Shown piece after piece: positions 1 through 64,000 of a DNA stretch of 64,000 nucleotides. The notes beneath the pieces are model-generated. The model was not told where the DNA came from, searched no databases, and saw only the letters and a list, made by a program, of their open reading frames with translations. The stretch covers positions 4,402,001 to 4,466,000 of the forward strand of contig NZ_JAOQNK010000001.1 of NCBI RefSeq assembly GCF_025961315.1. Reading direction: 5' to 3'. Origin of the DNA: Sphingobacterium kitahiroshimense (GTDB taxonomy: Bacteria > Bacteroidota > Bacteroidia > Sphingobacteriales > Sphingobacteriaceae). Made by a program: the position numbers and the translations under genes. Numbering within the stretch: position 1 is the stretch's first letter; the number at the start of each line of letters is the position of its first letter.

Positions 1-1
1 T

Positions 2-379
2 GCTAAAAGTGGTAGTGTGACTGCTGAAGCAGCGGGCTACTTAGCGCAGGTTAAAGCTCGTGCAAATACAGAAGGTAAAACTGTTGCTCAATTTACTTCT
101 GATTTACAAGGTTTATCTGTTGATCTTTTTGTGAAAGAATGTTGGATTGAACGCTTGAGAGAATTTCCATTAGAGTTCAAGATGTGGGATGATATTGTAA
201 GGACGAAGATGTTTCCTGTTATCTCAACTACTGATGCTGGTAAAATAGATTTTGTACCCCTTATTGGTGCTAAAAATGCATCAGGTGCAGTATTTAAAGA
301 GTCTGATCTTTTGTGGCCTATATCACCGGATGAAATTCAAAGAAATAATAAACTAACGCAAAACGAAGGTTATAAATAG
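2..379 (+). CDS. SusD/RagB-like outer-membrane nutrient-binding protein, C-terminal fragment
   Basis: The reading frame is open from base 2, so only the last ~125 residues of a gene starting outside the window are seen. The pattern ..VKECWIERLREFPLEFKMWDDIVRTKMFP.. followed by a tail reading WPISPDEIQRNNKLTQNEGY is typical of the SusD C-terminus: the R-E-x-x-x-E-x-x-R-x-x-D-hydrophobic-x-R helix, then 'hPIP..E...N..L.QN.GY'. SusD proteins are surface lipoproteins that bind glycans and hand them to a SusC TonB-dependent transporter. An intrinsic terminator follows directly, and a GH76 mannanase gene comes next, so the substrate of the locus may be alpha-mannan. The N-terminus, lipobox and partner SusC lie outside the window. 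Confidence 0.88.
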   Translation, partial: AKSGSVTAEAAGYLAQVKARANTEGKTVAQFTSDLQGLSVDLFVKECWIERLREFPLEFKMWDDIVRTKMFPVISTTDAGKIDFVPLIGAKNASGAVFKESDLLWPISPDEIQRNNKLTQNEGYK

Positions 380-386
380 CATAATG

Positions 387-418
387 AGGCTGTCCAATCA
401 AATTGGACAGCCTTTTTT
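387..418 (+). terminator. Intrinsic terminator after susD-like gene
   Basis: A perfect 12-bp stem (387-398 with 402-413, AGGCTGTCCAAT / ATTGGACAGCCT) with a 3-nt loop runs into six Ts. It ends 12 bp before the next ATG (431), so the GH76 gene is either transcribed by read-through or has a promoter overlapping this hairpin. Confidence 0.85.
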
Positions 419-430
419 AAGGATCTAATT

Positions 431-1606
431 ATGAGAATATTTAGTTTTTACCTACTTTTTAGTATTACACTTTTGGCGAATGGTTTACAGGCACAGGAAA
501 AAGTACACTTTGATGTTGCAGCCGCGCAGACTATGAAACAGATTTATCATTTATTTGGAAATGTTGAAAACCAGCTTCTATTGGAAAGGTTTCCTTTTGA
601 TGAGGGTTTTAAAGCCGATTATTTGAATAACACCGAACAAGCATCGCAGCAAAAGAAATATGCTTATCTATGGCCTTTTTCGGGTAGTTTTTCAGCTGTT
701 AATGCTTTGATGGAGTTGCCGAAGAAAAAAAGGGAATATCAGAATATACTCGATCAAAAAGTATTGGTCGGCCTTGCGGGGTATCGTGATCAAAAACGTC
801 TTCCTGTGGGATATGCATCATACTTAAATAACGCTCCTGTTTCCGATCGCTTTTATGATGATAATATCTGGCTAGGTATTGATTTTACGGATAGTTATTT
901 GTTGACGAAAAAACAAGCGTATCTTACTAAAGCGAAGGAAGTGTGGGCGTTTGTGATGAGCGGTGAAGACGACCTACTTGGTGGTGGTATCTACTGGTGT
1001 GAACAAAAAAAAGAATCTAAAAATGCATGTTCTAATGCTCCTGCGAGTGTATTTGCGCTTAAGATGTATGAAGCAACGAACGATAACCATTATTTGGAAG
1101 AGGGCAGGAGACTTTACCATTGGACCAAAGAAAAATTAGAAGATCCTAATGATGGCCTTTTTTGGGATAATATGAGTTTAAATGGACATATAGATAAAGC
1201 AAAATACTCTTATAATTCGGGTCAGATGTTGCAAGCAGCGGCTTTATTGTACCGGTTGACTCAGGAGAAGCAATATTTGATGGATGCTCAAAAGCTCGGA
1301 GAAGCCTGTTATTCTTATTTTTTTCAAGATGTCACAGGACAAGAATTTAAATTGTTAAAAAACAGCAATCTATGGTTTCATGCTGTGATGATGCGGGGAT
1401 TTATCAGTCTATTTGAACAAGATCATAATCCTAAGTATTTGGCAGTTTTTGCTCATAATCTGCAATATGCCTGGAACTATATGCGGGATGAAAAAGGTTT
1501 GTTCTATACGGACTGGACACTTAAAGATAGGAAGGAAACGAAAGGGTTGCTAGATCAGTGTGCATTTGTAGAGATGTATGCGCGACTGGCAAAACTTGGA
1601 TACTAA
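431..1606 (+). CDS. Glycoside hydrolase family 76 protein (endo-alpha-1,6-mannanase type)
   Basis: This 391-aa protein starts with a secretion signal (residues 1-22, ending LQAQ). It has the GH76 (alpha/alpha)6-barrel pattern: a YDDNIWLGIDF motif with the paired catalytic aspartates at residues 143-144, then GGGIYWCE (~184-191), SNAPASVFALKMYE, and YSYNSGQMLQAAALLYRLT. GH76 enzymes cleave the alpha-1,6-mannan backbone of yeast mannans and related glycans. The gene lies just downstream of a SusD-like gene and is convergent with an M60 peptidase. That grouping fits a mannoprotein-degrading locus, which is an inference. The N-terminus looks like a type I signal with no lipobox cysteine, so the product is probably periplasmic. 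Confidence 0.88.
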   Translation: MRIFSFYLLFSITLLANGLQAQEKVHFDVAAAQTMKQIYHLFGNVENQLLLERFPFDEGFKADYLNNTEQASQQKKYAYLWPFSGSFSAVNALMELPKKKREYQNILDQKVLVGLAGYRDQKRLPVGYASYLNNAPVSDRFYDDNIWLGIDFTDSYLLTKKQAYLTKAKEVWAFVMSGEDDLLGGGIYWCEQKKESKNACSNAPASVFALKMYEATNDNHYLEEGRRLYHWTKEKLEDPNDGLFWDNMSLNGHIDKAKYSYNSGQMLQAAALLYRLTQEKQYLMDAQKLGEACYSYFFQDVTGQEFKLLKNSNLWFHAVMMRGFISLFEQDHNPKYLAVFAHNLQYAWNYMRDEKGLFYTDWTLKDRKETKGLLDQCAFVEMYARLAKLGY

Positions 1607-1610
1607 TAAA

Positions 1611-1640
1611 AAAATAGGCTGATTATATCAGCCTATTTTT
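1611..1640. terminator. Bidirectional terminator between GH76 and M60 genes
   Basis: A perfect 13-bp stem (1611-1623 with 1627-1639, AAAATAGGCTGAT / ATCAGCCTATTTT) has a 3-nt loop. It is flanked by A-rich sequence on the left and T-rich sequence on the right, so it can stop both the plus-strand GH76 gene (ends 1606) and the minus-strand M60 gene (ends 1649). Confidence 0.85.
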
Positions 1641-1648
1641 TTATTAAA

Positions 1649-3457
1649 TTATAATACATTGATTCTTTTTCCATCCCATCCCACAGCCTTGACCTGTGTT
1701 GTACCTTTTGGAGTATGAACGGTTGTGCTGGAGACGTCATTAGACCCAGCTCCTACAAATGCAATTTTTACAAGTTTATCACCTGCATAGGTTTCAAATG
1801 CTACAGCATTTTTCCAAGCGCTGTTTTGAACAATGATTTTATCTTCTCTTTTCTCGAAACCAGAACCTTCGATCCCGTTTAAGGGCAGTCTATTTTTATA
1901 AATTGAAGTGCTGTTTGCAGTAATATAATGTAATACCGGTGTGGAAGGTTTCTTATACTTAGATGCATACTGTTTTACGGCTGCAATATCAGCTGCTGTG
2001 ATGGTCATCTGTGCGCAGGTATAATCATCTACCCAAAGGTCAATAGGGATAAGCATTCCAGACTGTTCAAAGAAATCTGTGAGATCTAATTTTGATGCAT
2101 CACATGCGTTTTTGATAAACTCGAGCTGGTAGTATGCGTCTTGTTTAGTTGCTGTTGCTGGAGCATTAATTGCTTTCGTGAAGATATCACCATAAAAGTT
2201 TTTGTTCTCCCATGAATTTCCTTTTCCTGCGACATTGAAGTACAGCTGTAATTGCCAAAGTGGAACTAGTTTTACGAAGTGATCTCCGCCCCAATCACGT
2301 GGACGTTGGCGATCCCACCTGTCTGGGCCTGCTTGTGTTAACCAGGGTTGACGGTGTACAAATGCAGATTCCATATAAGCAGTGATACGGCCTCCAATTT
2401 TAGGTTCATCATAGTCTTTTAAGCGTTCTCGTTCTAATTTGGGACTATGGCTGTTATACGTATATTGTGTCCATACGGAATAGATGTTATTGGTTACCTC
2501 TGTTGTACCTACCCATTTCATATTAGGCCTTACTTGGTTGACATGACCAAACTCATGCGCTACTCCCCAAGAATTTTTCCTAAGATTAGCCACATTTGCG
2601 ACATCTTTCATGGTATTATCGTGAAATGCGGCGCCGATACCATCTGCATGCATAAATCCTTGCCAGATAACACGGCCAAACATTCTGTTCTTCGGAATTC
2701 TTTTTGTTTGTGTCAACCCCATGATTTGGTGCTGGATACCAATAATTGAATCATAAAGTTGGATCAGTTCTACGCCTTGATGGGGTGCATTTTCTTGTAA
2801 TGATTTGACCGAATATGCAAGTTGTACTTGTTTTCCTACAATATCTAAGATGGGTCCAGAAGCATTTGCTAGCATACGATCCCAATCTTTATTGGTATGC
2901 TTACCTCGTTCAAATACATCATTCACTTTTCCACCTAGTATGTGAATGTTGATCTTTTTTGAAGATACTTTGTCTTCTGTGAAATATTGAATGTAAGCAT
3001 TTCCTTTATTTTCAATTTTCAAAGCATTATAGCCTTCTTTTAGATTGTAGTCTTTTTGTTTGAAGTTTTTATCATCCCAGTTTGTTACGCGTAGCGCAAT
3101 AGGGCTTCCATTGGTCTTTCCAACCCATACAATAGCTTCATCTCCTGCTGTGAAGTAAATACCAGTAGGATTTTCATATTGGGAGTAAGGGCTTGTTTTA
3201 AGTCGCTTGCTTAGGCTATTGGGAGATTGATAATTTGTATAAGCGCGTAAACGTTTTTGAATGGGGTAAGATCCCTCTTTTAATTGTCTAGCAGTCTGCT
3301 TTAATATCAAATTATTGATATTTTCAATGTCCTGATCTCTGGCATTCTTTTTTAATTGACTGTAATCGTCTTTTGCAAATACTTGGCTATACTGTTGCTG
3401 AGCGTAAGACTGTACAGTTATTACAGTTATCAATAAAAAAGTAAATAGTTTATTCAT
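1649..3457 (-). CDS. M60-like (enhancin/mucinase-type) zinc metallopeptidase
   Basis: The 602-aa exported protein has a signal peptide at residues 1-20 (ending SYAQ). The zinc-binding HEFGH sequence is at 301-305 and a downstream glutamate in WVGTTEVTNN lies at ~320. This HExxH...E (gluzincin) arrangement with EVTNN is the signature of the M60-like family (PF13402). The N-terminal ~80-260 segment contains the beta-rich region (GIYFTAGDEAIVWVG) that precedes the catalytic part in this family. Family members cleave heavily O-glycosylated proteins. Next to a GH76 mannanase, a glycoprotein (mannoprotein) substrate is a reasonable inference. About 100 bp separate its start from the next minus-strand gene, and no clear terminator was found there. 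Confidence 0.85.
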   Translation of the reverse strand: MNKLFTFLLITVITVQSYAQQQYSQVFAKDDYSQLKKNARDQDIENINNLILKQTARQLKEGSYPIQKRLRAYTNYQSPNSLSKRLKTSPYSQYENPTGIYFTAGDEAIVWVGKTNGSPIALRVTNWDDKNFKQKDYNLKEGYNALKIENKGNAYIQYFTEDKVSSKKINIHILGGKVNDVFERGKHTNKDWDRMLANASGPILDIVGKQVQLAYSVKSLQENAPHQGVELIQLYDSIIGIQHQIMGLTQTKRIPKNRMFGRVIWQGFMHADGIGAAFHDNTMKDVANVANLRKNSWGVAHEFGHVNQVRPNMKWVGTTEVTNNIYSVWTQYTYNSHSPKLERERLKDYDEPKIGGRITAYMESAFVHRQPWLTQAGPDRWDRQRPRDWGGDHFVKLVPLWQLQLYFNVAGKGNSWENKNFYGDIFTKAINAPATATKQDAYYQLEFIKNACDASKLDLTDFFEQSGMLIPIDLWVDDYTCAQMTITAADIAAVKQYASKYKKPSTPVLHYITANSTSIYKNRLPLNGIEGSGFEKREDKIIVQNSAWKNAVAFETYAGDKLVKIAFVGAGSNDVSSTTVHTPKGTTQVKAVGWDGKRINVL

Positions 3458-3561
3458 CGTTATTGAATTGGTTTGAAGGTAATTTCAAATATAATCCAAA
3501 AGATAGCTTTATTTATAACCTTCATTTAAGACAAACGATTGTGTAATATAGGTTTTACTAT

Positions 3562-4278
3562 TTATAATTTTTTCCATATTTCTTCGGTTACCCACACGGA
3601 GTTTGAAAGTTGATATTTCACTCTTATCTGGTGGTCTTCTTCTGTTTTGGAATAAAATAAGATATTGGTTATCCCTTGCAGTGATTTATCATATGAATAA
3701 TCGATGTCTTCATATATCTGATTATTTAATGCTGTAAATCTACCTGATAATTGTTTGGATCCATTTGAACTGGTAATTATGAAGGATCGATCTGCGTTAT
3801 ATTCTTTTATATTGCCAAAAGAAGTTTTTCTCTTGGTACTGTGTTCTGTCCCATCGGATAGAATCCGAATGTTAGTGATTTCAAGAAGTTTCCATTTACC
3901 GACTAAAAGTTTATCAAATCCTGCTGAAACAATGACTTCTTCCAGTTGATTGGCGGGCCTTGGGATTAATTTTAAAGTTGTTATCTCGTGAGTAAGATCG
4001 CTGGTTTTTATAGTGAGCATGTTATAATTGAGATGCGATATTCGTATATTTTTACTTTGTGTATTTCCTAGACGTGCAATTCCATTTTCATCCGAAACGG
4101 TTCCATTATTTTCCTCTTCTAAAAATATACTTGCTTTGGGTATGGGGTTTGATGTTGTGGCATCAAGCAGAATAATTTTTTTTAATTGGGCTTGGCACAG
4201 ATGGGTGCAACATAAGTATATAATTAAAAAGCTTAGAAATACAAGTGTGCCTGAAGGCTGTTTTTGCAATGTGGTCAT
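3562..4278 (-). CDS. Carboxypeptidase-regulatory-like domain plus lipocalin-like domain protein
   Basis: This 238-aa protein has an N-terminal hydrophobic export signal (~10-30, ending CQAQ). Residues ~33-110 resemble the CarboxypepD_reg-like beta-sandwich seen at the start of SusC proteins (ATTSNPIPKASIFLEEENNGTVSDENG), followed by EEVIVSAG. From ~125 on it has LVGKWKLLEI, the usual opening of small lipocalin-like/DUF4488-type barrels. There is no SusC barrel, so it is not a TonB-dependent transporter. The function is not known. It is downstream of and on the same strand as the nrd operon, but the nrdF terminator separates them. Confidence 0.6.
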   Translation of the reverse strand: MTTLQKQPSGTLVFLSFLIIYLCCTHLCQAQLKKIILLDATTSNPIPKASIFLEEENNGTVSDENGIARLGNTQSKNIRISHLNYNMLTIKTSDLTHEITTLKLIPRPANQLEEVIVSAGFDKLLVGKWKLLEITNIRILSDGTEHSTKRKTSFGNIKEYNADRSFIITSSNGSKQLSGRFTALNNQIYEDIDYSYDKSLQGITNILFYSKTEEDHQIRVKYQLSNSVWVTEEIWKKL

Positions 4279-4341
4279 AATCGTCAGGTTTAGGTTATCT
4301 ACCTGTATGACTACGACGGATTCAATTAGTTTAAAATAAAA

Positions 4342-4370
4342 ATTCCCTTTACATAATCTGTAAAGGGAAT
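4342..4370 (-). terminator. Terminator of the nrd operon
   Basis: An 11-bp inverted repeat (4342-4352 with 4360-4370, ATTCCCTTTAC / GTAAAGGGAAT) is followed, on the minus strand, by TTTTTATTTTA. It lies 23 bp past the nrdF stop. Confidence 0.8.
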
Positions 4371-4392
4371 CGCTATAATGGAATTTAGATAG

Positions 4393-5379
4393 TTATACGT
4401 TGACCGTAGCATCCATTTTAAAATCGTCATCTTTCAGGTGTACGATTTCCATTGATTTTTCGTAGTTTGTTGATTTCTTCGAGAAGAAGTCATGTTGCGT
4501 TGTTTCTGTATTTAGGCCATTTAAAACAATTGGGTTCACCTGCTTCACTTCAAAGATCGGATCAAATCCAAGATTCATTAATGCCTTATTACCGTTGTAA
4601 CGAACATATTCTTTTACCTCTGCTGTTAAACCAACTTCGGTATAGATTTCTTCTGTATATTTCATCTCGTTATCGAACAATTCGTTCAATAAATTGATGA
4701 ATTTTTGTTTCACTTCTTCTTGATTTTTTAGTTTTTTGAAGACTTCTTGTGCCATTAATCCAACGAAAACACCGTGGATAGACTCATCCGCAATAATTTT
4801 TTTGATGATATCTGCTGAAGCAACCATTTGTCCTTGACCACATAACCACAATGGTAAGAAGAAACCTGAATAAAATAGAAATGACTCAAGAAGCACTGAA
4901 GCTGCCAGTGTCATAAATAATTCTTCATTTGTTGGATTCTTTTTGTCTAATACATGGTAATAAGAGTCAATGGTGGATGCTTTGAATTGCAAAAATTTAT
5001 TTTGTTCAACCCAACCAAAAATATCATTGATTTCGTTTGTAGTAGATACCGTTGTAAAAATAGTCGAATATGATTTTGCGTGGATCGCCTCCATCATACA
5101 CATATACGATAATACAGCCTTATTTTGTAACGATTCTGTATGTTCGATGATTTTTGGCATTCCTGTATGGCTCTGTAAAGTATCTAACAAAGTCAATCCG
5201 CCCAATGCTTTTTTGTAGCATTCTTTCATTTCCCAGCTTAATCCTTTCCAACTATCAATATCTTTTGAAGGGATATATTCGGTATCAATCCAGAATTGTC
5301 TAATATTTTGCTCCCAAAACATCAAGGCATAATCATTATCTGGCGTATTCCAGTTTACAGCAGTATATTGTTTACTCAT
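4393..5379 (-). CDS. nrdF: Class Ib ribonucleoside-diphosphate reductase beta subunit NrdF
   Basis: The 328-aa radical-generating subunit of ribonucleotide reductase. The dimetal ligands can be read directly: D66, E97, H100, E165, E199 and H202. The radical tyrosine is Y104 in the EAIHAKSY context, with the E-x2-H-x3-Y spacing of NrdF. NrdF uses a Mn- or Fe-activated tyrosyl radical to start ribonucleotide reduction in the partner NrdE. The gene is last in nrdH-nrdI-nrdE-nrdF. The flavodoxin NrdI in the same operon, together with the short length, marks it as class Ib rather than class Ia NrdB. A hairpin terminator follows. Confidence 0.93.
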   Translation of the reverse strand: MSKQYTAVNWNTPDNDYALMFWEQNIRQFWIDTEYIPSKDIDSWKGLSWEMKECYKKALGGLTLLDTLQSHTGMPKIIEHTESLQNKAVLSYMCMMEAIHAKSYSTIFTTVSTTNEINDIFGWVEQNKFLQFKASTIDSYYHVLDKKNPTNEELFMTLAASVLLESFLFYSGFFLPLWLCGQGQMVASADIIKKIIADESIHGVFVGLMAQEVFKKLKNQEEVKQKFINLLNELFDNEMKYTEEIYTEVGLTAEVKEYVRYNGNKALMNLGFDPIFEVKQVNPIVLNGLNTETTQHDFFSKKSTNYEKSMEIVHLKDDDFKMDATVNV

Positions 5380-5477
5380 TATTTTACAGCGAGAATTATT
5401 GAATGTATATGTTAATAGCGCAATTCAAAAGTTTTAATAACTTTTGAATTGCTTATGGGTTTTATTTTAAATGAAGT

Positions 5478-7583
5478 TTATGCTGAACAAGAAACACAAT
5501 CTTCAATAGATGACTTACGTGTACGCGTATAATACAATGATTTTAACCCTAATTTATGTGCATAAATGTAGTATCTAGATAGATCACGTGTATTATCTTT
5601 AGAATTTGTATGTAAAATAGTACTTACTCCTTGATCAATGTGACGTTGGATTACAGATACTAATTTAAGTACCTTGAATTGATCCATGTCGTATGCCGAT
5701 TTGAAGTAGAAGTAATTATCATTTGTCAAATAAGGCATTGGGTAATAGGTTGTACTATCTCCATATTCGCGAACTTCGATGATATCCACAATCGGCATAA
5801 CAGAGGCGGTTGCGTTCATGATATAAGATGTAGATTGGTTCGGTGCAATAGCCAGACGATATGCATGATAAATACCGTACTCTTGAACTTCTGCTTTCAA
5901 TTTTTCCCAATCTTCAATTGTTGGAATATGTACTCCTTCAAATAATTCTTTAACCTTATCTGTTTTTGGCAAATAATCGCGTTCTGTATATGTGTTGAAA
6001 TATGATCCATCTGCATAAGCTGACTTTTCAAATCCTACAAATGTTCTTTGACGGTCACGTGCGATTTCCATCGATGCTTCCAAAGAGTAGAAGTTCATCA
6101 TCATAAAGAATGCATTGGCAAAGTCTAATGCTTCCTCCGATTCGTACATAATAAAGCTTTTCGCTAAATAACCATGTAGATTCATAGCTCCAAGTCCTAC
6201 TGAATGTAATTCTTTATTTGCTTTGGCGATAGAAGGAACCATTTTGATATCTGTTACATCAGATACCATTGTTAAAGCACGCATTGCTAATTTAACAGAT
6301 TCTTTAACACGCTTATTATCCATTACGGTAGCAATATTCAAGGAACCTAAGTTACATGAGATACCATATTTGATTTGATCTTCTTCTCCGTAGATATTTA
6401 TTTCTGAAACTTCAGACACCTGCATGATCTCCGTACATAAGTTTGAGAATTTTACTTTACCAATGCCATTCAATGCATGAGCACGGTTGGTGTTTTCTTT
6501 GTAGAAGATATAAGGATAGCCGGACTCTTTTTGTGTCTGTGCAACCTTTACTAACATGTGACGGGCGTTGATTTTCTTTTTCTTGATATTCGGATTGGTA
6601 ATTAACTCTTCGTACATTTTGTCCATATCCATTTCATCCAATGGAATGCCGTATTCCAGCATCACAGTATGTGGATATATTAAGTAACAGGCTTCATCTT
6701 TTTCAGCCAATTCCATGAATTTATCAGGAATAATGATACCTATAGAAAGGGATTTGATACGTACTTTCTCATCCACATTGATTTTTTTACAGTCTAAGAA
6801 CTCTTCAATGTCAGCATGAAAAATGTTTAAGTATACAGCTCCAGCACCAGGACGCTGACCCAGTTGGTTGGCATATGAGAAAGTATCTTCCATGATTTTC
6901 ATGATTGGAAGAACACCTCCAGCGCGACCTTCAACTCCTTTGATGGCTTCGCCACGAGCACGAATTTTCGATATATTGAATGAAACTCCGCCTCCGATGG
7001 AAGATAATTTCATTGCTGAATCAACCGCATAGCCGATACCATTTAAATTGTCACCAATTTCATCTAAGAAACAAGAAACCAATTCTCCAGAACGTTTTTT
7101 ACCTGCATTTAAGAATGTTGGTGTTGCTGGTTGATATTCTTGATTGATGAATAATTCGGCATAAGCAATTGCTTTTTCTACACCTTCGTGACGCGCTAAA
7201 AATAAAGCTACTGCTACGACACGGTCTTCATAACGTTCTAAGAACTTTTCTCCAGAATCGTCTCTTAACGCATAGCTCTGGAAAAATTTAAACGCAGCCA
7301 TGAAAGAGGCAAAGCGGAATTTTTTTGCGAAAACAAAATTATAGACCGTTTCCATTTCTTCGTATGTAAACCATTCGTAGAAATTGATATAGTAATTTTG
7401 CTCAATTAAGTAATCGATTTTTTCTTTTAAAGTATAAAAGAACACCGTGTTCTTATTCACATACTCTAAAAAATAGGCACGTACGGCCTCTTTATCTTTA
7501 TGTAAGCTAAACTCGTCATCATGTTTAATCATGATTTCGTTGTTAAGCAATATCCAGTTTTTTGCTACCTCGTTTGCTACCAT
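5478..7583 (-). CDS. nrdE: Class Ib ribonucleoside-diphosphate reductase alpha subunit NrdE
   Basis: This 701-aa catalytic subunit reduces NDPs to dNDPs. The redox cysteines are C171 (LVSCFLDE) and C410 (GISCNLGSLNIA). The radical site is N381-x-C383-x-E385 (SNLCTEI), and the C-terminal shuttle pair is C696/C699 (DCVSCSA). The start at 7583 is supported by an N-terminus VAKNWILLNNEIMI that matches other NrdE proteins, although it overlaps the 3' end of nrdI by 41 nt. An internal ATG at 7532 would remove that conserved segment. It has no N-terminal ATP-cone, as expected for class Ib. Confidence 0.93.
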   Translation of the reverse strand: MVANEVAKNWILLNNEIMIKHDDEFSLHKDKEAVRAYFLEYVNKNTVFFYTLKEKIDYLIEQNYYINFYEWFTYEEMETVYNFVFAKKFRFASFMAAFKFFQSYALRDDSGEKFLERYEDRVVAVALFLARHEGVEKAIAYAELFINQEYQPATPTFLNAGKKRSGELVSCFLDEIGDNLNGIGYAVDSAMKLSSIGGGVSFNISKIRARGEAIKGVEGRAGGVLPIMKIMEDTFSYANQLGQRPGAGAVYLNIFHADIEEFLDCKKINVDEKVRIKSLSIGIIIPDKFMELAEKDEACYLIYPHTVMLEYGIPLDEMDMDKMYEELITNPNIKKKKINARHMLVKVAQTQKESGYPYIFYKENTNRAHALNGIGKVKFSNLCTEIMQVSEVSEINIYGEEDQIKYGISCNLGSLNIATVMDNKRVKESVKLAMRALTMVSDVTDIKMVPSIAKANKELHSVGLGAMNLHGYLAKSFIMYESEEALDFANAFFMMMNFYSLEASMEIARDRQRTFVGFEKSAYADGSYFNTYTERDYLPKTDKVKELFEGVHIPTIEDWEKLKAEVQEYGIYHAYRLAIAPNQSTSYIMNATASVMPIVDIIEVREYGDSTTYYPMPYLTNDNYFYFKSAYDMDQFKVLKLVSVIQRHIDQGVSTILHTNSKDNTRDLSRYYIYAHKLGLKSLYYTRTRKSSIEDCVSCSA

Positions 7584-7950
7584 CGCAGTTGTTCTTTATG
7601 ATGTCAATAAATTGGTTAATATCCTCCATTGTACCAGACAATTCAAATTTGAAAGCCAATGGGATGTCAAAGTCAGCTGAAATTTTATCAGCGGCAAGTC
7701 CAAAGTTCTGTCCCCAGTTGCGGTTCCCGCTCGAAGTGACCGAATATATTTTAGACGCGTTTGCTGTCATAAATATGCGTGTCGTTTCGGGCATTTGTCC
7801 GAAATTAGTTGTGAACGTTACGAGATGCCCCGATTCTTCAGCAATAAGATCTGCGGTTATTTTATGAGCATGCCAGCCTGTGATTTGGGTAAGCTTGTCC
7901 ATAAAACGTTGCACATTTCCAGTTTTGCTATCGTAATAAATATGTATCAT
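7543..7950 (-). CDS. nrdI: NrdI flavodoxin for class Ib RNR cofactor assembly
   Basis: The 135-aa flavodoxin-like protein has the FMN-phosphate loop near the start (DSKTGNVQRF, ~8-17) and a TTNFGQMPETTRIFM segment. NrdI supplies the oxidant that activates the metal-radical cofactor of NrdF. Gene order nrdH-nrdI-nrdE-nrdF and the 41-nt overlap with nrdE imply translational coupling. The length matches the NrdI family. Confidence 0.88.
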   Translation of the reverse strand: MIHIYYDSKTGNVQRFMDKLTQITGWHAHKITADLIAEESGHLVTFTTNFGQMPETTRIFMTANASKIYSVTSSGNRNWGQNFGLAADKISADFDIPLAFKFELSGTMEDINQFIDIIKNNCDGSKRGSKKLDIA

Positions 7951-7980
7951 GGATTATAAAAATTTGATACCAGATTATTA

Positions 7981-8214
7981 TTATAATGCGATCGCTCCTA
8001 ATTCTTCAGGCTTAAATCCAATGATACGGTGTTGAATTTCGTCATTTTCCAAAACGATTACGGTCGGAACTGTGCGAACTTTAAATTTTGCAGCTAAATC
8101 TGGTTGGTCAAATGGGTTGATAGACTCATATTTGATACCTTTTTGATCTAGATATGCAGATACTTGCGCACAAGGTGCACAATCGTTTTTCTCGAATTTG
8201 ATGATTCTTGCCAT
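7981..8214 (-). CDS. nrdH: NrdH-like glutaredoxin/thioredoxin-fold electron donor
   Basis: A 77-aa thioredoxin-fold protein with a CAPC redox pair at residues 12-15 and the cis-proline in RTVPTVIV (~49). It heads the nrdHIEF operon and is the expected dithiol reductant of NrdE. The name NrdH rests on size, the CxxC site and gene position. Sequence alone cannot separate NrdH from another small glutaredoxin. Thirty bp separate it from nrdI. Confidence 0.8.
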   Translation of the reverse strand: MARIIKFEKNDCAPCAQVSAYLDQKGIKYESINPFDQPDLAAKFKVRTVPTVIVLENDEIQHRIIGFKPEELGAIAL

Positions 8215-8580
8215 GATTATACTTAAATTTAAAAATCGCGCTTCCTAAAAGAAGGCGAGTTGAGTTGAATGATTTTAACAAGTTTGAGAAGCCTAATTTC
8301 CCAACTCTAACAAATATCATAAATTTAATTTGAAGCTGTAATTTGACTTTTCCACATTGGTGGAAAAAAATGATCGATATAGGGCTTTGCGCATGCGGAA
8401 TATTTGTATTCGCTTGGTTATCAATATTAATTTAATGTTGATAACTTTAGAAGATAGAAAATATCTGTATTTTAAGAATGTTTTTTTAGTCTAATATTTA
8501 TGTCATAAAGTGACTACACTTTCTTGGTTTAATCTAATTATTTACTATATTTTGACAGCTTATTATATTAAAATATATAT
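8215..8580. promoter_or_regulatory. Divergent intergenic region, nrdH(-)/S9 peptidase(+), with two palindromes
   Basis: This 366-bp AT-rich gap must hold promoters for the nrd operon (leftward) and the S9 peptidase (rightward). Two inverted repeats are visible: TTTTCCAC-ATTG-GTGGAAAA at ~8349-8368, and a near-perfect 13-bp pair at 8417-8429 / 8433-8445 (GTTATCAATATTA / TAATGTTGATAAC, one mismatch). Neither is followed by a T-run typical of terminators, so they may be operators. No clear NrdR-box pair and no complete TTG/TAnnTTTG promoter could be assigned. Confidence 0.45.
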
Positions 8581-10986
8581 ATGAAAAAATTACTTTGCGG
8601 TTTACTATTTTTATTATCTCTGGAAGCCTCCGCTCAAGAGAATGTCACTTTCCAAAAACCTTCTTCTGAAATTTTAGCCTTAGCTGATTTTATACGCCCT
8701 CCACAGATACGAATGTCTAATGATCATAATTGGATCTTATTTTTATATCGACCTACTTATAAGTCTTTGGCAGAATTGGGGCAGGAAGAGATGAAGCTGG
8801 CCGGTCTTCGTATCAATCCGGCAACAAATGTTGAAAGTGCAGAAACCTTCTTTAGTAAATTTTCTTTAAAGAAAATTGCTGATGATAAGGAGATTACAGA
8901 TTTTAGAGGCATGCCTGCTAATCCTTCATTGGCAAATTTAACGTTTTCACCAGATAATGCGAAATTAGCTTTTACCAATACAAATACTACCGGTACGGCT
9001 TTATTTATATTAGATTTAAAATCATTGCAGGTTAAACAATTGACATCATATGTGTTGAATACGTTATTAGATGCACCTTATAAATGGTTCCGTAATTCTG
9101 AACGTTTGTTGATTTCAACACTACCAGTAAATAGAATAAAATTAATTGACCAAACAAAAGATTTGCCGACCGGGCCAGTTGTTTCGACAAGTGATGGACA
9201 GGTGTCGCAATTGAGAACATATCAGGATTTGCTGAAAAATCCACAGGATGAGACTAATTTTGAAACGTTGGTTCAGTCTGAATTACAAATTGTAGATCTA
9301 GAAGGTGCAGTTCAAAAGTTTAGTGATAAAGCAATTTTTGCCGGGACCTCTTTTTCTCCAAATGGCGAATATATTTTAGTGAATACCATTAAAAAGCCTT
9401 ATTCTTATATTGTACCTTATTCTAGATTTCCCCAGGAAACAGCTATTTACGATCTGACAGGCAAATTAATTACCAAGGTAAATGATGTTCCTTTGATAGA
9501 AGTTATGCCTAAGGGTTTTTCTGCTTCACGTACAGGTCGTCGGAATTTGCATTGGAGAGATGATAAACCAGCAACTTTAGCCTATGTTGAGGCTTTGGAC
9601 GGCGGTGATCCCGGGAAGAATGTTGAATTTCGTGATGCTTTATATACATTGGACTTTCCTTTTACCTCATCACCTAAATTGATCACCAAAACCAAAGATC
9701 GCTTTGCTGGTGTCATCTGGGGAAATGATGAATATGCAATGGTCAGTTCGCAATGGTATGATACCCGTAATGTGAAAACATTTTTGATTAACCCAAGTTC
9801 TGGAGCGTCAAAATTGATTAATGACCGCAATAGCCAAGATATCTACAATGATCCTGGGGATGTGTTTAAGGCACGTAATAACTTTGGAACGTATCCGATG
9901 TCAATTCAAAATGATAAAGTGTTTTTAATAGGGAAGGGATTTACAAAGGAAGGGGAATTTCCTTTTGTGGATGAGCTGGATCTAAGGAGTTTAAAGAAAA
10001 AAAGACTTTACACAGCTAAAAAATCAGATCTTCAAGAACGTATTATTCAGCTTATTGATCCGAAAACGGGAGACATGATGGTTTCTCTGCAATCTGCTTC
10101 GGTATTTCCCAATTATTTTACAAAGAATATTAAAACAGGAAAACAAAAGGCATTGACACAGTTGAAAAATCCATTTACGAATTTAGAAAAAGTACACAAG
10201 GAGATCTTGAATTATAAACGTAAAGATGGTGTTGATCTTTCAGGTACTTTATACCTGCCTGCAGGTTACGATTTTAAGAATAAGGAAAAACTTCCTTTGT
10301 TGATCTGGGCTTATCCAAGAGAATATAAAGATAAAAATACAGCTGGCCAAAGTACTGCAAACCCGAAAGAATTTACCTATCCGAGTTATGGATCATTTAT
10401 TTATTGGGTGTCTAAGGGGTATGCCGTATTGGATAATGCCGCATTCCCAATTGTTGGCGAGGGTACTCAGGAACCAAATGATACTTTTATTGAACAGCTT
10501 GTTGCGAATGGTGCAGCGGCAATCGATGCGGTCGATAGTTTAGGCTATATTGATAGAAAGAAAGTGGCTGTTGGAGGACATTCTTACGGTGCTTTTATGA
10601 CCGCACATCTTTTATCTAATTCAAATTTATTTGCTGCTGGAATATCAAGATCTGGTGCTTATAATCGTACGTTAACTCCTTTTGGATTTCAAAGTGAACA
10701 ACGTAACTTTTGGGATGACCCACAACTGTATATGACCATGTCTCCATTTGTAAGTGCTGATAAGATGAAAACTCCTTTATTACTTGTACATGGGGGGGCA
10801 GATAATAATCCGGGTACCTTTACATTACAGACAGAGCGTTATTTCCAAGCATTGAAAAATCTTGGAGCTCCTGTTCGTATGGTTATTTTACCGCGTGAGG
10901 CACATGGTTATGTTGCAAAGGAAAATATTTTCCACCTATTGTGGGAACAGGATAAGTTTTTAGAAAAATATTTAAAAAACAAATAA
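8581..10986 (+). CDS. S9 family serine peptidase (prolyl oligopeptidase/glutamyl endopeptidase type)
   Basis: The 801-aa exported peptidase has a signal peptide at 1-18 (ending EASA), a beta-propeller-like region with repeated SPDNAKLAF and SPNGEYILV segments (~30-510), and a C-terminal alpha/beta-hydrolase domain. The triad can be placed as S668 in GGHSYGAFMT, D741 in HGGADNN and H775 in EAHGY. S9 enzymes cleave peptides after Pro, Glu or related residues in the periplasm. The long N-terminal part and GGHSYGAFMTAHLL resemble the plant/bacterial glutamyl endopeptidase branch. It is a single-gene transcript ending in its own terminator. Confidence 0.87.
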   Translation: MKKLLCGLLFLLSLEASAQENVTFQKPSSEILALADFIRPPQIRMSNDHNWILFLYRPTYKSLAELGQEEMKLAGLRINPATNVESAETFFSKFSLKKIADDKEITDFRGMPANPSLANLTFSPDNAKLAFTNTNTTGTALFILDLKSLQVKQLTSYVLNTLLDAPYKWFRNSERLLISTLPVNRIKLIDQTKDLPTGPVVSTSDGQVSQLRTYQDLLKNPQDETNFETLVQSELQIVDLEGAVQKFSDKAIFAGTSFSPNGEYILVNTIKKPYSYIVPYSRFPQETAIYDLTGKLITKVNDVPLIEVMPKGFSASRTGRRNLHWRDDKPATLAYVEALDGGDPGKNVEFRDALYTLDFPFTSSPKLITKTKDRFAGVIWGNDEYAMVSSQWYDTRNVKTFLINPSSGASKLINDRNSQDIYNDPGDVFKARNNFGTYPMSIQNDKVFLIGKGFTKEGEFPFVDELDLRSLKKKRLYTAKKSDLQERIIQLIDPKTGDMMVSLQSASVFPNYFTKNIKTGKQKALTQLKNPFTNLEKVHKEILNYKRKDGVDLSGTLYLPAGYDFKNKEKLPLLIWAYPREYKDKNTAGQSTANPKEFTYPSYGSFIYWVSKGYAVLDNAAFPIVGEGTQEPNDTFIEQLVANGAAAIDAVDSLGYIDRKKVAVGGHSYGAFMTAHLLSNSNLFAAGISRSGAYNRTLTPFGFQSEQRNFWDDPQLYMTMSPFVSADKMKTPLLLVHGGADNNPGTFTLQTERYFQALKNLGAPVRMVILPREAHGYVAKENIFHLLWEQDKFLEKYLKNK

Positions 10987-10995
10987 CCCTTAGTA

Positions 10996-11026
10996 AAAAG
11001 CCAGATAAAAATTATCTGGCTTTTTT
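10996..11026 (+). terminator. Terminator after the S9 peptidase gene
   Basis: A perfect 12-bp stem (10996-11007 with 11013-11024, AAAAGCCAGATA / TATCTGGCTTTT) with a 5-nt loop runs into a T-run, starting 10 bp after the stop codon. Confidence 0.87.
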
Positions 11027-11093
11027 AATACATATGCGTTTTTAACGCATGTCAAATGTTATTTTACAGTTTGATCTCTTTTGAAATTCTTAA

Positions 11094-11612
11094 TTATAGC
11101 GCAGCTTTGACTTGGACTGGTAGTAAATGATCGCCCCATATTAATGCAATTTTACCAGACTTATCCACATCAATTTTAAATTGTTCCTGTGGTGTAGTGC
11201 TTGTTGAATTTCTAACATTTACACGTAATGCATCTTGTGCTTGATCATATTTTGTTCCCCATTGATTCCATGTTTTATTGAAAATAACAATTGTCTCTTG
11301 TTCACCGGGAATAGTATATAAGCTATATTTTCCTTTTGTTAATTTTTTACCTTCAATAAGTACATCTTTATCAAATGCTACAGTTGTTGCTTCATTTGCA
11401 CCCGTACGCCATATTTCTCCAACTTTGACAATATCAACACCAATTTGTCTACCTTTTAAAGATGGACGGCTGTAGTTTACATCAATGGTTACACCATCAC
11501 TAGTAGTGACTTTAACACTATCAGGTGGGCTTGGTCTCTTGGTTTTATCAGTTTGTCCAAATACAGTGGTACAAATGATCGTTAACATAAATAAGATAGC
11601 TGTTGTTTTCAT
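11094..11612 (-). CDS. DUF2911 domain-containing exported protein
   Basis: This 172-aa protein has a signal peptide (1-19, ending TVFGQ) followed by a beta-rich domain with VNYSRPSLKGR (~47-57), EIWRTGANEATTVAF and GKYSLYTIPG. These are the conserved strings of DUF2911, a Bacteroidota-enriched periplasmic family without an assigned function. It stands alone on the minus strand. A 7-bp palindrome (ATGCGTT-TTT-AACGCAT) at 11034-11050 lies downstream. Confidence 0.82.
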   Translation of the reverse strand: MKTTAILFMLTIICTTVFGQTDKTKRPSPPDSVKVTTSDGVTIDVNYSRPSLKGRQIGVDIVKVGEIWRTGANEATTVAFDKDVLIEGKKLTKGKYSLYTIPGEQETIVIFNKTWNQWGTKYDQAQDALRVNVRNSTSTTPQEQFKIDVDKSGKIALIWGDHLLPVQVKAAL

Positions 11613-11809
11613 AATATTTTTTAATTAAATATACATAAAAATTTAAAGTAAAAAATTGATAGTAAGCTTTTTAAAGTAATTTCTTGTATTTAGAGATATC
11701 GATGCCACAATTTTAGTTTTGTTGATACATAGGTAGATCGTATGGTAAAGTTTTGGTGTAAATGAGGAATAGTTGTACTTGGAGAAGGCTAGAAATAAAT
11801 TTTAATACA

Positions 11810-11844
11810 AAAAGGGGAATATGTGTTTTGCATATTCCCCTTTT
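11810..11844 (-). terminator. Terminator at the end of the ilv-leu cluster
   Basis: A perfect 14-bp stem (11810-11823 with 11831-11844, AAAAGGGGAATATG / CATATTCCCCTTTT) with a 7-nt loop is followed on the minus strand by TTTTTGT. It lies 20 bp past the ilvA stop. Confidence 0.87.
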
Positions 11845-11863
11845 ATTTTTTCTCATTAAGCAC

Positions 11864-13117
11864 TTAAACAAGGTATTCAAATAAGGTTTGATCTTTATTT
11901 AATTCGATATATTCAAATTTGTTTTCCGTCATTCTTTGTAACAACGATTGGTAATCTGCCGGGTTGTTTAGTTCGATACCAATCAAGGCTGGACCACGCT
12001 CGCGTTCGGTTTTTTTGATAAATTCGAAACGGGTAATATCATCTTTGGGGCTTAATACCTCGGATACGAATAGTTTTAAAGCTCCTGGGCGATTTGGGAA
12101 ACGTACAATAAAGTAATGTTTATATCCTTCATATAAGAGTGATAATTCTTGGATTTCACTCATACGGTTAATATCATTATTGCCTCCTGAAATAATACAG
12201 ACAACTTTTTTTCCTTTTATTTCATCTTTATGAAACTCTAATGCCGCTACCGAAAGCGCTCCCGCAGGTTCTACGACGATTGCATCTTTATTATATAGCT
12301 CTAATATGCAGGTACAGATTTTTCCTTCTGGGATCGATCGGATATCATCTAAATATTCGCGGCTGATCTCGAATGTAAGGTCTCCAACTTTTTGAACAGC
12401 AGCACCATCGACAAATTTATTGATCTTCTCGAGTTCGACAGGTTTTCCCGCTGTAAATGCCGCCTGCATAGAAGCTGCTCCTTGTGGCTCTACACCATAG
12501 CATTTGATATTGGGATTTTTGTTTTTTAAATAGTAACTCGTTCCTGCAGAAAGTCCACCGCCACCGATTGGAATAAAAACAGCATTAACATCTGGTAAGT
12601 CTTGTAAGATTTCTACGGCTACTGTTCCCTGTCCTTCAATAACCTTTGGATCATCAAAAGGAGGAATGAAGGTCATGTTATTTTCTTCAGTATAAATGCG
12701 AGCCGCTTTCTGACAGTCATCAAAAGTATCTCCGGTCAATATAATTTCGATATTGCCATTGCCCCACATTTCTGTTTGTGTTATTTTTTGTTTTGGTGTT
12801 GGGCCGGGCATAAAAATAACACCTTTAATATCGAGCTTTTTACAAGAGAAGGCAACTCCCTGTGCATGATTGCCTGCACTTGCACACACCACACCACGCT
12901 TTTGCTCTTCTTGGCTCAGCGAAATTATTTTATTATATGCTCCTCTTAATTTGTATGATCTAACGATTTGCAGGTCTTCTCGTTTCAGATAGACATCTGC
13001 GCCATATTTCTCAGAAAGATAAGTGTTGTATTGCAAAGCTGTGCGATTGACGACGTCCTTGATACGATGGTAAGTGCTTTCTGAGTCGATTTGTAAATTA
13101 GAAAAATCTAAACTCAT
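11864..13117 (-). CDS. ilvA: Threonine dehydratase (threonine ammonia-lyase), biosynthetic
   Basis: The 417-aa PLP enzyme deaminates L-threonine to 2-oxobutanoate, the entry step to isoleucine. The Schiff-base lysine is K56 in SYKLRGAYNK. The glycine-rich phosphate loop reads GGGGLSAG (~183-190) and ISGGNND follows near 310. The C-terminal ~80 residues (YFIVRFPNRPGALKLFV...) form one ACT-like regulatory domain, so allosteric control is expected. It is the last gene of the cluster, and a long hairpin separates it from leuA, which may lower its expression relative to upstream genes. Confidence 0.92.
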   Translation of the reverse strand: MSLDFSNLQIDSESTYHRIKDVVNRTALQYNTYLSEKYGADVYLKREDLQIVRSYKLRGAYNKIISLSQEEQKRGVVCASAGNHAQGVAFSCKKLDIKGVIFMPGPTPKQKITQTEMWGNGNIEIILTGDTFDDCQKAARIYTEENNMTFIPPFDDPKVIEGQGTVAVEILQDLPDVNAVFIPIGGGGLSAGTSYYLKNKNPNIKCYGVEPQGAASMQAAFTAGKPVELEKINKFVDGAAVQKVGDLTFEISREYLDDIRSIPEGKICTCILELYNKDAIVVEPAGALSVAALEFHKDEIKGKKVVCIISGGNNDINRMSEIQELSLLYEGYKHYFIVRFPNRPGALKLFVSEVLSPKDDITRFEFIKKTERERGPALIGIELNNPADYQSLLQRMTENKFEYIELNKDQTLFEYLV

Positions 13118-13162
13118 TTTGTTCTATTATGATTAGGTGATTGTTTTTTTTTATTCAAATAA

Positions 13163-13249
13163 AAAAACGTCATTTCGACTTAGAATAAAAGTAAATAAGT
13201 TTTTTGACTTTTTACTTGCAAATTTATTCTTTGTCAAAATGACGTTTTA
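13163..13249 (-). terminator. Long hairpin between leuA and ilvA (terminator-like)
   Basis: An imperfect inverted repeat of ~27 nt per arm (13163-13190 / 13223-13249; core AACGTCATTT / AAATGACGTT) is extended inwards by AGTAAATAAGT / ACTTTTTACT. It gives one hairpin of nearly 90 nt. On the minus strand it runs directly into seven Ts. It lies 16 bp after the leuA stop and ~46 bp before ilvA. Confidence 0.7.
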
Positions 13250-13265
13250 ATAAGTTTTTGTGTTA

Positions 13266-14429
13266 TTAAACGCTTTCTGCGAATAAACTTCTGAGATCAT
13301 CGTCGCAAATATCTTTTTTGGCATCTGCTAGAATTAGGAAGCGCTCATATGTTTCTGCAAGGGCTTCTTTTTCTAAGGTGTAACCGAGACGTTCTAAGTG
13401 ATGCTTTAAAGCATGACGACCGGAACGAGCGGTTAAGATAATACCTGCTTCTTCTAATCCCACATCTTCGGGGCGAATAATTTCATAAGTCTCACGGTGT
13501 TTTAAGAAACCATCTTGATGAATACCGGAGCTGTGAGCGAAGGCATTACGCCCAACAATTGCTTTATTAGGTTGTACTGGCATATTCATCATTTCACTTA
13601 CTTTACGTGAAAGGTAAGTGAACATCTTGCTGTCAATATTTGAAGTTAGGTTACCGAAAGACTGATTATGAACTTTTAGAATCATAGCCACTTCTTCCAA
13701 AGAGGTATTTCCAGCACGTTCGCCGATACCATTGATGGTACATTCTACCTGACGCGCACCATTTTGGATTGCAGCAATGGAATTGGCTGTTGCTAATCCT
13801 AAATCATTATGGCAATGTGCAGAAATAATCGCTTGATCAATGTTTTTAACATTTTCTTTCAAAAACTTTATTTTAGCGCCATATTGATCAGGTAAACAGT
13901 AACCGTTCGTATCTGGAATGTTGACAACAGTAGCACCTGCGGCAATAACTGCTTCGACCATTTGCGCTAAGTAAACTAAATCAGCGCGGCCGGCATCTTC
14001 TGCGTAAAACTCTACATCTTCAACATGTGATTTTGCATATTTTACTGCCGCAACAGCGCGATCTAATATTTCTTCGCGTGTGGAGTTGAATTTATACTTG
14101 ATATGCATATCAGAAGCTCCGATACCCGTATGTATACGTGGTCTTTTTGCATATTTTAAGGCTTCTGCAGCAACTTTAATATCATTTTCATTGGCACGTG
14201 TCAAAGCACAGATAATAACATCATTTACGGCCTTGGATAATTCAACAACCGATTGAAAATCTCCGGGACTAGAAACTGGGAAACCAGCCTCAATAACATC
14301 GACACCCAGTTTCTCCAAATCTTTTGCAATGTCGATTTTTTCAGGAGTAGTTAATTGACATCCTGGTACCTGTTCGCCATCGCGAAGAGTGGTATCGAAG
14401 ATGTATAGATGATTTGGATCGTGTAACAT
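13266..14429 (-). CDS. leuA: 2-isopropylmalate synthase without the C-terminal regulatory domain
   Basis: This 387-aa enzyme condenses acetyl-CoA with 2-oxoisovalerate, the first step to leucine. The HMGL/DRE-TIM barrel has DTTLRDGEQ (12-20, catalytic R16/D17), [14 protein letters not shown] and the metal-binding [12 protein letters not shown]. It continues through NGIGERAGN and [15 protein letters not shown] to the [11 protein letters not shown] subdomain, then stops. The ~130-residue allosteric domain of classical LeuA (~520 aa) is missing. No frameshift is visible and the stop is followed by a terminator, so the short form looks native. Homocitrate or citramalate synthase is possible, but the position between leuB and ilvA favours LeuA. 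Confidence 0.88.
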
Positions 14430-14464
14430 AGCTTTATGTTTATAATTTAGAAACTCTGTTCAGT

Positions 14465-15538
14465 CTATTTAATAAATTCTAATACTTTAGCACCCATTTC
14501 TTGTGTGCCTAATATTTTGTCTGCAGGTGTATTTACATTTGCAATATCACCTGTTCTCCAGCCAGCTTTTAAAGTTGCTGCAACTGCTTCTGTTACTTCT
14601 TTAGCTTCTGCTTGTAAACCAAAACTAATATCTAACATTAATGCAACAGATAAAATCGATGCCAATGGATTGGCTTTATTCTGTCCTGCAATATCGTGCG
14701 CTGAACCATGGATAGGTTCAAAAAACCCTGTACCGTCACCAATAGATGCAGAAGCTAGCATGCCCATAGAACCAGCAATCTGTGAAGCTTCGTCTGTTAA
14801 AATGTCACCAAATAAGTTGGCGGTTAGTACCACATCAAATTTCTTTGGATTTTTCACCAATTGCATCGCAGCATTGTCAATAAACATATGTTCAGTTTCG
14901 ACATCTGGATATTCTGTTGCAATCTCTTGCACGACTTCTCTCCAAAGACGGGATGTTTCTAATACGTTTGCTTTATCTACCGAACATAATTTCTTAGAAC
15001 GTGTACGGGCAGCTTCATAAGCTTTACGTGCTATACGTTCTACTTCATAGCGGTTATAATTCATTAGATCTGAAGCGAAATTATTATCTTCAGAACGATT
15101 TTTCTCACCGAAGTATACGTCTCCTGTTAACTCGCGGAAGAAAAGGATATCTGTTCCTTTTAATACTTCTGGTTTCAAGCTAGATGCGTCTAATAGTTCA
15201 TCAAATAACAAGATGGGACGTAAGTTTGCATAAAGACCTAATTCTTTACGGATTTTTAATAATCCTTGTTCCGGACGTACTTTAGCAGATGGATCATTAT
15301 CGTATTTAGCATGTCCAATGGCACCGAATAGGATTGCATCACTTGATTTTGCTTTTTCTAAGGTTTCATCTGGCAATGGGTTTCCGGTAGCTTCAATAGC
15401 AACGTGACCCATGATCGCTTCATCAAAACTGAATTCATGACCATATTTTTGTCCGATTTTTTCTAGAACTTTTTTACCCCAAATAGTTACTTCTTGTCCT
15501 ATTCCGTCACCAGGAATAACGAGTATATTTTTTTTCAT
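14465..15538 (-). CDS. leuB: 3-isopropylmalate dehydrogenase
   Basis: The 357-aa NAD-dependent beta-decarboxylating dehydrogenase performs the third leucine-specific step. Motifs: GDGIGQEV at the N-terminus, ELTGDVYFGE, the substrate/metal region MFIDNAAMQLVKNPKKFDV and the NLFGDILTDEASQIAGSMGM block, then EPIHGSAHDIAG. Length and motifs match LeuB. It lies 35 bp before leuA. Upstream, a 134-bp gap holding a palindromic repeat (15613-15669) separates it from the ABC ATPase gene. Confidence 0.94.
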   Translation of the reverse strand: MKKNILVIPGDGIGQEVTIWGKKVLEKIGQKYGHEFSFDEAIMGHVAIEATGNPLPDETLEKAKSSDAILFGAIGHAKYDNDPSAKVRPEQGLLKIRKELGLYANLRPILLFDELLDASSLKPEVLKGTDILFFRELTGDVYFGEKNRSEDNNFASDLMNYNRYEVERIARKAYEAARTRSKKLCSVDKANVLETSRLWREVVQEIATEYPDVETEHMFIDNAAMQLVKNPKKFDVVLTANLFGDILTDEASQIAGSMGMLASASIGDGTGFFEPIHGSAHDIAGQNKANPLASILSVALMLDISFGLQAEAKEVTEAVAATLKAGWRTGDIANVNTPADKILGTQEMGAKVLEFIK

Positions 15539-15612
15539 CAGATTAATTATTTTGAGTGTATGTTTTCAATTGGATAATCGACTCCATTTCACTCGTTTTT
15601 ATTTTTTATGAT

Positions 15613-15669
15613 GAAACTATCATGCGCATATATACTGTATGTTGGGAGTAGCGTGGGCATGATAGTTTC
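15613..15669. repeat. Dispersed palindromic repeat, copy A (perfect 13-bp arms)
   Basis: Arms GAAACTATCATGC (15613-15625) and GCATGATAGTTTC (15657-15669) are perfectly complementary around a 31-nt centre. The arm core and the left flank (TTTCACTCG...TTATG-TGATGAA) match the copies near 17.8 kb, so this is one member of a repeat family. It lies in the gap between the ABC ATPase gene and leuB and has no T-run. Confidence 0.7.
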
Positions 15670-15672
15670 CTG

Positions 15673-17136
15673 TTATGCGTACTGTAAAATATCTTCAATG
15701 GTTTTAACCATTCCTTTTTCTAATATGATTTTCTTTTCAAGGCATGCCGGTAGCTGTGTCTCAAAATGGCCAACATAAATTAATGTTTTTCCATAGGTGC
15801 ATAGTTCATCTACAACTGCATTGAAATGTTGTGTTTGTTCGTAATCAAGACCCTGGCAGGGTTCGTCCAAAATTAATAATTCAGGATTCTTAATCACTGT
15901 TCTTGCTAGCAAAGCTAAACGTTGTTTGCCTAAGGGTAGTGTATTTAATAATTTATTTTTATCTTCTTTCAAATCAAAGAAATCCAATACTTGATCGAGG
16001 AATTGTTGGTTTTCAAAGCTGAGATTACGGAATAGTCCAACGGAATCAAAAAAACCTGAAGCAACACTTTGCCAAACTTTCGCTGACTGATCAAAGTACC
16101 AATGCATTTCAGGTGAAATAATTCCTAAATGAGCTTTGATGTCCCATATACTTTCTCCAGATCCTCTTTGTTTACCGAAAAGAACAATATCATTGGTATA
16201 GGCCTGAGGGTGATCTCCATTGATTAAACTTAATAACGTAGACTTTCCAGATCCATTATGCCCCTGCAATAACCATTTTTCACCTGCTTTTACTTCCCAA
16301 TTAATTGTTTTTAGTACCTCTTTTTCACCATACCTTACATCCACATTGGACATTTTTACCATGATTCGGGAAGTAATACGTGGAGATTTCTGTAAAAAAT
16401 GTGGAAGCGGTTTTCTTGCGCGCTCTTTTTCTCGTGAGAATGCTGCTTGTGAAGAAACCTCATGCAACTGACCTTCCTGTATTTCTGCAAAATGATTGAT
16501 ACAGGTTGGCACTGTTTGATCATTACTGATTAATATCAAAGTCACTCCAGCGTGTGCTAAATCATCGAACGCTTGATTAAGTTCTTGGCGAGATTGACGA
16601 TCCAGACCTGTATAGGGTTGGTCAATAATCAATACTTGTGGCTTTAGCCATAACGCTTTAATTAACTGCAGTTTTTTATGTTCACCACTGGATAATTCTA
16701 TAAGCTGTGTGTTTTGAACATCTTCAAACCCAAAAGTTTGGAAGTATGGTTTTACCTCTTCAAATTGCAAATGTTTTTCTTTTGCAAAATGTAGAAATTC
16801 GGCCTGTACTGTTAACGTATCGTTGGTTTGATGTTTGTTGTAACGTTGCTGGTAATAGAAGTTTTTATCGCCTTCTAAATTGGTGAATTGATACCAATTG
16901 GAAACATATAAAACTTCTGCAGGAAGAGGGGAGTTGCTGTTAAAGTTGATATTTAAAAGTCCACTGTATGGAATATGGCCTGCAATTGCTTGTGCCAAAG
17001 TAGTCTTTCCCGTACCGCTTCTACCACCGATTAACCAGTGCTGACCTGGTTCAATTTGCCAATTCAAGTCCTGCAGTACCACGTGATATTGGTGCTGGAC
17101 AGTTAAATTGGCAATATGGACGACAGGTTCTATCAT
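15673..17136 (-). CDS. Double ABC-type ATPase (ModF/PhrA-like), no membrane segment
   Basis: The 487-aa protein contains two complete ABC ATPase cassettes. The first has Walker A GGRSGTGKTT (~38-47), signature LSSGEHKKL and Walker B LIIDQP. The second has GHNGSGKST (~293-301), signature LPLGKQRLALL and LLILDEP. No membrane segment is visible, and no permease is adjacent. Tandem soluble cassettes of this layout resemble ModF/photorepair-type proteins, whose roles are poorly defined. It overlaps the leuD stop by one base (TAATG), so it is translated with the leu operon, although no role in leucine synthesis is known. The first Walker B ends in DQP rather than the usual DEP, so the first site may hydrolyse ATP poorly. 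Confidence 0.8.
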   Translation of the reverse strand: MIEPVVHIANLTVQHQYHVVLQDLNWQIEPGQHWLIGGRSGTGKTTLAQAIAGHIPYSGLLNINFNSNSPLPAEVLYVSNWYQFTNLEGDKNFYYQQRYNKHQTNDTLTVQAEFLHFAKEKHLQFEEVKPYFQTFGFEDVQNTQLIELSSGEHKKLQLIKALWLKPQVLIIDQPYTGLDRQSRQELNQAFDDLAHAGVTLILISNDQTVPTCINHFAEIQEGQLHEVSSQAAFSREKERARKPLPHFLQKSPRITSRIMVKMSNVDVRYGEKEVLKTINWEVKAGEKWLLQGHNGSGKSTLLSLINGDHPQAYTNDIVLFGKQRGSGESIWDIKAHLGIISPEMHWYFDQSAKVWQSVASGFFDSVGLFRNLSFENQQFLDQVLDFFDLKEDKNKLLNTLPLGKQRLALLARTVIKNPELLILDEPCQGLDYEQTQHFNAVVDELCTYGKTLIYVGHFETQLPACLEKKIILEKGMVKTIEDILQYA

Positions 17137-17720
17137 TATCTTGTTTGTTCGAAAGTTTCGATTGCACTTTTGTTGTTTAGGATGAAATCAATATCATCAT
17201 ATCCGTTAATAAGACATGATTTTTTGTAAGGATTAATTTCAAAAGATTGTTGTGCACCTGTTTCAGATAATGTAACGGTTTGATTTTCTAGATCCACGAT
17301 AATTTCTGTGTTCGGGTTTTTAAATACGGTATCAAAAATAGTTTCTAAAAACTCGTCTGTTACCTGAATCGGCAATACGCCATTATTCAAGGCATTGCCT
17401 TTGAAGATATCTGCGAAGAAACTACTGATCACAACATCAAATCCATAATCCTGGATAGCCCAAGCAGCATGCTCACGACTAGAACCACAACCAAAGTTTT
17501 TACCTGCTACAAGAACTTTTCCTGTGTAAGTAGGGTTGTTCATTACAAAATCAGACTTGGGTTGATTTTCGCTATCATAACGCCAGTCGCGGAATAAATT
17601 GTCACCAAATCCATCCCGTGTAGTCGCTTTTAAAAAGCGTGCTGGGATAATCTGATCGGTATCTATATTTTCAATCGGTAAAGGAACTACCGTTGTTGTT
17701 ATTGTTTCAAATTTTTTCAT
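17136..17720 (-). CDS. leuD: 3-isopropylmalate dehydratase small subunit
   Basis: The 194-aa swivel subunit pairs with LeuC to isomerise 2- to 3-isopropylmalate. Diagnostic motifs are [12 protein letters not shown] (~20-31) and [16 protein letters not shown] (~72-87), then [13 protein letters not shown]. Its stop overlaps the start of the ABC ATPase gene. Unusually, leuD is separated from leuC by a methyltransferase gene and a 358-bp gap with duplicated palindromic repeats. Confidence 0.94.
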
Positions 17721-17747
17721 CTAAATAATTTGTTATTTAATGGTGAT

Positions 17748-17808
17748 GAAGCTATCATGAGAAGAGAATTATCTCCTTTTTGAGCCACTTTTGCCTCATG
17801 ATGGTTTC
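17748..17808. repeat. Dispersed palindromic repeat, copy B
   Basis: Arms GAAGCTATCATGAG (17748-17761) and CTCATGATGGTTTC (17795-17808) pair over 14 positions. The two non-Watson-Crick positions are G-T wobbles on the plus strand, which become A-C mismatches on the transcribed (minus-sense) RNA. Confidence 0.7.
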
Positions 17809-17888
17809 ATCTAAATAATTATTTACGAGTGTCTGTTCTTCATTGTATCAATGAACTCGTTTCACTCGGTATGTTATTTTATGTTGAT

Positions 17889-17950
17889 GAAGCTATCATG
17901 AGAAGAGTATTTATCTCCTTTTTGAGCCACTTTCTGCTCATGATGGTTTC
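17889..17950. repeat. Dispersed palindromic repeat, copy C
   Basis: Its arms are identical to copy B (17889-17902 and 17937-17950), with a slightly different centre. It is the second unit of the tandem duplication upstream of leuD. Confidence 0.7.
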
Positions 17951-18078
17951 CTCCACTTCATTATTTATTTACGAGTATCTGTCTTTAACTGTATCAATGA
18001 ACAACTCGTTTCACTTTATATGTGAGCTGTTTTAAGCTCTTGATATTTTCCGTGTTATGTTGCTGTCAGTGCAATGTT

Positions 18079-18900
18079 TTATTTTAAAACTGCTCTAACT
18101 TCTCTAAGCTTCATAGTCATGCTGACGGCTAAATTATCAGCCCAATTGTTGTAATCTTTAATAGCATCTAAACGTTCTTGATCGCTCACATACCCTTCTT
18201 CTACCATTTGTTTTGAGTTGGCTACCTGCGACCATATTTTTAATTTGTCTAGGTGTAATGGGTTGTTGCGCTCATAATGTTCATCGGCGTTAAAGACTTC
18301 AATTTGACCAAAACCATGTTCTTCAAAAATGTCATCCAGATCGTATCCGATTCTATTGTTCATACCAGCGTCATTTCGCCACATCAAAAACATGTGATAA
18401 TAATGTTCCATACTTCTGGGTATTTTTGGAGTCCAATCGATGGCTTCATGATTATAATCTAATATCGATACTTGCCCATTGGGTTTTAATAACGTTTTCA
18501 ATTTATCAATCGCTTTATCAAGTGTTGAAATCCATTGAAAAGTACGTGCTGAAACGATCAGGTCAAATTTTTCGATGCTGTCAAAATCTAGTAAATCACA
18601 ATGAATCAATTCTAGATTCTGGATACTACCAAATAGATTTTTTCCTTCCGTAATAAAAGACTCTGTATTATCAATTCCAACAATAGCACCTGATGGGCCG
18701 ACTATGGCTGCGATATCTTTTGTGATCGCACCTGTTCCACAACCGATATCCAAAACTCTTAATCCTGGTTTTAAAGCAGATTTCAATGTATGATAATCTT
18801 TTTCCAACGTTCTTTGATTAAAGATTGCGTTTGCACTTTGCTCTTCACGTTGAATCACTTTATTTTCGGTGACTGCGACTGTCTGACAAATTTGGCACAT
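18079..18900 (-). CDS. Class I SAM-dependent methyltransferase
   Basis: The 273-aa protein has a Rossmann methyltransferase core: motif I VLDIGCGTGAITKDI (~50-64), GAIVGIDNTESFI (motif II acidic residue), then FDLIVSARTFQWIS and a later ILDYNHEAIDW. The N-terminus begins MCQICQ with two cysteines. The substrate cannot be told from sequence; small-molecule methyltransferases of the UbiE/trans-aconitate kind are closest by motif. It sits between leuC and leuD on the operon strand, 41 bp after leuC, yet has no known role in leucine synthesis. Confidence 0.8.
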   Translation of the reverse strand: MCQICQTVAVTENKVIQREEQSANAIFNQRTLEKDYHTLKSALKPGLRVLDIGCGTGAITKDIAAIVGPSGAIVGIDNTESFITEGKNLFGSIQNLELIHCDLLDFDSIEKFDLIVSARTFQWISTLDKAIDKLKTLLKPNGQVSILDYNHEAIDWTPKIPRSMEHYYHMFLMWRNDAGMNNRIGYDLDDIFEEHGFGQIEVFNADEHYERNNPLHLDKLKIWSQVANSKQMVEEGYVSDQERLDAIKDYNNWADNLAVSMTMKLREVRAVLK

Positions 18901-18941
18901 TTGTAAAAGTTATTTAAGAACAGCTACTATTAGCAATTAGA

Positions 18942-20339
18942 TTATATCAACTCCCTAACATCGGTAATTTTACCTGTTACAGCTGCCGCTGCAGCAGTTA
19001 AAGGTGATACCAGCATCGTGCGGGCATCAGGTCCTTGACGTCCTTCAAAATTTCTATTTGATGTCGAAACACAGTATTTTCCTGCAGGAATTTTATCTTC
19101 ATTCATGCCTAGACATGCTGAACAGCCTGGTTCACGTAATTGAAATCCTGCCGCTTCGAAAATTTTATCTAATCCTTCTTCGATTGCCTGTTTTTCAACT
19201 TGTTTTGAGCCAGGAACGATCCAAACTTCTACTTGTTCTGCTTTTTGTTTTCCTTGAACAAATGCAGCAACTTCACGTAAATCTTCGATACGGGAGTTTG
19301 TACAGCTTCCAATAAAGACATAATCTACTGGTTTTCCTAAAATTGGAGCATCATCAGCAAAGCCCATATAGTTGAGTGCTTTTTGATAAGATGGTTGTTC
19401 TGATTCAGGTTGTGACTGTGTAGCTGGAATGCTTTCTGTAATGCCCATGCCCATTCCTGGATTAGTACCATAGGTGATCATCGGTGCGATATCTGCTGCA
19501 TCAAATTCTAATACAGCATCAAATTGTGCGTCATCATCAGAATATAATGTTTTCCAATATGCTAATGCTTTATCCCATTCGTCTCCTTTAGGAGCGAATT
19601 CACGTCCTTTTACATAATCGAAAGTAGTTTGATCGGGAGCAATTAAGCCTCCACGAGCTCCCATTTCAATACTCATATTACAAATGGTCATTCTAGCTTC
19701 CATACTTAATGAACGGATTGCCGAACCAGCATATTCAATAAAATAGCCTGTACCACCTGCTGCAGAGATTTTTGCAATGATGTATAAGATAATATCTTTC
19801 GCGCCTACTCCTTTTTGCAAATCACCATTTACTTCGATTTTCATCGTTTTTGGTTTTTGTTGCAGTAAGCATTGTGTTGCAAAAACTTGTTCCACTTGAG
19901 AAGTGCCTATTCCAAAAGCAATAGCACCAAATGCACCGTGTGTTGAGGTATGACTATCTCCACATACCATAGTTTTACCTGGTAATGTAATCCCTAATTC
20001 TGGCCCAATCACGTGTACAATACCTTGGTAGGGGTGACCTAAACCATATAGGTTAATACCGAATTCAGCACAGTTTTTAGTCAACATATCAACTTGGTAG
20101 CGTGATAATTCTTCTTTGATGGGAAGGTGCTGATTTAAAGTGGGGACATTATGATCTGCCGTGGCAACAGTTTGGTTGGGACGAAATACCGGTAAACCTC
20201 TTTTGCGCAGACCATCGAATGCTTGTGGGGAAGTTACCTCATGGATAAGGTGGGTGTCTATATAAATAATATCTGGAAATCCTTCTTCACGTTTGACGAC
20301 ATGCGCATCCCAAATTTTTTCTACTAATGTTTTTGACAT
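18942..20339 (-). CDS. leuC: 3-isopropylmalate dehydratase large subunit
   Basis: The 465-aa [4Fe-4S] aconitase-family subunit partners LeuD. Motifs include [21 protein letters not shown] (shown here in two parts: GDSHTSTHG and [12 protein letters not shown]), the cluster ligand [13 protein letters not shown], and the second and third ligands in [11 protein letters not shown]. Length matches family members. It follows ilvC across a 94-bp gap containing a perfect 15-bp hairpin. Confidence 0.94.
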
Positions 20340-20368
20340 TTTCTTCTCTAATGTTAATTTTTCAATTT

Positions 20369-20410
20369 AATTCGGTTGTTTTTTTGGAACTTCCTAAAAA
20401 CAACCGAATT
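20369..20410. other. Intercistronic hairpin between ilvC and leuC
   Basis: A perfect 15-bp stem (20369-20383 with 20396-20410, AATTCGGTTGTTTTT / AAAAACAACCGAATT) has a 12-nt loop. In the operon direction it is not followed by a T-run; on the plus strand it is (TTTTGC). It may therefore act on RNA processing or stability, or stop antisense transcription, rather than end the operon. Confidence 0.6.
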
Positions 20411-20433
20411 TTTGCAGTCTAAATTACGAAAAT

Positions 20434-21915
20434 TTAAACAGTTTTTATAGCTTTCATTGCAGTCATTGCTTGACGTAATTTACGACCTACAATTTCGACT
20501 TCATGATTACGTAAAATATCATTAATTTCCACTAACTGAGCGTTATCTACTGATGCGTCTTTACCAGCATTATAGTTTTTACCGACTAAATCAGTTTTTA
20601 CTGTTTTCATGAAATCAGCTAATAATGGTTTACAAGCTTGATCAAATAAATAACAGCCATATTCTGCTGTATCTGAAATAACACGGTTCATTTCAAATAA
20701 TTTTTTACGAGCGATTGTATTCGCGATTAAAGGAGTTTCGTGCAATGATTCGTAGTAAGCTGATTCTGGTTTAATTCCTGCTTCAACCATAGTTTCGAAA
20801 GCTAATTCAACACCAGCTCTGATGAAAGCAACCATCAAAGTATAGTTGTCAAAGTACTCTTGCTCTGCAATTTTCACATCACCTGCAGGAGTTTTTTCAA
20901 ATGCTGTCTCACCAGTTTCAGCTCTCCATTTTAATAGATTCGCATCACCGTTAGCCCAGTCTTCCATCATTGTTTTACTGAATTCGCCAGAGATAATGTC
21001 ATCTTGGTGTTTTTGGAATAGCGGACGCATGATATCTTTCAATTCTTCTGATAATTCAAAAGCTTTGATTTTAGCAGGATTGCTTAAACGATCCATCATA
21101 CCACTTACACCACCGTGCTTTAATGCTTCAGTAATAACTTCCACACCATATTGAACTAGTTTGGATGCATATCCAGCGTCAATTCCTTGTTCAACCATTT
21201 TATCGAACGATAAAATAGAACCTGTTTGCAATAAACCACATAGGATGGTTTGCTCGCCCATTAAATCAGATTTTACTTCAGCAACAAATGATGATTTCAA
21301 TACTCCAGCTCTGTGACCACCTGTACCTACACAATATGCTTTTGCTTCAGCCCATCCTTTTCCTTGTGGATCGTTTTCTGGGTGAACAGCAATTAAAGTA
21401 GGAACACCAAAACCACGTACATATTCAGCACGTACTTCAGATCCTGGACATTTAGGTGCTACCATAATAACAGTAATGTCTTTACGGATTTGCATACCTT
21501 CTTCTACGATGTTGAAACCGTGTGAATAGGACAAAGTAGCACCTTCTTTCATTAAAGGCATTACAGCATTGATCACAGCAGTATGTTGCTTATCTGGTGT
21601 TAAGTTAATTACTAGATCTGCAGTAGGAATTAATTCTTCATAAGTTCCTACTGTAAAATTGTTATCTGTAGCATTTTTCCAAGAATCTCTTTTTTGCTCA
21701 ATAGCTTCTTTACGTAAAGTATATGATACGTCTAAACCACTATCTCTCAAATTTAGACCTTGGTTTAAACCTTGTGCACCACAGCCTACGATTACGATTT
21801 TTTTACCCTTTAAAGCATCTACACCGTCAGCGAATTGACTGTTGTCCATAAAATCTGCTTGACCTAATTGATGTAATTGATCTCTAAGTGGTAGTGTGTT
21901 GAAATAATTTGCCAT
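20434..21915 (-). CDS. ilvC: Ketol-acid reductoisomerase, class II (long form)
   Basis: This 493-aa Mg/NADPH enzyme converts acetolactates to dihydroxy-acids in valine/leucine/isoleucine synthesis. The Rossmann motif reads [20 protein letters not shown] (~40-59). The duplicated C-terminal knotted domain (about 210-490) makes it the long class II form found in enterobacteria and plants, not the ~330-aa class I. It is 41 bp downstream of the DinB-family gene. Confidence 0.94.
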
Positions 21916-21955
21916 TGTTGTTGTTAATTTCTTTATTGATGGTTTGTTGATTATT

Positions 21956-22432
21956 TTATTTACTGTTTCTAATTGCTTTGCGTTGTGCTAAGGCATATCC
22001 CCAATGCAAATTGTCGTGCGATAGGGTTGCGATTAGTACTTCTTCGATTGTTTTCATCTCAGCACCATAGGTTGCTGTAGCGTAAGGAGTGATAGTCGTA
22101 AAAATACCTTTCTCATAGTCGCTTTGAATCTGATCGACGGTTGTTAGTGCTAATGCTTTCAATTCATCTACTTCTTCCTGTGTCACGTTACGTGTCGGTT
22201 TAGTATCTTTTTTATAGTCTTCATTGTACTTTACTGATAACGTATCTGCTAAGATACCGGTGCGAACATAACTCAACGTTTGTGTTGAAACGACGATATG
22301 CGCAAAATTCCAGAAGATGTTATTATTGAATCCTTCTGGTATAAGATTTAATTCGTCTAATGTCAAATCATCTAGCAATCTTATAAATCCTTTACGGCTA
22401 CTGATAATAAATTCAAATATGTGTTGTGTCAT
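21956..22432 (-). CDS. DinB/YfiT-family four-helix protein
   Basis: The 158-aa protein has the DinB-like four-helix bundle pattern with three candidate metal-binding histidines: one in [13 protein letters not shown] (~45) and two in [17 protein letters not shown] (~139-143). DinB-like proteins are putative metal-dependent, sometimes thiol-transferase-like, enzymes; the substrate here is unknown. It sits between ilvN and ilvC on the operon strand. Confidence 0.78.
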
Positions 22433-22458
22433 TTTTTACTTTTTTAATCGAAATTTTC

Positions 22459-22494
22459 AATGAGGCAATGATTTTTATAGGACATTGCCTCATT
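22459..22494. other. Intercistronic hairpin between ilvN and the DinB gene
   Basis: A perfect 12-bp stem (22459-22470 with 22483-22494, AATGAGGCAATG / CATTGCCTCATT) has a 12-nt loop. The T-run follows on the plus strand, not in the operon direction, as for the ilvC-leuC hairpin. Confidence 0.6.
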
Positions 22495-22519
22495 TTTTGA
22501 AAGTTAAGAAATGTTGCCA

Positions 22520-23110
22520 TTACATGGTGAAAACATCATCTCCTTTTTCGAGATATTCGTTTTCAACGACATCTTCAGAAGGTTCTCTGCGTTCAAATTC
22601 TTTTAATTTAGCATGAAATCCAGCACTTTCTTTAATGATAGCGATACGTGCACCACGTACAAATTCTATTAAATTATACTTGGTCAACTCTTCTGTTAAC
22701 TTATCAATTTCCTCACGATGACCTGCGGTTTCGAAGACGGTGTAGTCTTTGCGGATAACAACTGCAGATGCGCCATATTGACGTAATAGTCTTTCTACAT
22801 ACACTTTTTCTGTAATGACTTCTGTTGGAACTTTGTATAAAGCTTGTTCTTGCCAGATTACTTCATCATTAGTATTGTAGTATGCTTTGAGTACCTCTAC
22901 CTGTTTTTCGATTTGACGGCATAATTTGCGTACTACTTCTTCTATTTCAGTAATTAAAATCGTAAAGCGATGAATCCCTTCTACTTCGGAAGGAGAAGTG
23001 TTTAAACTTTCGATATTTATTTTTCTTCTTGAGAATATGGTTGATATTCTACCGATCATACCGATAGAATTTTCTGTATATATTGTGATTGTATATTCTT
23101 GTTTTTCCAT
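22520..23110 (-). CDS. ilvN: Acetolactate synthase small (regulatory) subunit
   Basis: This 196-aa subunit opens with an ACT domain (YTITIYTENSIGMIGRISTIFSRRKINIESL, quoted in part: SIGMIGRISTIFSRR at ~15-29) and has a second ACT-like half near 70-160. It binds IlvB and confers valine feedback control. The gap to ilvB is a single base, as expected for co-translated subunits. IlvH is an equally valid name, since the two are not separable by sequence here. Confidence 0.9.
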   Translation of the reverse strand: MEKQEYTITIYTENSIGMIGRISTIFSRRKINIESLNTSPSEVEGIHRFTILITEIEEVVRKLCRQIEKQVEVLKAYYNTNDEVIWQEQALYKVPTEVITEKVYVERLLRQYGASAVVIRKDYTVFETAGHREEIDKLTEELTKYNLIEFVRGARIAIIKESAGFHAKLKEFERREPSEDVVENEYLEKGDDVFTM

Positions 23111-23111
23111 T

Positions 23112-24857
23112 TTATTTCAATCTAATTTCTGAAACACTTGTCCCTTGGGCAACCATTGGAAATACATTGTTTTCCTTGCCAACCATTACTTCGAGAAGGT
23201 AAGCTCCATCATGATCCAACATCGTTTTTAAAGCTGTTTTCAACTGATCTCTTTCTGAAACTTTTTGCCCTTCTATGTAGTATGATTTTGCTAAGGCAAC
23301 AAAATCTGGACTGGTAATATTCACGAAAGAATAGCGTTTTTCATTGAAAAGCTGTTGCCATTGGCGAACCATTCCTAAGAATTGATTGTTTAGGATCAAG
23401 ATTTTTACTTTAGCACCAAATTGCATAATAGTTCCCAACTCTTGGAGTGTCATCTGGAATCCTCCATCGCCAATAATAGCAATAACATCGCGATGTGGAG
23501 CGCCATACCAGGCACCTATTGCCGCAGGTAGACCAAATCCCATGGTTCCTAATCCTCCTGAAGTAACATTGGATTTGGTTTGATTGAATTTTGCATAACG
23601 GCAGGCAACCATTTGATGTTGACCGACATCGGTCGTGATAATTGCATCTCCGCCAGTCAATTCATTTAATAAATGAACAACTTCACCCATTGTTAGCACA
23701 TCACCTGTAGGGTGAAGCTCATTTTGGATGACCTCTTTAATTTCTTCTTTTTCTAAGGTTCTGAATTGTTCTAACCAATCGGTATGTTCTTTTTTGTCAA
23801 TTAACTCGGTCAGTTGCGGCAAAGTTTCTTTACAATCTCCCCAAACTGCAACTGTTGTTTGAACATTTTTATCAATTTCGGCAGGGTCAATATCCAAATG
23901 AACTACTTTTGCCTGTTTAGCATATTTGTCAAGACGTCCCGTAACACGGTCATCAAAACGCATACCTATAGCGATTAAAACATCACACTCGTTAGTCATC
24001 ACATTAGGTGCATAGTTACCATGCATACCAAGCATTCCAACATGTTGTGGATGATCTGTTTCGAGTGCGCTAAGCCCCATTACTGTGGCTGCGGCAGGTA
24101 TTCCTGATTTTTCTAAGAAATCTTTAAACTCCTGCTCAGCTTTACCTAAGATAATACCTTGACCAAATAGTATAAATGGTTTTTGTGCACTATTGATTAA
24201 AGCTGCCGCTTCCTGTACATATTCTTTTCTTACAATAGGAGATGGACGGTACGAACGGATGTGCGTACATTTTTCATAACCTAAATAATCGAATAATTCC
24301 ATTTGTGCATTTTTGGTAATATCAATCAATACGGGACCTGGACGGCCAGTACTGGCAATATGAAAAGCTTTTGCTATAGCTGTAGGAATTTCTGATGCTT
24401 CTGTCACCTGATAACTCCATTTGGTGACAGGAGCAGTAATATTAATGACGTCTGTTTCTTGAAAGGCATCGGTACCCAATAGACTAGCAAATACTTGTCC
24501 AGTGATACAGACTATAGGGTTACTATCAATCATAGCATCGGCTAAACCAGTAACCAAATTTGTTGCTCCGGGACCAGAAGTTGCAAATACAACACCGGTA
24601 CGACCTGAGGTTCTTGCATAGCCTTGTGCTGCATGAATACCACCTTGTTCGTGGCGGACTAGAATATGAGTCAATTTTTCATTGTAATCATATAATGCAT
24701 CATAGATGGGCATAATAGCCCCTCCAGGATATCCAAATACGGTATCAACACCTTCACACAATAAGGCTTCTAATACCGCCTGCGAACCTTTTAGTTGACT
24801 AATAGGTTGAGGTTGCTTCGCACATTCCTTGCTTTCAGTTTTTTCCAGCGTACTCAT
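23112..24857 (-). CDS. ilvB: Acetolactate synthase large (catalytic) subunit
   Basis: The 581-aa ThDP- and FAD-dependent enzyme makes acetolactate or acetohydroxybutyrate from pyruvate. The catalytic glutamate is E70 in VRHEQGGIHAAQGYAR. The ThDP motif is GDGGFQMTLQEL followed by NN in ILNNQFLGMVRQWQ. The quinone/FAD-like domain lies between. It is the large subunit of the pair with ilvN and is 58 bp after ilvD. Confidence 0.94.
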   Translation of the reverse strand: MSTLEKTESKECAKQPQPISQLKGSQAVLEALLCEGVDTVFGYPGGAIMPIYDALYDYNEKLTHILVRHEQGGIHAAQGYARTSGRTGVVFATSGPGATNLVTGLADAMIDSNPIVCITGQVFASLLGTDAFQETDVINITAPVTKWSYQVTEASEIPTAIAKAFHIASTGRPGPVLIDITKNAQMELFDYLGYEKCTHIRSYRPSPIVRKEYVQEAAALINSAQKPFILFGQGIILGKAEQEFKDFLEKSGIPAAATVMGLSALETDHPQHVGMLGMHGNYAPNVMTNECDVLIAIGMRFDDRVTGRLDKYAKQAKVVHLDIDPAEIDKNVQTTVAVWGDCKETLPQLTELIDKKEHTDWLEQFRTLEKEEIKEVIQNELHPTGDVLTMGEVVHLLNELTGGDAIITTDVGQHQMVACRYAKFNQTKSNVTSGGLGTMGFGLPAAIGAWYGAPHRDVIAIIGDGGFQMTLQELGTIMQFGAKVKILILNNQFLGMVRQWQQLFNEKRYSFVNITSPDFVALAKSYYIEGQKVSERDQLKTALKTMLDHDGAYLLEVMVGKENNVFPMVAQGTSVSEIRLK

Positions 24858-24915
24858 TATTTTTAATTTATTCGATTTTTAATTCTTTGTTTTGTTGATT
24901 ATTCGGTCTTCTTCT

Positions 24916-26616
24916 TTATAGATCTGTTACACAGCCTTCTGATGCGTCAGCAACAGTTTTAGCATATTTGTAAAGTACTCCTTTTGTTACTTTTAGTGCT
25001 GGTTGTATCCATTTTGCACGTCGAGCAGCAATTGTTGCTTCATCTACTTTTAGATTTAGTGTATTGTTGATGGTATCAATTTCAATGATATCTTCATCTT
25101 CTACTAATCCGATCAAACCTCCTTTATACGCTTCAGGGGTAATGTGTCCCACGACAAAACCATGCGTACCTCCAGAGAATCTTCCGTCTGTGATTAATGC
25201 TACGGATTTACCTAATCCTGCACCAATAATAGCTGAAGTAGGTTTTAGCATTTCTGGCATTCCAGGTGCTCCAACCGGTCCTTCATTTTTGATAACCACT
25301 ACATCTCCTTTTTTGACACGTCCTGAAGAGATACCTGCGATAAGATCTTGTTCTCCATCAAATACACGTGCGGGTCCGACAAATTTTTCTCCTTCTTTTC
25401 CTGAAATTTTTGCTACCGAACCTTTCTCGGCTAAGTTTCCATATAGGATCTGTAAGTGTCCATTTGCTTTAATAGGATCGGCTAGTTTATGAATGATCTT
25501 TTGATCATAATCTATTACGGATTTAACATCTGCTAAATTCTCAGCCAATGTTTTTCCTGTTACAGTCAAACAGTCCCCATGTAGCAATCCCTCATTTAAT
25601 AAATATTTTAAAACTGCAGGGATTCCACCGTACTGATGTAAATCTTGCATTAAGTATTTACCTGATGGTTTAAAATCAGCTAAAACCGGGGTTTCATCCG
25701 ACATACGTTGGAAATCATCTTGTGTGATATTTACTCCAACGGATTTGCCAATTGCTATAAAGTGCAATACGGCATTTGTACTTCCTCCTAGTATGATGAT
25801 CGCACGGATGGCATTTTCAAATGCTTTACGTGTCATGATATCGGAAGGTTTGATATCTTTTTCTAATAAGATACGGATATATTTACCTGCTTCTAAACAT
25901 TCATCTTTTTTATCTTGTGATACAGCAGGATTGGATGATGAGTAAGGTAAACTCATTCCTAATGCTTCGATGGCAGCAGCCATTGTATTTGCGGTATACA
26001 TTCCACCACAGGCACCTGCTCCTGGACATGTATTACGGATGACACCATCGTAATCTTCGTCGGAAATATTACCACATATTTTTTGCCCTAAAGCTTCAAA
26101 TGCGGAGACAATATTTAAATCTTCGCCTTTATAATGACCGGGTGCAATTGTTCCACCATATACCATAATCGCAGGACGATCTAAACGGCCCATAGCGATA
26201 ACTGCACCTGGCATGTTCTTATCACATCCTGGGATCGCAATCAATCCATCATAATATTGGCCACCACAGATTGTCTCAATGCTATCAGCAATGACATCCC
26301 TGCTTACTAATGAATAACGCATACCCGCAGTACCATTACTCATACCATCGCTGACACCGATTGTACCAAATGTTAATCCGACTAAATCACTTGCCCAGAC
26401 ACCTTTTTTAACGACTTGTGCTAGATCATTTAAATGCATGTTACAGGTGTTCCCATCATAACCCATACTTGCAATACCTACTTGTGCTTTTTCCATGTCC
26501 GCATCCGTAAGACCAATACCATAAAGCATTGCTTTTGCTGCGGGTTGTGTTTCGTCTTGTGTGAATGTACGGCTGTATTTATTCAATATTTGTTCTTTAT
26601 CAGATGATGACTTCAT
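24916..26616 (-). CDS. ilvD: Dihydroxy-acid dehydratase
   Basis: The 566-aa Fe-S enzyme dehydrates dihydroxy-acids to 2-oxo acids, the shared penultimate step to Val/Leu and Ile. Cluster-ligand cysteines appear in GNTCNMH (~56-62), [10 protein letters not shown] and [15 protein letters not shown]. The start overlaps ilvE by 17 nt, which implies translational coupling. Confidence 0.94.
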
Positions 26617-27490
26617 AGTTCTCGTTCTCTAATACTAAATTTTTATATCTTCTTTGTATAGAAGCACCTATTGTATGCTCCCAATCTTCTTTATAAATAA
26701 TGTGATCGACTTGTTTGATTCCTATTATTTCTGCTGCCGTTCCTGATAGAAAAGCTGAATCTGCTTCGTGGATATCTTGCACTGTCAACCTTTTCTCAAT
26801 TAGTTCAATTCCTAATTTTTTACAGATCAGCATGACTTGTTTTCGGGTTATGCCAGGAAAAATATTCTGAATAGGCGGTGTATACAGTTTGAAATCTTTT
26901 TCAATAAATAAGTTTTCACTTGACGCTTGTGCAACATAACCATCCTGATCTAACAACAGTGCTTCGTCATATCCATTTTTTATTGCTTTACTACTTGCTA
27001 AAATGGAGTTGATGTATTGGCCTGATATTTTTGATGAAATCGGAAATGCCTTTGAACTTGGTCGCTGAATATCCGATATTTCAACCTTTAATAAATTTTG
27101 TCCTAAATAAGGTCCCCATTCCCATGCCGCCATCATGATCCGAGCTTCTGTTGATGAAGTGAGATGCATGTTGGATCCAGAGAATACCAATGGACGAATG
27201 TAGGCTGAACGTAGATTGTTGATGGATAATAATTCATAAGCACGGTCAATCAACTCCCTATTATCCCACGTATATGGTATGTTGATTGCCTCACATGACT
27301 TCTCTAGACGCTCAAAGTGTTCCAGTGCCTTAAAAATACGAGGTCCATTGTGGGTGTTATATGCCCTAAGACCCTCAAACGCACCATATCCATAATGCAA
27401 AGCTTGAGTATACAGGTCAAGACCCGTAGCAAAAGCTTTGACGTAAGATCCGTCTAAGTAAATTAATGTGTTCTCGTCGTAATATTTCAT
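26600..27490 (-). CDS. ilvE: Branched-chain amino acid aminotransferase
   Basis: The 296-aa fold-type IV PLP enzyme performs the last transamination for Val, Leu and Ile. Motifs: [12 protein letters not shown] (~33-44), the [20 protein letters not shown] region that normally follows the PLP lysine, GITRKQV, and [12 protein letters not shown]. It is the first gene of the cluster, so its upstream gap should hold the operon promoter. GGGAGGG on the transcript ~20 bp before the ATG may be a ribosome-binding site. The 3' end overlaps ilvD by 17 nt. Confidence 0.93.
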
Positions 27491-28334
27491 AACCTTGTTA
27501 TCTACCCTCCCTATTAGTAATAATTAGAAAATGACCTGTTTTTGTTTCCCTTGGGTAAATGTAATTTAAGCGTAAACTTTACTGCTGAAATTATTTCTTT
27601 AAGTTACTCCGAATAAAAATAATTGGCAATAGCCTTATCTAACTTTTTTGATTAAGTATATAATTTTGATTATTTGTTTTTTGCAAAATTAAATTTTTAT
27701 ATTTTTAATATTAGTGATATTTTAGAATGCAGTAAGTAGACCGTATTTAAAATCGGTCTACTTGGGTCAAAAATATTTTTTTTCATTTTAACCTCAAATT
27801 CTTCTTAAAAATTGATAATTCCTTATTCTTTTTATTTTTTTGAGTGTTATTTCTTTGAAGCGATACTCCGTTTTTTTTGATTCATGAGACTACAGTTTAT
27901 GAACAATATGTGGAAAAAATTTTAAATGGGATGATGGGGGGATAGGTTGTGAAAACTGGGGACTTGGAAACCGACAAGTTGCATTGCTTTAAACAAATTG
28001 TTGATAGCTTTCAGATTGCTGGGTGTTAGATTGGATGTGTCTTGTGGATCTGTGTATGGAGAAATGTCAAGAATGGGTCAGAACGTTTTTATTATGGTGG
28101 AATTTAAGAGTCTTCTAAAGTGTTTGTTTAAGATGATTTTCTTGTCTTAGTATAAGGAGAAAAACTAATCTTGATGCATAATGCACTATTTTGTCAACTT
28201 ATCCACATTGTGGACAAATGATGTTTATTTTAGGTTGGAGGATATGCCACTTTTCTATTGACATGTTAAGAGGGAAATCATTTTCGGATTTATAATAGTT
28301 TTTCAACAATTTGTTTATAATGTGTTGAAAAAAT
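27491..28334. promoter_or_regulatory. Large AT-rich gap with a DnaA-box-like cluster and the ilv operon leader
   Basis: No credible gene was seen in this stretch. The left part (27600-27720) is extremely AT-rich; a TAATTTTG sequence reading leftward at 27684-27691 could be the -7 box of the ilvE promoter, but no -33 TTTG lies at the right distance. A 10-bp hairpin is at 27734-27763 (AAGTAGACCG / CGGTCTACTT). DnaA-box-like sites are TTATCCACA at 28199-28207, TTGTCCACA (minus) at 28209-28217, TTTTCCACA (minus) at 27909-27917 and weaker AGATCCACA (minus) at 28043-28051. A 10-bp inverted repeat (TTTTTCAACA / TGTTGAAAAA) lies at 28299-28332. An origin is possible but not shown. Confidence 0.45.
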
Positions 28335-28366
28335 AAAAGCCTCTTATTTTTTAATAAGAGGCTTTT
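28335..28366 (-). terminator. Terminator of atpDC
   Basis: A perfect 12-bp stem (28335-28346 with 28355-28366, AAAAGCCTCTTA / TAAGAGGCTTTT). On the minus strand it reads into TTATTTTTT. It lies 18 bp past the atpC stop. Confidence 0.85.
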
Positions 28367-28384
28367 GAGATCATCGTAAGATGA

Positions 28385-28633
28385 TTATGCTTCAATAATT
28401 CCTTCGGCCAAAATGGTAACGACATTATTCTTAGCTTCTACAACACCACCTTTGATGTTTAAGATCTGCTCGTCTTTACCTTGCTGAACAATTACTTTTC
28501 CGTCTTCCAAAGTCGAAATGATAGCCGCGTGATCTTTCAATATTTGAAAAGATCCTGAAGTTCCTGGAACAGTTACTGCAGTTGCATCACCTTCAAATAC
28601 TATTTTGTCTGGAGTGATTATAGATAATTTCAT
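28385..28633 (-). CDS. atpC: F-type ATP synthase epsilon subunit (short)
   Basis: An 82-aa protein with the epsilon N-terminal beta-sandwich: KLSIITPDKIVFEGDATAVTVPG, then GSFQILKDHAAIISTLEDGKVIV (quoted in parts). The C-terminal two-helix domain of longer epsilon subunits is absent, as is common in Bacteroidota. It sits in the F1 central stalk. It is downstream of atpD across a 108-bp gap, and no other atp gene is adjacent. Confidence 0.93.
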   Translation of the reverse strand: MKLSIITPDKIVFEGDATAVTVPGTSGSFQILKDHAAIISTLEDGKVIVQQGKDEQILNIKGGVVEAKNNVVTILAEGIIEA

Positions 28634-28741
28634 TATTTTTAGATATAAGATTTGAGATTTGAAATTTGAGAACTTGAGGTCTTCAAATAGATATGAGATA
28701 ATAGCGTCTCCATTACCTCATATCTAATGTCTAATATCTAA

Positions 28742-30262
<1,521 letters not shown>

Positions 30263-30311
30263 TTATTAATCAATTTTATAAAGGCAATAAAAACCGCCTC
30301 TTTTTGGTCAG

Positions 30312-30343
30312 CAAAAATAAGCTTATTGTCGCTGAAAAACAAA
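30312..30343 (-). promoter_or_regulatory. Candidate Bacteroidota-type promoter for atpDC
   Basis: Read on the minus strand, TTTG (30343-30340) and TATTTTTG (30319-30312) are separated by 20 nt, matching the TTTG / TAnnTTTG promoter known in Bacteroidota. The predicted transcription start would be about 60 nt before the atpD ATG. The rest of the 471-bp gap (30245-30715) shows no gene. Confidence 0.5.
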
Positions 30344-30664
30344 TAGAAATTTCAATTAAATTCTTTTTTATTTAAATATGTCAATTTGTTATTCATTCTA
30401 ATTGACTGGGTTCGCTGAAAAAATCATCTTTGGCTCCATAATACGTGCCTATGCTTCTTAATGGCATTTTTTCTGGATCTTTTATTTTTAGCTATACAGC
30501 CTGAGGAGATCAAGAAATCTTTATTTTTAACAATTCATGATAGCTGATATGATCATAATTATTGTTAATCAGGTGATTTTAATTTTCGAAAGTTGATGAT
30601 TGGGAGAAAAAACCTCCTTGTATTTTTTATTTCTATAATCGTTTTGATCTATCATCCAATAAAA

Positions 30665-30699
30665 TAGGGGTAATTCACATCATGTGGATTGCCCCTAAT
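30665..30699 (-). terminator. Terminator after the coiled-coil membrane protein gene
   Basis: An imperfect inverted repeat (GGGGTAATTCACAT ... ATGTGGATTGCCCC, G-T pairs allowed) is followed on the minus strand by TATTTTATT. It lies ~16 bp past the gene's stop codon. Confidence 0.7.
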
Positions 30700-30715
30700 T
30701 ATCTATCTTAGAATC

Positions 30716-31348
30716 TTATGATTTCTTATTTAACTCGTCTTGAAGTTGACGTTTTAAAGCTTGTTCTTTTTCAAGCGCTTTTTTACGGAATAATGCAAGC
30801 TCTTCTTGTGCTTGATCTGCTGTTTTTTGATATTCATCAGTATTCACCTTAGCCTTGCGGTAAGAAAATAAAAATGTAACGGTGCTGATTAAAAGTACAG
30901 CAATAATTATCCACACGATACTGCTATAAGCTGACTTTGTCGTATTAATACCTAAAAATGAAAAACTATCTACTTTTTCTTGCTCTTGCGCTAATTGATC
31001 TTTTAAAATTTGAACACTATCTTGTAAACCTTTTGTTGTTGATCCATAATTAGAACTAGCAGACTTTAAGGTGTTAATTTCTTTCTGAAGTTTACTTACA
31101 GTATCAACTACATTTTTTTTGATAATTTCAAGATTTGTTTTGCGCACCATCTTGAAATCATAATTATTTTTTGATATGTAGTTCAAATGGTCAAACTGAT
31201 TTGCAAGACTACCTTTACTCAAACCTTCTGGGCCAAACTTATTAGCACTCGCTGTTGTTGGTTGAGCTACTGGAGCTTGAGCCGATGCGAATTGCTGTTG
31301 CGCACATAGAAGAGATACAGTGATAATTAATGATTTTAAAATATGCAT
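30716..31348 (-). CDS. Exported coiled-coil protein with one membrane helix, unknown function
   Basis: I do not recognise a named family in these 210 aa. Visible features are a signal peptide (1-24, ending FASAQ), a linker, a heptad-like coiled coil (~75-128, KKNVVDTVSKLQKEINTLK then LQDSVQILKDQLAQEQEKV), one membrane helix (~143-161, SSIVWIIIAVLLISTVTFLF) and a highly charged C-terminal helix (~165-208). The predicted topology is a periplasmic coiled coil, a single span and a cytoplasmic charged coil. It is a single-gene transcript with its own terminator. Confidence 0.6.
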   Translation of the reverse strand: MHILKSLIITVSLLCAQQQFASAQAPVAQPTTASANKFGPEGLSKGSLANQFDHLNYISKNNYDFKMVRKTNLEIIKKNVVDTVSKLQKEINTLKSASSNYGSTTKGLQDSVQILKDQLAQEQEKVDSFSFLGINTTKSAYSSIVWIIIAVLLISTVTFLFSYRKAKVNTDEYQKTADQAQEELALFRKKALEKEQALKRQLQDELNKKS

Positions 31349-31512
31349 ATATAAATTGATGTTACAGATTTTTACAAAAGTAATGATTGCTTCTAATATA
31401 TACTAAAAAGTTAAGATTTGAGGCTTTAAATTTTAAATTTATTATAAATTGCATATTCATGTGGTCTGTTTATAATAAATTAAAGAGATCTTTTAGTCTA
31501 ATGCGATCGGAA

Positions 31513-33426
31513 TTATCCTAAAAGGTTGTTTGTGAATTTAAATTTTATACCTAATTGAAAATTACTAATAGTTTTAAAAATTTCTTTTAATGTTGCTTTT
31601 TCTATTTTCGTTAGACTGTCAATTCGGATGTAATTATCGGGATTTGATTTTATTGTTATAATTTGATTTGCTTGATTTTTTAATCTAAGAGCCATTAAAT
31701 AATAATAGGATTGACTAAGTTCTTCATATTGGGATTGTGTGAAAACTCCTATTTCTACTAACTTCTTAAGTCTAACTCCGGTATTTTCTTCATAGATTAG
31801 GTTTTTTAATGCATATACCCGTACGAGATCTACAATCGGATTCATTGCTTTTTTGATATTTAGAAATTCTGAAGTACCAATAGTCTGTGTTTTGATGGCA
31901 TTGAAGAAGGTTAGCGGTGGTTCATATTGCAAAGCATTTTTCGCTATAAAAGAAAAAAAACGTTCGTTGGGTTTTTGTAATTCGTGGTTGAGAAAAGATT
32001 TAAGTTCATCAATGATTCCCTTGTCACCATACAGTCTTCTACAATCAAAGAAGGTGGAAAATTTAATAGCATTTTCTGGTATGGTATCTTCGATCCAACT
32101 TTTGTAATTATTTTTCCAGTGTGATAATGAATGTGTCCATGCGGGATTACTGGCCATATATCCTCCTGTACAGTAGACAAATCCAATTTTATTTAAGTCA
32201 TCTGAAACTTGGTTGGCGAATTTGAGGAAGTAGTCTCTCACGTACTCACGTTGCTCATTGGCTTTATCTTCATAAATAATGGCGTTGTCCTGATCGGTTT
32301 TTAAGGTCTGCTCTTTTCTGCCCTCACTTCCTGTTACCATAAATACGAACTTAGCTGGGGGAGGTCCCATATTGTGAATCGTTTTCTCAATCACTTTTAT
32401 GGCAATGGTATCAGCAATCATTGTAATAACCTGGTTTGCAACAGCGGCATTGACACCTCGGCCGAGTAATTGGTTGATGATTTTCGGTACATTATCCCAC
32501 TTATCCTTAAGTTCGGTTAATGACTCCGCGAGCTTTACGGATTGTATAAAAACTAAAGGTGATTGTCCCTGTTCGCTTAATAAGCGGTTACGGCTCAAGA
32601 AGCCAACGTACTCTCCATCTTTTTCAACTAATAAATACTTCGTTTTTGTTCTAAACATCATCAATACCGCTTCGTATAGAATTGCCTGGTTAGAAATACT
32701 AACGATAGGATTATCCATAACGGTTCCAATAGCTTTATCAGCCTGGATTTGTTTTGCAATAACGTTATCTCGGAGTGTTATATCTGTTGCATACCCAACA
32801 ATTTTATCTTTCTGCATAATAAAAATGCAACTCACTTTATTGGATGACATTATTTTTGCAGCTTCATAAATGGGCGTATTGTAATCTGTTGAGACGATAT
32901 CTTTATAAATGATATTATCAATCTTACGGGAGTAGAGTTGATCTGCTGCGTAATAACTTTCTTCAAATGATGCAGGGGATTTTACAAAATGTGAAAATTC
33001 TTCTTCCAGCATTTTACGGCCAAAAGCATTTGTGAAGAAATGAAAGAACTCCTCATTGGCGTTGCAAAGTTCAAAAAAATCTTTACGAGGCAATCGATAT
33101 ATGATTGTCCCCTTTTTTACCATTACTGATTTTAATGCTTTTTTCCGATTTAAAAGCACTGAAATTCCGCCAAAACAATAAGGATTTTCGTGGATTTCGA
33201 TTGATCGTTTATTCTCCATGTTATCGAGAAAGAATGTTTCGTACTGTCCCTTGTAAATGAGATCTACTCCATCTATATCTGTTATTCCTTGTCGGTAAAT
33301 AAGTTCTTCCTTTGAAAATGTGCATTTTGTCATCAGATCCACTAAACTTTTTTGTACAGATTCTTGCAGTACATGGAAAGGGGCTGTAGTTTTTAATAGG
33401 GATAAAATAATTTCAGAATTATGCAT
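31513..33426 (-). CDS. cNMP-binding / CBS-pair / DUF294 nucleotidyltransferase-like protein
   Basis: A ~637-aa cytoplasmic protein with, in order, a cyclic-nucleotide-binding-like domain (~10-125), two CBS motifs (~170-290, e.g. STDYNTPIYEAAKIM and VSISNQAILYEAVLMM), a DUF294 putative nucleotidyltransferase domain with GSEGRKEQTLKTDQDNAII (~362-380), and a DUF294 C-terminal helical domain. The start at 33426 (MHNSEIILS) is preferred because it avoids a 44-nt overlap with the upstream exonuclease; a start at 33480 remains possible. Family members act with solute symporters or respond to nucleotides; the exact role is unknown. The neighbour is a DnaQ-like exonuclease, a recurrent pairing. Confidence 0.83.
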   Translation of the reverse strand: MHNSEIILSLLKTTAPFHVLQESVQKSLVDLMTKCTFSKEELIYRQGITDIDGVDLIYKGQYETFFLDNMENKRSIEIHENPYCFGGISVLLNRKKALKSVMVKKGTIIYRLPRKDFFELCNANEEFFHFFTNAFGRKMLEEEFSHFVKSPASFEESYYAADQLYSRKIDNIIYKDIVSTDYNTPIYEAAKIMSSNKVSCIFIMQKDKIVGYATDITLRDNVIAKQIQADKAIGTVMDNPIVSISNQAILYEAVLMMFRTKTKYLLVEKDGEYVGFLSRNRLLSEQGQSPLVFIQSVKLAESLTELKDKWDNVPKIINQLLGRGVNAAVANQVITMIADTIAIKVIEKTIHNMGPPPAKFVFMVTGSEGRKEQTLKTDQDNAIIYEDKANEQREYVRDYFLKFANQVSDDLNKIGFVYCTGGYMASNPAWTHSLSHWKNNYKSWIEDTIPENAIKFSTFFDCRRLYGDKGIIDELKSFLNHELQKPNERFFSFIAKNALQYEPPLTFFNAIKTQTIGTSEFLNIKKAMNPIVDLVRVYALKNLIYEENTGVRLKKLVEIGVFTQSQYEELSQSYYYLMALRLKNQANQIITIKSNPDNYIRIDSLTKIEKATLKEIFKTISNFQLGIKFKFTNNLLG

Positions 33427-33436
33427 AGGTTCAAAA

Positions 33437-34063
33437 TTAGATTTGAAATAAATTAAAGAAACGGGCCTGTTGATTTTCAATATCTTCGGACGTCAGTTCA
33501 TTTCTGTTAGCCATCTCAAAATAACATTTTGCAGTTATTTCGGCGTCCGTTACTGCATTATGTAAAGACTGAGGTATGGTCGAGAATAACATCTCATGGA
33601 GCAGTGAAAGATTCAGGTGAACTCTATGGGGATTTCTGACATACTTTTTACTATGCCATAGTGTGCAGAAATAAATTAAATGGTTAAATGGCATGTTGAG
33701 TTTAGTTCTGACAAATTCAGCAGCAAGGACTTGTAAATCGAATGATAAAAAGTGTCCAACAATTAAGGGATTGTATTTTTTTAAATCATAAGCTAATTTA
33801 CGTAATACATCTTTTTTGTTGACACCATTTTCTCTTAAAAACTGTGGTGTTATACCATGAATTTTCTCAGATTCTCGGTTGATAAAAATAAAGGGTTCAT
33901 AAATATATTTGTTTGTGCGTGTAATTTCATTAAAATCTGAATCATATATTATCCATGCAACTTGAAGTACACGGGGCCAATTTTGTGTATTGTTATATTT
34001 TTTATCCCATTTTTCGGGTAACCCTGAGGTTTCTGTATCAAGAAATAATATGTATTTTTTCAA
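33437..34063 (-). CDS. DnaQ-family 3'-5' exonuclease (DEDDh)
   Basis: The 208-aa nuclease has all DEDDh residues: D9 and E11 in FLDTETSG, D109 in HFLSFDLQ, H168 and D173 in HNAVTDAE. It resembles the stand-alone DNA polymerase III epsilon-like exonucleases. Gene order with the DUF294 protein, separated by 10 bp, implies one transcript. Whether it acts in DNA proofreading, RNA turnover or signalling is not known. Confidence 0.87.
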   Translation of the reverse strand: MKKYILFLDTETSGLPEKWDKKYNNTQNWPRVLQVAWIIYDSDFNEITRTNKYIYEPFIFINRESEKIHGITPQFLRENGVNKKDVLRKLAYDLKKYNPLIVGHFLSFDLQVLAAEFVRTKLNMPFNHLIYFCTLWHSKKYVRNPHRVHLNLSLLHEMLFSTIPQSLHNAVTDAEITAKCYFEMANRNELTSEDIENQQARFFNLFQI

Positions 34064-34143
34064 AAAGTATTTTTCTATTTATTATTAAAAATAAGTAAAT
34101 TATCGATGATATGGATAGTTAAAAGATGAAAAAGACAGTTTGA

Positions 34144-37100
34144 TCAAATATGTTGTGCAGTTGTATTTTTTTGAAACTCAGTAGGAGTTATCCCAAATGA
34201 TGCCTTGAAGCAAGTTGCAAAGTATCTTGGGTCAGAGAAACCTGTCGCGAATGCCACTTCACTAACTGTAATTGATTTATCTTTTTCCATCATTTGACAT
34301 GCATGCTTAAGGCGAATATTCTTTATAAATTCACTTGGAGATAAATCTAGCAAAACTTTGGTTTTACGATACAAAGTTGATTTGGATAGTGCCAGAATCT
34401 CACCGAGCTTGATAATATCAAATTGATCATCACTTAAATTTTCTTCAACAACTTTGATCATCAGTTGTAAAAACTGTTCATCAACAGGCGTATAATCCAA
34501 AGTAGCGATATTAATTTGTGTGTTGTTGTTGAAGTTGATTTGCTTCGTCCGTTTATTGATGATAAAACTCTGTATTTTGGCTTCTAAAACTTGAATGTCA
34601 AAAGGTTTACTGATGTAACCTTCAGCTCCAGCTTGATAGCATTCTATACGATCTTCCATACTATTTTTGGCAGTTAGCAACAATATTGGAATATGATTGA
34701 TTTCCATATTTTGTTTGACAGCTCTGCACAGAGAAAGCCCATCCATTTCAGGCATCATGATATCACTAACAATGATATCAATTTCATTTTTATTTAAAAG
34801 ATCGAGTCCTTGCTTACCGTCAGAGGCAACGTGAACATGATATTTTTTTGATAAAATGCTAAACATGGTTTGTTGAAGATCTTCATTGTCTTCTACTAAT
34901 AGAATATGTAGTTGTTTTGAATTTTCATTCGTATCTTCAATGATAGCTGTTGTGAATTTATCTGCTTCGTAAGTAATTTCGTCTTTTTTAGCAAAAGATT
35001 CGTTCCATATCTGAATACCATTTTTGACATAAAATTCCTGATCAACTGGTAATATGATTTGGAAGCAGGTTCCTTGATCAGGAACACTTTCAACAGTAAT
35101 TTTACCAAAATGAATATCAACTAACTCCTTTGTTACTGAGAGACCAATCCCATTGCTTTCTTGATTTACAAATGACTTATTGTTATAAAATGGTTTAAAT
35201 ATTTTATCTAACTCATTTTTATCGATTCCAATGCCATTATCACGTACAAAAAGATAGAGCAGTTTTTGTTTTTTATCTTCTTTAATATAATATGACAGGG
35301 TGATTTTACCACCTCTAGGTGTATATTTAAAGGCATTCGAGAGTAAATTGAAAAGAATCTTATCCATTTTATCCGCGTCATAGTAGATATCTGTTGTACA
35401 CTCTCCATGATTGATTTCAAATTCAATATTTTTTCGAATGGCTAATGGGTTAAAAAACACATGGCTCAATTGATTTATAAATGTGGGCAGATATTCTTGA
35501 CTAACTTTCAATTCCATCAAATTATTTTCTATTCTGCGGAAATCCAAAATTTGTTGCAATAAGCGTTTTAGGCGATCTAGATTCAATCTCATTTTTTCAA
35601 ACTGACTTAAATGATGCTTTGTGGTCATTTGAACATCATCTACTAAACAAGAAATAATGGTTAGTGGTGTTAACAAGTCGTGAGAAATACTTGTAAAATA
35701 GCTGAGTTTGGACTGTGCCAGTGCATGTGCATTTTCTTTTTCTATTTGGGCTATTTTTAGATCATTTCTTAATTTTAAACGGTGTAAAGTAAAATTTATG
35801 AAATAGTAAAATATACCAATCAGTAGACACGCATATAAGAAATAGGCTAAGTTACTCTCATAAAATGCAGCCTTTTTGTAAATATTAATTTCAGTAATCG
35901 TCGTATTCCATTTATTATTTAAATCAGTCGATTTTATTAAAAAACGATAAGATCCTTTTCCTAAATTATTATATGCTGCAAAAATTCGATCTCGGGATGC
36001 ATTGATCCAATCCTGATCAATACCTTCTAACTTGTAGGCATATCGAAGTTTATTATCCTGGGTATAGCCAAGGGATGAAAAGGAAAATTCTATATTTTGG
36101 TCTTCGGGTTCTAATGTTAATATCTGTTGATTGAAATTAAATTTTTTCTGATTGGATTCAAGGACAATGGACTTATTATTAATCTTGATATCTGTTACTT
36201 GCACTTTAGCTTTATAATTTGGGATATTGCTATTATCATCCAATCTAACCATTCCGTTATATCCTCCAAAGTAGACCGAGTTTGATTTCTTATCAATCGT
36301 AAATGCTCTTTTGGAAAACATATTGACTTGCAGGCTGTCAGTCGATGTAAATTCCAAAATGTCTTTATTGAGTGCATTTATTTTAAATATATTTCTGGTG
36401 CTGGAAAGCCATACGGTATTATTTAGGCAAACGATATCCAAAAGTTGGTTCTTTCCAAATAAAGCCGAATTTGCCAATTCCTCCATTTTCTTTAAACCTG
36501 TTTGATAATAGAGTAAGCGATTATCTTTGGTTCCAATCCATAGATTATCATTTTTATCAACATCTAAGGATTCAATTTGATTCGTTTTGAGAACTGCTGT
36601 TGATTGACCAATATGTTGGAGTACCTGATCAGGATTATTTTTATTGATGTAATAAATGCCGCTTCCTTTGGTGGCAATCCAGATATTTGATTTTTTATCT
36701 TCAGCTATGCTAACCGCTTGATCTTTTATTTTTGTGATGAGCTTTATTTTTTTGCTTTTTGGATCACTATATAATACACCTTGGTTTGTCGCTATCCAAG
36801 TTCTCGATTGATTATCTTGAAAAAAGAAGATGGGGACCCCGGAGTGATTGGCTTCACGTTTTAGATCAATCTTATAGTCTAACTTGATATTGTTATGCTT
36901 TTTTTTGAAAACGTTTATAGTTGCTTCATAAGAAGAACCGACCCACAGTTCATGCTGTACATCAATGGCGCAGCTAGCAGCTCTAATGGAGATTAATTCG
37001 CGTAGATTGGCGTTACTATAGGTATTTAATAAACCATCTTTAGGATTTAAACTTCCAAAACCAAAACGCTCTAGATTAAACCAAAAGATACCCTTTTTAT

Positions 37101-38196
37101 CTCGATATAACATATTTACATTGGGAGCAATGCTATATCGACTTTTAATTTCTTTAAAGGTGTAATTTTGAATGAGAGGTTTATCAAAACTAATCGTAGA
37201 TATTCCTTTCCCACCGATAGACAACCATAATGTTCCTGATCTATCTTGATAAATATCATTGAAGATATTGGTTGTATGATCAAAATGGGGAGCCATATTT
37301 ACTTCTTGAAGTGCACCATCTATATATTGAAAAGTAGAGATACCAGAAAATGAAAGTATCCAAATATAATTGCGATGCCGATCTTGAACGATGTTATAGA
37401 ATAAATCTTCCTTTCCAATATTTCGACGCTTGTTTTTGATTTCTATTTCTTGATATAAATTCTTTCTATTGTCTGGATTAAATAAATAAATTCCATCCCC
37501 CCAGGTACATACCCAGAGTTGTTTATTATGATCTTCAAATAATTTAAAAGGATTGTTACGTGTTCCAAGTTTTGGGTACGCAACGAATTGATTTGTTTGT
37601 ATATCTAATTTAAATAACCCTTGTTCCCAAATGGCTACCCAAATATTGCCATTTTTATCTTCAAATATGGTATTAACAGTCCCCGGTGGTATTTTATAAA
37701 TGGAATTATGATCATCTTGATAGTTTTGGATAATGGATAAGTCTTTGTTATATACCACAATACCATTGTCTGATCCTACCCATAATCTGTTTTTTTTATC
37801 AATCAGTAATGTTGTAATACGTGTTGCAGATTGGAGGTTATTTTTGAAGGGTTTGATCACATAGCTTTCTTTTTCTAATGTATATAATCCTTTTTCTGTA
37901 CCTAGAATGAGGTAATTATGATATTCTACTAGTGTTTTAATGTTCTGGTTGGTAGCCGTTTTACCATCATTGGTCTTCAATTTGAAATTTAAAATATTAT
38001 AGGCGTCATATCTGCTTAATCCCTGTGTAGAAGCAAACCAGATATACCCATCCTTATCCTGACAAGTTTGATTGATTGTCAATGAGGGTAATTCATTATT
38101 TTTGGTAATGGGATTCAATCCCATTTGTTGACCATTAACTTGGATATAGAAAAGTAAATATATAATGAAGAAGAAGGTTTGATATGTATTTTTCAT
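34144..38196 (-). CDS. Hybrid two-component system regulator (HTCS) for the adjacent polysaccharide locus
   Basis: A ~1350-aa one-polypeptide sensor-regulator. In order: a signal peptide (MKNTYQTFFFIIYLLF...); periplasmic ligand-binding propellers with many Reg_prop repeats (DKDGYIWFASTQGLSRYD, LWVGSDNGIVVY); a Y_Y_Y domain (~690-760); one membrane helix (~782-803); HisKA with phospho-acceptor H839 in SISHDLLTPL; HATPase (NLLSNAFKYTP, DNGIGID); a receiver with D1145 in SDIMMPEMDG; and an AraC-type DNA-binding domain. The start at 38196 puts the signal peptide first; an upstream ATG at 38259 would add 21 unlikely residues. It is divergent to the GH105-susCD genes and is probably their sensor. 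Confidence 0.92.
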   Translation of the reverse strand: MKNTYQTFFFIIYLLFYIQVNGQQMGLNPITKNNELPSLTINQTCQDKDGYIWFASTQGLSRYDAYNILNFKLKTNDGKTATNQNIKTLVEYHNYLILGTEKGLYTLEKESYVIKPFKNNLQSATRITTLLIDKKNRLWVGSDNGIVVYNKDLSIIQNYQDDHNSIYKIPPGTVNTIFEDKNGNIWVAIWEQGLFKLDIQTNQFVAYPKLGTRNNPFKLFEDHNKQLWVCTWGDGIYLFNPDNRKNLYQEIEIKNKRRNIGKEDLFYNIVQDRHRNYIWILSFSGISTFQYIDGALQEVNMAPHFDHTTNIFNDIYQDRSGTLWLSIGGKGISTISFDKPLIQNYTFKEIKSRYSIAPNVNMLYRDKKGIFWFNLERFGFGSLNPKDGLLNTYSNANLRELISIRAASCAIDVQHELWVGSSYEATINVFKKKHNNIKLDYKIDLKREANHSGVPIFFFQDNQSRTWIATNQGVLYSDPKSKKIKLITKIKDQAVSIAEDKKSNIWIATKGSGIYYINKNNPDQVLQHIGQSTAVLKTNQIESLDVDKNDNLWIGTKDNRLLYYQTGLKKMEELANSALFGKNQLLDIVCLNNTVWLSSTRNIFKINALNKDILEFTSTDSLQVNMFSKRAFTIDKKSNSVYFGGYNGMVRLDDNSNIPNYKAKVQVTDIKINNKSIVLESNQKKFNFNQQILTLEPEDQNIEFSFSSLGYTQDNKLRYAYKLEGIDQDWINASRDRIFAAYNNLGKGSYRFLIKSTDLNNKWNTTITEINIYKKAAFYESNLAYFLYACLLIGIFYYFINFTLHRLKLRNDLKIAQIEKENAHALAQSKLSYFTSISHDLLTPLTIISCLVDDVQMTTKHHLSQFEKMRLNLDRLKRLLQQILDFRRIENNLMELKVSQEYLPTFINQLSHVFFNPLAIRKNIEFEINHGECTTDIYYDADKMDKILFNLLSNAFKYTPRGGKITLSYYIKEDKKQKLLYLFVRDNGIGIDKNELDKIFKPFYNNKSFVNQESNGIGLSVTKELVDIHFGKITVESVPDQGTCFQIILPVDQEFYVKNGIQIWNESFAKKDEITYEADKFTTAIIEDTNENSKQLHILLVEDNEDLQQTMFSILSKKYHVHVASDGKQGLDLLNKNEIDIIVSDIMMPEMDGLSLCRAVKQNMEINHIPILLLTAKNSMEDRIECYQAGAEGYISKPFDIQVLEAKIQSFIINKRTKQINFNNNTQINIATLDYTPVDEQFLQLMIKVVEENLSDDQFDIIKLGEILALSKSTLYRKTKVLLDLSPSEFIKNIRLKHACQMMEKDKSITVSEVAFATGFSDPRYFATCFKASFGITPTEFQKNTTAQHI

Positions 38197-38714
38197 AATC
38201 AATTGGTTTAATCTAATCAGATCGACAATTTGTTCTTCACTTATATCTCTTTGCATCAACTTTGTCTAAAGAGCCAATGAATTAAATAACACAAGAAAAA
38301 AGGGAAACTTAATTTAATTCCTTAATCAATAATGGTTAGCTTTAAATAGCTCATTTTTTCCGTCTTACTTGAGCATCTAAATGTTTCAAAAAGTCAGATT
38401 CAAATTGGTATCTTCTTTAAAGATATAGAATGTTATTTAAAATAAATGTAATATAAACATTTATTTTAAAAATTGATTACTTTCTTGTTTGTGTCTCTTT
38501 TTTATCAAAAGCTCCGTAAAAATGCGTTTTTAGTCAAAAGAAACATGTAATCAATGGCTATAATCATAAAATGATCCCATTTTGTATGTTGAATAAACTA
38601 AAATTAAACATCGACCGTATAGATTTTATCTAGATTTGAATAACCAATCTTCAATCATATTTACATCTGCTAAACCCTGTTGATTGGATTTTTTAAACCT
38701 TAAAATTTTAAGAT
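38197..38714. promoter_or_regulatory. Divergent control region between HTCS and GH105
   Basis: About 0.5 kb without a gene. It should hold the promoters of the HTCS and the enzyme operon. A perfect AT-rich 14-bp inverted repeat lies at 38436-38449 / 38457-38470 (TTTAAAATAAATGT / ACATTTATTTTAAA). TAGATTTG at 38631-38638 fits the TAnnTTTG -7 box, 77 bp before the GH105 ATG, but no -33 TTTG is at the usual distance. Confidence 0.4.
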
Positions 38715-39827
38715 ATGCACAAATACGTTCTTGTTTATTTTCTTCTGATTACTTATTCTGTCTTTGGACAAGACTTTAAAAAGAGTGATGTTTTGGCCCA
38801 ATTGAATGTTGCTAATCAATATTGGCAGACCAATCATAAGCCTCAAGTTTGGGCATTTTGGGATCAAGCCGCTTATCACAGTGGTAATATGGAGTTTTAT
38901 AAAGAGTTTAAAAATAAAAACTTCTTAAAATATACAGAAGATTGGGCAGATTTTAATGAATGGAAGGGTGCAAAATCAACTGATAAAGCGAATTGGAAAT
39001 ATAGCTATGGGGAGACCGATGACTATGTGTTATTTGGCGATTGGCAGATCTGTTTTCAAACGTATATTGATCTTTATCATATCGCCCCTAAAGCTTACAA
39101 GATAGCTCGAGCGCAAGAAGTGATGAATTACCAAATTCATTCCAAACATTATGATTACTGGTGGTGGGCTGATGGACTATATATGGTTATGCCTGTAATG
39201 ACTAAGATGTACAATTTAACTAAAAACCCGCTCTATTTAGAAAAACTTCATGAATATTTGGATTATGCAGATGGTATCATGTATGATAAGGATGAAAAAT
39301 TGTATTATAGGGATGCAAAATACGTTTATCCAAAACATAAGACTGCCCATGGAAAAAAAGACTTTTGGGCAAGAGGTGATGGTTGGGTATTCGCGGGATT
39401 AGCAAAAGTGCTACAAGATCTACCCAAAGACAATGCTCATTATAAACATTATGTAAAACGTTTTCAAGATATGGCCGATGCTATTGTAGCGTGTCAACAG
39501 AAGGAGGGTTTCTGGACGAGAAGTATGCTGGATCCAGAACATGCACCCGGTAAAGAATCCAGTGGAACGGCATTCTTTACTTATGGACTTCTTTGGGGCA
39601 TTAATAATGGTATTCTGAACAAAAACGAATTTGAGGGTGCTGCAAAAAAAGGATGGCATTATTTAAGTACTGTTGCTTTACAGCGTGATGGAAAAGTAGG
39701 TTATATTCAGCCTATAGGAGAAAAGGCCATACCGGGTCAAGTGGTTGATGCCCATTCAACATCGCCATTCGGTGTCGGAGCATTTTTATTGGCAGGTGTT
39801 GAAATGTATAGATATTTAAGCGAGTAA
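38715..39827 (+). CDS. Glycoside hydrolase family 105 (unsaturated uronyl hydrolase)
   Basis: This 370-aa exported protein (signal 1-18, ending SVFGQ) matches GH105/YteR-type (alpha/alpha)6 enzymes: YDYWWWADGLYMVMPVM, with the candidate catalytic aspartate D153, then the FWARGDGWVFAGLAKVL block and VDAHSTSPFGVGAFLLAG at the C-terminus. Such enzymes remove the 4,5-unsaturated uronic acid left at the non-reducing end by polysaccharide lyases. It is the first gene of a four-enzyme operon divergent to the HTCS. The lyase it would follow is plausibly the BNR_4 protein two genes on. The stop (TAA at 39825) overlaps or abuts the next ATG. Confidence 0.9.
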   Translation: MHKYVLVYFLLITYSVFGQDFKKSDVLAQLNVANQYWQTNHKPQVWAFWDQAAYHSGNMEFYKEFKNKNFLKYTEDWADFNEWKGAKSTDKANWKYSYGETDDYVLFGDWQICFQTYIDLYHIAPKAYKIARAQEVMNYQIHSKHYDYWWWADGLYMVMPVMTKMYNLTKNPLYLEKLHEYLDYADGIMYDKDEKLYYRDAKYVYPKHKTAHGKKDFWARGDGWVFAGLAKVLQDLPKDNAHYKHYVKRFQDMADAIVACQQKEGFWTRSMLDPEHAPGKESSGTAFFTYGLLWGINNGILNKNEFEGAAKKGWHYLSTVALQRDGKVGYIQPIGEKAIPGQVVDAHSTSPFGVGAFLLAGVEMYRYLSE

Positions 39828-41062
39828 TGATGAAAAATGTATGGACATTATGGATATTCATATGCTTCGCCGCTGTGACATATGGGCAGAAGAGAAATCC
39901 TATTGCATGGAAAGAAACTTCAAGAGCCTTTTGGCTAAAGGAGATGGATCGTATGGCAAGACCGGTTATGCGTAGTCTGGCTCATGACAGTTTAAAGATC
40001 AATATGCCTCAAATTACTTCTGTTGCAGTTGACAATAAAGAACATCGCATTCAAGTACAATATGTAGAGGTATTAGGTCGAGTTTTAAGCGGAATATCGC
40101 CTTGGTTGGCTTTGAATGATGGTTCGGAAGAAGAGCAAGCATTGAGAAAACAATATCGCAATTGGACTATTCAAGCCTTAAAAAATGCCTTAGATAGTAA
40201 TGCAAATGATTTTATGCGTTTTGATCTAGGTGGGCAGCAATTAGTGGATGCCTCATTTATTTCAGTTGCTTTTTTGCGTTGTCCTTGGTTATGGGATCAT
40301 CTGGATCCTGTAACCCAAGGTCATTTGATTGAGGCTATCAAAACGACACGTCAATTCAGACCGGTGTTTTCCAATTGGTTACTTTTTTCTGCTATGAATG
40401 AAGCTTTTTTAGCCCAGTACAGTACAGGTTGGGATGTTATGCGAGTGGATTATGCTTTGCAACAACTGGAACAATGGTATGTTGGAGATGGGATGTATAT
40501 GGATGGTCCTCATTACGCATATGATTATTATAATAGTTATGTCATTCATCCTTTTTTATCCGGAATTATGGATGTCATCGAGCAAAAGACTAAAAATTAT
40601 GATAGCATGTTTGCAAAAATTAAATTACGAAACCAACGATATGCCACTATATTGGAAAGGTTGATTAATACAGATGGGACTTTTCCACCATCGGGCCGGT
40701 CAGTAATTTATCGTGGAGCAGCATTTCATCACCTGGCAGACATGGCATTGAAAAAGAGATTACCCAAAGAGTTAACGGAAGGACAAGTTCGCGCCGCTTT
40801 ATCTGCCGTTATGAAGAAAACATTTGAAAGCCCATCAACTTACCATCAAAACTGGTTAACGATTGGTTTATATGGAGATCAGCCCGGATTAGGGGATTTT
40901 TATAACAATCAGGGGAGTCCATATTTATGCAGTACTATTTTTTTACCTCTTGGACTTTCTGAAACGGATAGTTTTTGGACTTCCAAAGAAGAAGAATGGA
41001 GTTCGAAGCGTATTTGGTCTGGACAGGATTGGAAAAAAGATCAAAGTAAGGTCATTCAATAA
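39827..41062 (+). CDS. DUF2264 family protein, short form (putative glycan-active enzyme)
   Basis: The 411-aa exported protein (signal 1-20, ending TYGQ) has the DUF2264 (PF10022) string pattern: RAFWLKEMDRMARPVMRSLAHDSL, YVEVLGRVLSGISPWLAL, NWLLFSAMNEAFL, DGMYMDGPHYAYDYYNSYVI and DGTFPPSGRSVIYRGAAF (quoted in parts). DUF2264 proteins are predicted (alpha/alpha)6 barrels found in loci for uronate- and rhamnose-containing glycans. I recall beta-glucuronidase activity reported for some members but cannot verify it here. It overlaps or abuts GH105 and lies 12 bp before the BNR_4 gene. Confidence 0.8.
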   Translation: MMKNVWTLWIFICFAAVTYGQKRNPIAWKETSRAFWLKEMDRMARPVMRSLAHDSLKINMPQITSVAVDNKEHRIQVQYVEVLGRVLSGISPWLALNDGSEEEQALRKQYRNWTIQALKNALDSNANDFMRFDLGGQQLVDASFISVAFLRCPWLWDHLDPVTQGHLIEAIKTTRQFRPVFSNWLLFSAMNEAFLAQYSTGWDVMRVDYALQQLEQWYVGDGMYMDGPHYAYDYYNSYVIHPFLSGIMDVIEQKTKNYDSMFAKIKLRNQRYATILERLINTDGTFPPSGRSVIYRGAAFHHLADMALKKRLPKELTEGQVRAALSAVMKKTFESPSTYHQNWLTIGLYGDQPGLGDFYNNQGSPYLCSTIFLPLGLSETDSFWTSKEEEWSSKRIWSGQDWKKDQSKVIQ

Positions 41063-41074
41063 TAGATAAGAGTC

Positions 41075-42430
41075 ATGAGATTAATAACATTTTGTACAGT
41101 TGGAGTAATTTATTTTTATCTTATCCTTTCCTTAAATTTCTGTTTTTCGCAAAGCAAGCAGCTTCAGGTCATGGAAGTTGGAGACGGTTGGGCTAAGAAT
41201 ACGGTCAATACAGCTGTTTTTCGAAAAAATTCTCTCGTTAGTGATGCGAAGTTTCAATACATAGCCTACTACAACGAGAAGGGAAAAGTTGTATTAGGAA
41301 AAAGAAAGTTGAACGAGAAGAGCTGGCAGCTACAGGTTACCGAATATACGGGCAGAGCTAAGGATGCACATAATATTATCAGTATCATGATTGATGGAGA
41401 GGGATATTTACATGTTTGTTGGGATCATCATAATGGTCAGTTGCGATATGCTCGAACAAAGCAGCCGCATACACTGGACTTAGGACCTGAGCAGTCTATG
41501 ATCGGGGAAGATGAACAGTATGTGACTTATCCTGAATTTTTTAAAATGCCTGATGGTTCATTATTATTTCTTTATCGTGATGGCGGTTCTGGATCAGGAA
41601 ATCTTGTTATGAATAATTATGATCCCAAGAATAAAAAATGGACTAGACTGCATCGTAATTTAATCGATGGAGAAGGGAAACGAAATGCTTATTGGCAGGC
41701 ATATGTCGACAACCAAGGAACGATACATTTGTCTTGGGTATGGCGAGAAAGTCCCGATGTAGCCAGTAATCATGATATAGCATATGCTTGTTCTAAGGAT
41801 GGAGGGCTCACTTGGGAGTCTACTACTGGAGCTCAATATACATTACCTATACAGGAATCAACAGCGGAATATGCGGTGCGTATTCCTCAAAACAGTGAAT
41901 TGATCAATCAAACATCGATGGCTGCAGATGATGATGGGAATCCATTTATTGCGACTTACTGGCGGGCTGCAGGTTCTACAATTCCTCAATATAAAATTAT
42001 TTATTATAGGAAAGGTGCTTGGGAAGTCCGTTCTTTTGATTTTAGAAAAATGTCTTTCAGTTTGAGTGGACATGGGACAAAAGAAATACCTATAGCGAGA
42101 CCACAATTAATGGTTAAAGGGAAAGGAGATAGGGTTGCTGTCATGCTCTTGTTCCGGGATAAGGAAAGATTAGGTCGAGCTTCTGTCTTGAACTTAAATA
42201 AGGTGACGGATAATGATTATCAACTATTTGATTTGAATAACGAATCATTAGGAGCATGGGAACCCAGTTATGATACTGAGATGTGGCGAAACAAGGGGCG
42301 ATTATCACTATTTGTTCAAGCTACTGATCAAAAGGATGGAGAAGGACTTTTAGAATCTGGTCCAAGTAAGGTCAGGGTTATTGAATGGGCGCCTAGTCTC
42401 GAGGCAATACAAAATATAATCAAACATTAA
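41075..42430 (+). CDS. BNR_4 seven-bladed-propeller protein, polysaccharide-lyase-like (PL24/PL25 type)
   Basis: The 451-aa exported protein (signal ~1-25, ending FSQS) is a BNR-repeat propeller of the PF15892 kind: [18 protein letters not shown] followed by [12 protein letters not shown], then [26 protein letters not shown]. From memory, ulvan lyases of families PL24 and PL25 use a His-His-Tyr-Arg set. H99 and H119 here are 20 residues apart, and Y152 and R168 are 16 apart, the spacing I recall for PL25. A lyase on rhamnose-uronate linkages is therefore likely but not proven; GH145-like hydrolases share the fold. It sits between two DUF2264 genes and next to GH105. Confidence 0.75.
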
Positions 42431-42432
42431 TT

Positions 42433-44457
42433 ATGAAAAAATACATGTTTGGGTTTATGTCCTGCTTCATATTCATTGTATCCTATCCCATGGATATGTT
42501 CGGACAAGGGACAAGAGATGCTGTTTTTAACGTCAAAAATCCAGATCTGAATCTCAGTCCCTATACCGGTATGAACCGTCAACATTGGTTAGATGCAGCC
42601 GAATATCTTTTAAAGGGTGCCTTTAGTTACGTCAGTAATCTGGATAGCCCGATGGAGTTTCCTAAACAACCAGGACGTAGTTATCCTAGAGACGGCGTTC
42701 ATACGGAAACAGAACGGTTGGAAGGACTTTGTAGGACTCTGTTTATTGCTTTGCCTTTGATGAAGGGAAATCCCGACTATGAAATTGGTGGTCTAAAGAT
42801 TGCCGATTATTACCGGCATCAGATTACGCAATTAGTGAATCCAAATTCGACGAGTTTCATTCCACCTTTACCCAAAAAAGGAGGACCAAGTCAAAAGCTT
42901 GTTGAATTTGGTGGTTTGGCCGTATCGCTGATGGCCGCTCCCGAAATTTTATGGGATCCGCTATCACAGGAGAAAAAAGATACTTTAGCGCATACACTCT
43001 TAAGTTATGGTAACGGACCTACTATTGATATGAATTGGCGTTTTTTTAATGTCATGATTTTAAGCTTTTTTAAGAGTAAAGGTTACTCGATACGTGAAGA
43101 TTATTTAAAGGAATTGTTGGAGAAATGTTTATCTGATTATAAGGGGAATGGTTGGTATAATGACCAGCCTTATTATGATTATTATAGTATGTGGGGGTAT
43201 CAGATGTACGGAACTTTATGGGCTACCTATTATGGCGATCAGATGTATCCAGATTATGCGAAGAAGTTCAGGACTCATTTAAGAGAAATGGTCGGTCATT
43301 ATCCTTATATGTTCAGTAAGGACGGGGAAATGATTATGTGGGGGAGAAGTATTGCCTATCGCATGGGAGCTGCTGTTCCCTTTCCTCTGATGGGTTTTCT
43401 AGAGGACAAAAGCATCAATTATGGATGGATGCGAAGAATTGCATCAGGAACACTGCTACAATTTCTCAAACAGCCTGATTTTTTATCTGAAGGTATTCCT
43501 ACACTTGGTTTTTATGGTGCATTTGAACCTGCCGTGCAGGAATACAGCTGTAGGGGAAGTGCTTTTTGGTTGGGTAAAATATTTTTAGGATTGCTCATTC
43601 CTGATGATAATATATTTTGGACAGCAAATGAAAATTTAGGTGCTTGGGAGAGCGAGATACCAAAAGCGAAGGTGTTGAATAAGCTTGCTCCTGGTGCTGA
43701 AATTTTGATTACTGATTATGCTGGAATTGGCGCATCAGAGATCAGGGCTTGGTGTGATAGTAAAACTATCGGCTATTATCAGGGAACTGAGAATTATAAT
43801 AAACTGGCTTATAATAGCGCATTTCCTTGGCAAGCGGATGGAAAGAATGGTGAAGTATCAATGAACTATATGTTTCAAATTGGTGGGAAGAAATGGGAAT
43901 CACTTCGCCGTTATAAATTCAAAGGCTATCAGGATGATATTTATTACAGGGACGCTGTATTAGCTTCGGATTCTACCATCAGCTTGCAACTTGCAGATAT
44001 TATACTTCCTAACGGAATCTTGCGTATAGATCAGGTGTATAGCCAAAAATCTATTGCGCTACGGTTGGGACACTACGCATTGCCACAATATGAAGATAGA
44101 GCAATTGTTGAGCATCAAATTAAATATAAAAAATGGACAGCAAGTATTATTGACAATGGGCAGTATCAGTTAGCTGTTATTCCTGTTGAGGGCTGGGAAG
44201 AGGTGGAGATAGTAAGTGCAGCAGGTTTAAACCCAGTTTCTGAAACGAGTAAAGTCCTGAATTTAAAAGCAAACACAAGTGCAAATCAAAAGCAATTGTT
44301 TGCGACACTTATGTTATGGAAAAAATCGGGCGAAAAATGGACTAATGATGAATTATTCCCAATAAAAAAATTGAACCAAAAGCTGAATCAAGTAGGAATT
44401 AGTAGGAAAAATGGTCGTTATCAAGTCTTGAATTTGATATCCACGGATCAACAATAA
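42433..44457 (+). CDS. DUF2264 family protein, long form with C-terminal extension
   Basis: The 674-aa exported protein (signal 1-24, ending MFGQ) has an N-terminal DUF2264-type barrel: [73 protein letters not shown] and [15 protein letters not shown]. It is followed by a ~270-residue beta-rich C-terminal part without recognised motifs. It is longer than the DUF2264 neighbour at 39827 and differs strongly from it, so the two probably cut different bonds. It is two bases after the BNR_4 gene and last in the enzyme operon, followed by a strong hairpin. Confidence 0.8.
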
Positions 44458-44608
44458 TAACCTTTGATCAATATTTTGCAAGTGAAAAGTGTAATGGCGA
44501 ATATGATCTATATCAAAGGTCGTTATGGTTAAGAATCTATTTTAAGTATTTAGAGAAAAGAGATAATGCTACTGCGCAAGAGCTAGTATATATCGCAACA
44601 AAATTTTT

Positions 44609-44670
44609 AAAACCATTTTATTTAAAATGTCCCCAAGGCATCTCTTAAATAAAATGGTTTTTGCTTTTTA
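44609..44670 (+). terminator. Terminator of the enzyme operon, before susC
   Basis: A perfect 17-bp stem (44609-44625 with 44645-44661, AAAACCATTTTATTTAA / TTAAATAAAATGGTTTT) with a 19-nt loop runs into TTGCTTTTT. Confidence 0.8.
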
Positions 44671-44996
44671 TTGAGTTTTAGTGAATTATTATGACTCCTG
44701 AATAGATTTTCAACCTTATTGAATCGATTTCAAACCGTTTATAAGCGAATCCGCTATAATTTTGACCTAGAGGGAATTGGAAAATAGCGCAACAAGAGTG
44801 CTTCTCTTCCTAACCAATGGAATTTTAGCGAACGATCTTCTTGAGTTTGCTAAGTACCAATTATAAACAAAAATATAAACTATACGATGATGGGATCAAG
44901 TTGAAATCAACCTTTAGGGGGATTATAGGATAAAGGTATGGTCCTATAATAAATGGAATAAAATAGTAATTCTAATCTAAAAACCAATTGTAAATT
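44671..44996 (+). promoter_or_regulatory. susC promoter region
   Basis: The gap 44458-44996 has no gene. TAATTTTG at 44757-44764 fits the TAnnTTTG -7 box. The segment TTGAATCGATTTCAA just upstream (44719-44733) is a near-palindrome and could be an HTCS operator. A GTTATGG string at ~44521 resembles the half-site seen near rhaT and gntR. No classical -33 was found. Confidence 0.4.
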
Positions 44997-47900
44997 ATGT
45001 TAACCCACTATTGCAATAAATACGCAAAAAGCACATTGCTATTAAACAGTTTATTTTTAATAGCAATGACTACTTATGGTCAAGCAACTTCCATAAAGGG
45101 AACTATTCGAGACGCTTCTACAGGAAAAACCATAAGCAACATTACCGTTAAAGTAAAAGGAAGTTCGGTCAGTACACAAACAAATACCGTCGGTAGCTTT
45201 ACCATTCAAGCTAATCACGGAAATACTTTGATCATTTCCTCGGTCGGATATCAGGAAAAGGAGGTTATTGTACCTCAGGGGGGAATTGTTGATGTTACGC
45301 TTGTTCCATCTGAAAATGTACTTGACGAATTAGTTGTGGTCGGATATGGAATACAAAAGAGATCGGATGTTACGGGGTCTGTGGCATCAGTACCAAAGGA
45401 TCGATTGTCAAAAATTCCGGTTACGAATGTGATGCAAGCTATCCAAGGTGCCGTATCCAATGTTTCGGTTTCGCAAGCATCCTCTATACCTGGAGATGCT
45501 CCAAATGTTCAAGTTCGAGGTAAGAACTCGATCAATGCATCTTCAGAACCGTATATTGTCGTTGATGGAATTCCGCTATCGCGTACAGATGGTTCTATTA
45601 ATGATATCAATCCCAATGATATTGAGTCGGTCGAGATCTTAAAAGATCCATCAGCTGTTGCGATTTATGGTGTGAATGGTTCTAATGGTGTTATTTTGAT
45701 CACCACAAAGCGCGGTACATCCGGAACCCCGCGTATTCGTTACAGTGGTTATGGCGGTGTAGAAAATGTTGCACATATTCTTAAGCCCGTTTCGGGAGAA
45801 GAGCTTTTAAAGCGTTATGCTGAATATTCCCGCATTAATAATAGTCCGCTATATAATGGTGGTCCGGTTCGCAATCGGAATGAGCTTGATAATTACACCA
45901 ATGGTGTGACCATCGATTGGTTGGATGCGGTGATGCAGACAGGTGTGATCCAGAATCACAATGTCAGTTTATCAGGTGGAAGTGAGAATGCCAAATACTA
46001 TGTCTCTGGAGATTATCTGGATCAAAAAGGCGTTTTATTAGGATACAACTATAAAAGATATTCATTTAGAACGAATACAGATTTTAAACCAACTAAATAT
46101 TTATCGGTAGGTACATCATCTTATATCATAGCGCATAATAGAGATGGTGGACGCGCGAGTCTTCTACAGGCTGCTGCAATGAGCCCTTATGCCAAAATGT
46201 ATAACGATGACGGCACTTTAACACAGCATCCCATGTATTCGGAACAGCTTTGGACCAATCCACTTTTGCCAACGACATTAAATCCAGAGCGTCGTCAATT
46301 TAATATCTCCCTCAACGGTTATGCAGATCTTAATTTTGGGGAGCTTTACAAACCGCTGGAAGGTTTAAAATATAAACTCAATGCAGGATATATTTATGTC
46401 CCTGGTCGTACCAACGAATATGAAGGGGAGAGTGTTTATAATTTTGCCGGGATGGGTCGTATCACCAACAGTGAATCTCAGTCATATACAGTAGAGAATA
46501 TATTAACCTATAACAAGGATTTTGGTAAGCATCATCTTGATTTCACAGGATTATATGCCTCAAAAAGTAAATATTGGCAACAGGCTATTGCTACAGGAGA
46601 GGTATTCCCTAATGATGCCTTGGAATGGGGTAATCTAGGTGCTGCCGCCACACAGAAAGTGTCTTCTCAAGCCGACTTGTACCGCTCTATTTCCCAAATG
46701 GGTAGATTAAATTACTCTTACGATAGCCGTTATTTATTTACAGTAACTGCACGTCGAGATGGGGCCTCTATCTTTGGTAGAAATAATAAATACGGAATGT
46801 TTCCATCTGCCGCTGTCGCATGGAATATACATAATGAATGGTTCATGAATAGCACTAAAGATGTGGTGGACAATTTAAAATGGAGAATATCTTACGGTAT
46901 TTCTGGAAATGAGGCTATTGGCATCTATGAAACGCTTTCGTTAATGGATGCCAGTACTATTGCGATGAAAGGCTTATCCAATACGGCATTGAATATTCGT
47001 AAAAGAATGGGAAATGATGATTTGGAATGGGAAAAAACAAAGGGATTCAATACAGGGATTGACTTCGGATTATTTAAAAGCAGAATAAGTGGAAGCATCG
47101 ATGTGTATAAAACCAATTCTTATGATATACTTTTAAAACAGCGCCTTCCAAGACTTACGGGTTTTGAAGATGTGTATTTTAATATTGGAAAGGTTGCTAA
47201 TACAGGTATAGACCTGACGCTGAATACCAAAAATATTGTGAAGAATGATTTTACTTGGTCCAGTACGGTTGTATTCTCCCGCAATAAAAATAAGATTGTA
47301 GAAGTTTATGGTGATGGAAAAGAAGATCTGGGCAATAGGTGGTTGATCGGACATCCGCTGGGTATCATCTATGATTTTACCAAAGTGGGGATCTGGCAGG
47401 AAGAGGAAATAAAAGCGGGAGCTAATAAAGGATGGGATGAACAAGCAGAAGCAGGAAGTGTAAAATTAGCGGATCTAAATGGTGATGGTCTAATTAATGA
47501 GGACGACCGATCTGTATTGGGACAAACTGCCCCGAAATGGACCGCTGGACTTACCAATACATTTAGCTATAAAGCATTTTCATTAAATATTTTCATCAAT
47601 ACGGTGCAAGGAGCACTACGCAATAATCCGCAGATCGGTTCGGCTGCAGATGAAATGGGACGTAAAAGTACGCCAGCAGAATTGGGCTATTGGACTCCTG
47701 AAAATAAAAGTAACGAATGGCGTTCATTGAGTAATCGTTCCAATGTATATGGTTATGGGTTTCCATCAAATGCAAGTTTTACACGGTTGAAAGATGTGAC
47801 CTTAAGTTACAATATGCCACAAAATACCTTGAATAAATTGGGTATCAATGGGGCTACGGTTTATGTCAGTGGCCGAAACCTATATACATGGACCAATTGG

Positions 47901-48008
47901 ATTGGCTGGGATCCCGAAGCTCGAGATATCACTCGTGGATCTGATAATGCTCATCTAAATTATCCAATGGTTCGCACCTATGTACTTGGAGTTAATTTAA
48001 CCTTTTAA
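44997..48008 (+). CDS. SusC/RagA-type TonB-dependent outer-membrane transporter
   Basis: The 1003-aa outer-membrane protein has a signal (ends ~29, TYGQ), a CarboxypepD_reg-like domain (~32-110, IKGTIRDASTGKTI...), then ELVVVGYGIQKRSDVTGSV and the plug (~115-230) with the SusC signature VYGxxGSNGVILITTKRG-like sequence (IYGVNGSNGVILITTK), and a C-terminal barrel ending VLGVNLTF. SusC proteins import oligosaccharides using TonB. It pairs with the SusD gene 91 bp downstream; the gap contains a palindromic repeat. Confidence 0.95.
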   Translation: MLTHYCNKYAKSTLLLNSLFLIAMTTYGQATSIKGTIRDASTGKTISNITVKVKGSSVSTQTNTVGSFTIQANHGNTLIISSVGYQEKEVIVPQGGIVDVTLVPSENVLDELVVVGYGIQKRSDVTGSVASVPKDRLSKIPVTNVMQAIQGAVSNVSVSQASSIPGDAPNVQVRGKNSINASSEPYIVVDGIPLSRTDGSINDINPNDIESVEILKDPSAVAIYGVNGSNGVILITTKRGTSGTPRIRYSGYGGVENVAHILKPVSGEELLKRYAEYSRINNSPLYNGGPVRNRNELDNYTNGVTIDWLDAVMQTGVIQNHNVSLSGGSENAKYYVSGDYLDQKGVLLGYNYKRYSFRTNTDFKPTKYLSVGTSSYIIAHNRDGGRASLLQAAAMSPYAKMYNDDGTLTQHPMYSEQLWTNPLLPTTLNPERRQFNISLNGYADLNFGELYKPLEGLKYKLNAGYIYVPGRTNEYEGESVYNFAGMGRITNSESQSYTVENILTYNKDFGKHHLDFTGLYASKSKYWQQAIATGEVFPNDALEWGNLGAAATQKVSSQADLYRSISQMGRLNYSYDSRYLFTVTARRDGASIFGRNNKYGMFPSAAVAWNIHNEWFMNSTKDVVDNLKWRISYGISGNEAIGIYETLSLMDASTIAMKGLSNTALNIRKRMGNDDLEWEKTKGFNTGIDFGLFKSRISGSIDVYKTNSYDILLKQRLPRLTGFEDVYFNIGKVANTGIDLTLNTKNIVKNDFTWSSTVVFSRNKNKIVEVYGDGKEDLGNRWLIGHPLGIIYDFTKVGIWQEEEIKAGANKGWDEQAEAGSVKLADLNGDGLINEDDRSVLGQTAPKWTAGLTNTFSYKAFSLNIFINTVQGALRNNPQIGSAADEMGRKSTPAELGYWTPENKSNEWRSLSNRSNVYGYGFPSNASFTRLKDVTLSYNMPQNTLNKLGINGATVYVSGRNLYTWTNWIGWDPEARDITRGSDNAHLNYPMVRTYVLGVNLTF

Positions 48009-48017
48009 TGAAATCAT

Positions 48018-48072
48018 GAAACCATCATGAGTAAATGTGCACAAAGAAAGATATACTGCTCATGATAGCTTC
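48018..48072. repeat. Dispersed palindromic repeat, copy D (between susC and susD)
   Basis: Arms GAAACCATCATGAG (48018-48031) and CTCATGATAGCTTC (48059-48072) are the exact reverse complement of copies B/C in the leu cluster. Read along the local transcript, all copies have the same orientation. The right flank also matches (TCATCATCGATAAAAAATAA vs the copy B/C left flank read in reverse). It starts 10 bp after the susC stop. Confidence 0.7.
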
Positions 48073-48099
48073 ATCATCGATAAAAAATAATATATACTG

Positions 48100-49842
48100 A
48101 TGAAAAAAACAATGAATATTCAAAATAAGTTATTACCTGTCTTTGCGATCTTTTTGTTAGGTTCTGCATCTTGTAGTAAGAATTTTCTGGAAGAGAAACC
48201 CTATTCTAATTACGAAGCTGGAAATAGTGATCCATCAACAATAGAAAATAGAGTTTTAGGTTTGCATGCGACTTTTGGTCAATTGTGGGGTTATAGTGGG
48301 CGTCAAGGATTTTTGTCGTGTTGGCAGATCGGTACTGATATCGCAAATGCTGGTTCTACGGAAGGTGTGGAAAATCCTTTTTTTCAATATGCTGATCTCA
48401 ATCCAGAAAATGGTGGAGTAAGCTACTTATGGCAACGCTGTTACGAGTTTATTAACAATGCAAATAGCATTATTGAAGCTGTAGGGGATACTAATCCAAA
48501 GGCAGCAGCAGAAGCAAGATTCTTTAGAGCTTATGCTTATCATATGTTGGTCACGCTATGGGGCGATGTGCCTTTGTTGACTACTTCTATTAAAGTTCCA
48601 ACGTTCAATTATGTACGAAATTCTACTGTAGAAGTGGACAAAGTGATTGTTGAAGATCTGGAATATGCGGCTAAGGAATTGGCTAATGTTGGACAAGCTG
48701 CTGCTCCAAGCCGGATCAATAAAGATATGGCAAGACAATTGGCTGCTGAAGTTTATCTTCGAATGGGCATGAGAGATCCTGCTTATTTTGCTAAAGCAGA
48801 AGCCATGGCAACAGCCATCATTGAAAGCGGCAGTTATAAATTAATTGACAGTCGTTACGGTAAATACTTAAATGAGGGTGGCGATGCTTTTCGAGATATG
48901 TTTAGACAGGGCAATATGCGCCGCGCTCAAGGAAATACCGAAGCCATATGGACTTTTGAAGTTGAATTTAATCGCGAAGTGAATGGTGGAACCATCGATA
49001 ATCCGCAGCATCGTCGTGTATGGCAACCTTCCTATCACAAGTGGGATGGAATGGTAAACGCTGATTCTCTTGGAGGAAGGGGTAATGGACGTTTGAGATT
49101 AAGCAATTTTATGAAGTATACGGTCTGGAAAGGACTTCAAGGTGATATTCGGAATAGCAATTATAATATCCGTCGTACCACAAATTATAACCGACCTAAT
49201 ATGACCGTCAACAATGCTGTGGTAACACCATGGAGTACAGAAATCGGTGTGGATGCCGATGGTTATCGTGTTGCTAAAGGTGCAGGGGTTAGAAATGTGA
49301 CGATAAAAACTGGTGATAAAGTGATTCCTTTTCGTACAGACAGTTTGGAAGTATGGTATCCTTTCCCAACAAAGTGGGGTGGTTATGATCCGATAGATGA
49401 TTTTGGCTATGCATTGGTCAAAGATTGGCCAGTCATGCGGTTTGGAGAAACGTATCTATTAAGGGCAGAGGCACGTCTTAGACAAAATAATCTAGGCGGA
49501 GCAGCTGAGGATATCAATAAGTTGAGAGATCGTTCTTTTAAAGATACGCGTATTCAATCTGGAAACACCGCTTTAGGAAAGGTTCTCGCATCAAATATGA
49601 CGATCGATTTTATTCTTGATGAACGTGCCCGTGAGTTGATTTCAGAAGAAAATCGTAGAATGACTTTGGTGAGAACAAATAAACTCAAAGAACGTATTGC
49701 TTTAAATGGTGATCAAGGACCGGCAAATAAAATAACCAGTGGTTTCCAAGATTATAATATTTTACTTCCAATCCCCTTGAGTGAAATTCAATTAAATAAC
49801 AAAGAAGGGGAAGGACTTAAACAAAATTTAGGATATAAATAA
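48100..49842 (+). CDS. SusD/RagB-type surface glycan-binding lipoprotein
   Basis: This 580-aa lipoprotein has a lipobox LLGSASCSK (Cys ~26) and the SusD helical TPR-like fold: AAAEARFFRAYAYHMLVTLWGDVPL (quoted in parts RAYAYHMLVTLWGDVPL), RINKDMARQLAAEVYLRMG, then the C-terminal ARELISEENRRMTLVRTNKL and PLSEIQLNNKEG..LKQNLGY. It binds the target oligosaccharide and caps SusC. The substrate is inferred from the neighbours to contain rhamnose and uronic acid. Confidence 0.94.
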   Translation: MKKTMNIQNKLLPVFAIFLLGSASCSKNFLEEKPYSNYEAGNSDPSTIENRVLGLHATFGQLWGYSGRQGFLSCWQIGTDIANAGSTEGVENPFFQYADLNPENGGVSYLWQRCYEFINNANSIIEAVGDTNPKAAAEARFFRAYAYHMLVTLWGDVPLLTTSIKVPTFNYVRNSTVEVDKVIVEDLEYAAKELANVGQAAAPSRINKDMARQLAAEVYLRMGMRDPAYFAKAEAMATAIIESGSYKLIDSRYGKYLNEGGDAFRDMFRQGNMRRAQGNTEAIWTFEVEFNREVNGGTIDNPQHRRVWQPSYHKWDGMVNADSLGGRGNGRLRLSNFMKYTVWKGLQGDIRNSNYNIRRTTNYNRPNMTVNNAVVTPWSTEIGVDADGYRVAKGAGVRNVTIKTGDKVIPFRTDSLEVWYPFPTKWGGYDPIDDFGYALVKDWPVMRFGETYLLRAEARLRQNNLGGAAEDINKLRDRSFKDTRIQSGNTALGKVLASNMTIDFILDERARELISEENRRMTLVRTNKLKERIALNGDQGPANKITSGFQDYNILLPIPLSEIQLNNKEGEGLKQNLGYK

Positions 49843-49873
49843 TCTAGTTTTATTACTTTAATAATAATAATAT

Positions 49874-49915
49874 GCAAAAGGTCAATTTTCCACACATTGA
49901 AAATTGACCTTTTGC
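49874..49915 (+). terminator. Terminator after susD
   Basis: A perfect 17-bp stem (49874-49890 with 49899-49915, GCAAAAGGTCAATTTTC / GAAAATTGACCTTTTGC) has an 8-nt loop. It separates the susCD transcript from the rha operon. Confidence 0.85.
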
Positions 49916-49960
49916 TTCTAAATCATGAAATATCTGTTGGCTATAATCTCTGTATTTATG

Positions 49961-49979
49961 CATAACAGTCCATAACAGT
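49961..49979 (+). promoter_or_regulatory. Direct repeat upstream of rhaT, candidate rhamnose-regulator operator
   Basis: CATAACAGT occurs at 49961-49969 and again at 49971-49979, ten bases apart (one helical turn), ~55 bp before the rhaT ATG. The core CCATAACAG also occurs on the opposite strand at 56197-56205, upstream of the gntR-type regulator at the far end of the locus. Confidence 0.45.
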
Positions 49980-50033
49980 TTACCTATTTTAATCTTGTAA
50001 TTTAGTTTATGTACAATACCTAAAAAGATAAAT

Positions 50034-51110
50034 ATGAATGCTGTTTTCGGAGTTTTATTTCATTTCATTGGCGGTTTTGCGTCAGGAAGTTTTTATGTGC
50101 CTTATAAGAAAGTTGAAGGATGGTCATGGGAATCCATGTGGATCCTAGGTGGTCTATTTTCTTGGATTATTGTACCACCATTTGCAGCATGGGTAACTAT
50201 TCCTAATTTTTGGGAGATTATCAGCAATGCCCAGGCAGCTACTTTATACTATACTTTTTTATTTGGATTGTTATGGGGTATAGGTGGACTTACCTATGGT
50301 CTAGGGATACGTTATCTTGGTGTTTCCTTAGGTAGCAGTATTATTTTGGGCTTAAGTATGGTCTTTGGTTCGCTGATGCCAAGTCTTTATTATTTTTTTT
50401 ACCCCACAGTGGGTAAACATGGAGTCAACTATTTTTTTATGACTCAATCAGGAACTTGCATATTGATAGGTTTATTAATATGTCTAATGGGTGTTGTACT
50501 GTGCGGTCGGGCAGGTGTTTCAAAGGAGAAAAGTCTTTCGACTCTTTCTAAGGCCGCAAGGTCTGATTACAATTTTACTCTGGGTATTATCGTTGCGATC
50601 ATTTCTGGTGTACTTAGTGCTTGTTTCAATTTTGGTATTGAAGCAGGTAAGCCGCTTGCTAATGTTGCAAATTCCATATGGAAAAATAGTAATTCGAACA
50701 GTGGAGAATTTCTTTATCAAAATAATGTGACTTATATCATTATCCTTTGGGGAGGTTTTACTACAAATTTTATATGGTGCGTCTATCTCCTAATTAAAAA
50801 TAGAACTTTTTCAGACTATACTAAATCCAATGTACCAAAAGGAAAGAATTTACTTTTTTGTGCTTTGGCAGGTACAATGTGGTATTTACAGTTCTTTTTT
50901 TATGGTATGGGTGAGAGTCGATTGGGTAATGGTGCCAGTTCTTGGATTCTTCACATGGCGTTCATTATTTTAATTTCAAATGCTTGGGGAATTATATTAA
51001 ATGAGTGGAAGGGCGTGAATAGAATGGCATATCGATCTATAATTGCAGGAATAGCGACAATCATAATTTCTATTTGTGTCGTAGGGTTTGCAAGAACTTT
51101 AGAAAATTAA
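50034..51110 (+). CDS. rhaT: L-rhamnose/proton symporter RhaT
   Basis: The 358-aa inner-membrane protein has about ten hydrophobic helices and the RhaT pattern near the N-terminus (FHFIGGFASGSFYVPYKKVEGWSWESMW, quoted in parts), later GSSIILGLSMVFGSL and GNGASSWILHMAFIIL. It carries free L-rhamnose into the cytoplasm. It is first in rhaT-rhaD-rhaI-rhaB, 16 bp before rhaD. Confidence 0.93.
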   Translation: MNAVFGVLFHFIGGFASGSFYVPYKKVEGWSWESMWILGGLFSWIIVPPFAAWVTIPNFWEIISNAQAATLYYTFLFGLLWGIGGLTYGLGIRYLGVSLGSSIILGLSMVFGSLMPSLYYFFYPTVGKHGVNYFFMTQSGTCILIGLLICLMGVVLCGRAGVSKEKSLSTLSKAARSDYNFTLGIIVAIISGVLSACFNFGIEAGKPLANVANSIWKNSNSNSGEFLYQNNVTYIIILWGGFTTNFIWCVYLLIKNRTFSDYTKSNVPKGKNLLFCALAGTMWYLQFFFYGMGESRLGNGASSWILHMAFIILISNAWGIILNEWKGVNRMAYRSIIAGIATIIISICVVGFARTLEN

Positions 51111-51126
51111 TTTAATATATATAGCA

Positions 51127-53235
51127 GTGAAAACATACAAACATGTAAATTATTTGTGGGACGATAAAATAGCGCAATCATTGCAAGGTGATGAAGTTGC
51201 TTTATTATTATATCGTTCAAATATTCTAGGCGCCGATCTAAGAATTACTAATTATGGAGGAGGAAATACCTCTTGTAAAGTTTTGGAGAAAGATCCGCTT
51301 ACTGATGAAAGTGTTGAAGTCATGTGGATAAAGGGGTCTGGAGGAGATATCGGCACGCTGAAGAAGTCAGGGCTTGCAGCATTATATCTTCAGCGCTTAC
51401 GTAATCTTGAAAATGTGTATAGAGGAATAGAATATGAGGATGAAATGGTCGCACTATTTAATCATTGTATTTTTGATTTAAGCTCTAAGGCACCTTCTAT
51501 TGATACGCCCTTGCACGGATTTTTACCATTTAAGCATATTGACCATTTACATCCAGATGCCGGAATTGCAATTGCAGCATCCAAAGATGGGAAAAGAATA
51601 ACTGCTGAATTGTTCAATGGATCGATCGGTTGGGTTGATTGGCAACGTCCTGGATTTGATTTAGGTTTACAATTACAAGAATGTTTAGAAGCAAATCCTG
51701 GTATCAAGGGTATTATGTTGGGATCTCATGGTTTGTTTACCTGGGGAGACACTGCTTACGATTGTTATATTAATTCCTTAGATGTTATTGAGACTTGTGC
51801 TACATACCTTGAACAAAGTTATAGCAAGAAGAATAACGTATTTGGCAACCAAAAGATAGTAAGTCTTAGTAAAGAAGAAAGAAATGCACAGGTGGCAAAA
51901 TTAGCTCCTGTTTTGCGGGGATTTTGTTCAAGCGAGCGCCATATGATCGGACATTTTACAGATGATGAACGCGTTTTAGAATTCATCAATTCCAATGATT
52001 TGGACCGATTAGCACCATTAGGGACAAGTTGTCCGGATCATTTTTTAAGAACTAAAATCCAGCCTTTGGTGCTAAATTTAGATAAATCGGAGTGTTTAGA
52101 TAATATAGCGGAGATTAAAAAGAAACTGGAGCCTTTGTTTGCTGGATATCGAGAGATGTATGAACAGTATTATGATAGCTGCAAACATGAAAATAGCCCC
52201 GCTATACGTGATAAAAATCCCGTTATTGTTTTATATCCCGGAGTTGGACTTTTTTCGTTTGCAAAGGATAAACAAACTGCTCGTGTAGCTGCTGAATTTT
52301 ATATTAATGCCATTAATGTAATGAAAGGTGCTGAAGCGGTAAGCGAATATACTGCATTGCCACGTCAGGAAGCTTTTGATATTGAATACTGGCTGTTGGA
52401 AGAGGCAAAATTACAACGTATGCCAAAATCAAAAGCATTATCAGGTAAGATTGTACTCGTGACAGGTAGTGGTGGTGGGATTGGAAAGGCGATTGCAAGA
52501 AAGATGGCACAGGAAGGTGCTGTTGTCGTGTTGAATGATATCAATGCTGATCGGCTTGCATCATGCGAGGTAGAATTCGTAGCAGAGTTTGGTAGAGATG
52601 CGGTTATTACGACTCTACTTGATGTAACAAATGAGGCCCAGATAAAACATGCACTCAATGATGCTGTACTAGCTTTTGGTGGGATTGACATTGTCGTTAA
52701 TAATGCGGGTTTATCAATTTCTAAAACGATCGAGGAACATACACAAGATGACTGGGATCTTTTATATGACGTTTTGGTTAAAGGTCAGTTTCTGGTAACT
52801 CAGGCTGCAACAGCTATATTAAAAGCACAAAATATTGGTGGTGATATTGTCAATATTGTAAGTAAAAATGCTTTAGTGAGTGGTCCGAATAATATTGGTT
52901 ATGGTAGTGCAAAGGGTGCTCAATTACACATGAGCCGTTTGAGTGCAGCTGAATTAGGGGCAGCAAAGATTCGAGTGAATGTAGTGAACCCGGATGCCGT
53001 AATTTCCGATAGTAATATTTGGGCAGGTGGATGGGCCGCAGGTCGTGCTAAGGCATATGGTGTAAAAATCGAGGAGTTACCTGCATATTATGCAAAGCGT
53101 ACTTTGTTAAATGAGATTATTCTGCCAGAAGACATTGCAAATGCGTGTTTTGCACATGTTGGTGGTTTACTGAATAAATCTACAGGTAATATATTAAACG
53201 TTGACGGGGGAGTGGCAATGGCTTTTTTACGGTAG
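51127..53235 (+). CDS. rhaD: Bifunctional rhamnulose-1-phosphate aldolase / L-lactaldehyde dehydrogenase
   Basis: This 702-aa fusion starts with GTG (no nearby ATG). Residues ~1-430 form a class II aldolase with ITNYGGGNTSCKV, metal-binding KHIDHLHPDAG and GSHGLFTWGDT. Residues ~437-700 are a short-chain dehydrogenase with TGSGGGIG at 446-453, NNAG and the YxxxK pair Y592/K596. It splits L-rhamnulose-1-phosphate into DHAP and L-lactaldehyde and probably oxidises the latter to lactate (RhaEW-type). It sits between rhaT and rhaI. Confidence 0.93.
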   Translation: MKTYKHVNYLWDDKIAQSLQGDEVALLLYRSNILGADLRITNYGGGNTSCKVLEKDPLTDESVEVMWIKGSGGDIGTLKKSGLAALYLQRLRNLENVYRGIEYEDEMVALFNHCIFDLSSKAPSIDTPLHGFLPFKHIDHLHPDAGIAIAASKDGKRITAELFNGSIGWVDWQRPGFDLGLQLQECLEANPGIKGIMLGSHGLFTWGDTAYDCYINSLDVIETCATYLEQSYSKKNNVFGNQKIVSLSKEERNAQVAKLAPVLRGFCSSERHMIGHFTDDERVLEFINSNDLDRLAPLGTSCPDHFLRTKIQPLVLNLDKSECLDNIAEIKKKLEPLFAGYREMYEQYYDSCKHENSPAIRDKNPVIVLYPGVGLFSFAKDKQTARVAAEFYINAINVMKGAEAVSEYTALPRQEAFDIEYWLLEEAKLQRMPKSKALSGKIVLVTGSGGGIGKAIARKMAQEGAVVVLNDINADRLASCEVEFVAEFGRDAVITTLLDVTNEAQIKHALNDAVLAFGGIDIVVNNAGLSISKTIEEHTQDDWDLLYDVLVKGQFLVTQAATAILKAQNIGGDIVNIVSKNALVSGPNNIGYGSAKGAQLHMSRLSAAELGAAKIRVNVVNPDAVISDSNIWAGGWAAGRAKAYGVKIEELPAYYAKRTLLNEIILPEDIANACFAHVGGLLNKSTGNILNVDGGVAMAFLR

Positions 53236-53316
53236 GTTTTATATCTTAGTTTTTAAGGAATGAAAAGAAAGTACATGCTGTATCTAAGTAAATTTTAACC
53301 AATAACCATTTTTAAT

Positions 53317-54591
53317 ATGATTTTAGATCAACAATTAATAAAAAAGCACAATAATAAATTAGAAAAGAAACATAATCGAGCATTTGAATTTATTTCCCAG
53401 GATATTGATGAAGTTGAAGAGCTTATTGCTAAACTTCAGAAATTTCAGATCGGGATACCGAGTTGGGCACTAGGGACAGGTGGTACACGTTTCGGACGCT
53501 TTTCTGGCCCTGGCGAGCCAGGGAGTTTGGAGCAAAAGTTTGAAGATGTTGGTTTACTACATGCTCTTAATAAATCTAGTGGAGCTATTTCCTTACATAT
53601 ACCTTGGGATATCCCAAAAGACGCCGTAAAAGTGAAGGAATTGGCACGTTCTTTAAATATCACGTTCGATGCTGTTAATTCCAATACTTTTCAAGATCAA
53701 CCACAGCAGGAATATAGTTATAAGTATGGATCTTTGCATCATGTTGATCCTGAGGTTCGCAAGCAGGCTATCGACCATAATATTGAGGTTATCAATTATG
53801 GGAAAGCTCTCGGTTCGAAGGCTTTGACTGTTTGGTTAGCTGATGGTTCATCTTTTCCTGGCCAATTGAATTTCCGTGAGGCTTTTCAGAATACGTTATC
53901 CAGTTTGCAGGAAATCTATAAACACTTACCCGAGGATTGGAAATTGTTTATCGAGTATAAAGCTTTCGAACCTTATTTCTATTCGATGACCATTGGAGAT
54001 TGGGGGCAGTCTCTACTTTTGGCAAATAAGCTGGGCCCTAAAGCTTACACATTAGTGGATTTAGGGCACCATTTACCAAATGCTAATATTGAACAGATCG
54101 TATCATTGTTATTAATGGAGGGGAAGCTTGGCGGTTTTCATTTTAATGATAGTAAATATGCTGATGACGATTTAACAGCAGGAAGTATTAAACCCTATCA
54201 ACTTTTTCTGATTTTTAATGAATTAATTGATGGGATGGATGTGAAGGGAATGGATCACGCTACTGGTTTAGGTTGGATGATTGATGCTTCACATAATCTT
54301 AAAGATCCTTTAGTGGACTTGCTGCAATCTGTTGAAGCCATTAAAATTGCTTATGCGCAAGCATTACTTATCGATCGTGTTGCACTCAAGGCCGCTCAAC
54401 AAGCGAATAATATTGTAAAAGCACAAGAAATTCTTCAAGATGCATTTCGTACGGATGTAAGACCATTGGTTGCTGAATCTAGGTTGAGGAGTGGTGCAGC
54501 TTTAAATCCTGTATTATTATTTGAGGAGGAAAAATTACGTGATAAGCTAATAGAAGAGAGAGGTTTACAAACTATTGCAACTGGATTATAA
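53317..54591 (+). CDS. rhaI: L-rhamnose isomerase (Pseudomonas-type)
   Basis: The 424-aa TIM-barrel sugar isomerase converts L-rhamnose to L-rhamnulose. Motifs: SWALGTGGTRFGRFSGPGEPG (quoted in parts SWALGTGGTRFGRF), FIEYKAFEPYFYS, LVDLGHHLPNANIEQIV and GGFHFNDSKYADDDLTAGSI, with acidic and His metal ligands. It resembles the RhaI family, not E. coli RhaA. It is 81 bp after rhaD and 10 bp before rhaB. Confidence 0.9.
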   Translation: MILDQQLIKKHNNKLEKKHNRAFEFISQDIDEVEELIAKLQKFQIGIPSWALGTGGTRFGRFSGPGEPGSLEQKFEDVGLLHALNKSSGAISLHIPWDIPKDAVKVKELARSLNITFDAVNSNTFQDQPQQEYSYKYGSLHHVDPEVRKQAIDHNIEVINYGKALGSKALTVWLADGSSFPGQLNFREAFQNTLSSLQEIYKHLPEDWKLFIEYKAFEPYFYSMTIGDWGQSLLLANKLGPKAYTLVDLGHHLPNANIEQIVSLLLMEGKLGGFHFNDSKYADDDLTAGSIKPYQLFLIFNELIDGMDVKGMDHATGLGWMIDASHNLKDPLVDLLQSVEAIKIAYAQALLIDRVALKAAQQANNIVKAQEILQDAFRTDVRPLVAESRLRSGAALNPVLLFEEEKLRDKLIEERGLQTIATGL

Positions 54592-54601
54592 AGTTTTTAG
54601 G

Positions 54602-55957
54602 ATGAATAATGATAAAATTCCTGTAGTTGCTATTTTCGATGTTGGTAAAACCAACAAAAAGCTGTTTCTATTTGATTCTAATTATCAGATCGTGTTTGAA
54701 CGTTCGGCCAGATTTTTAGAAACAAAGGATGAGGACGGGGATCCTTGTGAAAATCTTGAAAGTCTTAGATTATCGGTTTTTGATTCACTTCATGAGGTCT
54801 TTAGAAAGAATGAATTTGAAATTAAAGCGATTAATTTTACATCATACGGGGCTAGCTTTGTATATCTTGATGAAAATGGTAGACCCTTAACTCCATTATA
54901 TAATTATCTAAAAGAATTTCCTGTTACTATTCAACAAGAACTGCATAATAAGTATGGAGGAGAGGAACATTTTTCTTTAACAACTTCATCGCCAACATTA
55001 GGTAGTTTAAATTCGGGTTTCCAGATTCTTCGATTAAAAAAGAAGCAACCAGAAATTTATAAACAGGTCAACTTTGCTCTGCATTTGCCCCAATATTTAA
55101 GTTTTCTGGTTTCTGGAAAGTTCTACTCAGATATGACCAGCATCGGTTGTCATACTGCTCTATGGGATTTTGAAAAGGGTGAGTATCATCAATGGGTACA
55201 AGATGAGGGTATTACCAAGGTGTTAGCTCCAATTGTTAAAGGAGATGAAGTTTTTGATGGTGCATTTCCTGGTAGCCCTTTTAGAGTAGGAGCGGGGCTT
55301 CATGATAGTTCTTCGGCTTTAATTCCTTATTTATTCAATTTTAGTGAACCATTTGTTCTAATATCCACGGGCACTTGGTGTATCTCATTTAATCCATTTA
55401 ATAATAGTGCTCTAACTTCTTGCGAACTAAAAAAGGACTGTTTGTTTTATCAATCTTATTTAGGAAACCCGGTTAAGGCTTCGCGGTTATTTGCAGGTTA
55501 TGAACATGAACTGCAATCTAAACGAATTGCTGATTTCTTTCATGTTACGACAGCGAAGTTTCGTAATCTTCAGCTTAATCTAAGGATTTTAGAAAAATTA
55601 ATGAAAGAGCCTGTAATTGTGGATTTAAAAGCATTTTCAAAAGTTGAGCTTGATCGATACCGTAATTATGAAGAAGCTTACCATAGTTTAATTTTACACC
55701 TCATCAAAGTACAGGTGGAATCAACAAAACTAGTTTTAGATGCGAATAAGATCTCTAGAATATTTGTAGACGGTGGGTTTAGTAAGAACCATATTTATAT
55801 GAGTCTTCTGGCAAAAGAATTTCCTGAAGTCGAAGTTTTTGGCGCTTCAATGGCTCAGGCAACAGCATTGGGCGCAGCTCTTGTCATTCATGACCATTGG
55901 AATGAGCTGGCAATACCGAATGACCTTATTGCATTGCGGTACTTTAGAAATAAATGA
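54602..55957 (+). CDS. rhaB: L-rhamnulokinase
   Basis: A FGGY-family sugar kinase of ~451 aa with AIFDVGKTNKKLFLFD (phosphate-binding), GAGLHDSSSALIPYL, ISTGTWCISFNPF and the ATP-binding IFVDGGFSKN. It phosphorylates L-rhamnulose to rhamnulose-1-phosphate. The start at 54602 is preferred: it begins at the conserved kinase N-terminus. An earlier start at 54575 would overlap rhaI by 17 nt. It is last in the operon. Confidence 0.9.
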   Translation: MNNDKIPVVAIFDVGKTNKKLFLFDSNYQIVFERSARFLETKDEDGDPCENLESLRLSVFDSLHEVFRKNEFEIKAINFTSYGASFVYLDENGRPLTPLYNYLKEFPVTIQQELHNKYGGEEHFSLTTSSPTLGSLNSGFQILRLKKKQPEIYKQVNFALHLPQYLSFLVSGKFYSDMTSIGCHTALWDFEKGEYHQWVQDEGITKVLAPIVKGDEVFDGAFPGSPFRVGAGLHDSSSALIPYLFNFSEPFVLISTGTWCISFNPFNNSALTSCELKKDCLFYQSYLGNPVKASRLFAGYEHELQSKRIADFFHVTTAKFRNLQLNLRILEKLMKEPVIVDLKAFSKVELDRYRNYEEAYHSLILHLIKVQVESTKLVLDANKISRIFVDGGFSKNHIYMSLLAKEFPEVEVFGASMAQATALGAALVIHDHWNELAIPNDLIALRYFRNK

Positions 55958-55990
55958 AATTTAAATTGTTATAGATCAGAACTATGAATA

Positions 55991-56026
55991 AGAAAAGGGT
56001 CGAGTGTAATCACTTGATCCTTTTCT
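55991..56026 (+). terminator. Terminator of the rha operon
   Basis: A 16-bp stem with two G-T pairs (55991-56006 with 56011-56026, AGAAAAGGGTCGAGTG / CACTTGATCCTTTTCT) has a 4-nt loop; the T-rich right arm ends the run. Confidence 0.75.
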
Positions 56027-56093
56027 TCAATACAAAAGGTTTCTAAATAGAGAGCGTGAAAGTCTTTAAAAAACCAATTGTTTTTTAGGAATC

Positions 56094-56127
56094 ATTAGAC
56101 AAACAACCTTTAAGGTGTTTGTCTAAT
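56094..56127. promoter_or_regulatory. Palindrome upstream of the GntR-type regulator
   Basis: ATTAGACAAACA (56094-56105) and TGTTTGTCTAAT (56116-56127) are perfect 12-bp arms, with a further CCT/AGG pair inside. There is no T-run, so it is a better operator than terminator candidate. The remainder of the 369-bp gap 55958-56326 also carries CTGTTATGG at 56197-56205. Confidence 0.5.
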
Positions 56128-56326
56128 CATGAATGGCGTAAATAGATTTTTTACCAGAACAAGTTTACGGCTATTGACAATAGTTTCCATCTTGTGCTGT
56201 TATGGTACCTAGTAGTAAACACCTAAAAAAGTTGAAATATGAAAAATATGAATGGTCTTGGAGTTTAACTTTTTTAAAATTTTATGCTAATTAATTGTTA
56301 TTTTAGTGATTAATCTAAATTTTAAA

Positions 56327-57364
56327 ATGACCAATTCAACTGCTCAGTTTTTAATGACACTGGAGATCAGTGATTTTTCAGCAACTCCTAAATATCTCCA
56401 ATTGGCGAATACCATCATTGATGCGGTAAAAAATGAAAGGCTTAAGAAGAGTGAAATGCTTCCTTCAATTAATGAATCCAGTACTTATCTTGAAATATCT
56501 AGAGATACGGTTGAAAAGGCTTATCGCTATTTAAAAAAGCATGAAATTATTGCATCAAATCCAGGTAAGGGATACTATGTCAATAAAACAGATATTCAAT
56601 CCAAATGTAAAATTGCACTGTTTCTGAATAAATTGAGTGTTCACAAAAAAATAGTCTATGATTCATTTGCGAAGGAGTTGGGGGATTATGCTGATCTCGA
56701 TTTATTTGTCTATAATTCAGACCTTTCTTATCTCAAGAATTTATTAGCGAATCTGACCAAAACTTATGACTATTACGTGCTGTTTCCACATTTTAAAGAG
56801 GGACGAGATAAAGCGCCAGATATTATTCGTAGAATACCAATCGATAAGCTAATGTTATTAGGACGATTTATTGATGATGTACCTGGTGATTTTCCAGCGG
56901 TTTATGAGAATTATGAACAGGATATTTATTTAGCATTGGAACAAGCTAATGAAGTTTTAAGTAAATATAAAATGATAAAATTGGTTTTTCCAGATCATAG
57001 TGATTTCCCAAAAGCAATTATCAAAGGTTTTTATAAATTTTGTCAGCAATACGCTTTTGATCATGAGCTGGTGTCTGAATTAAATAAAGAAAAAGTGGTA
57101 GTGGGTACTTGTTATATTAATATTATTGAAGATGATCTCGTAAAGCTACTGAACAAGATCCAGCAGAAAAAGCTTTTGATAGGTAAAGATATTGGTGTTA
57201 TTTCCTATAATGAAACACCTTTAAAGAAATTTATTTTGAATGGAATTACAACCATATCAACTGATTTTGAAACAATGGGACGGATGGCGGCAAATCTGAT
57301 TAAAAATAACTCTAAAGAGAGGCTAGAAGTTCCATTTAATATTAAGATTCGAGCTTCTATATAA
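56327..57364 (+). CDS. GntR-type regulator with LacI-like sensor domain, candidate rhamnose regulator
   Basis: A ~345-aa protein with an N-terminal GntR winged helix (~8-75: YLQLANTIIDAVKNERLKKSEMLPSINESS, quoted in parts LQLANTIIDAVKNER and SRDTVEKAYRYLKKHEII) and a C-terminal periplasmic-binding-like sensor (~100-340: IALFLNKLSVHKKIVYDSF, IISTDFETMGRMAANLI). This fusion regulates sugar genes in Bacteroidota. The ATG at 56327 is preferred to GTG at 56306. Its location beside rhaTDIB and the shared CATAACAG motif suggest that it controls rhamnose catabolism. Confidence 0.85.
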   Translation: MTNSTAQFLMTLEISDFSATPKYLQLANTIIDAVKNERLKKSEMLPSINESSTYLEISRDTVEKAYRYLKKHEIIASNPGKGYYVNKTDIQSKCKIALFLNKLSVHKKIVYDSFAKELGDYADLDLFVYNSDLSYLKNLLANLTKTYDYYVLFPHFKEGRDKAPDIIRRIPIDKLMLLGRFIDDVPGDFPAVYENYEQDIYLALEQANEVLSKYKMIKLVFPDHSDFPKAIIKGFYKFCQQYAFDHELVSELNKEKVVVGTCYINIIEDDLVKLLNKIQQKKLLIGKDIGVISYNETPLKKFILNGITTISTDFETMGRMAANLIKNNSKERLEVPFNIKIRASI

Positions 57365-57385
57365 AGGAATTTCTTAGACTATAAA

Positions 57386-57413
57386 AAAAGCCATGAGAAA
57401 ACTCATGGCTTTT
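57386..57413. terminator. Bidirectional terminator between gntR and the DUF4136 gene
   Basis: A perfect 12-bp stem (57386-57397 with 57402-57413, AAAAGCCATGAG / CTCATGGCTTTT) has a 4-nt loop and lies between convergent genes. Confidence 0.85.
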
Positions 57414-57437
57414 ATACTTTTGATCACGATTACAGTA

Positions 57438-57998
57438 TTATTTTTTTATGGTTAAAGGGTATTGTTTAAATACTCCTTGAACAACTTTAGCAACATTAGT
57501 TGCAGCTTTCTCTGGACTATTAACTTCACCAGATCCACGTGCTTGCCAAACAACTTTATTTGTTTTACGGTCTACAGCTTCTATGATTAAGTGAGCGTAG
57601 CGGTAGCGTTCTTTGGCTACAGGATATGTTGCATAACCATAATAAGGAGAAAACCACGGTCTGTACCAACCCCATGGACCTCCATAAGCGTATGAGGATC
57701 CATATACTAAACGGCTTTTGTTATTGACAATTGTTATATAACGGAATAACAAATCTGGATTATCCTTACTGTAAGATAAGCCTCTTGCTTGTAATTCGCT
57801 GTTGCTCGCGTCTAATATATTTGTTCTTGCAATATCATTATCAAAGTATGATTTTGATAACGAATCAACAGGTGGTAACCAGCCATAAGTACGATATTGC
57901 GAAAAATCTACTTTTTCGTCGCGCATCGTATTATATTGATATGAGGCACAAGATGCAAGAATTAGACTTGCAAATAGGAAATAAATTATTTTTTTCAT
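57438..57998 (-). CDS. DUF4136 lipoprotein
   Basis: The 186-aa lipoprotein has a lipobox LASCAS (Cys ~17). The DUF4136 pattern is DFSQYRTYGWLPP near the N-terminus, ANSELQARGL-type helix (NSELQARGLSYSKDNPDLLF), an aromatic-rich WGWYRPWFSPYYGYA loop, then LIIEAVDRKTNKVVWQARGSG. It is a periplasmic/outer-membrane protein of unknown role. The ATG at 57998 is preferred over an upstream TTG. Confidence 0.85.
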   Translation of the reverse strand: MKKIIYFLFASLILASCASYQYNTMRDEKVDFSQYRTYGWLPPVDSLSKSYFDNDIARTNILDASNSELQARGLSYSKDNPDLLFRYITIVNNKSRLVYGSSYAYGGPWGWYRPWFSPYYGYATYPVAKERYRYAHLIIEAVDRKTNKVVWQARGSGEVNSPEKAATNVAKVVQGVFKQYPLTIKK

Positions 57999-58076
57999 GA
58001 CCAATAGGATTTATATTATTTTCTTAGTGTTAGACAAATGTAAATGTTAAAAGTTTAATTATATCAGTAAAAAAAA

Positions 58077-59717
58077 TTATTGATAAAAGGCAACTAATGG
58101 CATCGAACGGCCTGGACCAAAAGCTTTTGGACTAATGCGCAGTATTGGAGGAGCCTGAAATCTTTTAAATTCGGCATTATTAACTAGTTTTATAATTTTT
58201 TCAACAATATTAAGATCATAACCTTGAGCTAAAATTTCCTCTTTTGATTTTTGTTTTTCGATATATAGGAATAATATTTCATCCAGTAAATCATATGGTG
58301 GTAAGGAATCTGAATCCTTTTGATCGGGTCTTAATTCTGCAGAAGGTGCTTTTTCAATTGTATTAGATGGGATAATTTCCTTATTTCGGTTAATGTATCG
58401 GGCGAGATCATAGGCCTTTGATTTATATACGTCTCCTATTACTGAAATCGATCCTGCCATATCTCCATATAAGGTGCCATAACCTACCGCTGCTTCACTT
58501 TTATTTGAAGTGTTTAAAACGATATGACCAAATTTGTTGGAAATTGCCATTAATAACGTACCTCTGGTACGTGCCTGGATATTTTCTTCGGCAACACCCG
58601 CTTGTTGCCCTTCAAAAAAGGGAGCTAATGTTGTTTCGTAGGCCTGTGTAATATCTTTTACTGGAATGATATGATGTGCGCAATTGGTGTTTTTTACGAG
58701 ATCTAATGCATCTTGAATGGAATGGTCGGATGAATAAATAGAAGGAAGCAATATTGCAAGTACATTTTCTGAACCTAATGCTTCACAGGCTAATGCGGCA
58801 ACTAGTGCTGAATCTAATCCACCGGAAAGGCCTAAGACAGCTTTTTTGAAACCAGATTTGTGAAAATAATCACGTAAACCTAAAAGCAGGGCATCGTGAA
58901 TCAGTGCTATTTCCTGATCTTGGGGTACCGTAAATGCTGTTGTTGCTTTTATGGTTTGATCTCTATATTCTATAATCTGTACATCTTCTTCGAATTTTTT
59001 TAATTCGCAACAAATTGCTCCATTTTCATCAATAGCTAATGATCTTCCATCAAAAATTATATCCATATGAGCACCTACTTGGTTAACATAGATTAACGGA
59101 CGTTTTGCTTTTGCCACTTGTGCTTTCAAAACAGCAACACGATCTTCGTAATGGACATAAGAAAAAGGCGATGCTGCAATATTGATCAGCAAATCTGGGT
59201 TTTCTTGAAGTAATTCGCTCATGGGATCGCCAACATAAGAATTATTTCCTTGATCGTCATCCCATAAATCTTCACAAATGGTCAATGCTATTTTTGTTTT
59301 TTTATAGGTGAGACATGCGAATTTTCTGCTAGGTTCAAAGTAACGATATTCGTCAAAAACATCATAGTTAGGAAGTAGTCCTTTTTTACTAATGTGTGTA
59401 ATCTTTCCATTTTCTAAACAAACTGCAGCATTGTATAGCGCTTTACCTTCTGGATCTGTATTGGGGACAGGCGCTCCGATAATGCATAAAATATCTTGGC
59501 AATGTGATGCAATGGTGGTAATAGATTCACTACACTGTTTTAAGAATGTTGCATTTTGCAAAAGATCCTTTGCTGGGTAGCCGCCAATTGCTAATTCAGA
59601 AAAAACAATAATTTCAGTTTGTTGTGCTCTTGCATTTTCAATAGCAGTAATAATTTTTGCTGTGTTGGAACTGAAGTTGCCGATATGATAATTTAACTGG
59701 GCTAAAGCTATTTTCAT
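58077..59717 (-). CDS. nadE: Glutamine-dependent NAD+ synthase
   Basis: The 546-aa two-domain enzyme makes NAD+ from deamido-NAD, ATP and glutamine. The N-terminal nitrilase-type amidase has E41 (FSELAIGGYP), K112 (KKGLLPN) and C148 (LTICEDLWDD). The C-terminal NAD synthase has the PP-loop SGGLDS at ~298-303 and IQARTRGTLLM. It appears to be a single-gene transcript. Confidence 0.94.
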   Translation of the reverse strand: MKIALAQLNYHIGNFSSNTAKIITAIENARAQQTEIIVFSELAIGGYPAKDLLQNATFLKQCSESITTIASHCQDILCIIGAPVPNTDPEGKALYNAAVCLENGKITHISKKGLLPNYDVFDEYRYFEPSRKFACLTYKKTKIALTICEDLWDDDQGNNSYVGDPMSELLQENPDLLINIAASPFSYVHYEDRVAVLKAQVAKAKRPLIYVNQVGAHMDIIFDGRSLAIDENGAICCELKKFEEDVQIIEYRDQTIKATTAFTVPQDQEIALIHDALLLGLRDYFHKSGFKKAVLGLSGGLDSALVAALACEALGSENVLAILLPSIYSSDHSIQDALDLVKNTNCAHHIIPVKDITQAYETTLAPFFEGQQAGVAEENIQARTRGTLLMAISNKFGHIVLNTSNKSEAAVGYGTLYGDMAGSISVIGDVYKSKAYDLARYINRNKEIIPSNTIEKAPSAELRPDQKDSDSLPPYDLLDEILFLYIEKQKSKEEILAQGYDLNIVEKIIKLVNNAEFKRFQAPPILRISPKAFGPGRSMPLVAFYQ

Positions 59718-59836
59718 TTTTGCGTCTTTGTTTTGAATGGTATACTGATATGAAGAGCAAGATAAGAAGTTTTTTAGACTACTTTTTGATACTATTGTTT
59801 TTTTATTTTAGTTTTTGATAGTGAATTAAAAACAAA

Positions 59837-59864
59837 CAGGATCTTTACGTAAGTAAAGATCCTG
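59837..59864 (-). terminator. Terminator after the first FKBP-like lipoprotein gene
   Basis: A perfect 12-bp stem (59837-59848 with 59853-59864, CAGGATCTTTAC / GTAAAGATCCTG) with a 4-nt loop; the minus-strand 3' side reads TTTGTTTTT. Confidence 0.8.
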
Positions 59865-59915
59865 CATCGTGTATTCGTTTAAAATTTTAGAAGAAATAAA
59901 TCTCCCAAACGCCAT

Positions 59916-60548
59916 TTAATTGCTAATTGAAACAACTTCAATTTCAGAATATAGTGGAGAGTTTGCTGGAACTTTATCTTTTGCAACTTGATCATAACCG
60001 AATGGAGATGGTGCTACAGCTTTTATTTTACTTCCTTTTTTAAGTCCTTTTACAGTTAATCCACCGATATTTACTTCCTTACCTTGAAAAGATAATTTTT
60101 TTGGAAAAAAAGCGAACTGCCAGAATAAGATAATACGGTCTCTATTTATCGTAAATGTTGCTGGGCTACCCTCTTTAGATTCATCAACAAGAGTTCCTTT
60201 ATCTGCGCCGTTCAGTAAATTAACTTTATAATTTACTACAGCGGTAGGATACATCAGGTAACCACCGGAGCTGATTTGATAAGCGTATGAAGCATCGTCA
60301 CCTTCAGCTATCAGATCATACCAAATACCAGTTGCTGTATCTAATTTAGGATTCGTGAAATTTTTGATGGCAAATGATTTCAACTGAGGAGCCTGTTCTT
60401 TTAGTAAATTTTGGATTCTCGCATTTTCGATAGAATCTTTAATTCTTTGTTCTTCAGCTAATTTTGAAAAGTCGTCTGATTTACTACAAGATGCCAAAGC
60501 AATAATCATTGCCAACATTCCAAAAAAGATTTTTGTAAAATTTTTCAT
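59916..60548 (-). CDS. FKBP-like peptidyl-prolyl isomerase-type lipoprotein
   Basis: The 210-aa lipoprotein (lipobox ALASCSK, Cys ~21) has a charged N-terminal helix (EEQRIKDSIENARIQNLLKEQ) and a C-terminal FKBP-like fold: TGIWYDLIAEGDD, then AVVNYKVNLLNG, ...KGSKIKAVAPSPFGYDQ. It is a paralogue of the gene at 60785 in the same orientation. FKBP lipoproteins help fold periplasmic or outer-membrane proteins; whether this one is active is unclear because the FKBP fit is partial. Confidence 0.7.
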   Translation of the reverse strand: MKNFTKIFFGMLAMIIALASCSKSDDFSKLAEEQRIKDSIENARIQNLLKEQAPQLKSFAIKNFTNPKLDTATGIWYDLIAEGDDASYAYQISSGGYLMYPTAVVNYKVNLLNGADKGTLVDESKEGSPATFTINRDRIILFWQFAFFPKKLSFQGKEVNIGGLTVKGLKKGSKIKAVAPSPFGYDQVAKDKVPANSPLYSEIEVVSISN

Positions 60549-60720
60549 AAATTTCTTTACTTATTACTGTTATTATACCGGTTAAAACGTTCAATTGTTT
60601 AGATGTGCTACAAGGTACGAAAGAATTTTAAAGCAAGTAAAGTGTAGGATAATTTTTTATTGGGCAATGTGCTGTCTTTTTGTTCGTTAACAATAGTTTT
60701 CTTGTGAAAATTATATATAT

Positions 60721-60760
60721 ATAAAAGGTCCTTTACATCACGATGTAAAGGACCTTTTAT
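60721..60760 (-). terminator. Terminator after the second FKBP-like lipoprotein gene
   Basis: A perfect 18-bp stem (60721-60738 with 60743-60760, arms ATAAAAGGTCCTTTACAT / ATGTAAAGGACCTTTTAT) with a 4-nt loop. Confidence 0.85.
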
Positions 60761-60784
60761 ATGCTTTTATTGATTTTGTATTAA

Positions 60785-61465
60785 TTACGAACCAGTAACA
60801 TCTCCAACAGTTTTCACTTCGATTGTGTAAACAACTGGAGTATTTTTAGGAACAGTTACTTTTTCGCTACCTTTTGTATATTCTACTTGGTCAAAAGTAT
60901 AATAAGATGGTGAAATAAAACTAATTTTATCATTTTTTTGGAGACCTTTTGGTAGTAATCCCTCGAATCTTACATCTTTACCTTGGATATTAATGATTGT
61001 TGGTACAAATGCTTGAACCCAAGCAGCTCCGTATACTGTAGTTGCTTGACGAATATCTGTGTAATTTTTAGGAACTCCATCTGTATTTTTATCAAATACA
61101 GTTCCATTCATCAGTTCACCCTTAAAATTTACAGTTGCTGCCCAAACATTTAACCCTGCTTGTCCAATACCATTAACAGTTCCTTTATATACGTAAGGAG
61201 TTTCATTTCCAGCCGCTAAATCTACTTTATACCAGATTCCAGTTGAATCAGAGTATTTAGCATTATCTCCCCATTTGGTTTTTGCATATTGCTCTAATAA
61301 AGGAGCTTGTATTCTTTTTAATGAATCTCTGCGTACTTTTTCTAATCTTGCTTTTTCAATTTGCTCTCTTTCAGCTTTCTCATAATCAAAATCATTTTTG
61401 TTACAGGAAGCAAAAACTATCCCCATGCATAAAAATGCCATTAAAAATTTCGTAAATTTTTTCAT
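60785..61465 (-). CDS. FKBP-like peptidyl-prolyl isomerase-type lipoprotein (paralogue)
   Basis: The 226-aa lipoprotein (lipobox VFASCNK, Cys ~20) has a charged helix (ERE QIEKARLEKVRRDSLKR pattern) and an FKBP-like domain with TGIWYKVDLAAG, ATVNFKGELMNGTVFDKN, GLLPKGLQKNDKISFISP and VVYTIEVKTV. The FKBP strings are clearer than in the paralogue at 59916. Each of the two genes has its own terminator. Confidence 0.75.
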   Translation of the reverse strand: MKKFTKFLMAFLCMGIVFASCNKNDFDYEKAEREQIEKARLEKVRRDSLKRIQAPLLEQYAKTKWGDNAKYSDSTGIWYKVDLAAGNETPYVYKGTVNGIGQAGLNVWAATVNFKGELMNGTVFDKNTDGVPKNYTDIRQATTVYGAAWVQAFVPTIINIQGKDVRFEGLLPKGLQKNDKISFISPSYYTFDQVEYTKGSEKVTVPKNTPVVYTIEVKTVGDVTGS

Positions 61466-61538
61466 AATTTTTTAAATTGTATCTTATATTACCACTAAAA
61501 CGTTATGTTTTTCGGTTTCGCTACAGCGAGATGTTAAA

Positions 61539-62006
61539 TTATCTTAAAAAATTCGCTAACTCTTTTGGGCTTAGATATTTTTGCTTAATACTTTTTAATT
61601 TAAATGTTTGATCATAACGCAGGAGACTCGGGAAAACCATCTTTTGGCTGGTTAACAAGAGTAAGGCTAAGGGATGATATTGTCCGGTATTTTTTTTGGG
61701 AGTTTTTGATTTCCATAATTGCTGATCGAAAGTGATGTACTCAACCGTCTCCGCATCTAATTCAACTAGATAATAATCTTTGTTTAATCGGTCATAGATT
61801 TCTTTTTTTGAAAAGACTTCTTTTTCCATTTTTCTGCAGTAACTGCACCAGTCGGTATGAATGAAGATGATTGTTTCTTTTGGTGCTATGCTTAATAAAG
61901 AGTCTAATTGTTGAAAAGAGGTATAAATTATCCGCTCTTGACCATAATGGCTGAGCGGATAAAGGATAATCGTTATTAATAAAACAAATTTGTGCATATG
62001 CTTCAT
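61539..62006 (-). CDS. Periplasmic thioredoxin-fold protein (CxxC)
   Basis: The 155-aa exported protein (hydrophobic signal ~5-22, ending HYGQ) has a thioredoxin-like active site HTDWCSYCRKMEKEVF with C54/C57 and a later FPSLLRYD with the cis-proline. It is 19 bp downstream of a TonB-dependent receptor whose plug carries NCQNC, so a disulfide role for the receptor is a reasonable inference. Confidence 0.8.
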   Translation of the reverse strand: MKHMHKFVLLITIILYPLSHYGQERIIYTSFQQLDSLLSIAPKETIIFIHTDWCSYCRKMEKEVFSKKEIYDRLNKDYYLVELDAETVEYITFDQQLWKSKTPKKNTGQYHPLALLLLTSQKMVFPSLLRYDQTFKLKSIKQKYLSPKELANFLR

Positions 62007-62025
62007 CTTTCTTTAATAAATGGGA

Positions 62026-64000
62026 TTAGTGAAAATGGCCAATTTTTACTCCAAAGGTTATTGTACGTGGTTTTGTCGGACCGTAAATGTAGTTTGAATC
62101 TCGATTAGCGCCTTTATCGAAATCTTTTTGGAATGCGTTGAACATATTTTGTACACCTGCAAATAATTCAAGGTTAAAATCTTTGTGAACAGCAAAAGTA
62201 TATCCTAACCGTGCATTCAGCTCCATAAAATCCCTCGTATTTTTGAGGCTCATGATTTCTTCTTGTATATGCGAGATCTTCATTTTTCCGGTGTAAACTC
62301 CTGTTAGGTCAACTGCGAATTTCTTAGTTGCTTTCCAATTGGCATTTAAGTACCCATAGACATTTGGCGTACGTAAGAAATCTTGGGACAAAATGGCTTC
62401 TTGACCTGTTTTAGCTTCAGCTATCAGTTGTGCCGATTGGTATCGCGAGCGTTGTATCGTACCACCAGCTTGTAGACTAAATATACTTGAAGGGGCTACA
62501 TTAAGTTCTAGGTTTGTTCCGTATACATAGGCATCTGTACCGTTTCGCATTTCTTCAATCATAATGTCATTGGATTCTGATTTCAAGACTGTCGTAAATG
62601 GATTATTCAACTGTGTATAGAAGCCCTCCACTAAAAGACTTGTTTGCGTATTACCATAATTTCTGCTGAAATTGAACGATCCGGTATAAGCATTTGAATA
62701 TTCTGTTTTTAGGTCTTCTCCAATTAATACAAAAACCTGTTTTCCTCCGATTGAGGTCACATGCATATCTTCATTGAAGGCTTGTGGGGCACGGAACCCG
62801 CGCGCATACCCGCCACGAAATTGAATATTACTATTGATATCGTACAAGATGGTTAATCGCGGATTCCAAGATCCAAAATTCTTCTGACTGCTGCGTTCCA
62901 CTTGTTGGAGCTGATAATTTCCATCGACGAAGATGTAGTCGTATCGCATTCCTATTAATGCTTTGAAAGAGGATATTGGCTTCCATTCGTATTGGGCATA
63001 AGTTCCTATTCCTTTTGTTTTTTGATCGATGATACGTTGATATCCGGGAATCTGATCATTTGTTTTGTTGTAGTTGAACTCAATACCGCCGGTAAAGACA
63101 TCATCCTCAAAATTGTTTGTGTATTGTGTTCCTGTAACAAAAGACAAATCATCTGTGTCTCCATAAGAATTTGCGGCTCTTAAACTATCTGTTGCAGTGG
63201 GCGCTTCGCCCAGTCCCCCGTAAAAACTTTTACGTTTTGTTTTTTGGCCGGAAGCATACACGGAGATTTTTTGTTTATAGTCTGCTAAATAATGATCGTA
63301 AGTGATACCACCAATCAGTGAATTGGTTTCCAGTTGTTCTGTGATGGCTGTAAAATGGGGTGATTTGTTAAATTGGTCTCCTCCTCTTCTAAATTCCTGT
63401 ATGGTACTGAAATCTACTGTTATTTTATTGACATCGGAAGGTTTGAAAAATGCTTTTGTTCCGAATGTGGTATTGTTAAGTTCTGTTATCTCCGAAAATC
63501 CGTCCTTATTTTTATCAAATGGTTGACGATTCCGGTGCATACCATAAAAGGTAACTCCTGTTGTAAGGTCTTCATCTACGTAGGAGGTGTTGAAGTCTAC
63601 CGTATTATCCCAACTGCTACCGCCGATTAATGAGTTGGTAGATTTAATCTGCCAATCATTTTCGACAGGATCTTTAGTAATGATATTAATGGTACCGGCA
63701 ATTGCATTTGCTCCAAATAGGGCAGAACCACCACTTCGAACGACTTCAATGCGGTCGATCATACTGGTTGGAAGTTGGTCTAAACCATATACACTGTTTA
63801 ATGCGCTGAATACGGATCTGCTGTTGATCAAGATCTGTGAATAGGCGCCTTCTAATCCGTTTAGACGGACTTGTGAAAAACCGCAGTTTTGACAGTTGTT
63901 CTCTACCCTAACTCCTGGTTGATAGTTTAGTGTTTCGGACATAGCTACAGATTGTGTAGCCTGAAAAAGTTTAGGGCCTAATACCTGCACAATAACTGGT
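62026..64000 (-). CDS. TonB-dependent outer-membrane receptor with CxxC in the plug (partial)
   Basis: The reading frame is open to the window edge, so the N-terminus and signal are outside. The visible plug begins VSMSETLNYQPG-like sequence (AMSETLNYQPGVRVENN), with NCQNCGF (C33/C36 counted from 63990), LNGLEGAYSQILINSRS, SMIDRIEVVRSGGSALFG and AGTINIITK. A beta-barrel follows, ending TFGVKIGHFH. The ligand is not clear; receptors with this NCxNCG plug are often annotated for iron or other metal complexes. It is co-transcribed with the thioredoxin-like gene. Confidence 0.9.
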   Translation of the reverse strand, partial: PVIVQVLGPKLFQATQSVAMSETLNYQPGVRVENNCQNCGFSQVRLNGLEGAYSQILINSRSVFSALNSVYGLDQLPTSMIDRIEVVRSGGSALFGANAIAGTINIITKDPVENDWQIKSTNSLIGGSSWDNTVDFNTSYVDEDLTTGVTFYGMHRNRQPFDKNKDGFSEITELNNTTFGTKAFFKPSDVNKITVDFSTIQEFRRGGDQFNKSPHFTAITEQLETNSLIGGITYDHYLADYKQKISVYASGQKTKRKSFYGGLGEAPTATDSLRAANSYGDTDDLSFVTGTQYTNNFEDDVFTGGIEFNYNKTNDQIPGYQRIIDQKTKGIGTYAQYEWKPISSFKALIGMRYDYIFVDGNYQLQQVERSSQKNFGSWNPRLTILYDINSNIQFRGGYARGFRAPQAFNEDMHVTSIGGKQVFVLIGEDLKTEYSNAYTGSFNFSRNYGNTQTSLLVEGFYTQLNNPFTTVLKSESNDIMIEEMRNGTDAYVYGTNLELNVAPSSIFSLQAGGTIQRSRYQSAQLIAEAKTGQEAILSQDFLRTPNVYGYLNANWKATKKFAVDLTGVYTGKMKISHIQEEIMSLKNTRDFMELNARLGYTFAVHKDFNLELFAGVQNMFNAFQKDFDKGANRDSNYIYGPTKPRTITFGVKIGHFH

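What the first reader, a model, noticed from the sequence alone, without database searches (positions are those of the whole stretch)
41075..42430. Lyase-like catalytic residue spacing in a terrestrial-type BNR_4 protein
H99-H119 (20 apart) and Y152-R168 (16 apart) reproduce the His-His-Tyr-Arg spacing I recall for PL25 ulvan lyases. The Y-R spacing also matches PL24. Its genome context has no sulfatases, which suggests a new substrate range for this fold.
Basis: partly seen in the sequence, partly recalled or inferred. Interest (0 to 1): 0.55.

Follow-up and report, generated by a model that had tools for sequence, protein, structure and literature searches.

The report
Rhamnose-glucuronate lyase of a known family

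Summary
The four residues are real. H99, H119, Y152 and R168 of the 451-aa protein at 41075-42430 align to FoRham1 His85, His105, Tyr150 and Arg166 (PL42), and show the same 20 and 16 spacings in PL25. They are present in all 127 proteins aligned (window plus one from each of 126 loci). But this is not a new lyase type: it is a GH145/PL42 member, 50-53% identical to solved Bacteroides enzymes, a family with published lyase activity on rhamnose-glucuronate caps of plant arabinogalactan proteins (AGP). FoRham1 cuts gum arabic, so lack of sulfatases alone does not imply a new substrate range, although the Bacteroides lyases' authors suspected a sulfated substrate for theirs. The posterior hydrolase histidine is Asp57 here, so lyase-only action is predicted. 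The gene lies in a utilisation locus with GH105, two DUF2264 (glucuronate dehydratase family) genes, SusC/D, and the genome's only RhaT and RhaD genes, which fits consumption of both expected products. Apparently new: in relatives the lyase is fused to GH105 (both orders) or to the dehydratase; 46 of 126 PL42 loci carry an exo-beta-1,3-galactanase-like GH43, pointing to AGP. New member of a known kind.

The parts
41075..42430 (+). PL42/GH145 protein, BNR_4 beta-propeller, 451 aa, hydrophobic N-terminal segment (signal peptide by eye)
41363..41371 (+). D97-A98-H99: D97 = FoRham1 Asp83 (pivot), H99 = FoRham1 His85 / BT3686 His90 (base-acid catalyst)
   Evidence: D97 in 123 of 124, H99 in 124 of 124 rows; both in the 3 left-out rows
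41429..41431 (+). H119 = FoRham1 His105 / BT3686 His110 (supporting His)
   Evidence: 124 of 124 plus 3 of 3
41528..41530 (+). Y152 = FoRham1 Tyr150 / BT3686 Tyr143
   Evidence: 124 of 124 plus 3 of 3
41576..41578 (+). R168 = FoRham1 Arg166 (carboxylate neutraliser)
   Evidence: 124 of 124 plus 3 of 3
42098..42100 (+). R342 = BT3686 Arg333 by constant offset 9 (R333A inactive on wine AGP)
   Evidence: 124 of 124, but only 1 of the 3 left-out distant rows
41243..41245 (+). D57 at the place of BT3686 His48, the posterior rhamnosidase residue
38715..39827 (+). GH88/GH105-type unsaturated glucuronyl hydrolase, 370 aa (Pfam Glyco_hydro_88)
39827..41062 (+). DUF2264 (former GH154) glucuronate dehydratase family, BcGDH-like, 411 aa; Y235, R291, Y295 at BcGDH Y229, R285, Y289
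42433..44457 (+). second DUF2264 protein, 674 aa, about the size of BT3677 (cloned as residues 30-673); Y251, R305, Y309 align to the same residues
34144..38259 (-). hybrid two-component system regulator (Reg_prop, Y_Y_Y, HisKA, HATPase, response regulator, AraC HTH), divergent
44997..48008 (+). SusC-type TonB-dependent receptor (Plug, CarbopepD_reg_2)
48100..49842 (+). SusD-type glycan-binding protein
50034..51110 (+). RhaT L-rhamnose/proton symporter, the only one found in the genome
51127..53235 (+). RhaD: bifunctional rhamnulose-1-phosphate aldolase/short-chain dehydrogenase, the only place over the TIGR02632 cut-off in the genome
53317..54591 (+). L-rhamnose isomerase type (TIGR02629/TIGR02635, below curated cut-offs)
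54575..55957 (+). FGGY kinase, probable rhamnulokinase (weak rhamnulokinase matches, position)
56306..57364 (+). GntR-type regulator with periplasmic-binding-like domain, probable rhamnose regulator (inference)

Best explanation
The protein is a secreted (probably periplasmic), exo-acting L-rhamnose-alpha-1,4-D-glucuronate lyase of family PL42 (former GH145). In the anterior pocket of its beta-propeller R168 neutralises the GlcA carboxylate; H99 (helped by D97 and H119) takes the C5 proton and then protonates the leaving oxygen, so L-rhamnose leaves and a Delta-4,5-unsaturated GlcA is left on the glycan. The neighbouring GH105 removes that unsaturated residue. The two DUF2264 proteins probably dehydrate uncapped terminal beta-GlcA to the same unsaturated residue, giving GH105 a second feed. 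SusC/D imports the oligosaccharide, and RhaT with the isomerase, kinase and RhaD burns the rhamnose. The natural substrate is most likely Rha-GlcA-capped side chains of plant arabinogalactan proteins. Shown here: family, fold, residues, gene content, fusions in relatives. Inferred: activity, product, order of steps, substrate, location.
For: Sequence: phmmer to 5mum, 5mvh, 5muk, 4irt at E <= 2.3e-142 and to FoRham1 (7esk, 7esl, 7esn) at E <= 8.8e-30. Fold: AlphaFold2 model, mean pLDDT 79.5, pTM 0.83; VIA-align Z 54.3 to 5mum (rmsd 2.0, 392 aligned), 40.7 to FoRham1 7esk (2.6, 391), 31.9 to PL25 5uam (3.0, 370), 29.4 to PL24 LOR_107 6byx (2.9, 374). The residues whose mutation abolishes or cuts activity by about 98% or more in FoRham1, or made BT3686 inactive on wine AGP, are present and the same in 124 of 124 rows. 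Genes: GH105, two DUF2264, SusC/D and a rhamnose catabolic set in one region; single RhaT, single RhaD above cut-off, one GH78 place, one BNR_4 protein in the genome (GH106 was not searched). Relatives: GH105 in 76 of 126 PL42 loci, a DUF2264 gene in 84 of 126, both in 63, against 0 of 20 control regions. Fusions: GH105-PL42 in 5 loci, PL42-GH105 in 2, PL42-DUF2264 in 2; the five of these nine put to Pfam all show both domains. AGP: a GH43 whose solved relatives include exo-beta-1,3-galactanases is in 46 of 126 loci, 0 of 20 controls, and a homologue is elsewhere in this genome.
Against: No galactanase- or arabinosidase-type partner gene was found in the window, so AGP is inferred from relatives, and GH43, GH35, GH2 and GH127 also serve other plant glycans. 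The Bacteroides lyase site cut wine AGP but not gum arabic and its authors judged a sulfated substrate probable, whereas this locus has no sulfatase. 29 of 126 loci have neither GH105 nor DUF2264 within the stretch read; by a strict same-strand, 300-base rule 77 of 126 have neither. Only 7 of 126 loci have RhaT nearby. A divergent PL42-like protein lies among sulfatases in an ulvan plasmid. No activity was measured. NCBIfam's BT3686 rhamnosidase equivalog is hit strongly but below cut-off (621 of 700 bits).
Confidence: 0.85

Rival explanations
1. A retaining alpha-L-rhamnosidase (hydrolase) acting through the posterior pocket, as described for BT3686.
For: 50-53% identity to BT3686; NCBIfam AlphRhmnaseBT3686 is the only NCBIfam hit, E 7.1e-187.
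Against: The catalytic His48 is Asp57 here (counted); family members without that His had no rhamnosidase activity on gum arabic; the equivalog cut-off is not reached; His stands at this place in only 7 of 124 rows.
Confidence: 0.05
2. An ulvan-type lyase on a sulfated Rha-GlcA polymer (PL24/PL25 function).
For: Shared fold and residues. A BNR protein of the Alteromonas sp. 76-1 ulvan plasmid, among sulfatases, is closer to GH145/PL42 chains (4irt, E 2.8e-44) than to any PL24 or PL25 chain at the cut-off used, so divergent PL42-like proteins may act on sulfated glycans. PMC8406133 suspected sulfated substrates for the Bacteroides lyase site.
Against: Much closer to PL42/GH145 by sequence and Z; no sulfatase in the window, found in only 5 of 126 PL42 loci.
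Confidence: 0.05
3. An exo-lyase on another Rha-alpha-1,4-uronate glycan than AGP, for example a bacterial exopolysaccharide, hemicellulose or pectin (rhamnogalacturonan I) end.
For: The window's own locus has no AGP backbone enzyme; beta-elimination needs only a C4-linked uronate, and GH88/105 enzymes also serve rhamnogalacturonan (established knowledge); several partner families in relatives also occur in pectin loci (recalled).
Against: BT3686 was reported not to act on RG-I and RG-II; the adjacent dehydratases are of a beta-GlcA family; exo-beta-1,3-galactanase-like GH43 in 46 of 126 relatives' loci.
Confidence: 0.2

Closest known systems
BACINT_00347 (5mum), BACCELL_00856 (5mvh), BACPLE_00338: Bacteroides GH145/PL42 proteins without His48
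   Same: About 52-53% identity to the two solved ones, same propeller, same anterior residues; posterior His absent (Gln in the two solved ones; Asp in BACPLE_00338 by inference from PMC8377490). BACPLE_00338 and BACCELL_00856 are reported lyases on wine AGP, with GH105 gene BACPLE_00337 in the same locus.
   Different: Here two DUF2264 genes and a rhamnose catabolic operon share the locus; Sphingobacterium rather than gut Bacteroides.
FoRham1 (Fusarium oxysporum, PL42, 7esk)
   Same: The active-site residues of the paper that I mapped by counting on the alignment are kept: D97, H99, H119, Y152, R168, S172, R224, N278, Q279 (FoRham1 Asp83, His85, His105, Tyr150, Arg166, Ser170, Arg220, Asn275, Gln276). 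Window R342 and E396 probably match Arg331 and Glu381, but lie beyond the aligned stretch.
   Different: 23-25% identity; fungal, acts on gum arabic; Tyr34 at the posterior position where Asp57 stands here.
PL25 PLSV_3936 (5uam) and PL24 LOR_107 (6byx) ulvan lyases
   Same: Fold (Z 31.9 and 29.4); for PL25 the His-His and Tyr-Arg blocks at the same spacing.
   Different: 13-17% identity; reported endo-acting on ulvan; the PL25 gene of pAlt76 lies beside sulfatases.
BcGDH and BT3677 (former GH154, DUF2264) glucuronate dehydratases
   Same: Both window DUF2264 proteins keep the three catalytic residues discussed for BcGDH; window 42433-44457 has about BT3677's size.
   Different: Substrate linkage unknown; BcGDH was shown on chondrosine, BT3677 on methyl-glucuronide.

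Membership tests
PL42 (former GH145) | Sequence similarity to characterised members over the whole domain | tested here: met
   phmmer E <= 2.3e-142 to four solved GH145 sequences, residues 26-438
PL42 (former GH145) | Beta-propeller fold of the family | tested here: met
   AlphaFold2 model, Z 52-54 to GH145, 38.6-40.7 to FoRham1
PL42 (former GH145) | Anterior catalytic set: FoRham1 His85, His105, Tyr150, Arg166 and Asp83 | tested here: met
   Aligned at H99, H119, Y152, R168, D97 (counted); present in 124, 124, 124, 124 and 123 of 124 rows
PL42 (former GH145) | L-rhamnose-alpha-1,4-D-glucuronate lyase activity, unsaturated product at 235 nm | not testable with these tools
   needs an enzyme assay
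GH145 posterior-site alpha-L-rhamnosidase (BT3686 type) | Catalytic His48 on the posterior face | tested here: not met
   Asp57 at that place
PL25 | His-His-Tyr-Arg set with 20 and 16 spacing | tested here: met
   compared by eye
PL25 | Sequence similarity to PL25 members at family level | tested here: not met
   phmmer E 0.1 and 0.47 to 5uam and 5uas, 13-16% identity
PL24 | Sequence similarity to PL24 members at family level | tested here: not met
   partial match only, residues 147-264, E 1.1e-7 to 2.2e-6 for six short ulvan lyase and Uly1 chains; 14-17% identity in structural alignments
AGP-targeting polysaccharide utilisation locus | SusC/D pair and uncapping enzymes | tested here: met
AGP-targeting polysaccharide utilisation locus | Exo-beta-1,3-galactanase in the same locus | tested here: not met
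   none found in the window; a homologue lies elsewhere in the genome
DUF2264/GH154 glucuronate dehydratase | BcGDH Y229, R285, Y289 | tested here: met
   Y235, R291, Y295 in 39827-41062 and Y251, R305, Y309 in 42433-44457; chain-to-paper numbering inferred from the R-to-A change in 9nwf

The most novel reading that the evidence does not exclude
The locus is a self-contained 'cap-eating' unit. A lyase and two dehydratases convert both capped and bare glucuronic-acid ends into one unsaturated sugar, one GH105 removes it, and the genome's only rhamnose operon consumes the cap, without need of galactan breakdown and without sulfatases. In relatives the same coupling has been hard-wired repeatedly as natural two-domain enzymes (GH105-PL42, PL42-GH105, PL42-dehydratase, GH105-dehydratase) that act as bifunctional uncapping enzymes.
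Probability: 0.45. Interest if true: 0.5.

Novelty: new member of a known kind. Interest (0 to 1): 0.33.

Why it matters
It settles a plausible-sounding 'new lyase' as a member of PL42 and gives a testable reading of a whole locus. PMC8406133 said that substrates of these lyases other than sulfated AGPs remain to be identified. The gene content around PL42 in environmental Bacteroidota (galactanase-like GH43, arabinosidase-type families, dehydratase, GH105, few sulfatases) argues for non-sulfated plant AGP. The natural fusions supply ready-made candidate bifunctional enzymes and independent evidence that the former GH154 dehydratases and PL42 feed the same GH105.

Tried and rejected
New lyase family or new substrate range: rejected as stated, because solved relatives at 50-53% identity and published lyase activity exist. 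Spacing as stand-alone evidence: weak by shuffling. Posterior hydrolase: the His48 place is Asp57. Sulfated substrate: sulfatases found in 5 of 126 loci (12 of the genome's 16 sulfatase places served as queries, plus a signature pattern on frames over 380 aa, so divergent ones could be missed).

Corrections and limits. A partner cluster that I first called GH16 from one multidomain member (L157) is GH43 by Pfam for the typical member L101; counts under 'GH16' are that GH43, and the count of 46 loci is the same at 80 to 200 bits. Its best solved match, 6eug, is labelled 'Beta-glucanase'; 7bys and 5flw are labelled galactan 1,3-beta-galactosidase and exo-beta-1,3-galactanase. The large GH43 type (59 loci) has xylanase- and xylosidase-labelled best matches and says nothing for AGP. 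RhaD counts (14 of 126) include short dehydrogenases; besides the window, RhaT with RhaD, isomerase and kinase is seen only in L058, L060, L063, while L032, L033 and L039 show RhaT and a cut-off RhaD at the edge, and L158 RhaT, RhaD and GntR. The strict same-strand count is lower: GH105 39 of 126, DUF2264 38, both 28, neither 77 (only genes matched by my queries were counted, so other genes in between break runs). L120 was fetched out of score order because its long frame suggested a fusion. On first count I placed the second DUF2264 protein's residues one too high; one search corrected them. The PMC8377490 equation of LOR_107 Tyr243 with FoRham1 Tyr202 was not checked. The structure tools gave ranges and scores, not residue pairs, so residue equivalence rests on sequence alignments. 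L154, L160 and L070 fusions were not followed. The second structure job was not used. The genome-contig scan with one protein returned 7 loci; L038, a 28% partial match, was left out.

Full report
What is there. Window 41075-42430 (+) encodes a 451-aa BNR_4 protein. The genome is a Sphingobacterium: the protein is 100% identical to one in Sphingobacterium sp. B16(2022) and 91% to one in S. faecium. The window is 64 kb of a single 6.29 Mb contig.

The observation. The four residues and both spacings are as stated. Shuffling shows that the spacings alone are poor evidence (2.7% of shuffles give both pairs in this order within 60 residues). Alignment is decisive. Against FoRham1 (PL42) the residues H99, H119, Y152 and R168 fall on His85, His105, Tyr150 and Arg166 (positions counted by me with a chain offset of 2; roles from passages and one section of PMC8377490). 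In FoRham1, Ala or Phe mutants of His85 and His105, Y150A and Arg166 mutants keep about 2% activity or less, many none detected (table). BT3686 equivalents stand at a constant offset of 9: His90, His110, Tyr143, and Arg333 for window R342. BT3686 H90A, Y143F and R333A were inactive on wine AGP (passages of PMC8406133). PL25 5uam shows the same two blocks at the same spacings (by eye). The abstract of PMC10951650 adds an Asp (FoRham1 Asp83) that bridges the histidines in PL24, PL25 and PL42; it is D97 here.

How conserved. I aligned the window protein with its relatives from 126 loci. Three rows under 300 bits (L169, L170, L171) were dropped, leaving 124 rows, which include the window and a 100% identical copy. 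H99, H119, Y152, R168 and R342 are the same in 124 of 124; D97 in 123; S172, R224, N278 and E396 in 124; Q279 in 123. Of columns 28-439, 52 are invariant. In the three dropped rows D97, H99, H119, Y152 and R168 are kept in 3 of 3, while R342 and E396 are kept in 1 of 3 and S172 in 2 of 3, on an added alignment that may be off there. At the posterior place of BT3686 His48, His occurs in 7 of 124 rows (and in L170); the commonest is Phe (65), and the window has Asp. In the order-sample set it is 2 of 105. This agrees with the statement in PMC8406133 that the His is rare outside the human gut.

Fold. The AlphaFold2 model (7-sequence alignment, mean pLDDT 79.5, pTM 0.83; under 50 at 19-27, 43-48, 331-339, 421-423, 448-451) matches GH145 (Z 52.1-54.3), FoRham1 (38.6-40.7), PL25 (31.5-31.9), and PL24-type ulvan lyase chains incl. 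Uly1 (28.7-29.9); lectins follow at 26.1 and below.

The locus. Divergent regulator (34144-38259), then GH88/GH105 (38715), DUF2264 (39827), PL42 (41075) and DUF2264 (42433), with a one-base overlap and gaps of 12 and 2 bases; then SusC, SusD, RhaT, bifunctional RhaD, isomerase, kinase and a GntR-type regulator up to 57364. DUF2264 is the former GH154, which PMC12269599 (passages) found to have glucuronate dehydratase activity (BcGDH, BT3677) and to co-localise with GH88/GH105. The first DUF2264 protein matches BcGDH (9o4u) at E 1.6e-85 and keeps Y229, R285 and Y289 as Y235, R291 and Y295; the second keeps them as Y251, R305 and Y309. In the genome I found one RhaT, one RhaD above cut-off, one GH78 place, one BNR_4 protein, three DUF2264 places, two of them here, and 16 sulfatase places, none in the window. 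GH106 was not searched.

Relatives. PL42 relatives occur in 129 of 300 genomes of the order sample at E <= 1e-10 and in 23 of 395 of the phylum sample at E <= 1e-40, the window's genome counted in both. I read up to 20 kb around 126: six of the seven loci (four of them the same genomes as), 100 of the 124 other matching genomes of the order sample (best scores first, except one, L120, chosen for its long frame), and all 20 new ones of the phylum sample. GH105 is present in 76 of 126, a DUF2264 gene in 84, both in 63, neither in 29. Twenty arbitrary 20-kb regions from 20 of the order-sample genomes have neither. Other partners, named from one or two representatives each: a large GH43 type (59 loci; xylosidase-like matches), a second GH43 type related to solved exo-beta-1,3-galactanases (46), GH35 (30), GH2 (29; control 1 of 20), a further GH88-like group (23), GH127 (20), GH97 (16; control 1 of 20), GH51-type (12) and GH30 (5). 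The galactanase-like GH43 with GH35 and arabinosidase types fits AGP breakdown, though several of these families also serve pectins. Sulfatases: 5 of 126, all of one 551-552 aa type.

Fusions. Nine loci have PL42 fused in one open frame to a product-coupled enzyme: GH105-PL42 in L035 (S. gobiense), L048, L100, L103, L119; PL42-GH105 in L118, L120; PL42-DUF2264 in L043, L053. By eye, the joints show linkers up to about 25 residues and no second signal segment. Pfam shows both domains in the five scanned: L035, L043, L053, L100 and L118 (the other four rest on BLAST matches to the window proteins). L159 has GH105 fused to DUF2264 beside PL42, and L154 has GH2 fused to PL42. On a quick tree of 124 rows the state fused or unfused needs 5 changes; the five labels (unfused and four fusion kinds) need 6, with GH105-PL42 two, PL42-DUF2264 two and PL42-GH105 one. 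Gain and loss cannot be told apart, and some rows have long branches, so repeated origin is likely but not proved. I found no paper naming such fusions: no hit for six hyphenated names; the 8 papers that hold GH145 with GH105 and the 3 that hold PL42 with GH105 were seen as listings only, apart from PMC8406133 passages. CAZy and subscription journals were not searched.

A result that cuts the other way. In the Alteromonas sp. 76-1 plasmid, among sulfatases, lie a PL25 gene (matches only 5uam and 5uas at E <= 1e-10) and a second BNR gene that at E <= 1e-10 matches only GH145/PL42 chains (4irt 2.8e-44, FoRham1 2e-18). Divergent PL42-like proteins may therefore work on sulfated glycans in the sea. 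Together with the suspicion of a sulfated substrate in PMC8406133, this keeps the substrate question open for the family as a whole.

Verdict on the finding. Observation confirmed; lyase reading right; novelty of substrate not supported as argued. The best reading is a PL42 rhamnose-glucuronate lyase without the posterior hydrolase histidine, acting on AGP-type caps, in a locus that can consume both products. The founding PNAS 2017 paper on BT3686 was not held, and its content is taken from the two citing papers. PMC13169297 was seen as a listing and start of abstract only.

Noticed in passing
L035 8939-11308 (Sphingobacterium gobiense NZ_PVBS01000001.1); also L048, L100, L103, L119: Single 789-834 aa reading frames fusing GH105 to the PL42 lyase; the reverse order PL42-GH105 in L118 and L120.
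   Followed up: partly
L043 7449-10715 and L053 9329-12571: Single reading frames of 1089 and 1081 aa fusing PL42 to a BT3677-size DUF2264 glucuronate dehydratase family protein.
   Followed up: partly
L159 10726-13041; L154 7457-10621; L160 4311-6707; L070 12308-14323: Other fusions in PL42 neighbourhoods: GH105-DUF2264, GH2-PL42, BNR_4-GH88 and GH105-GH43.
   Followed up: partly
window 50034-57364: The genome's only RhaT and RhaD genes sit directly downstream of SusD; RhaT near PL42 is seen in 7 of 126 loci.
   Followed up: partly
L151 39919-41343 (Alteromonas sp. 76-1 plasmid pAlt76): A BNR protein among sulfatases in an ulvan plasmid matches GH145/PL42 chains rather than PL24 or PL25 at E 1e-10: a possible marine PL42-like enzyme on sulfated substrate.
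   Followed up: no
window about 860-1177 (+), inside ORF 431-1606: Weak GH88-type match (E 8.6e-5), a second possible uronyl hydrolase-like protein far from the locus.
   Followed up: no
genome C1:3242784-3255561 (outside the window): Third DUF2264 place of the genome lies between two GH88-type places, a second possible dehydratase/uronyl hydrolase locus.
   Followed up: no
window residue H118, codon 41426-41428: The residue before H119 is Gln in 68 and His in 47 of 124 rows, a split that may mark specificity groups.
   Followed up: no
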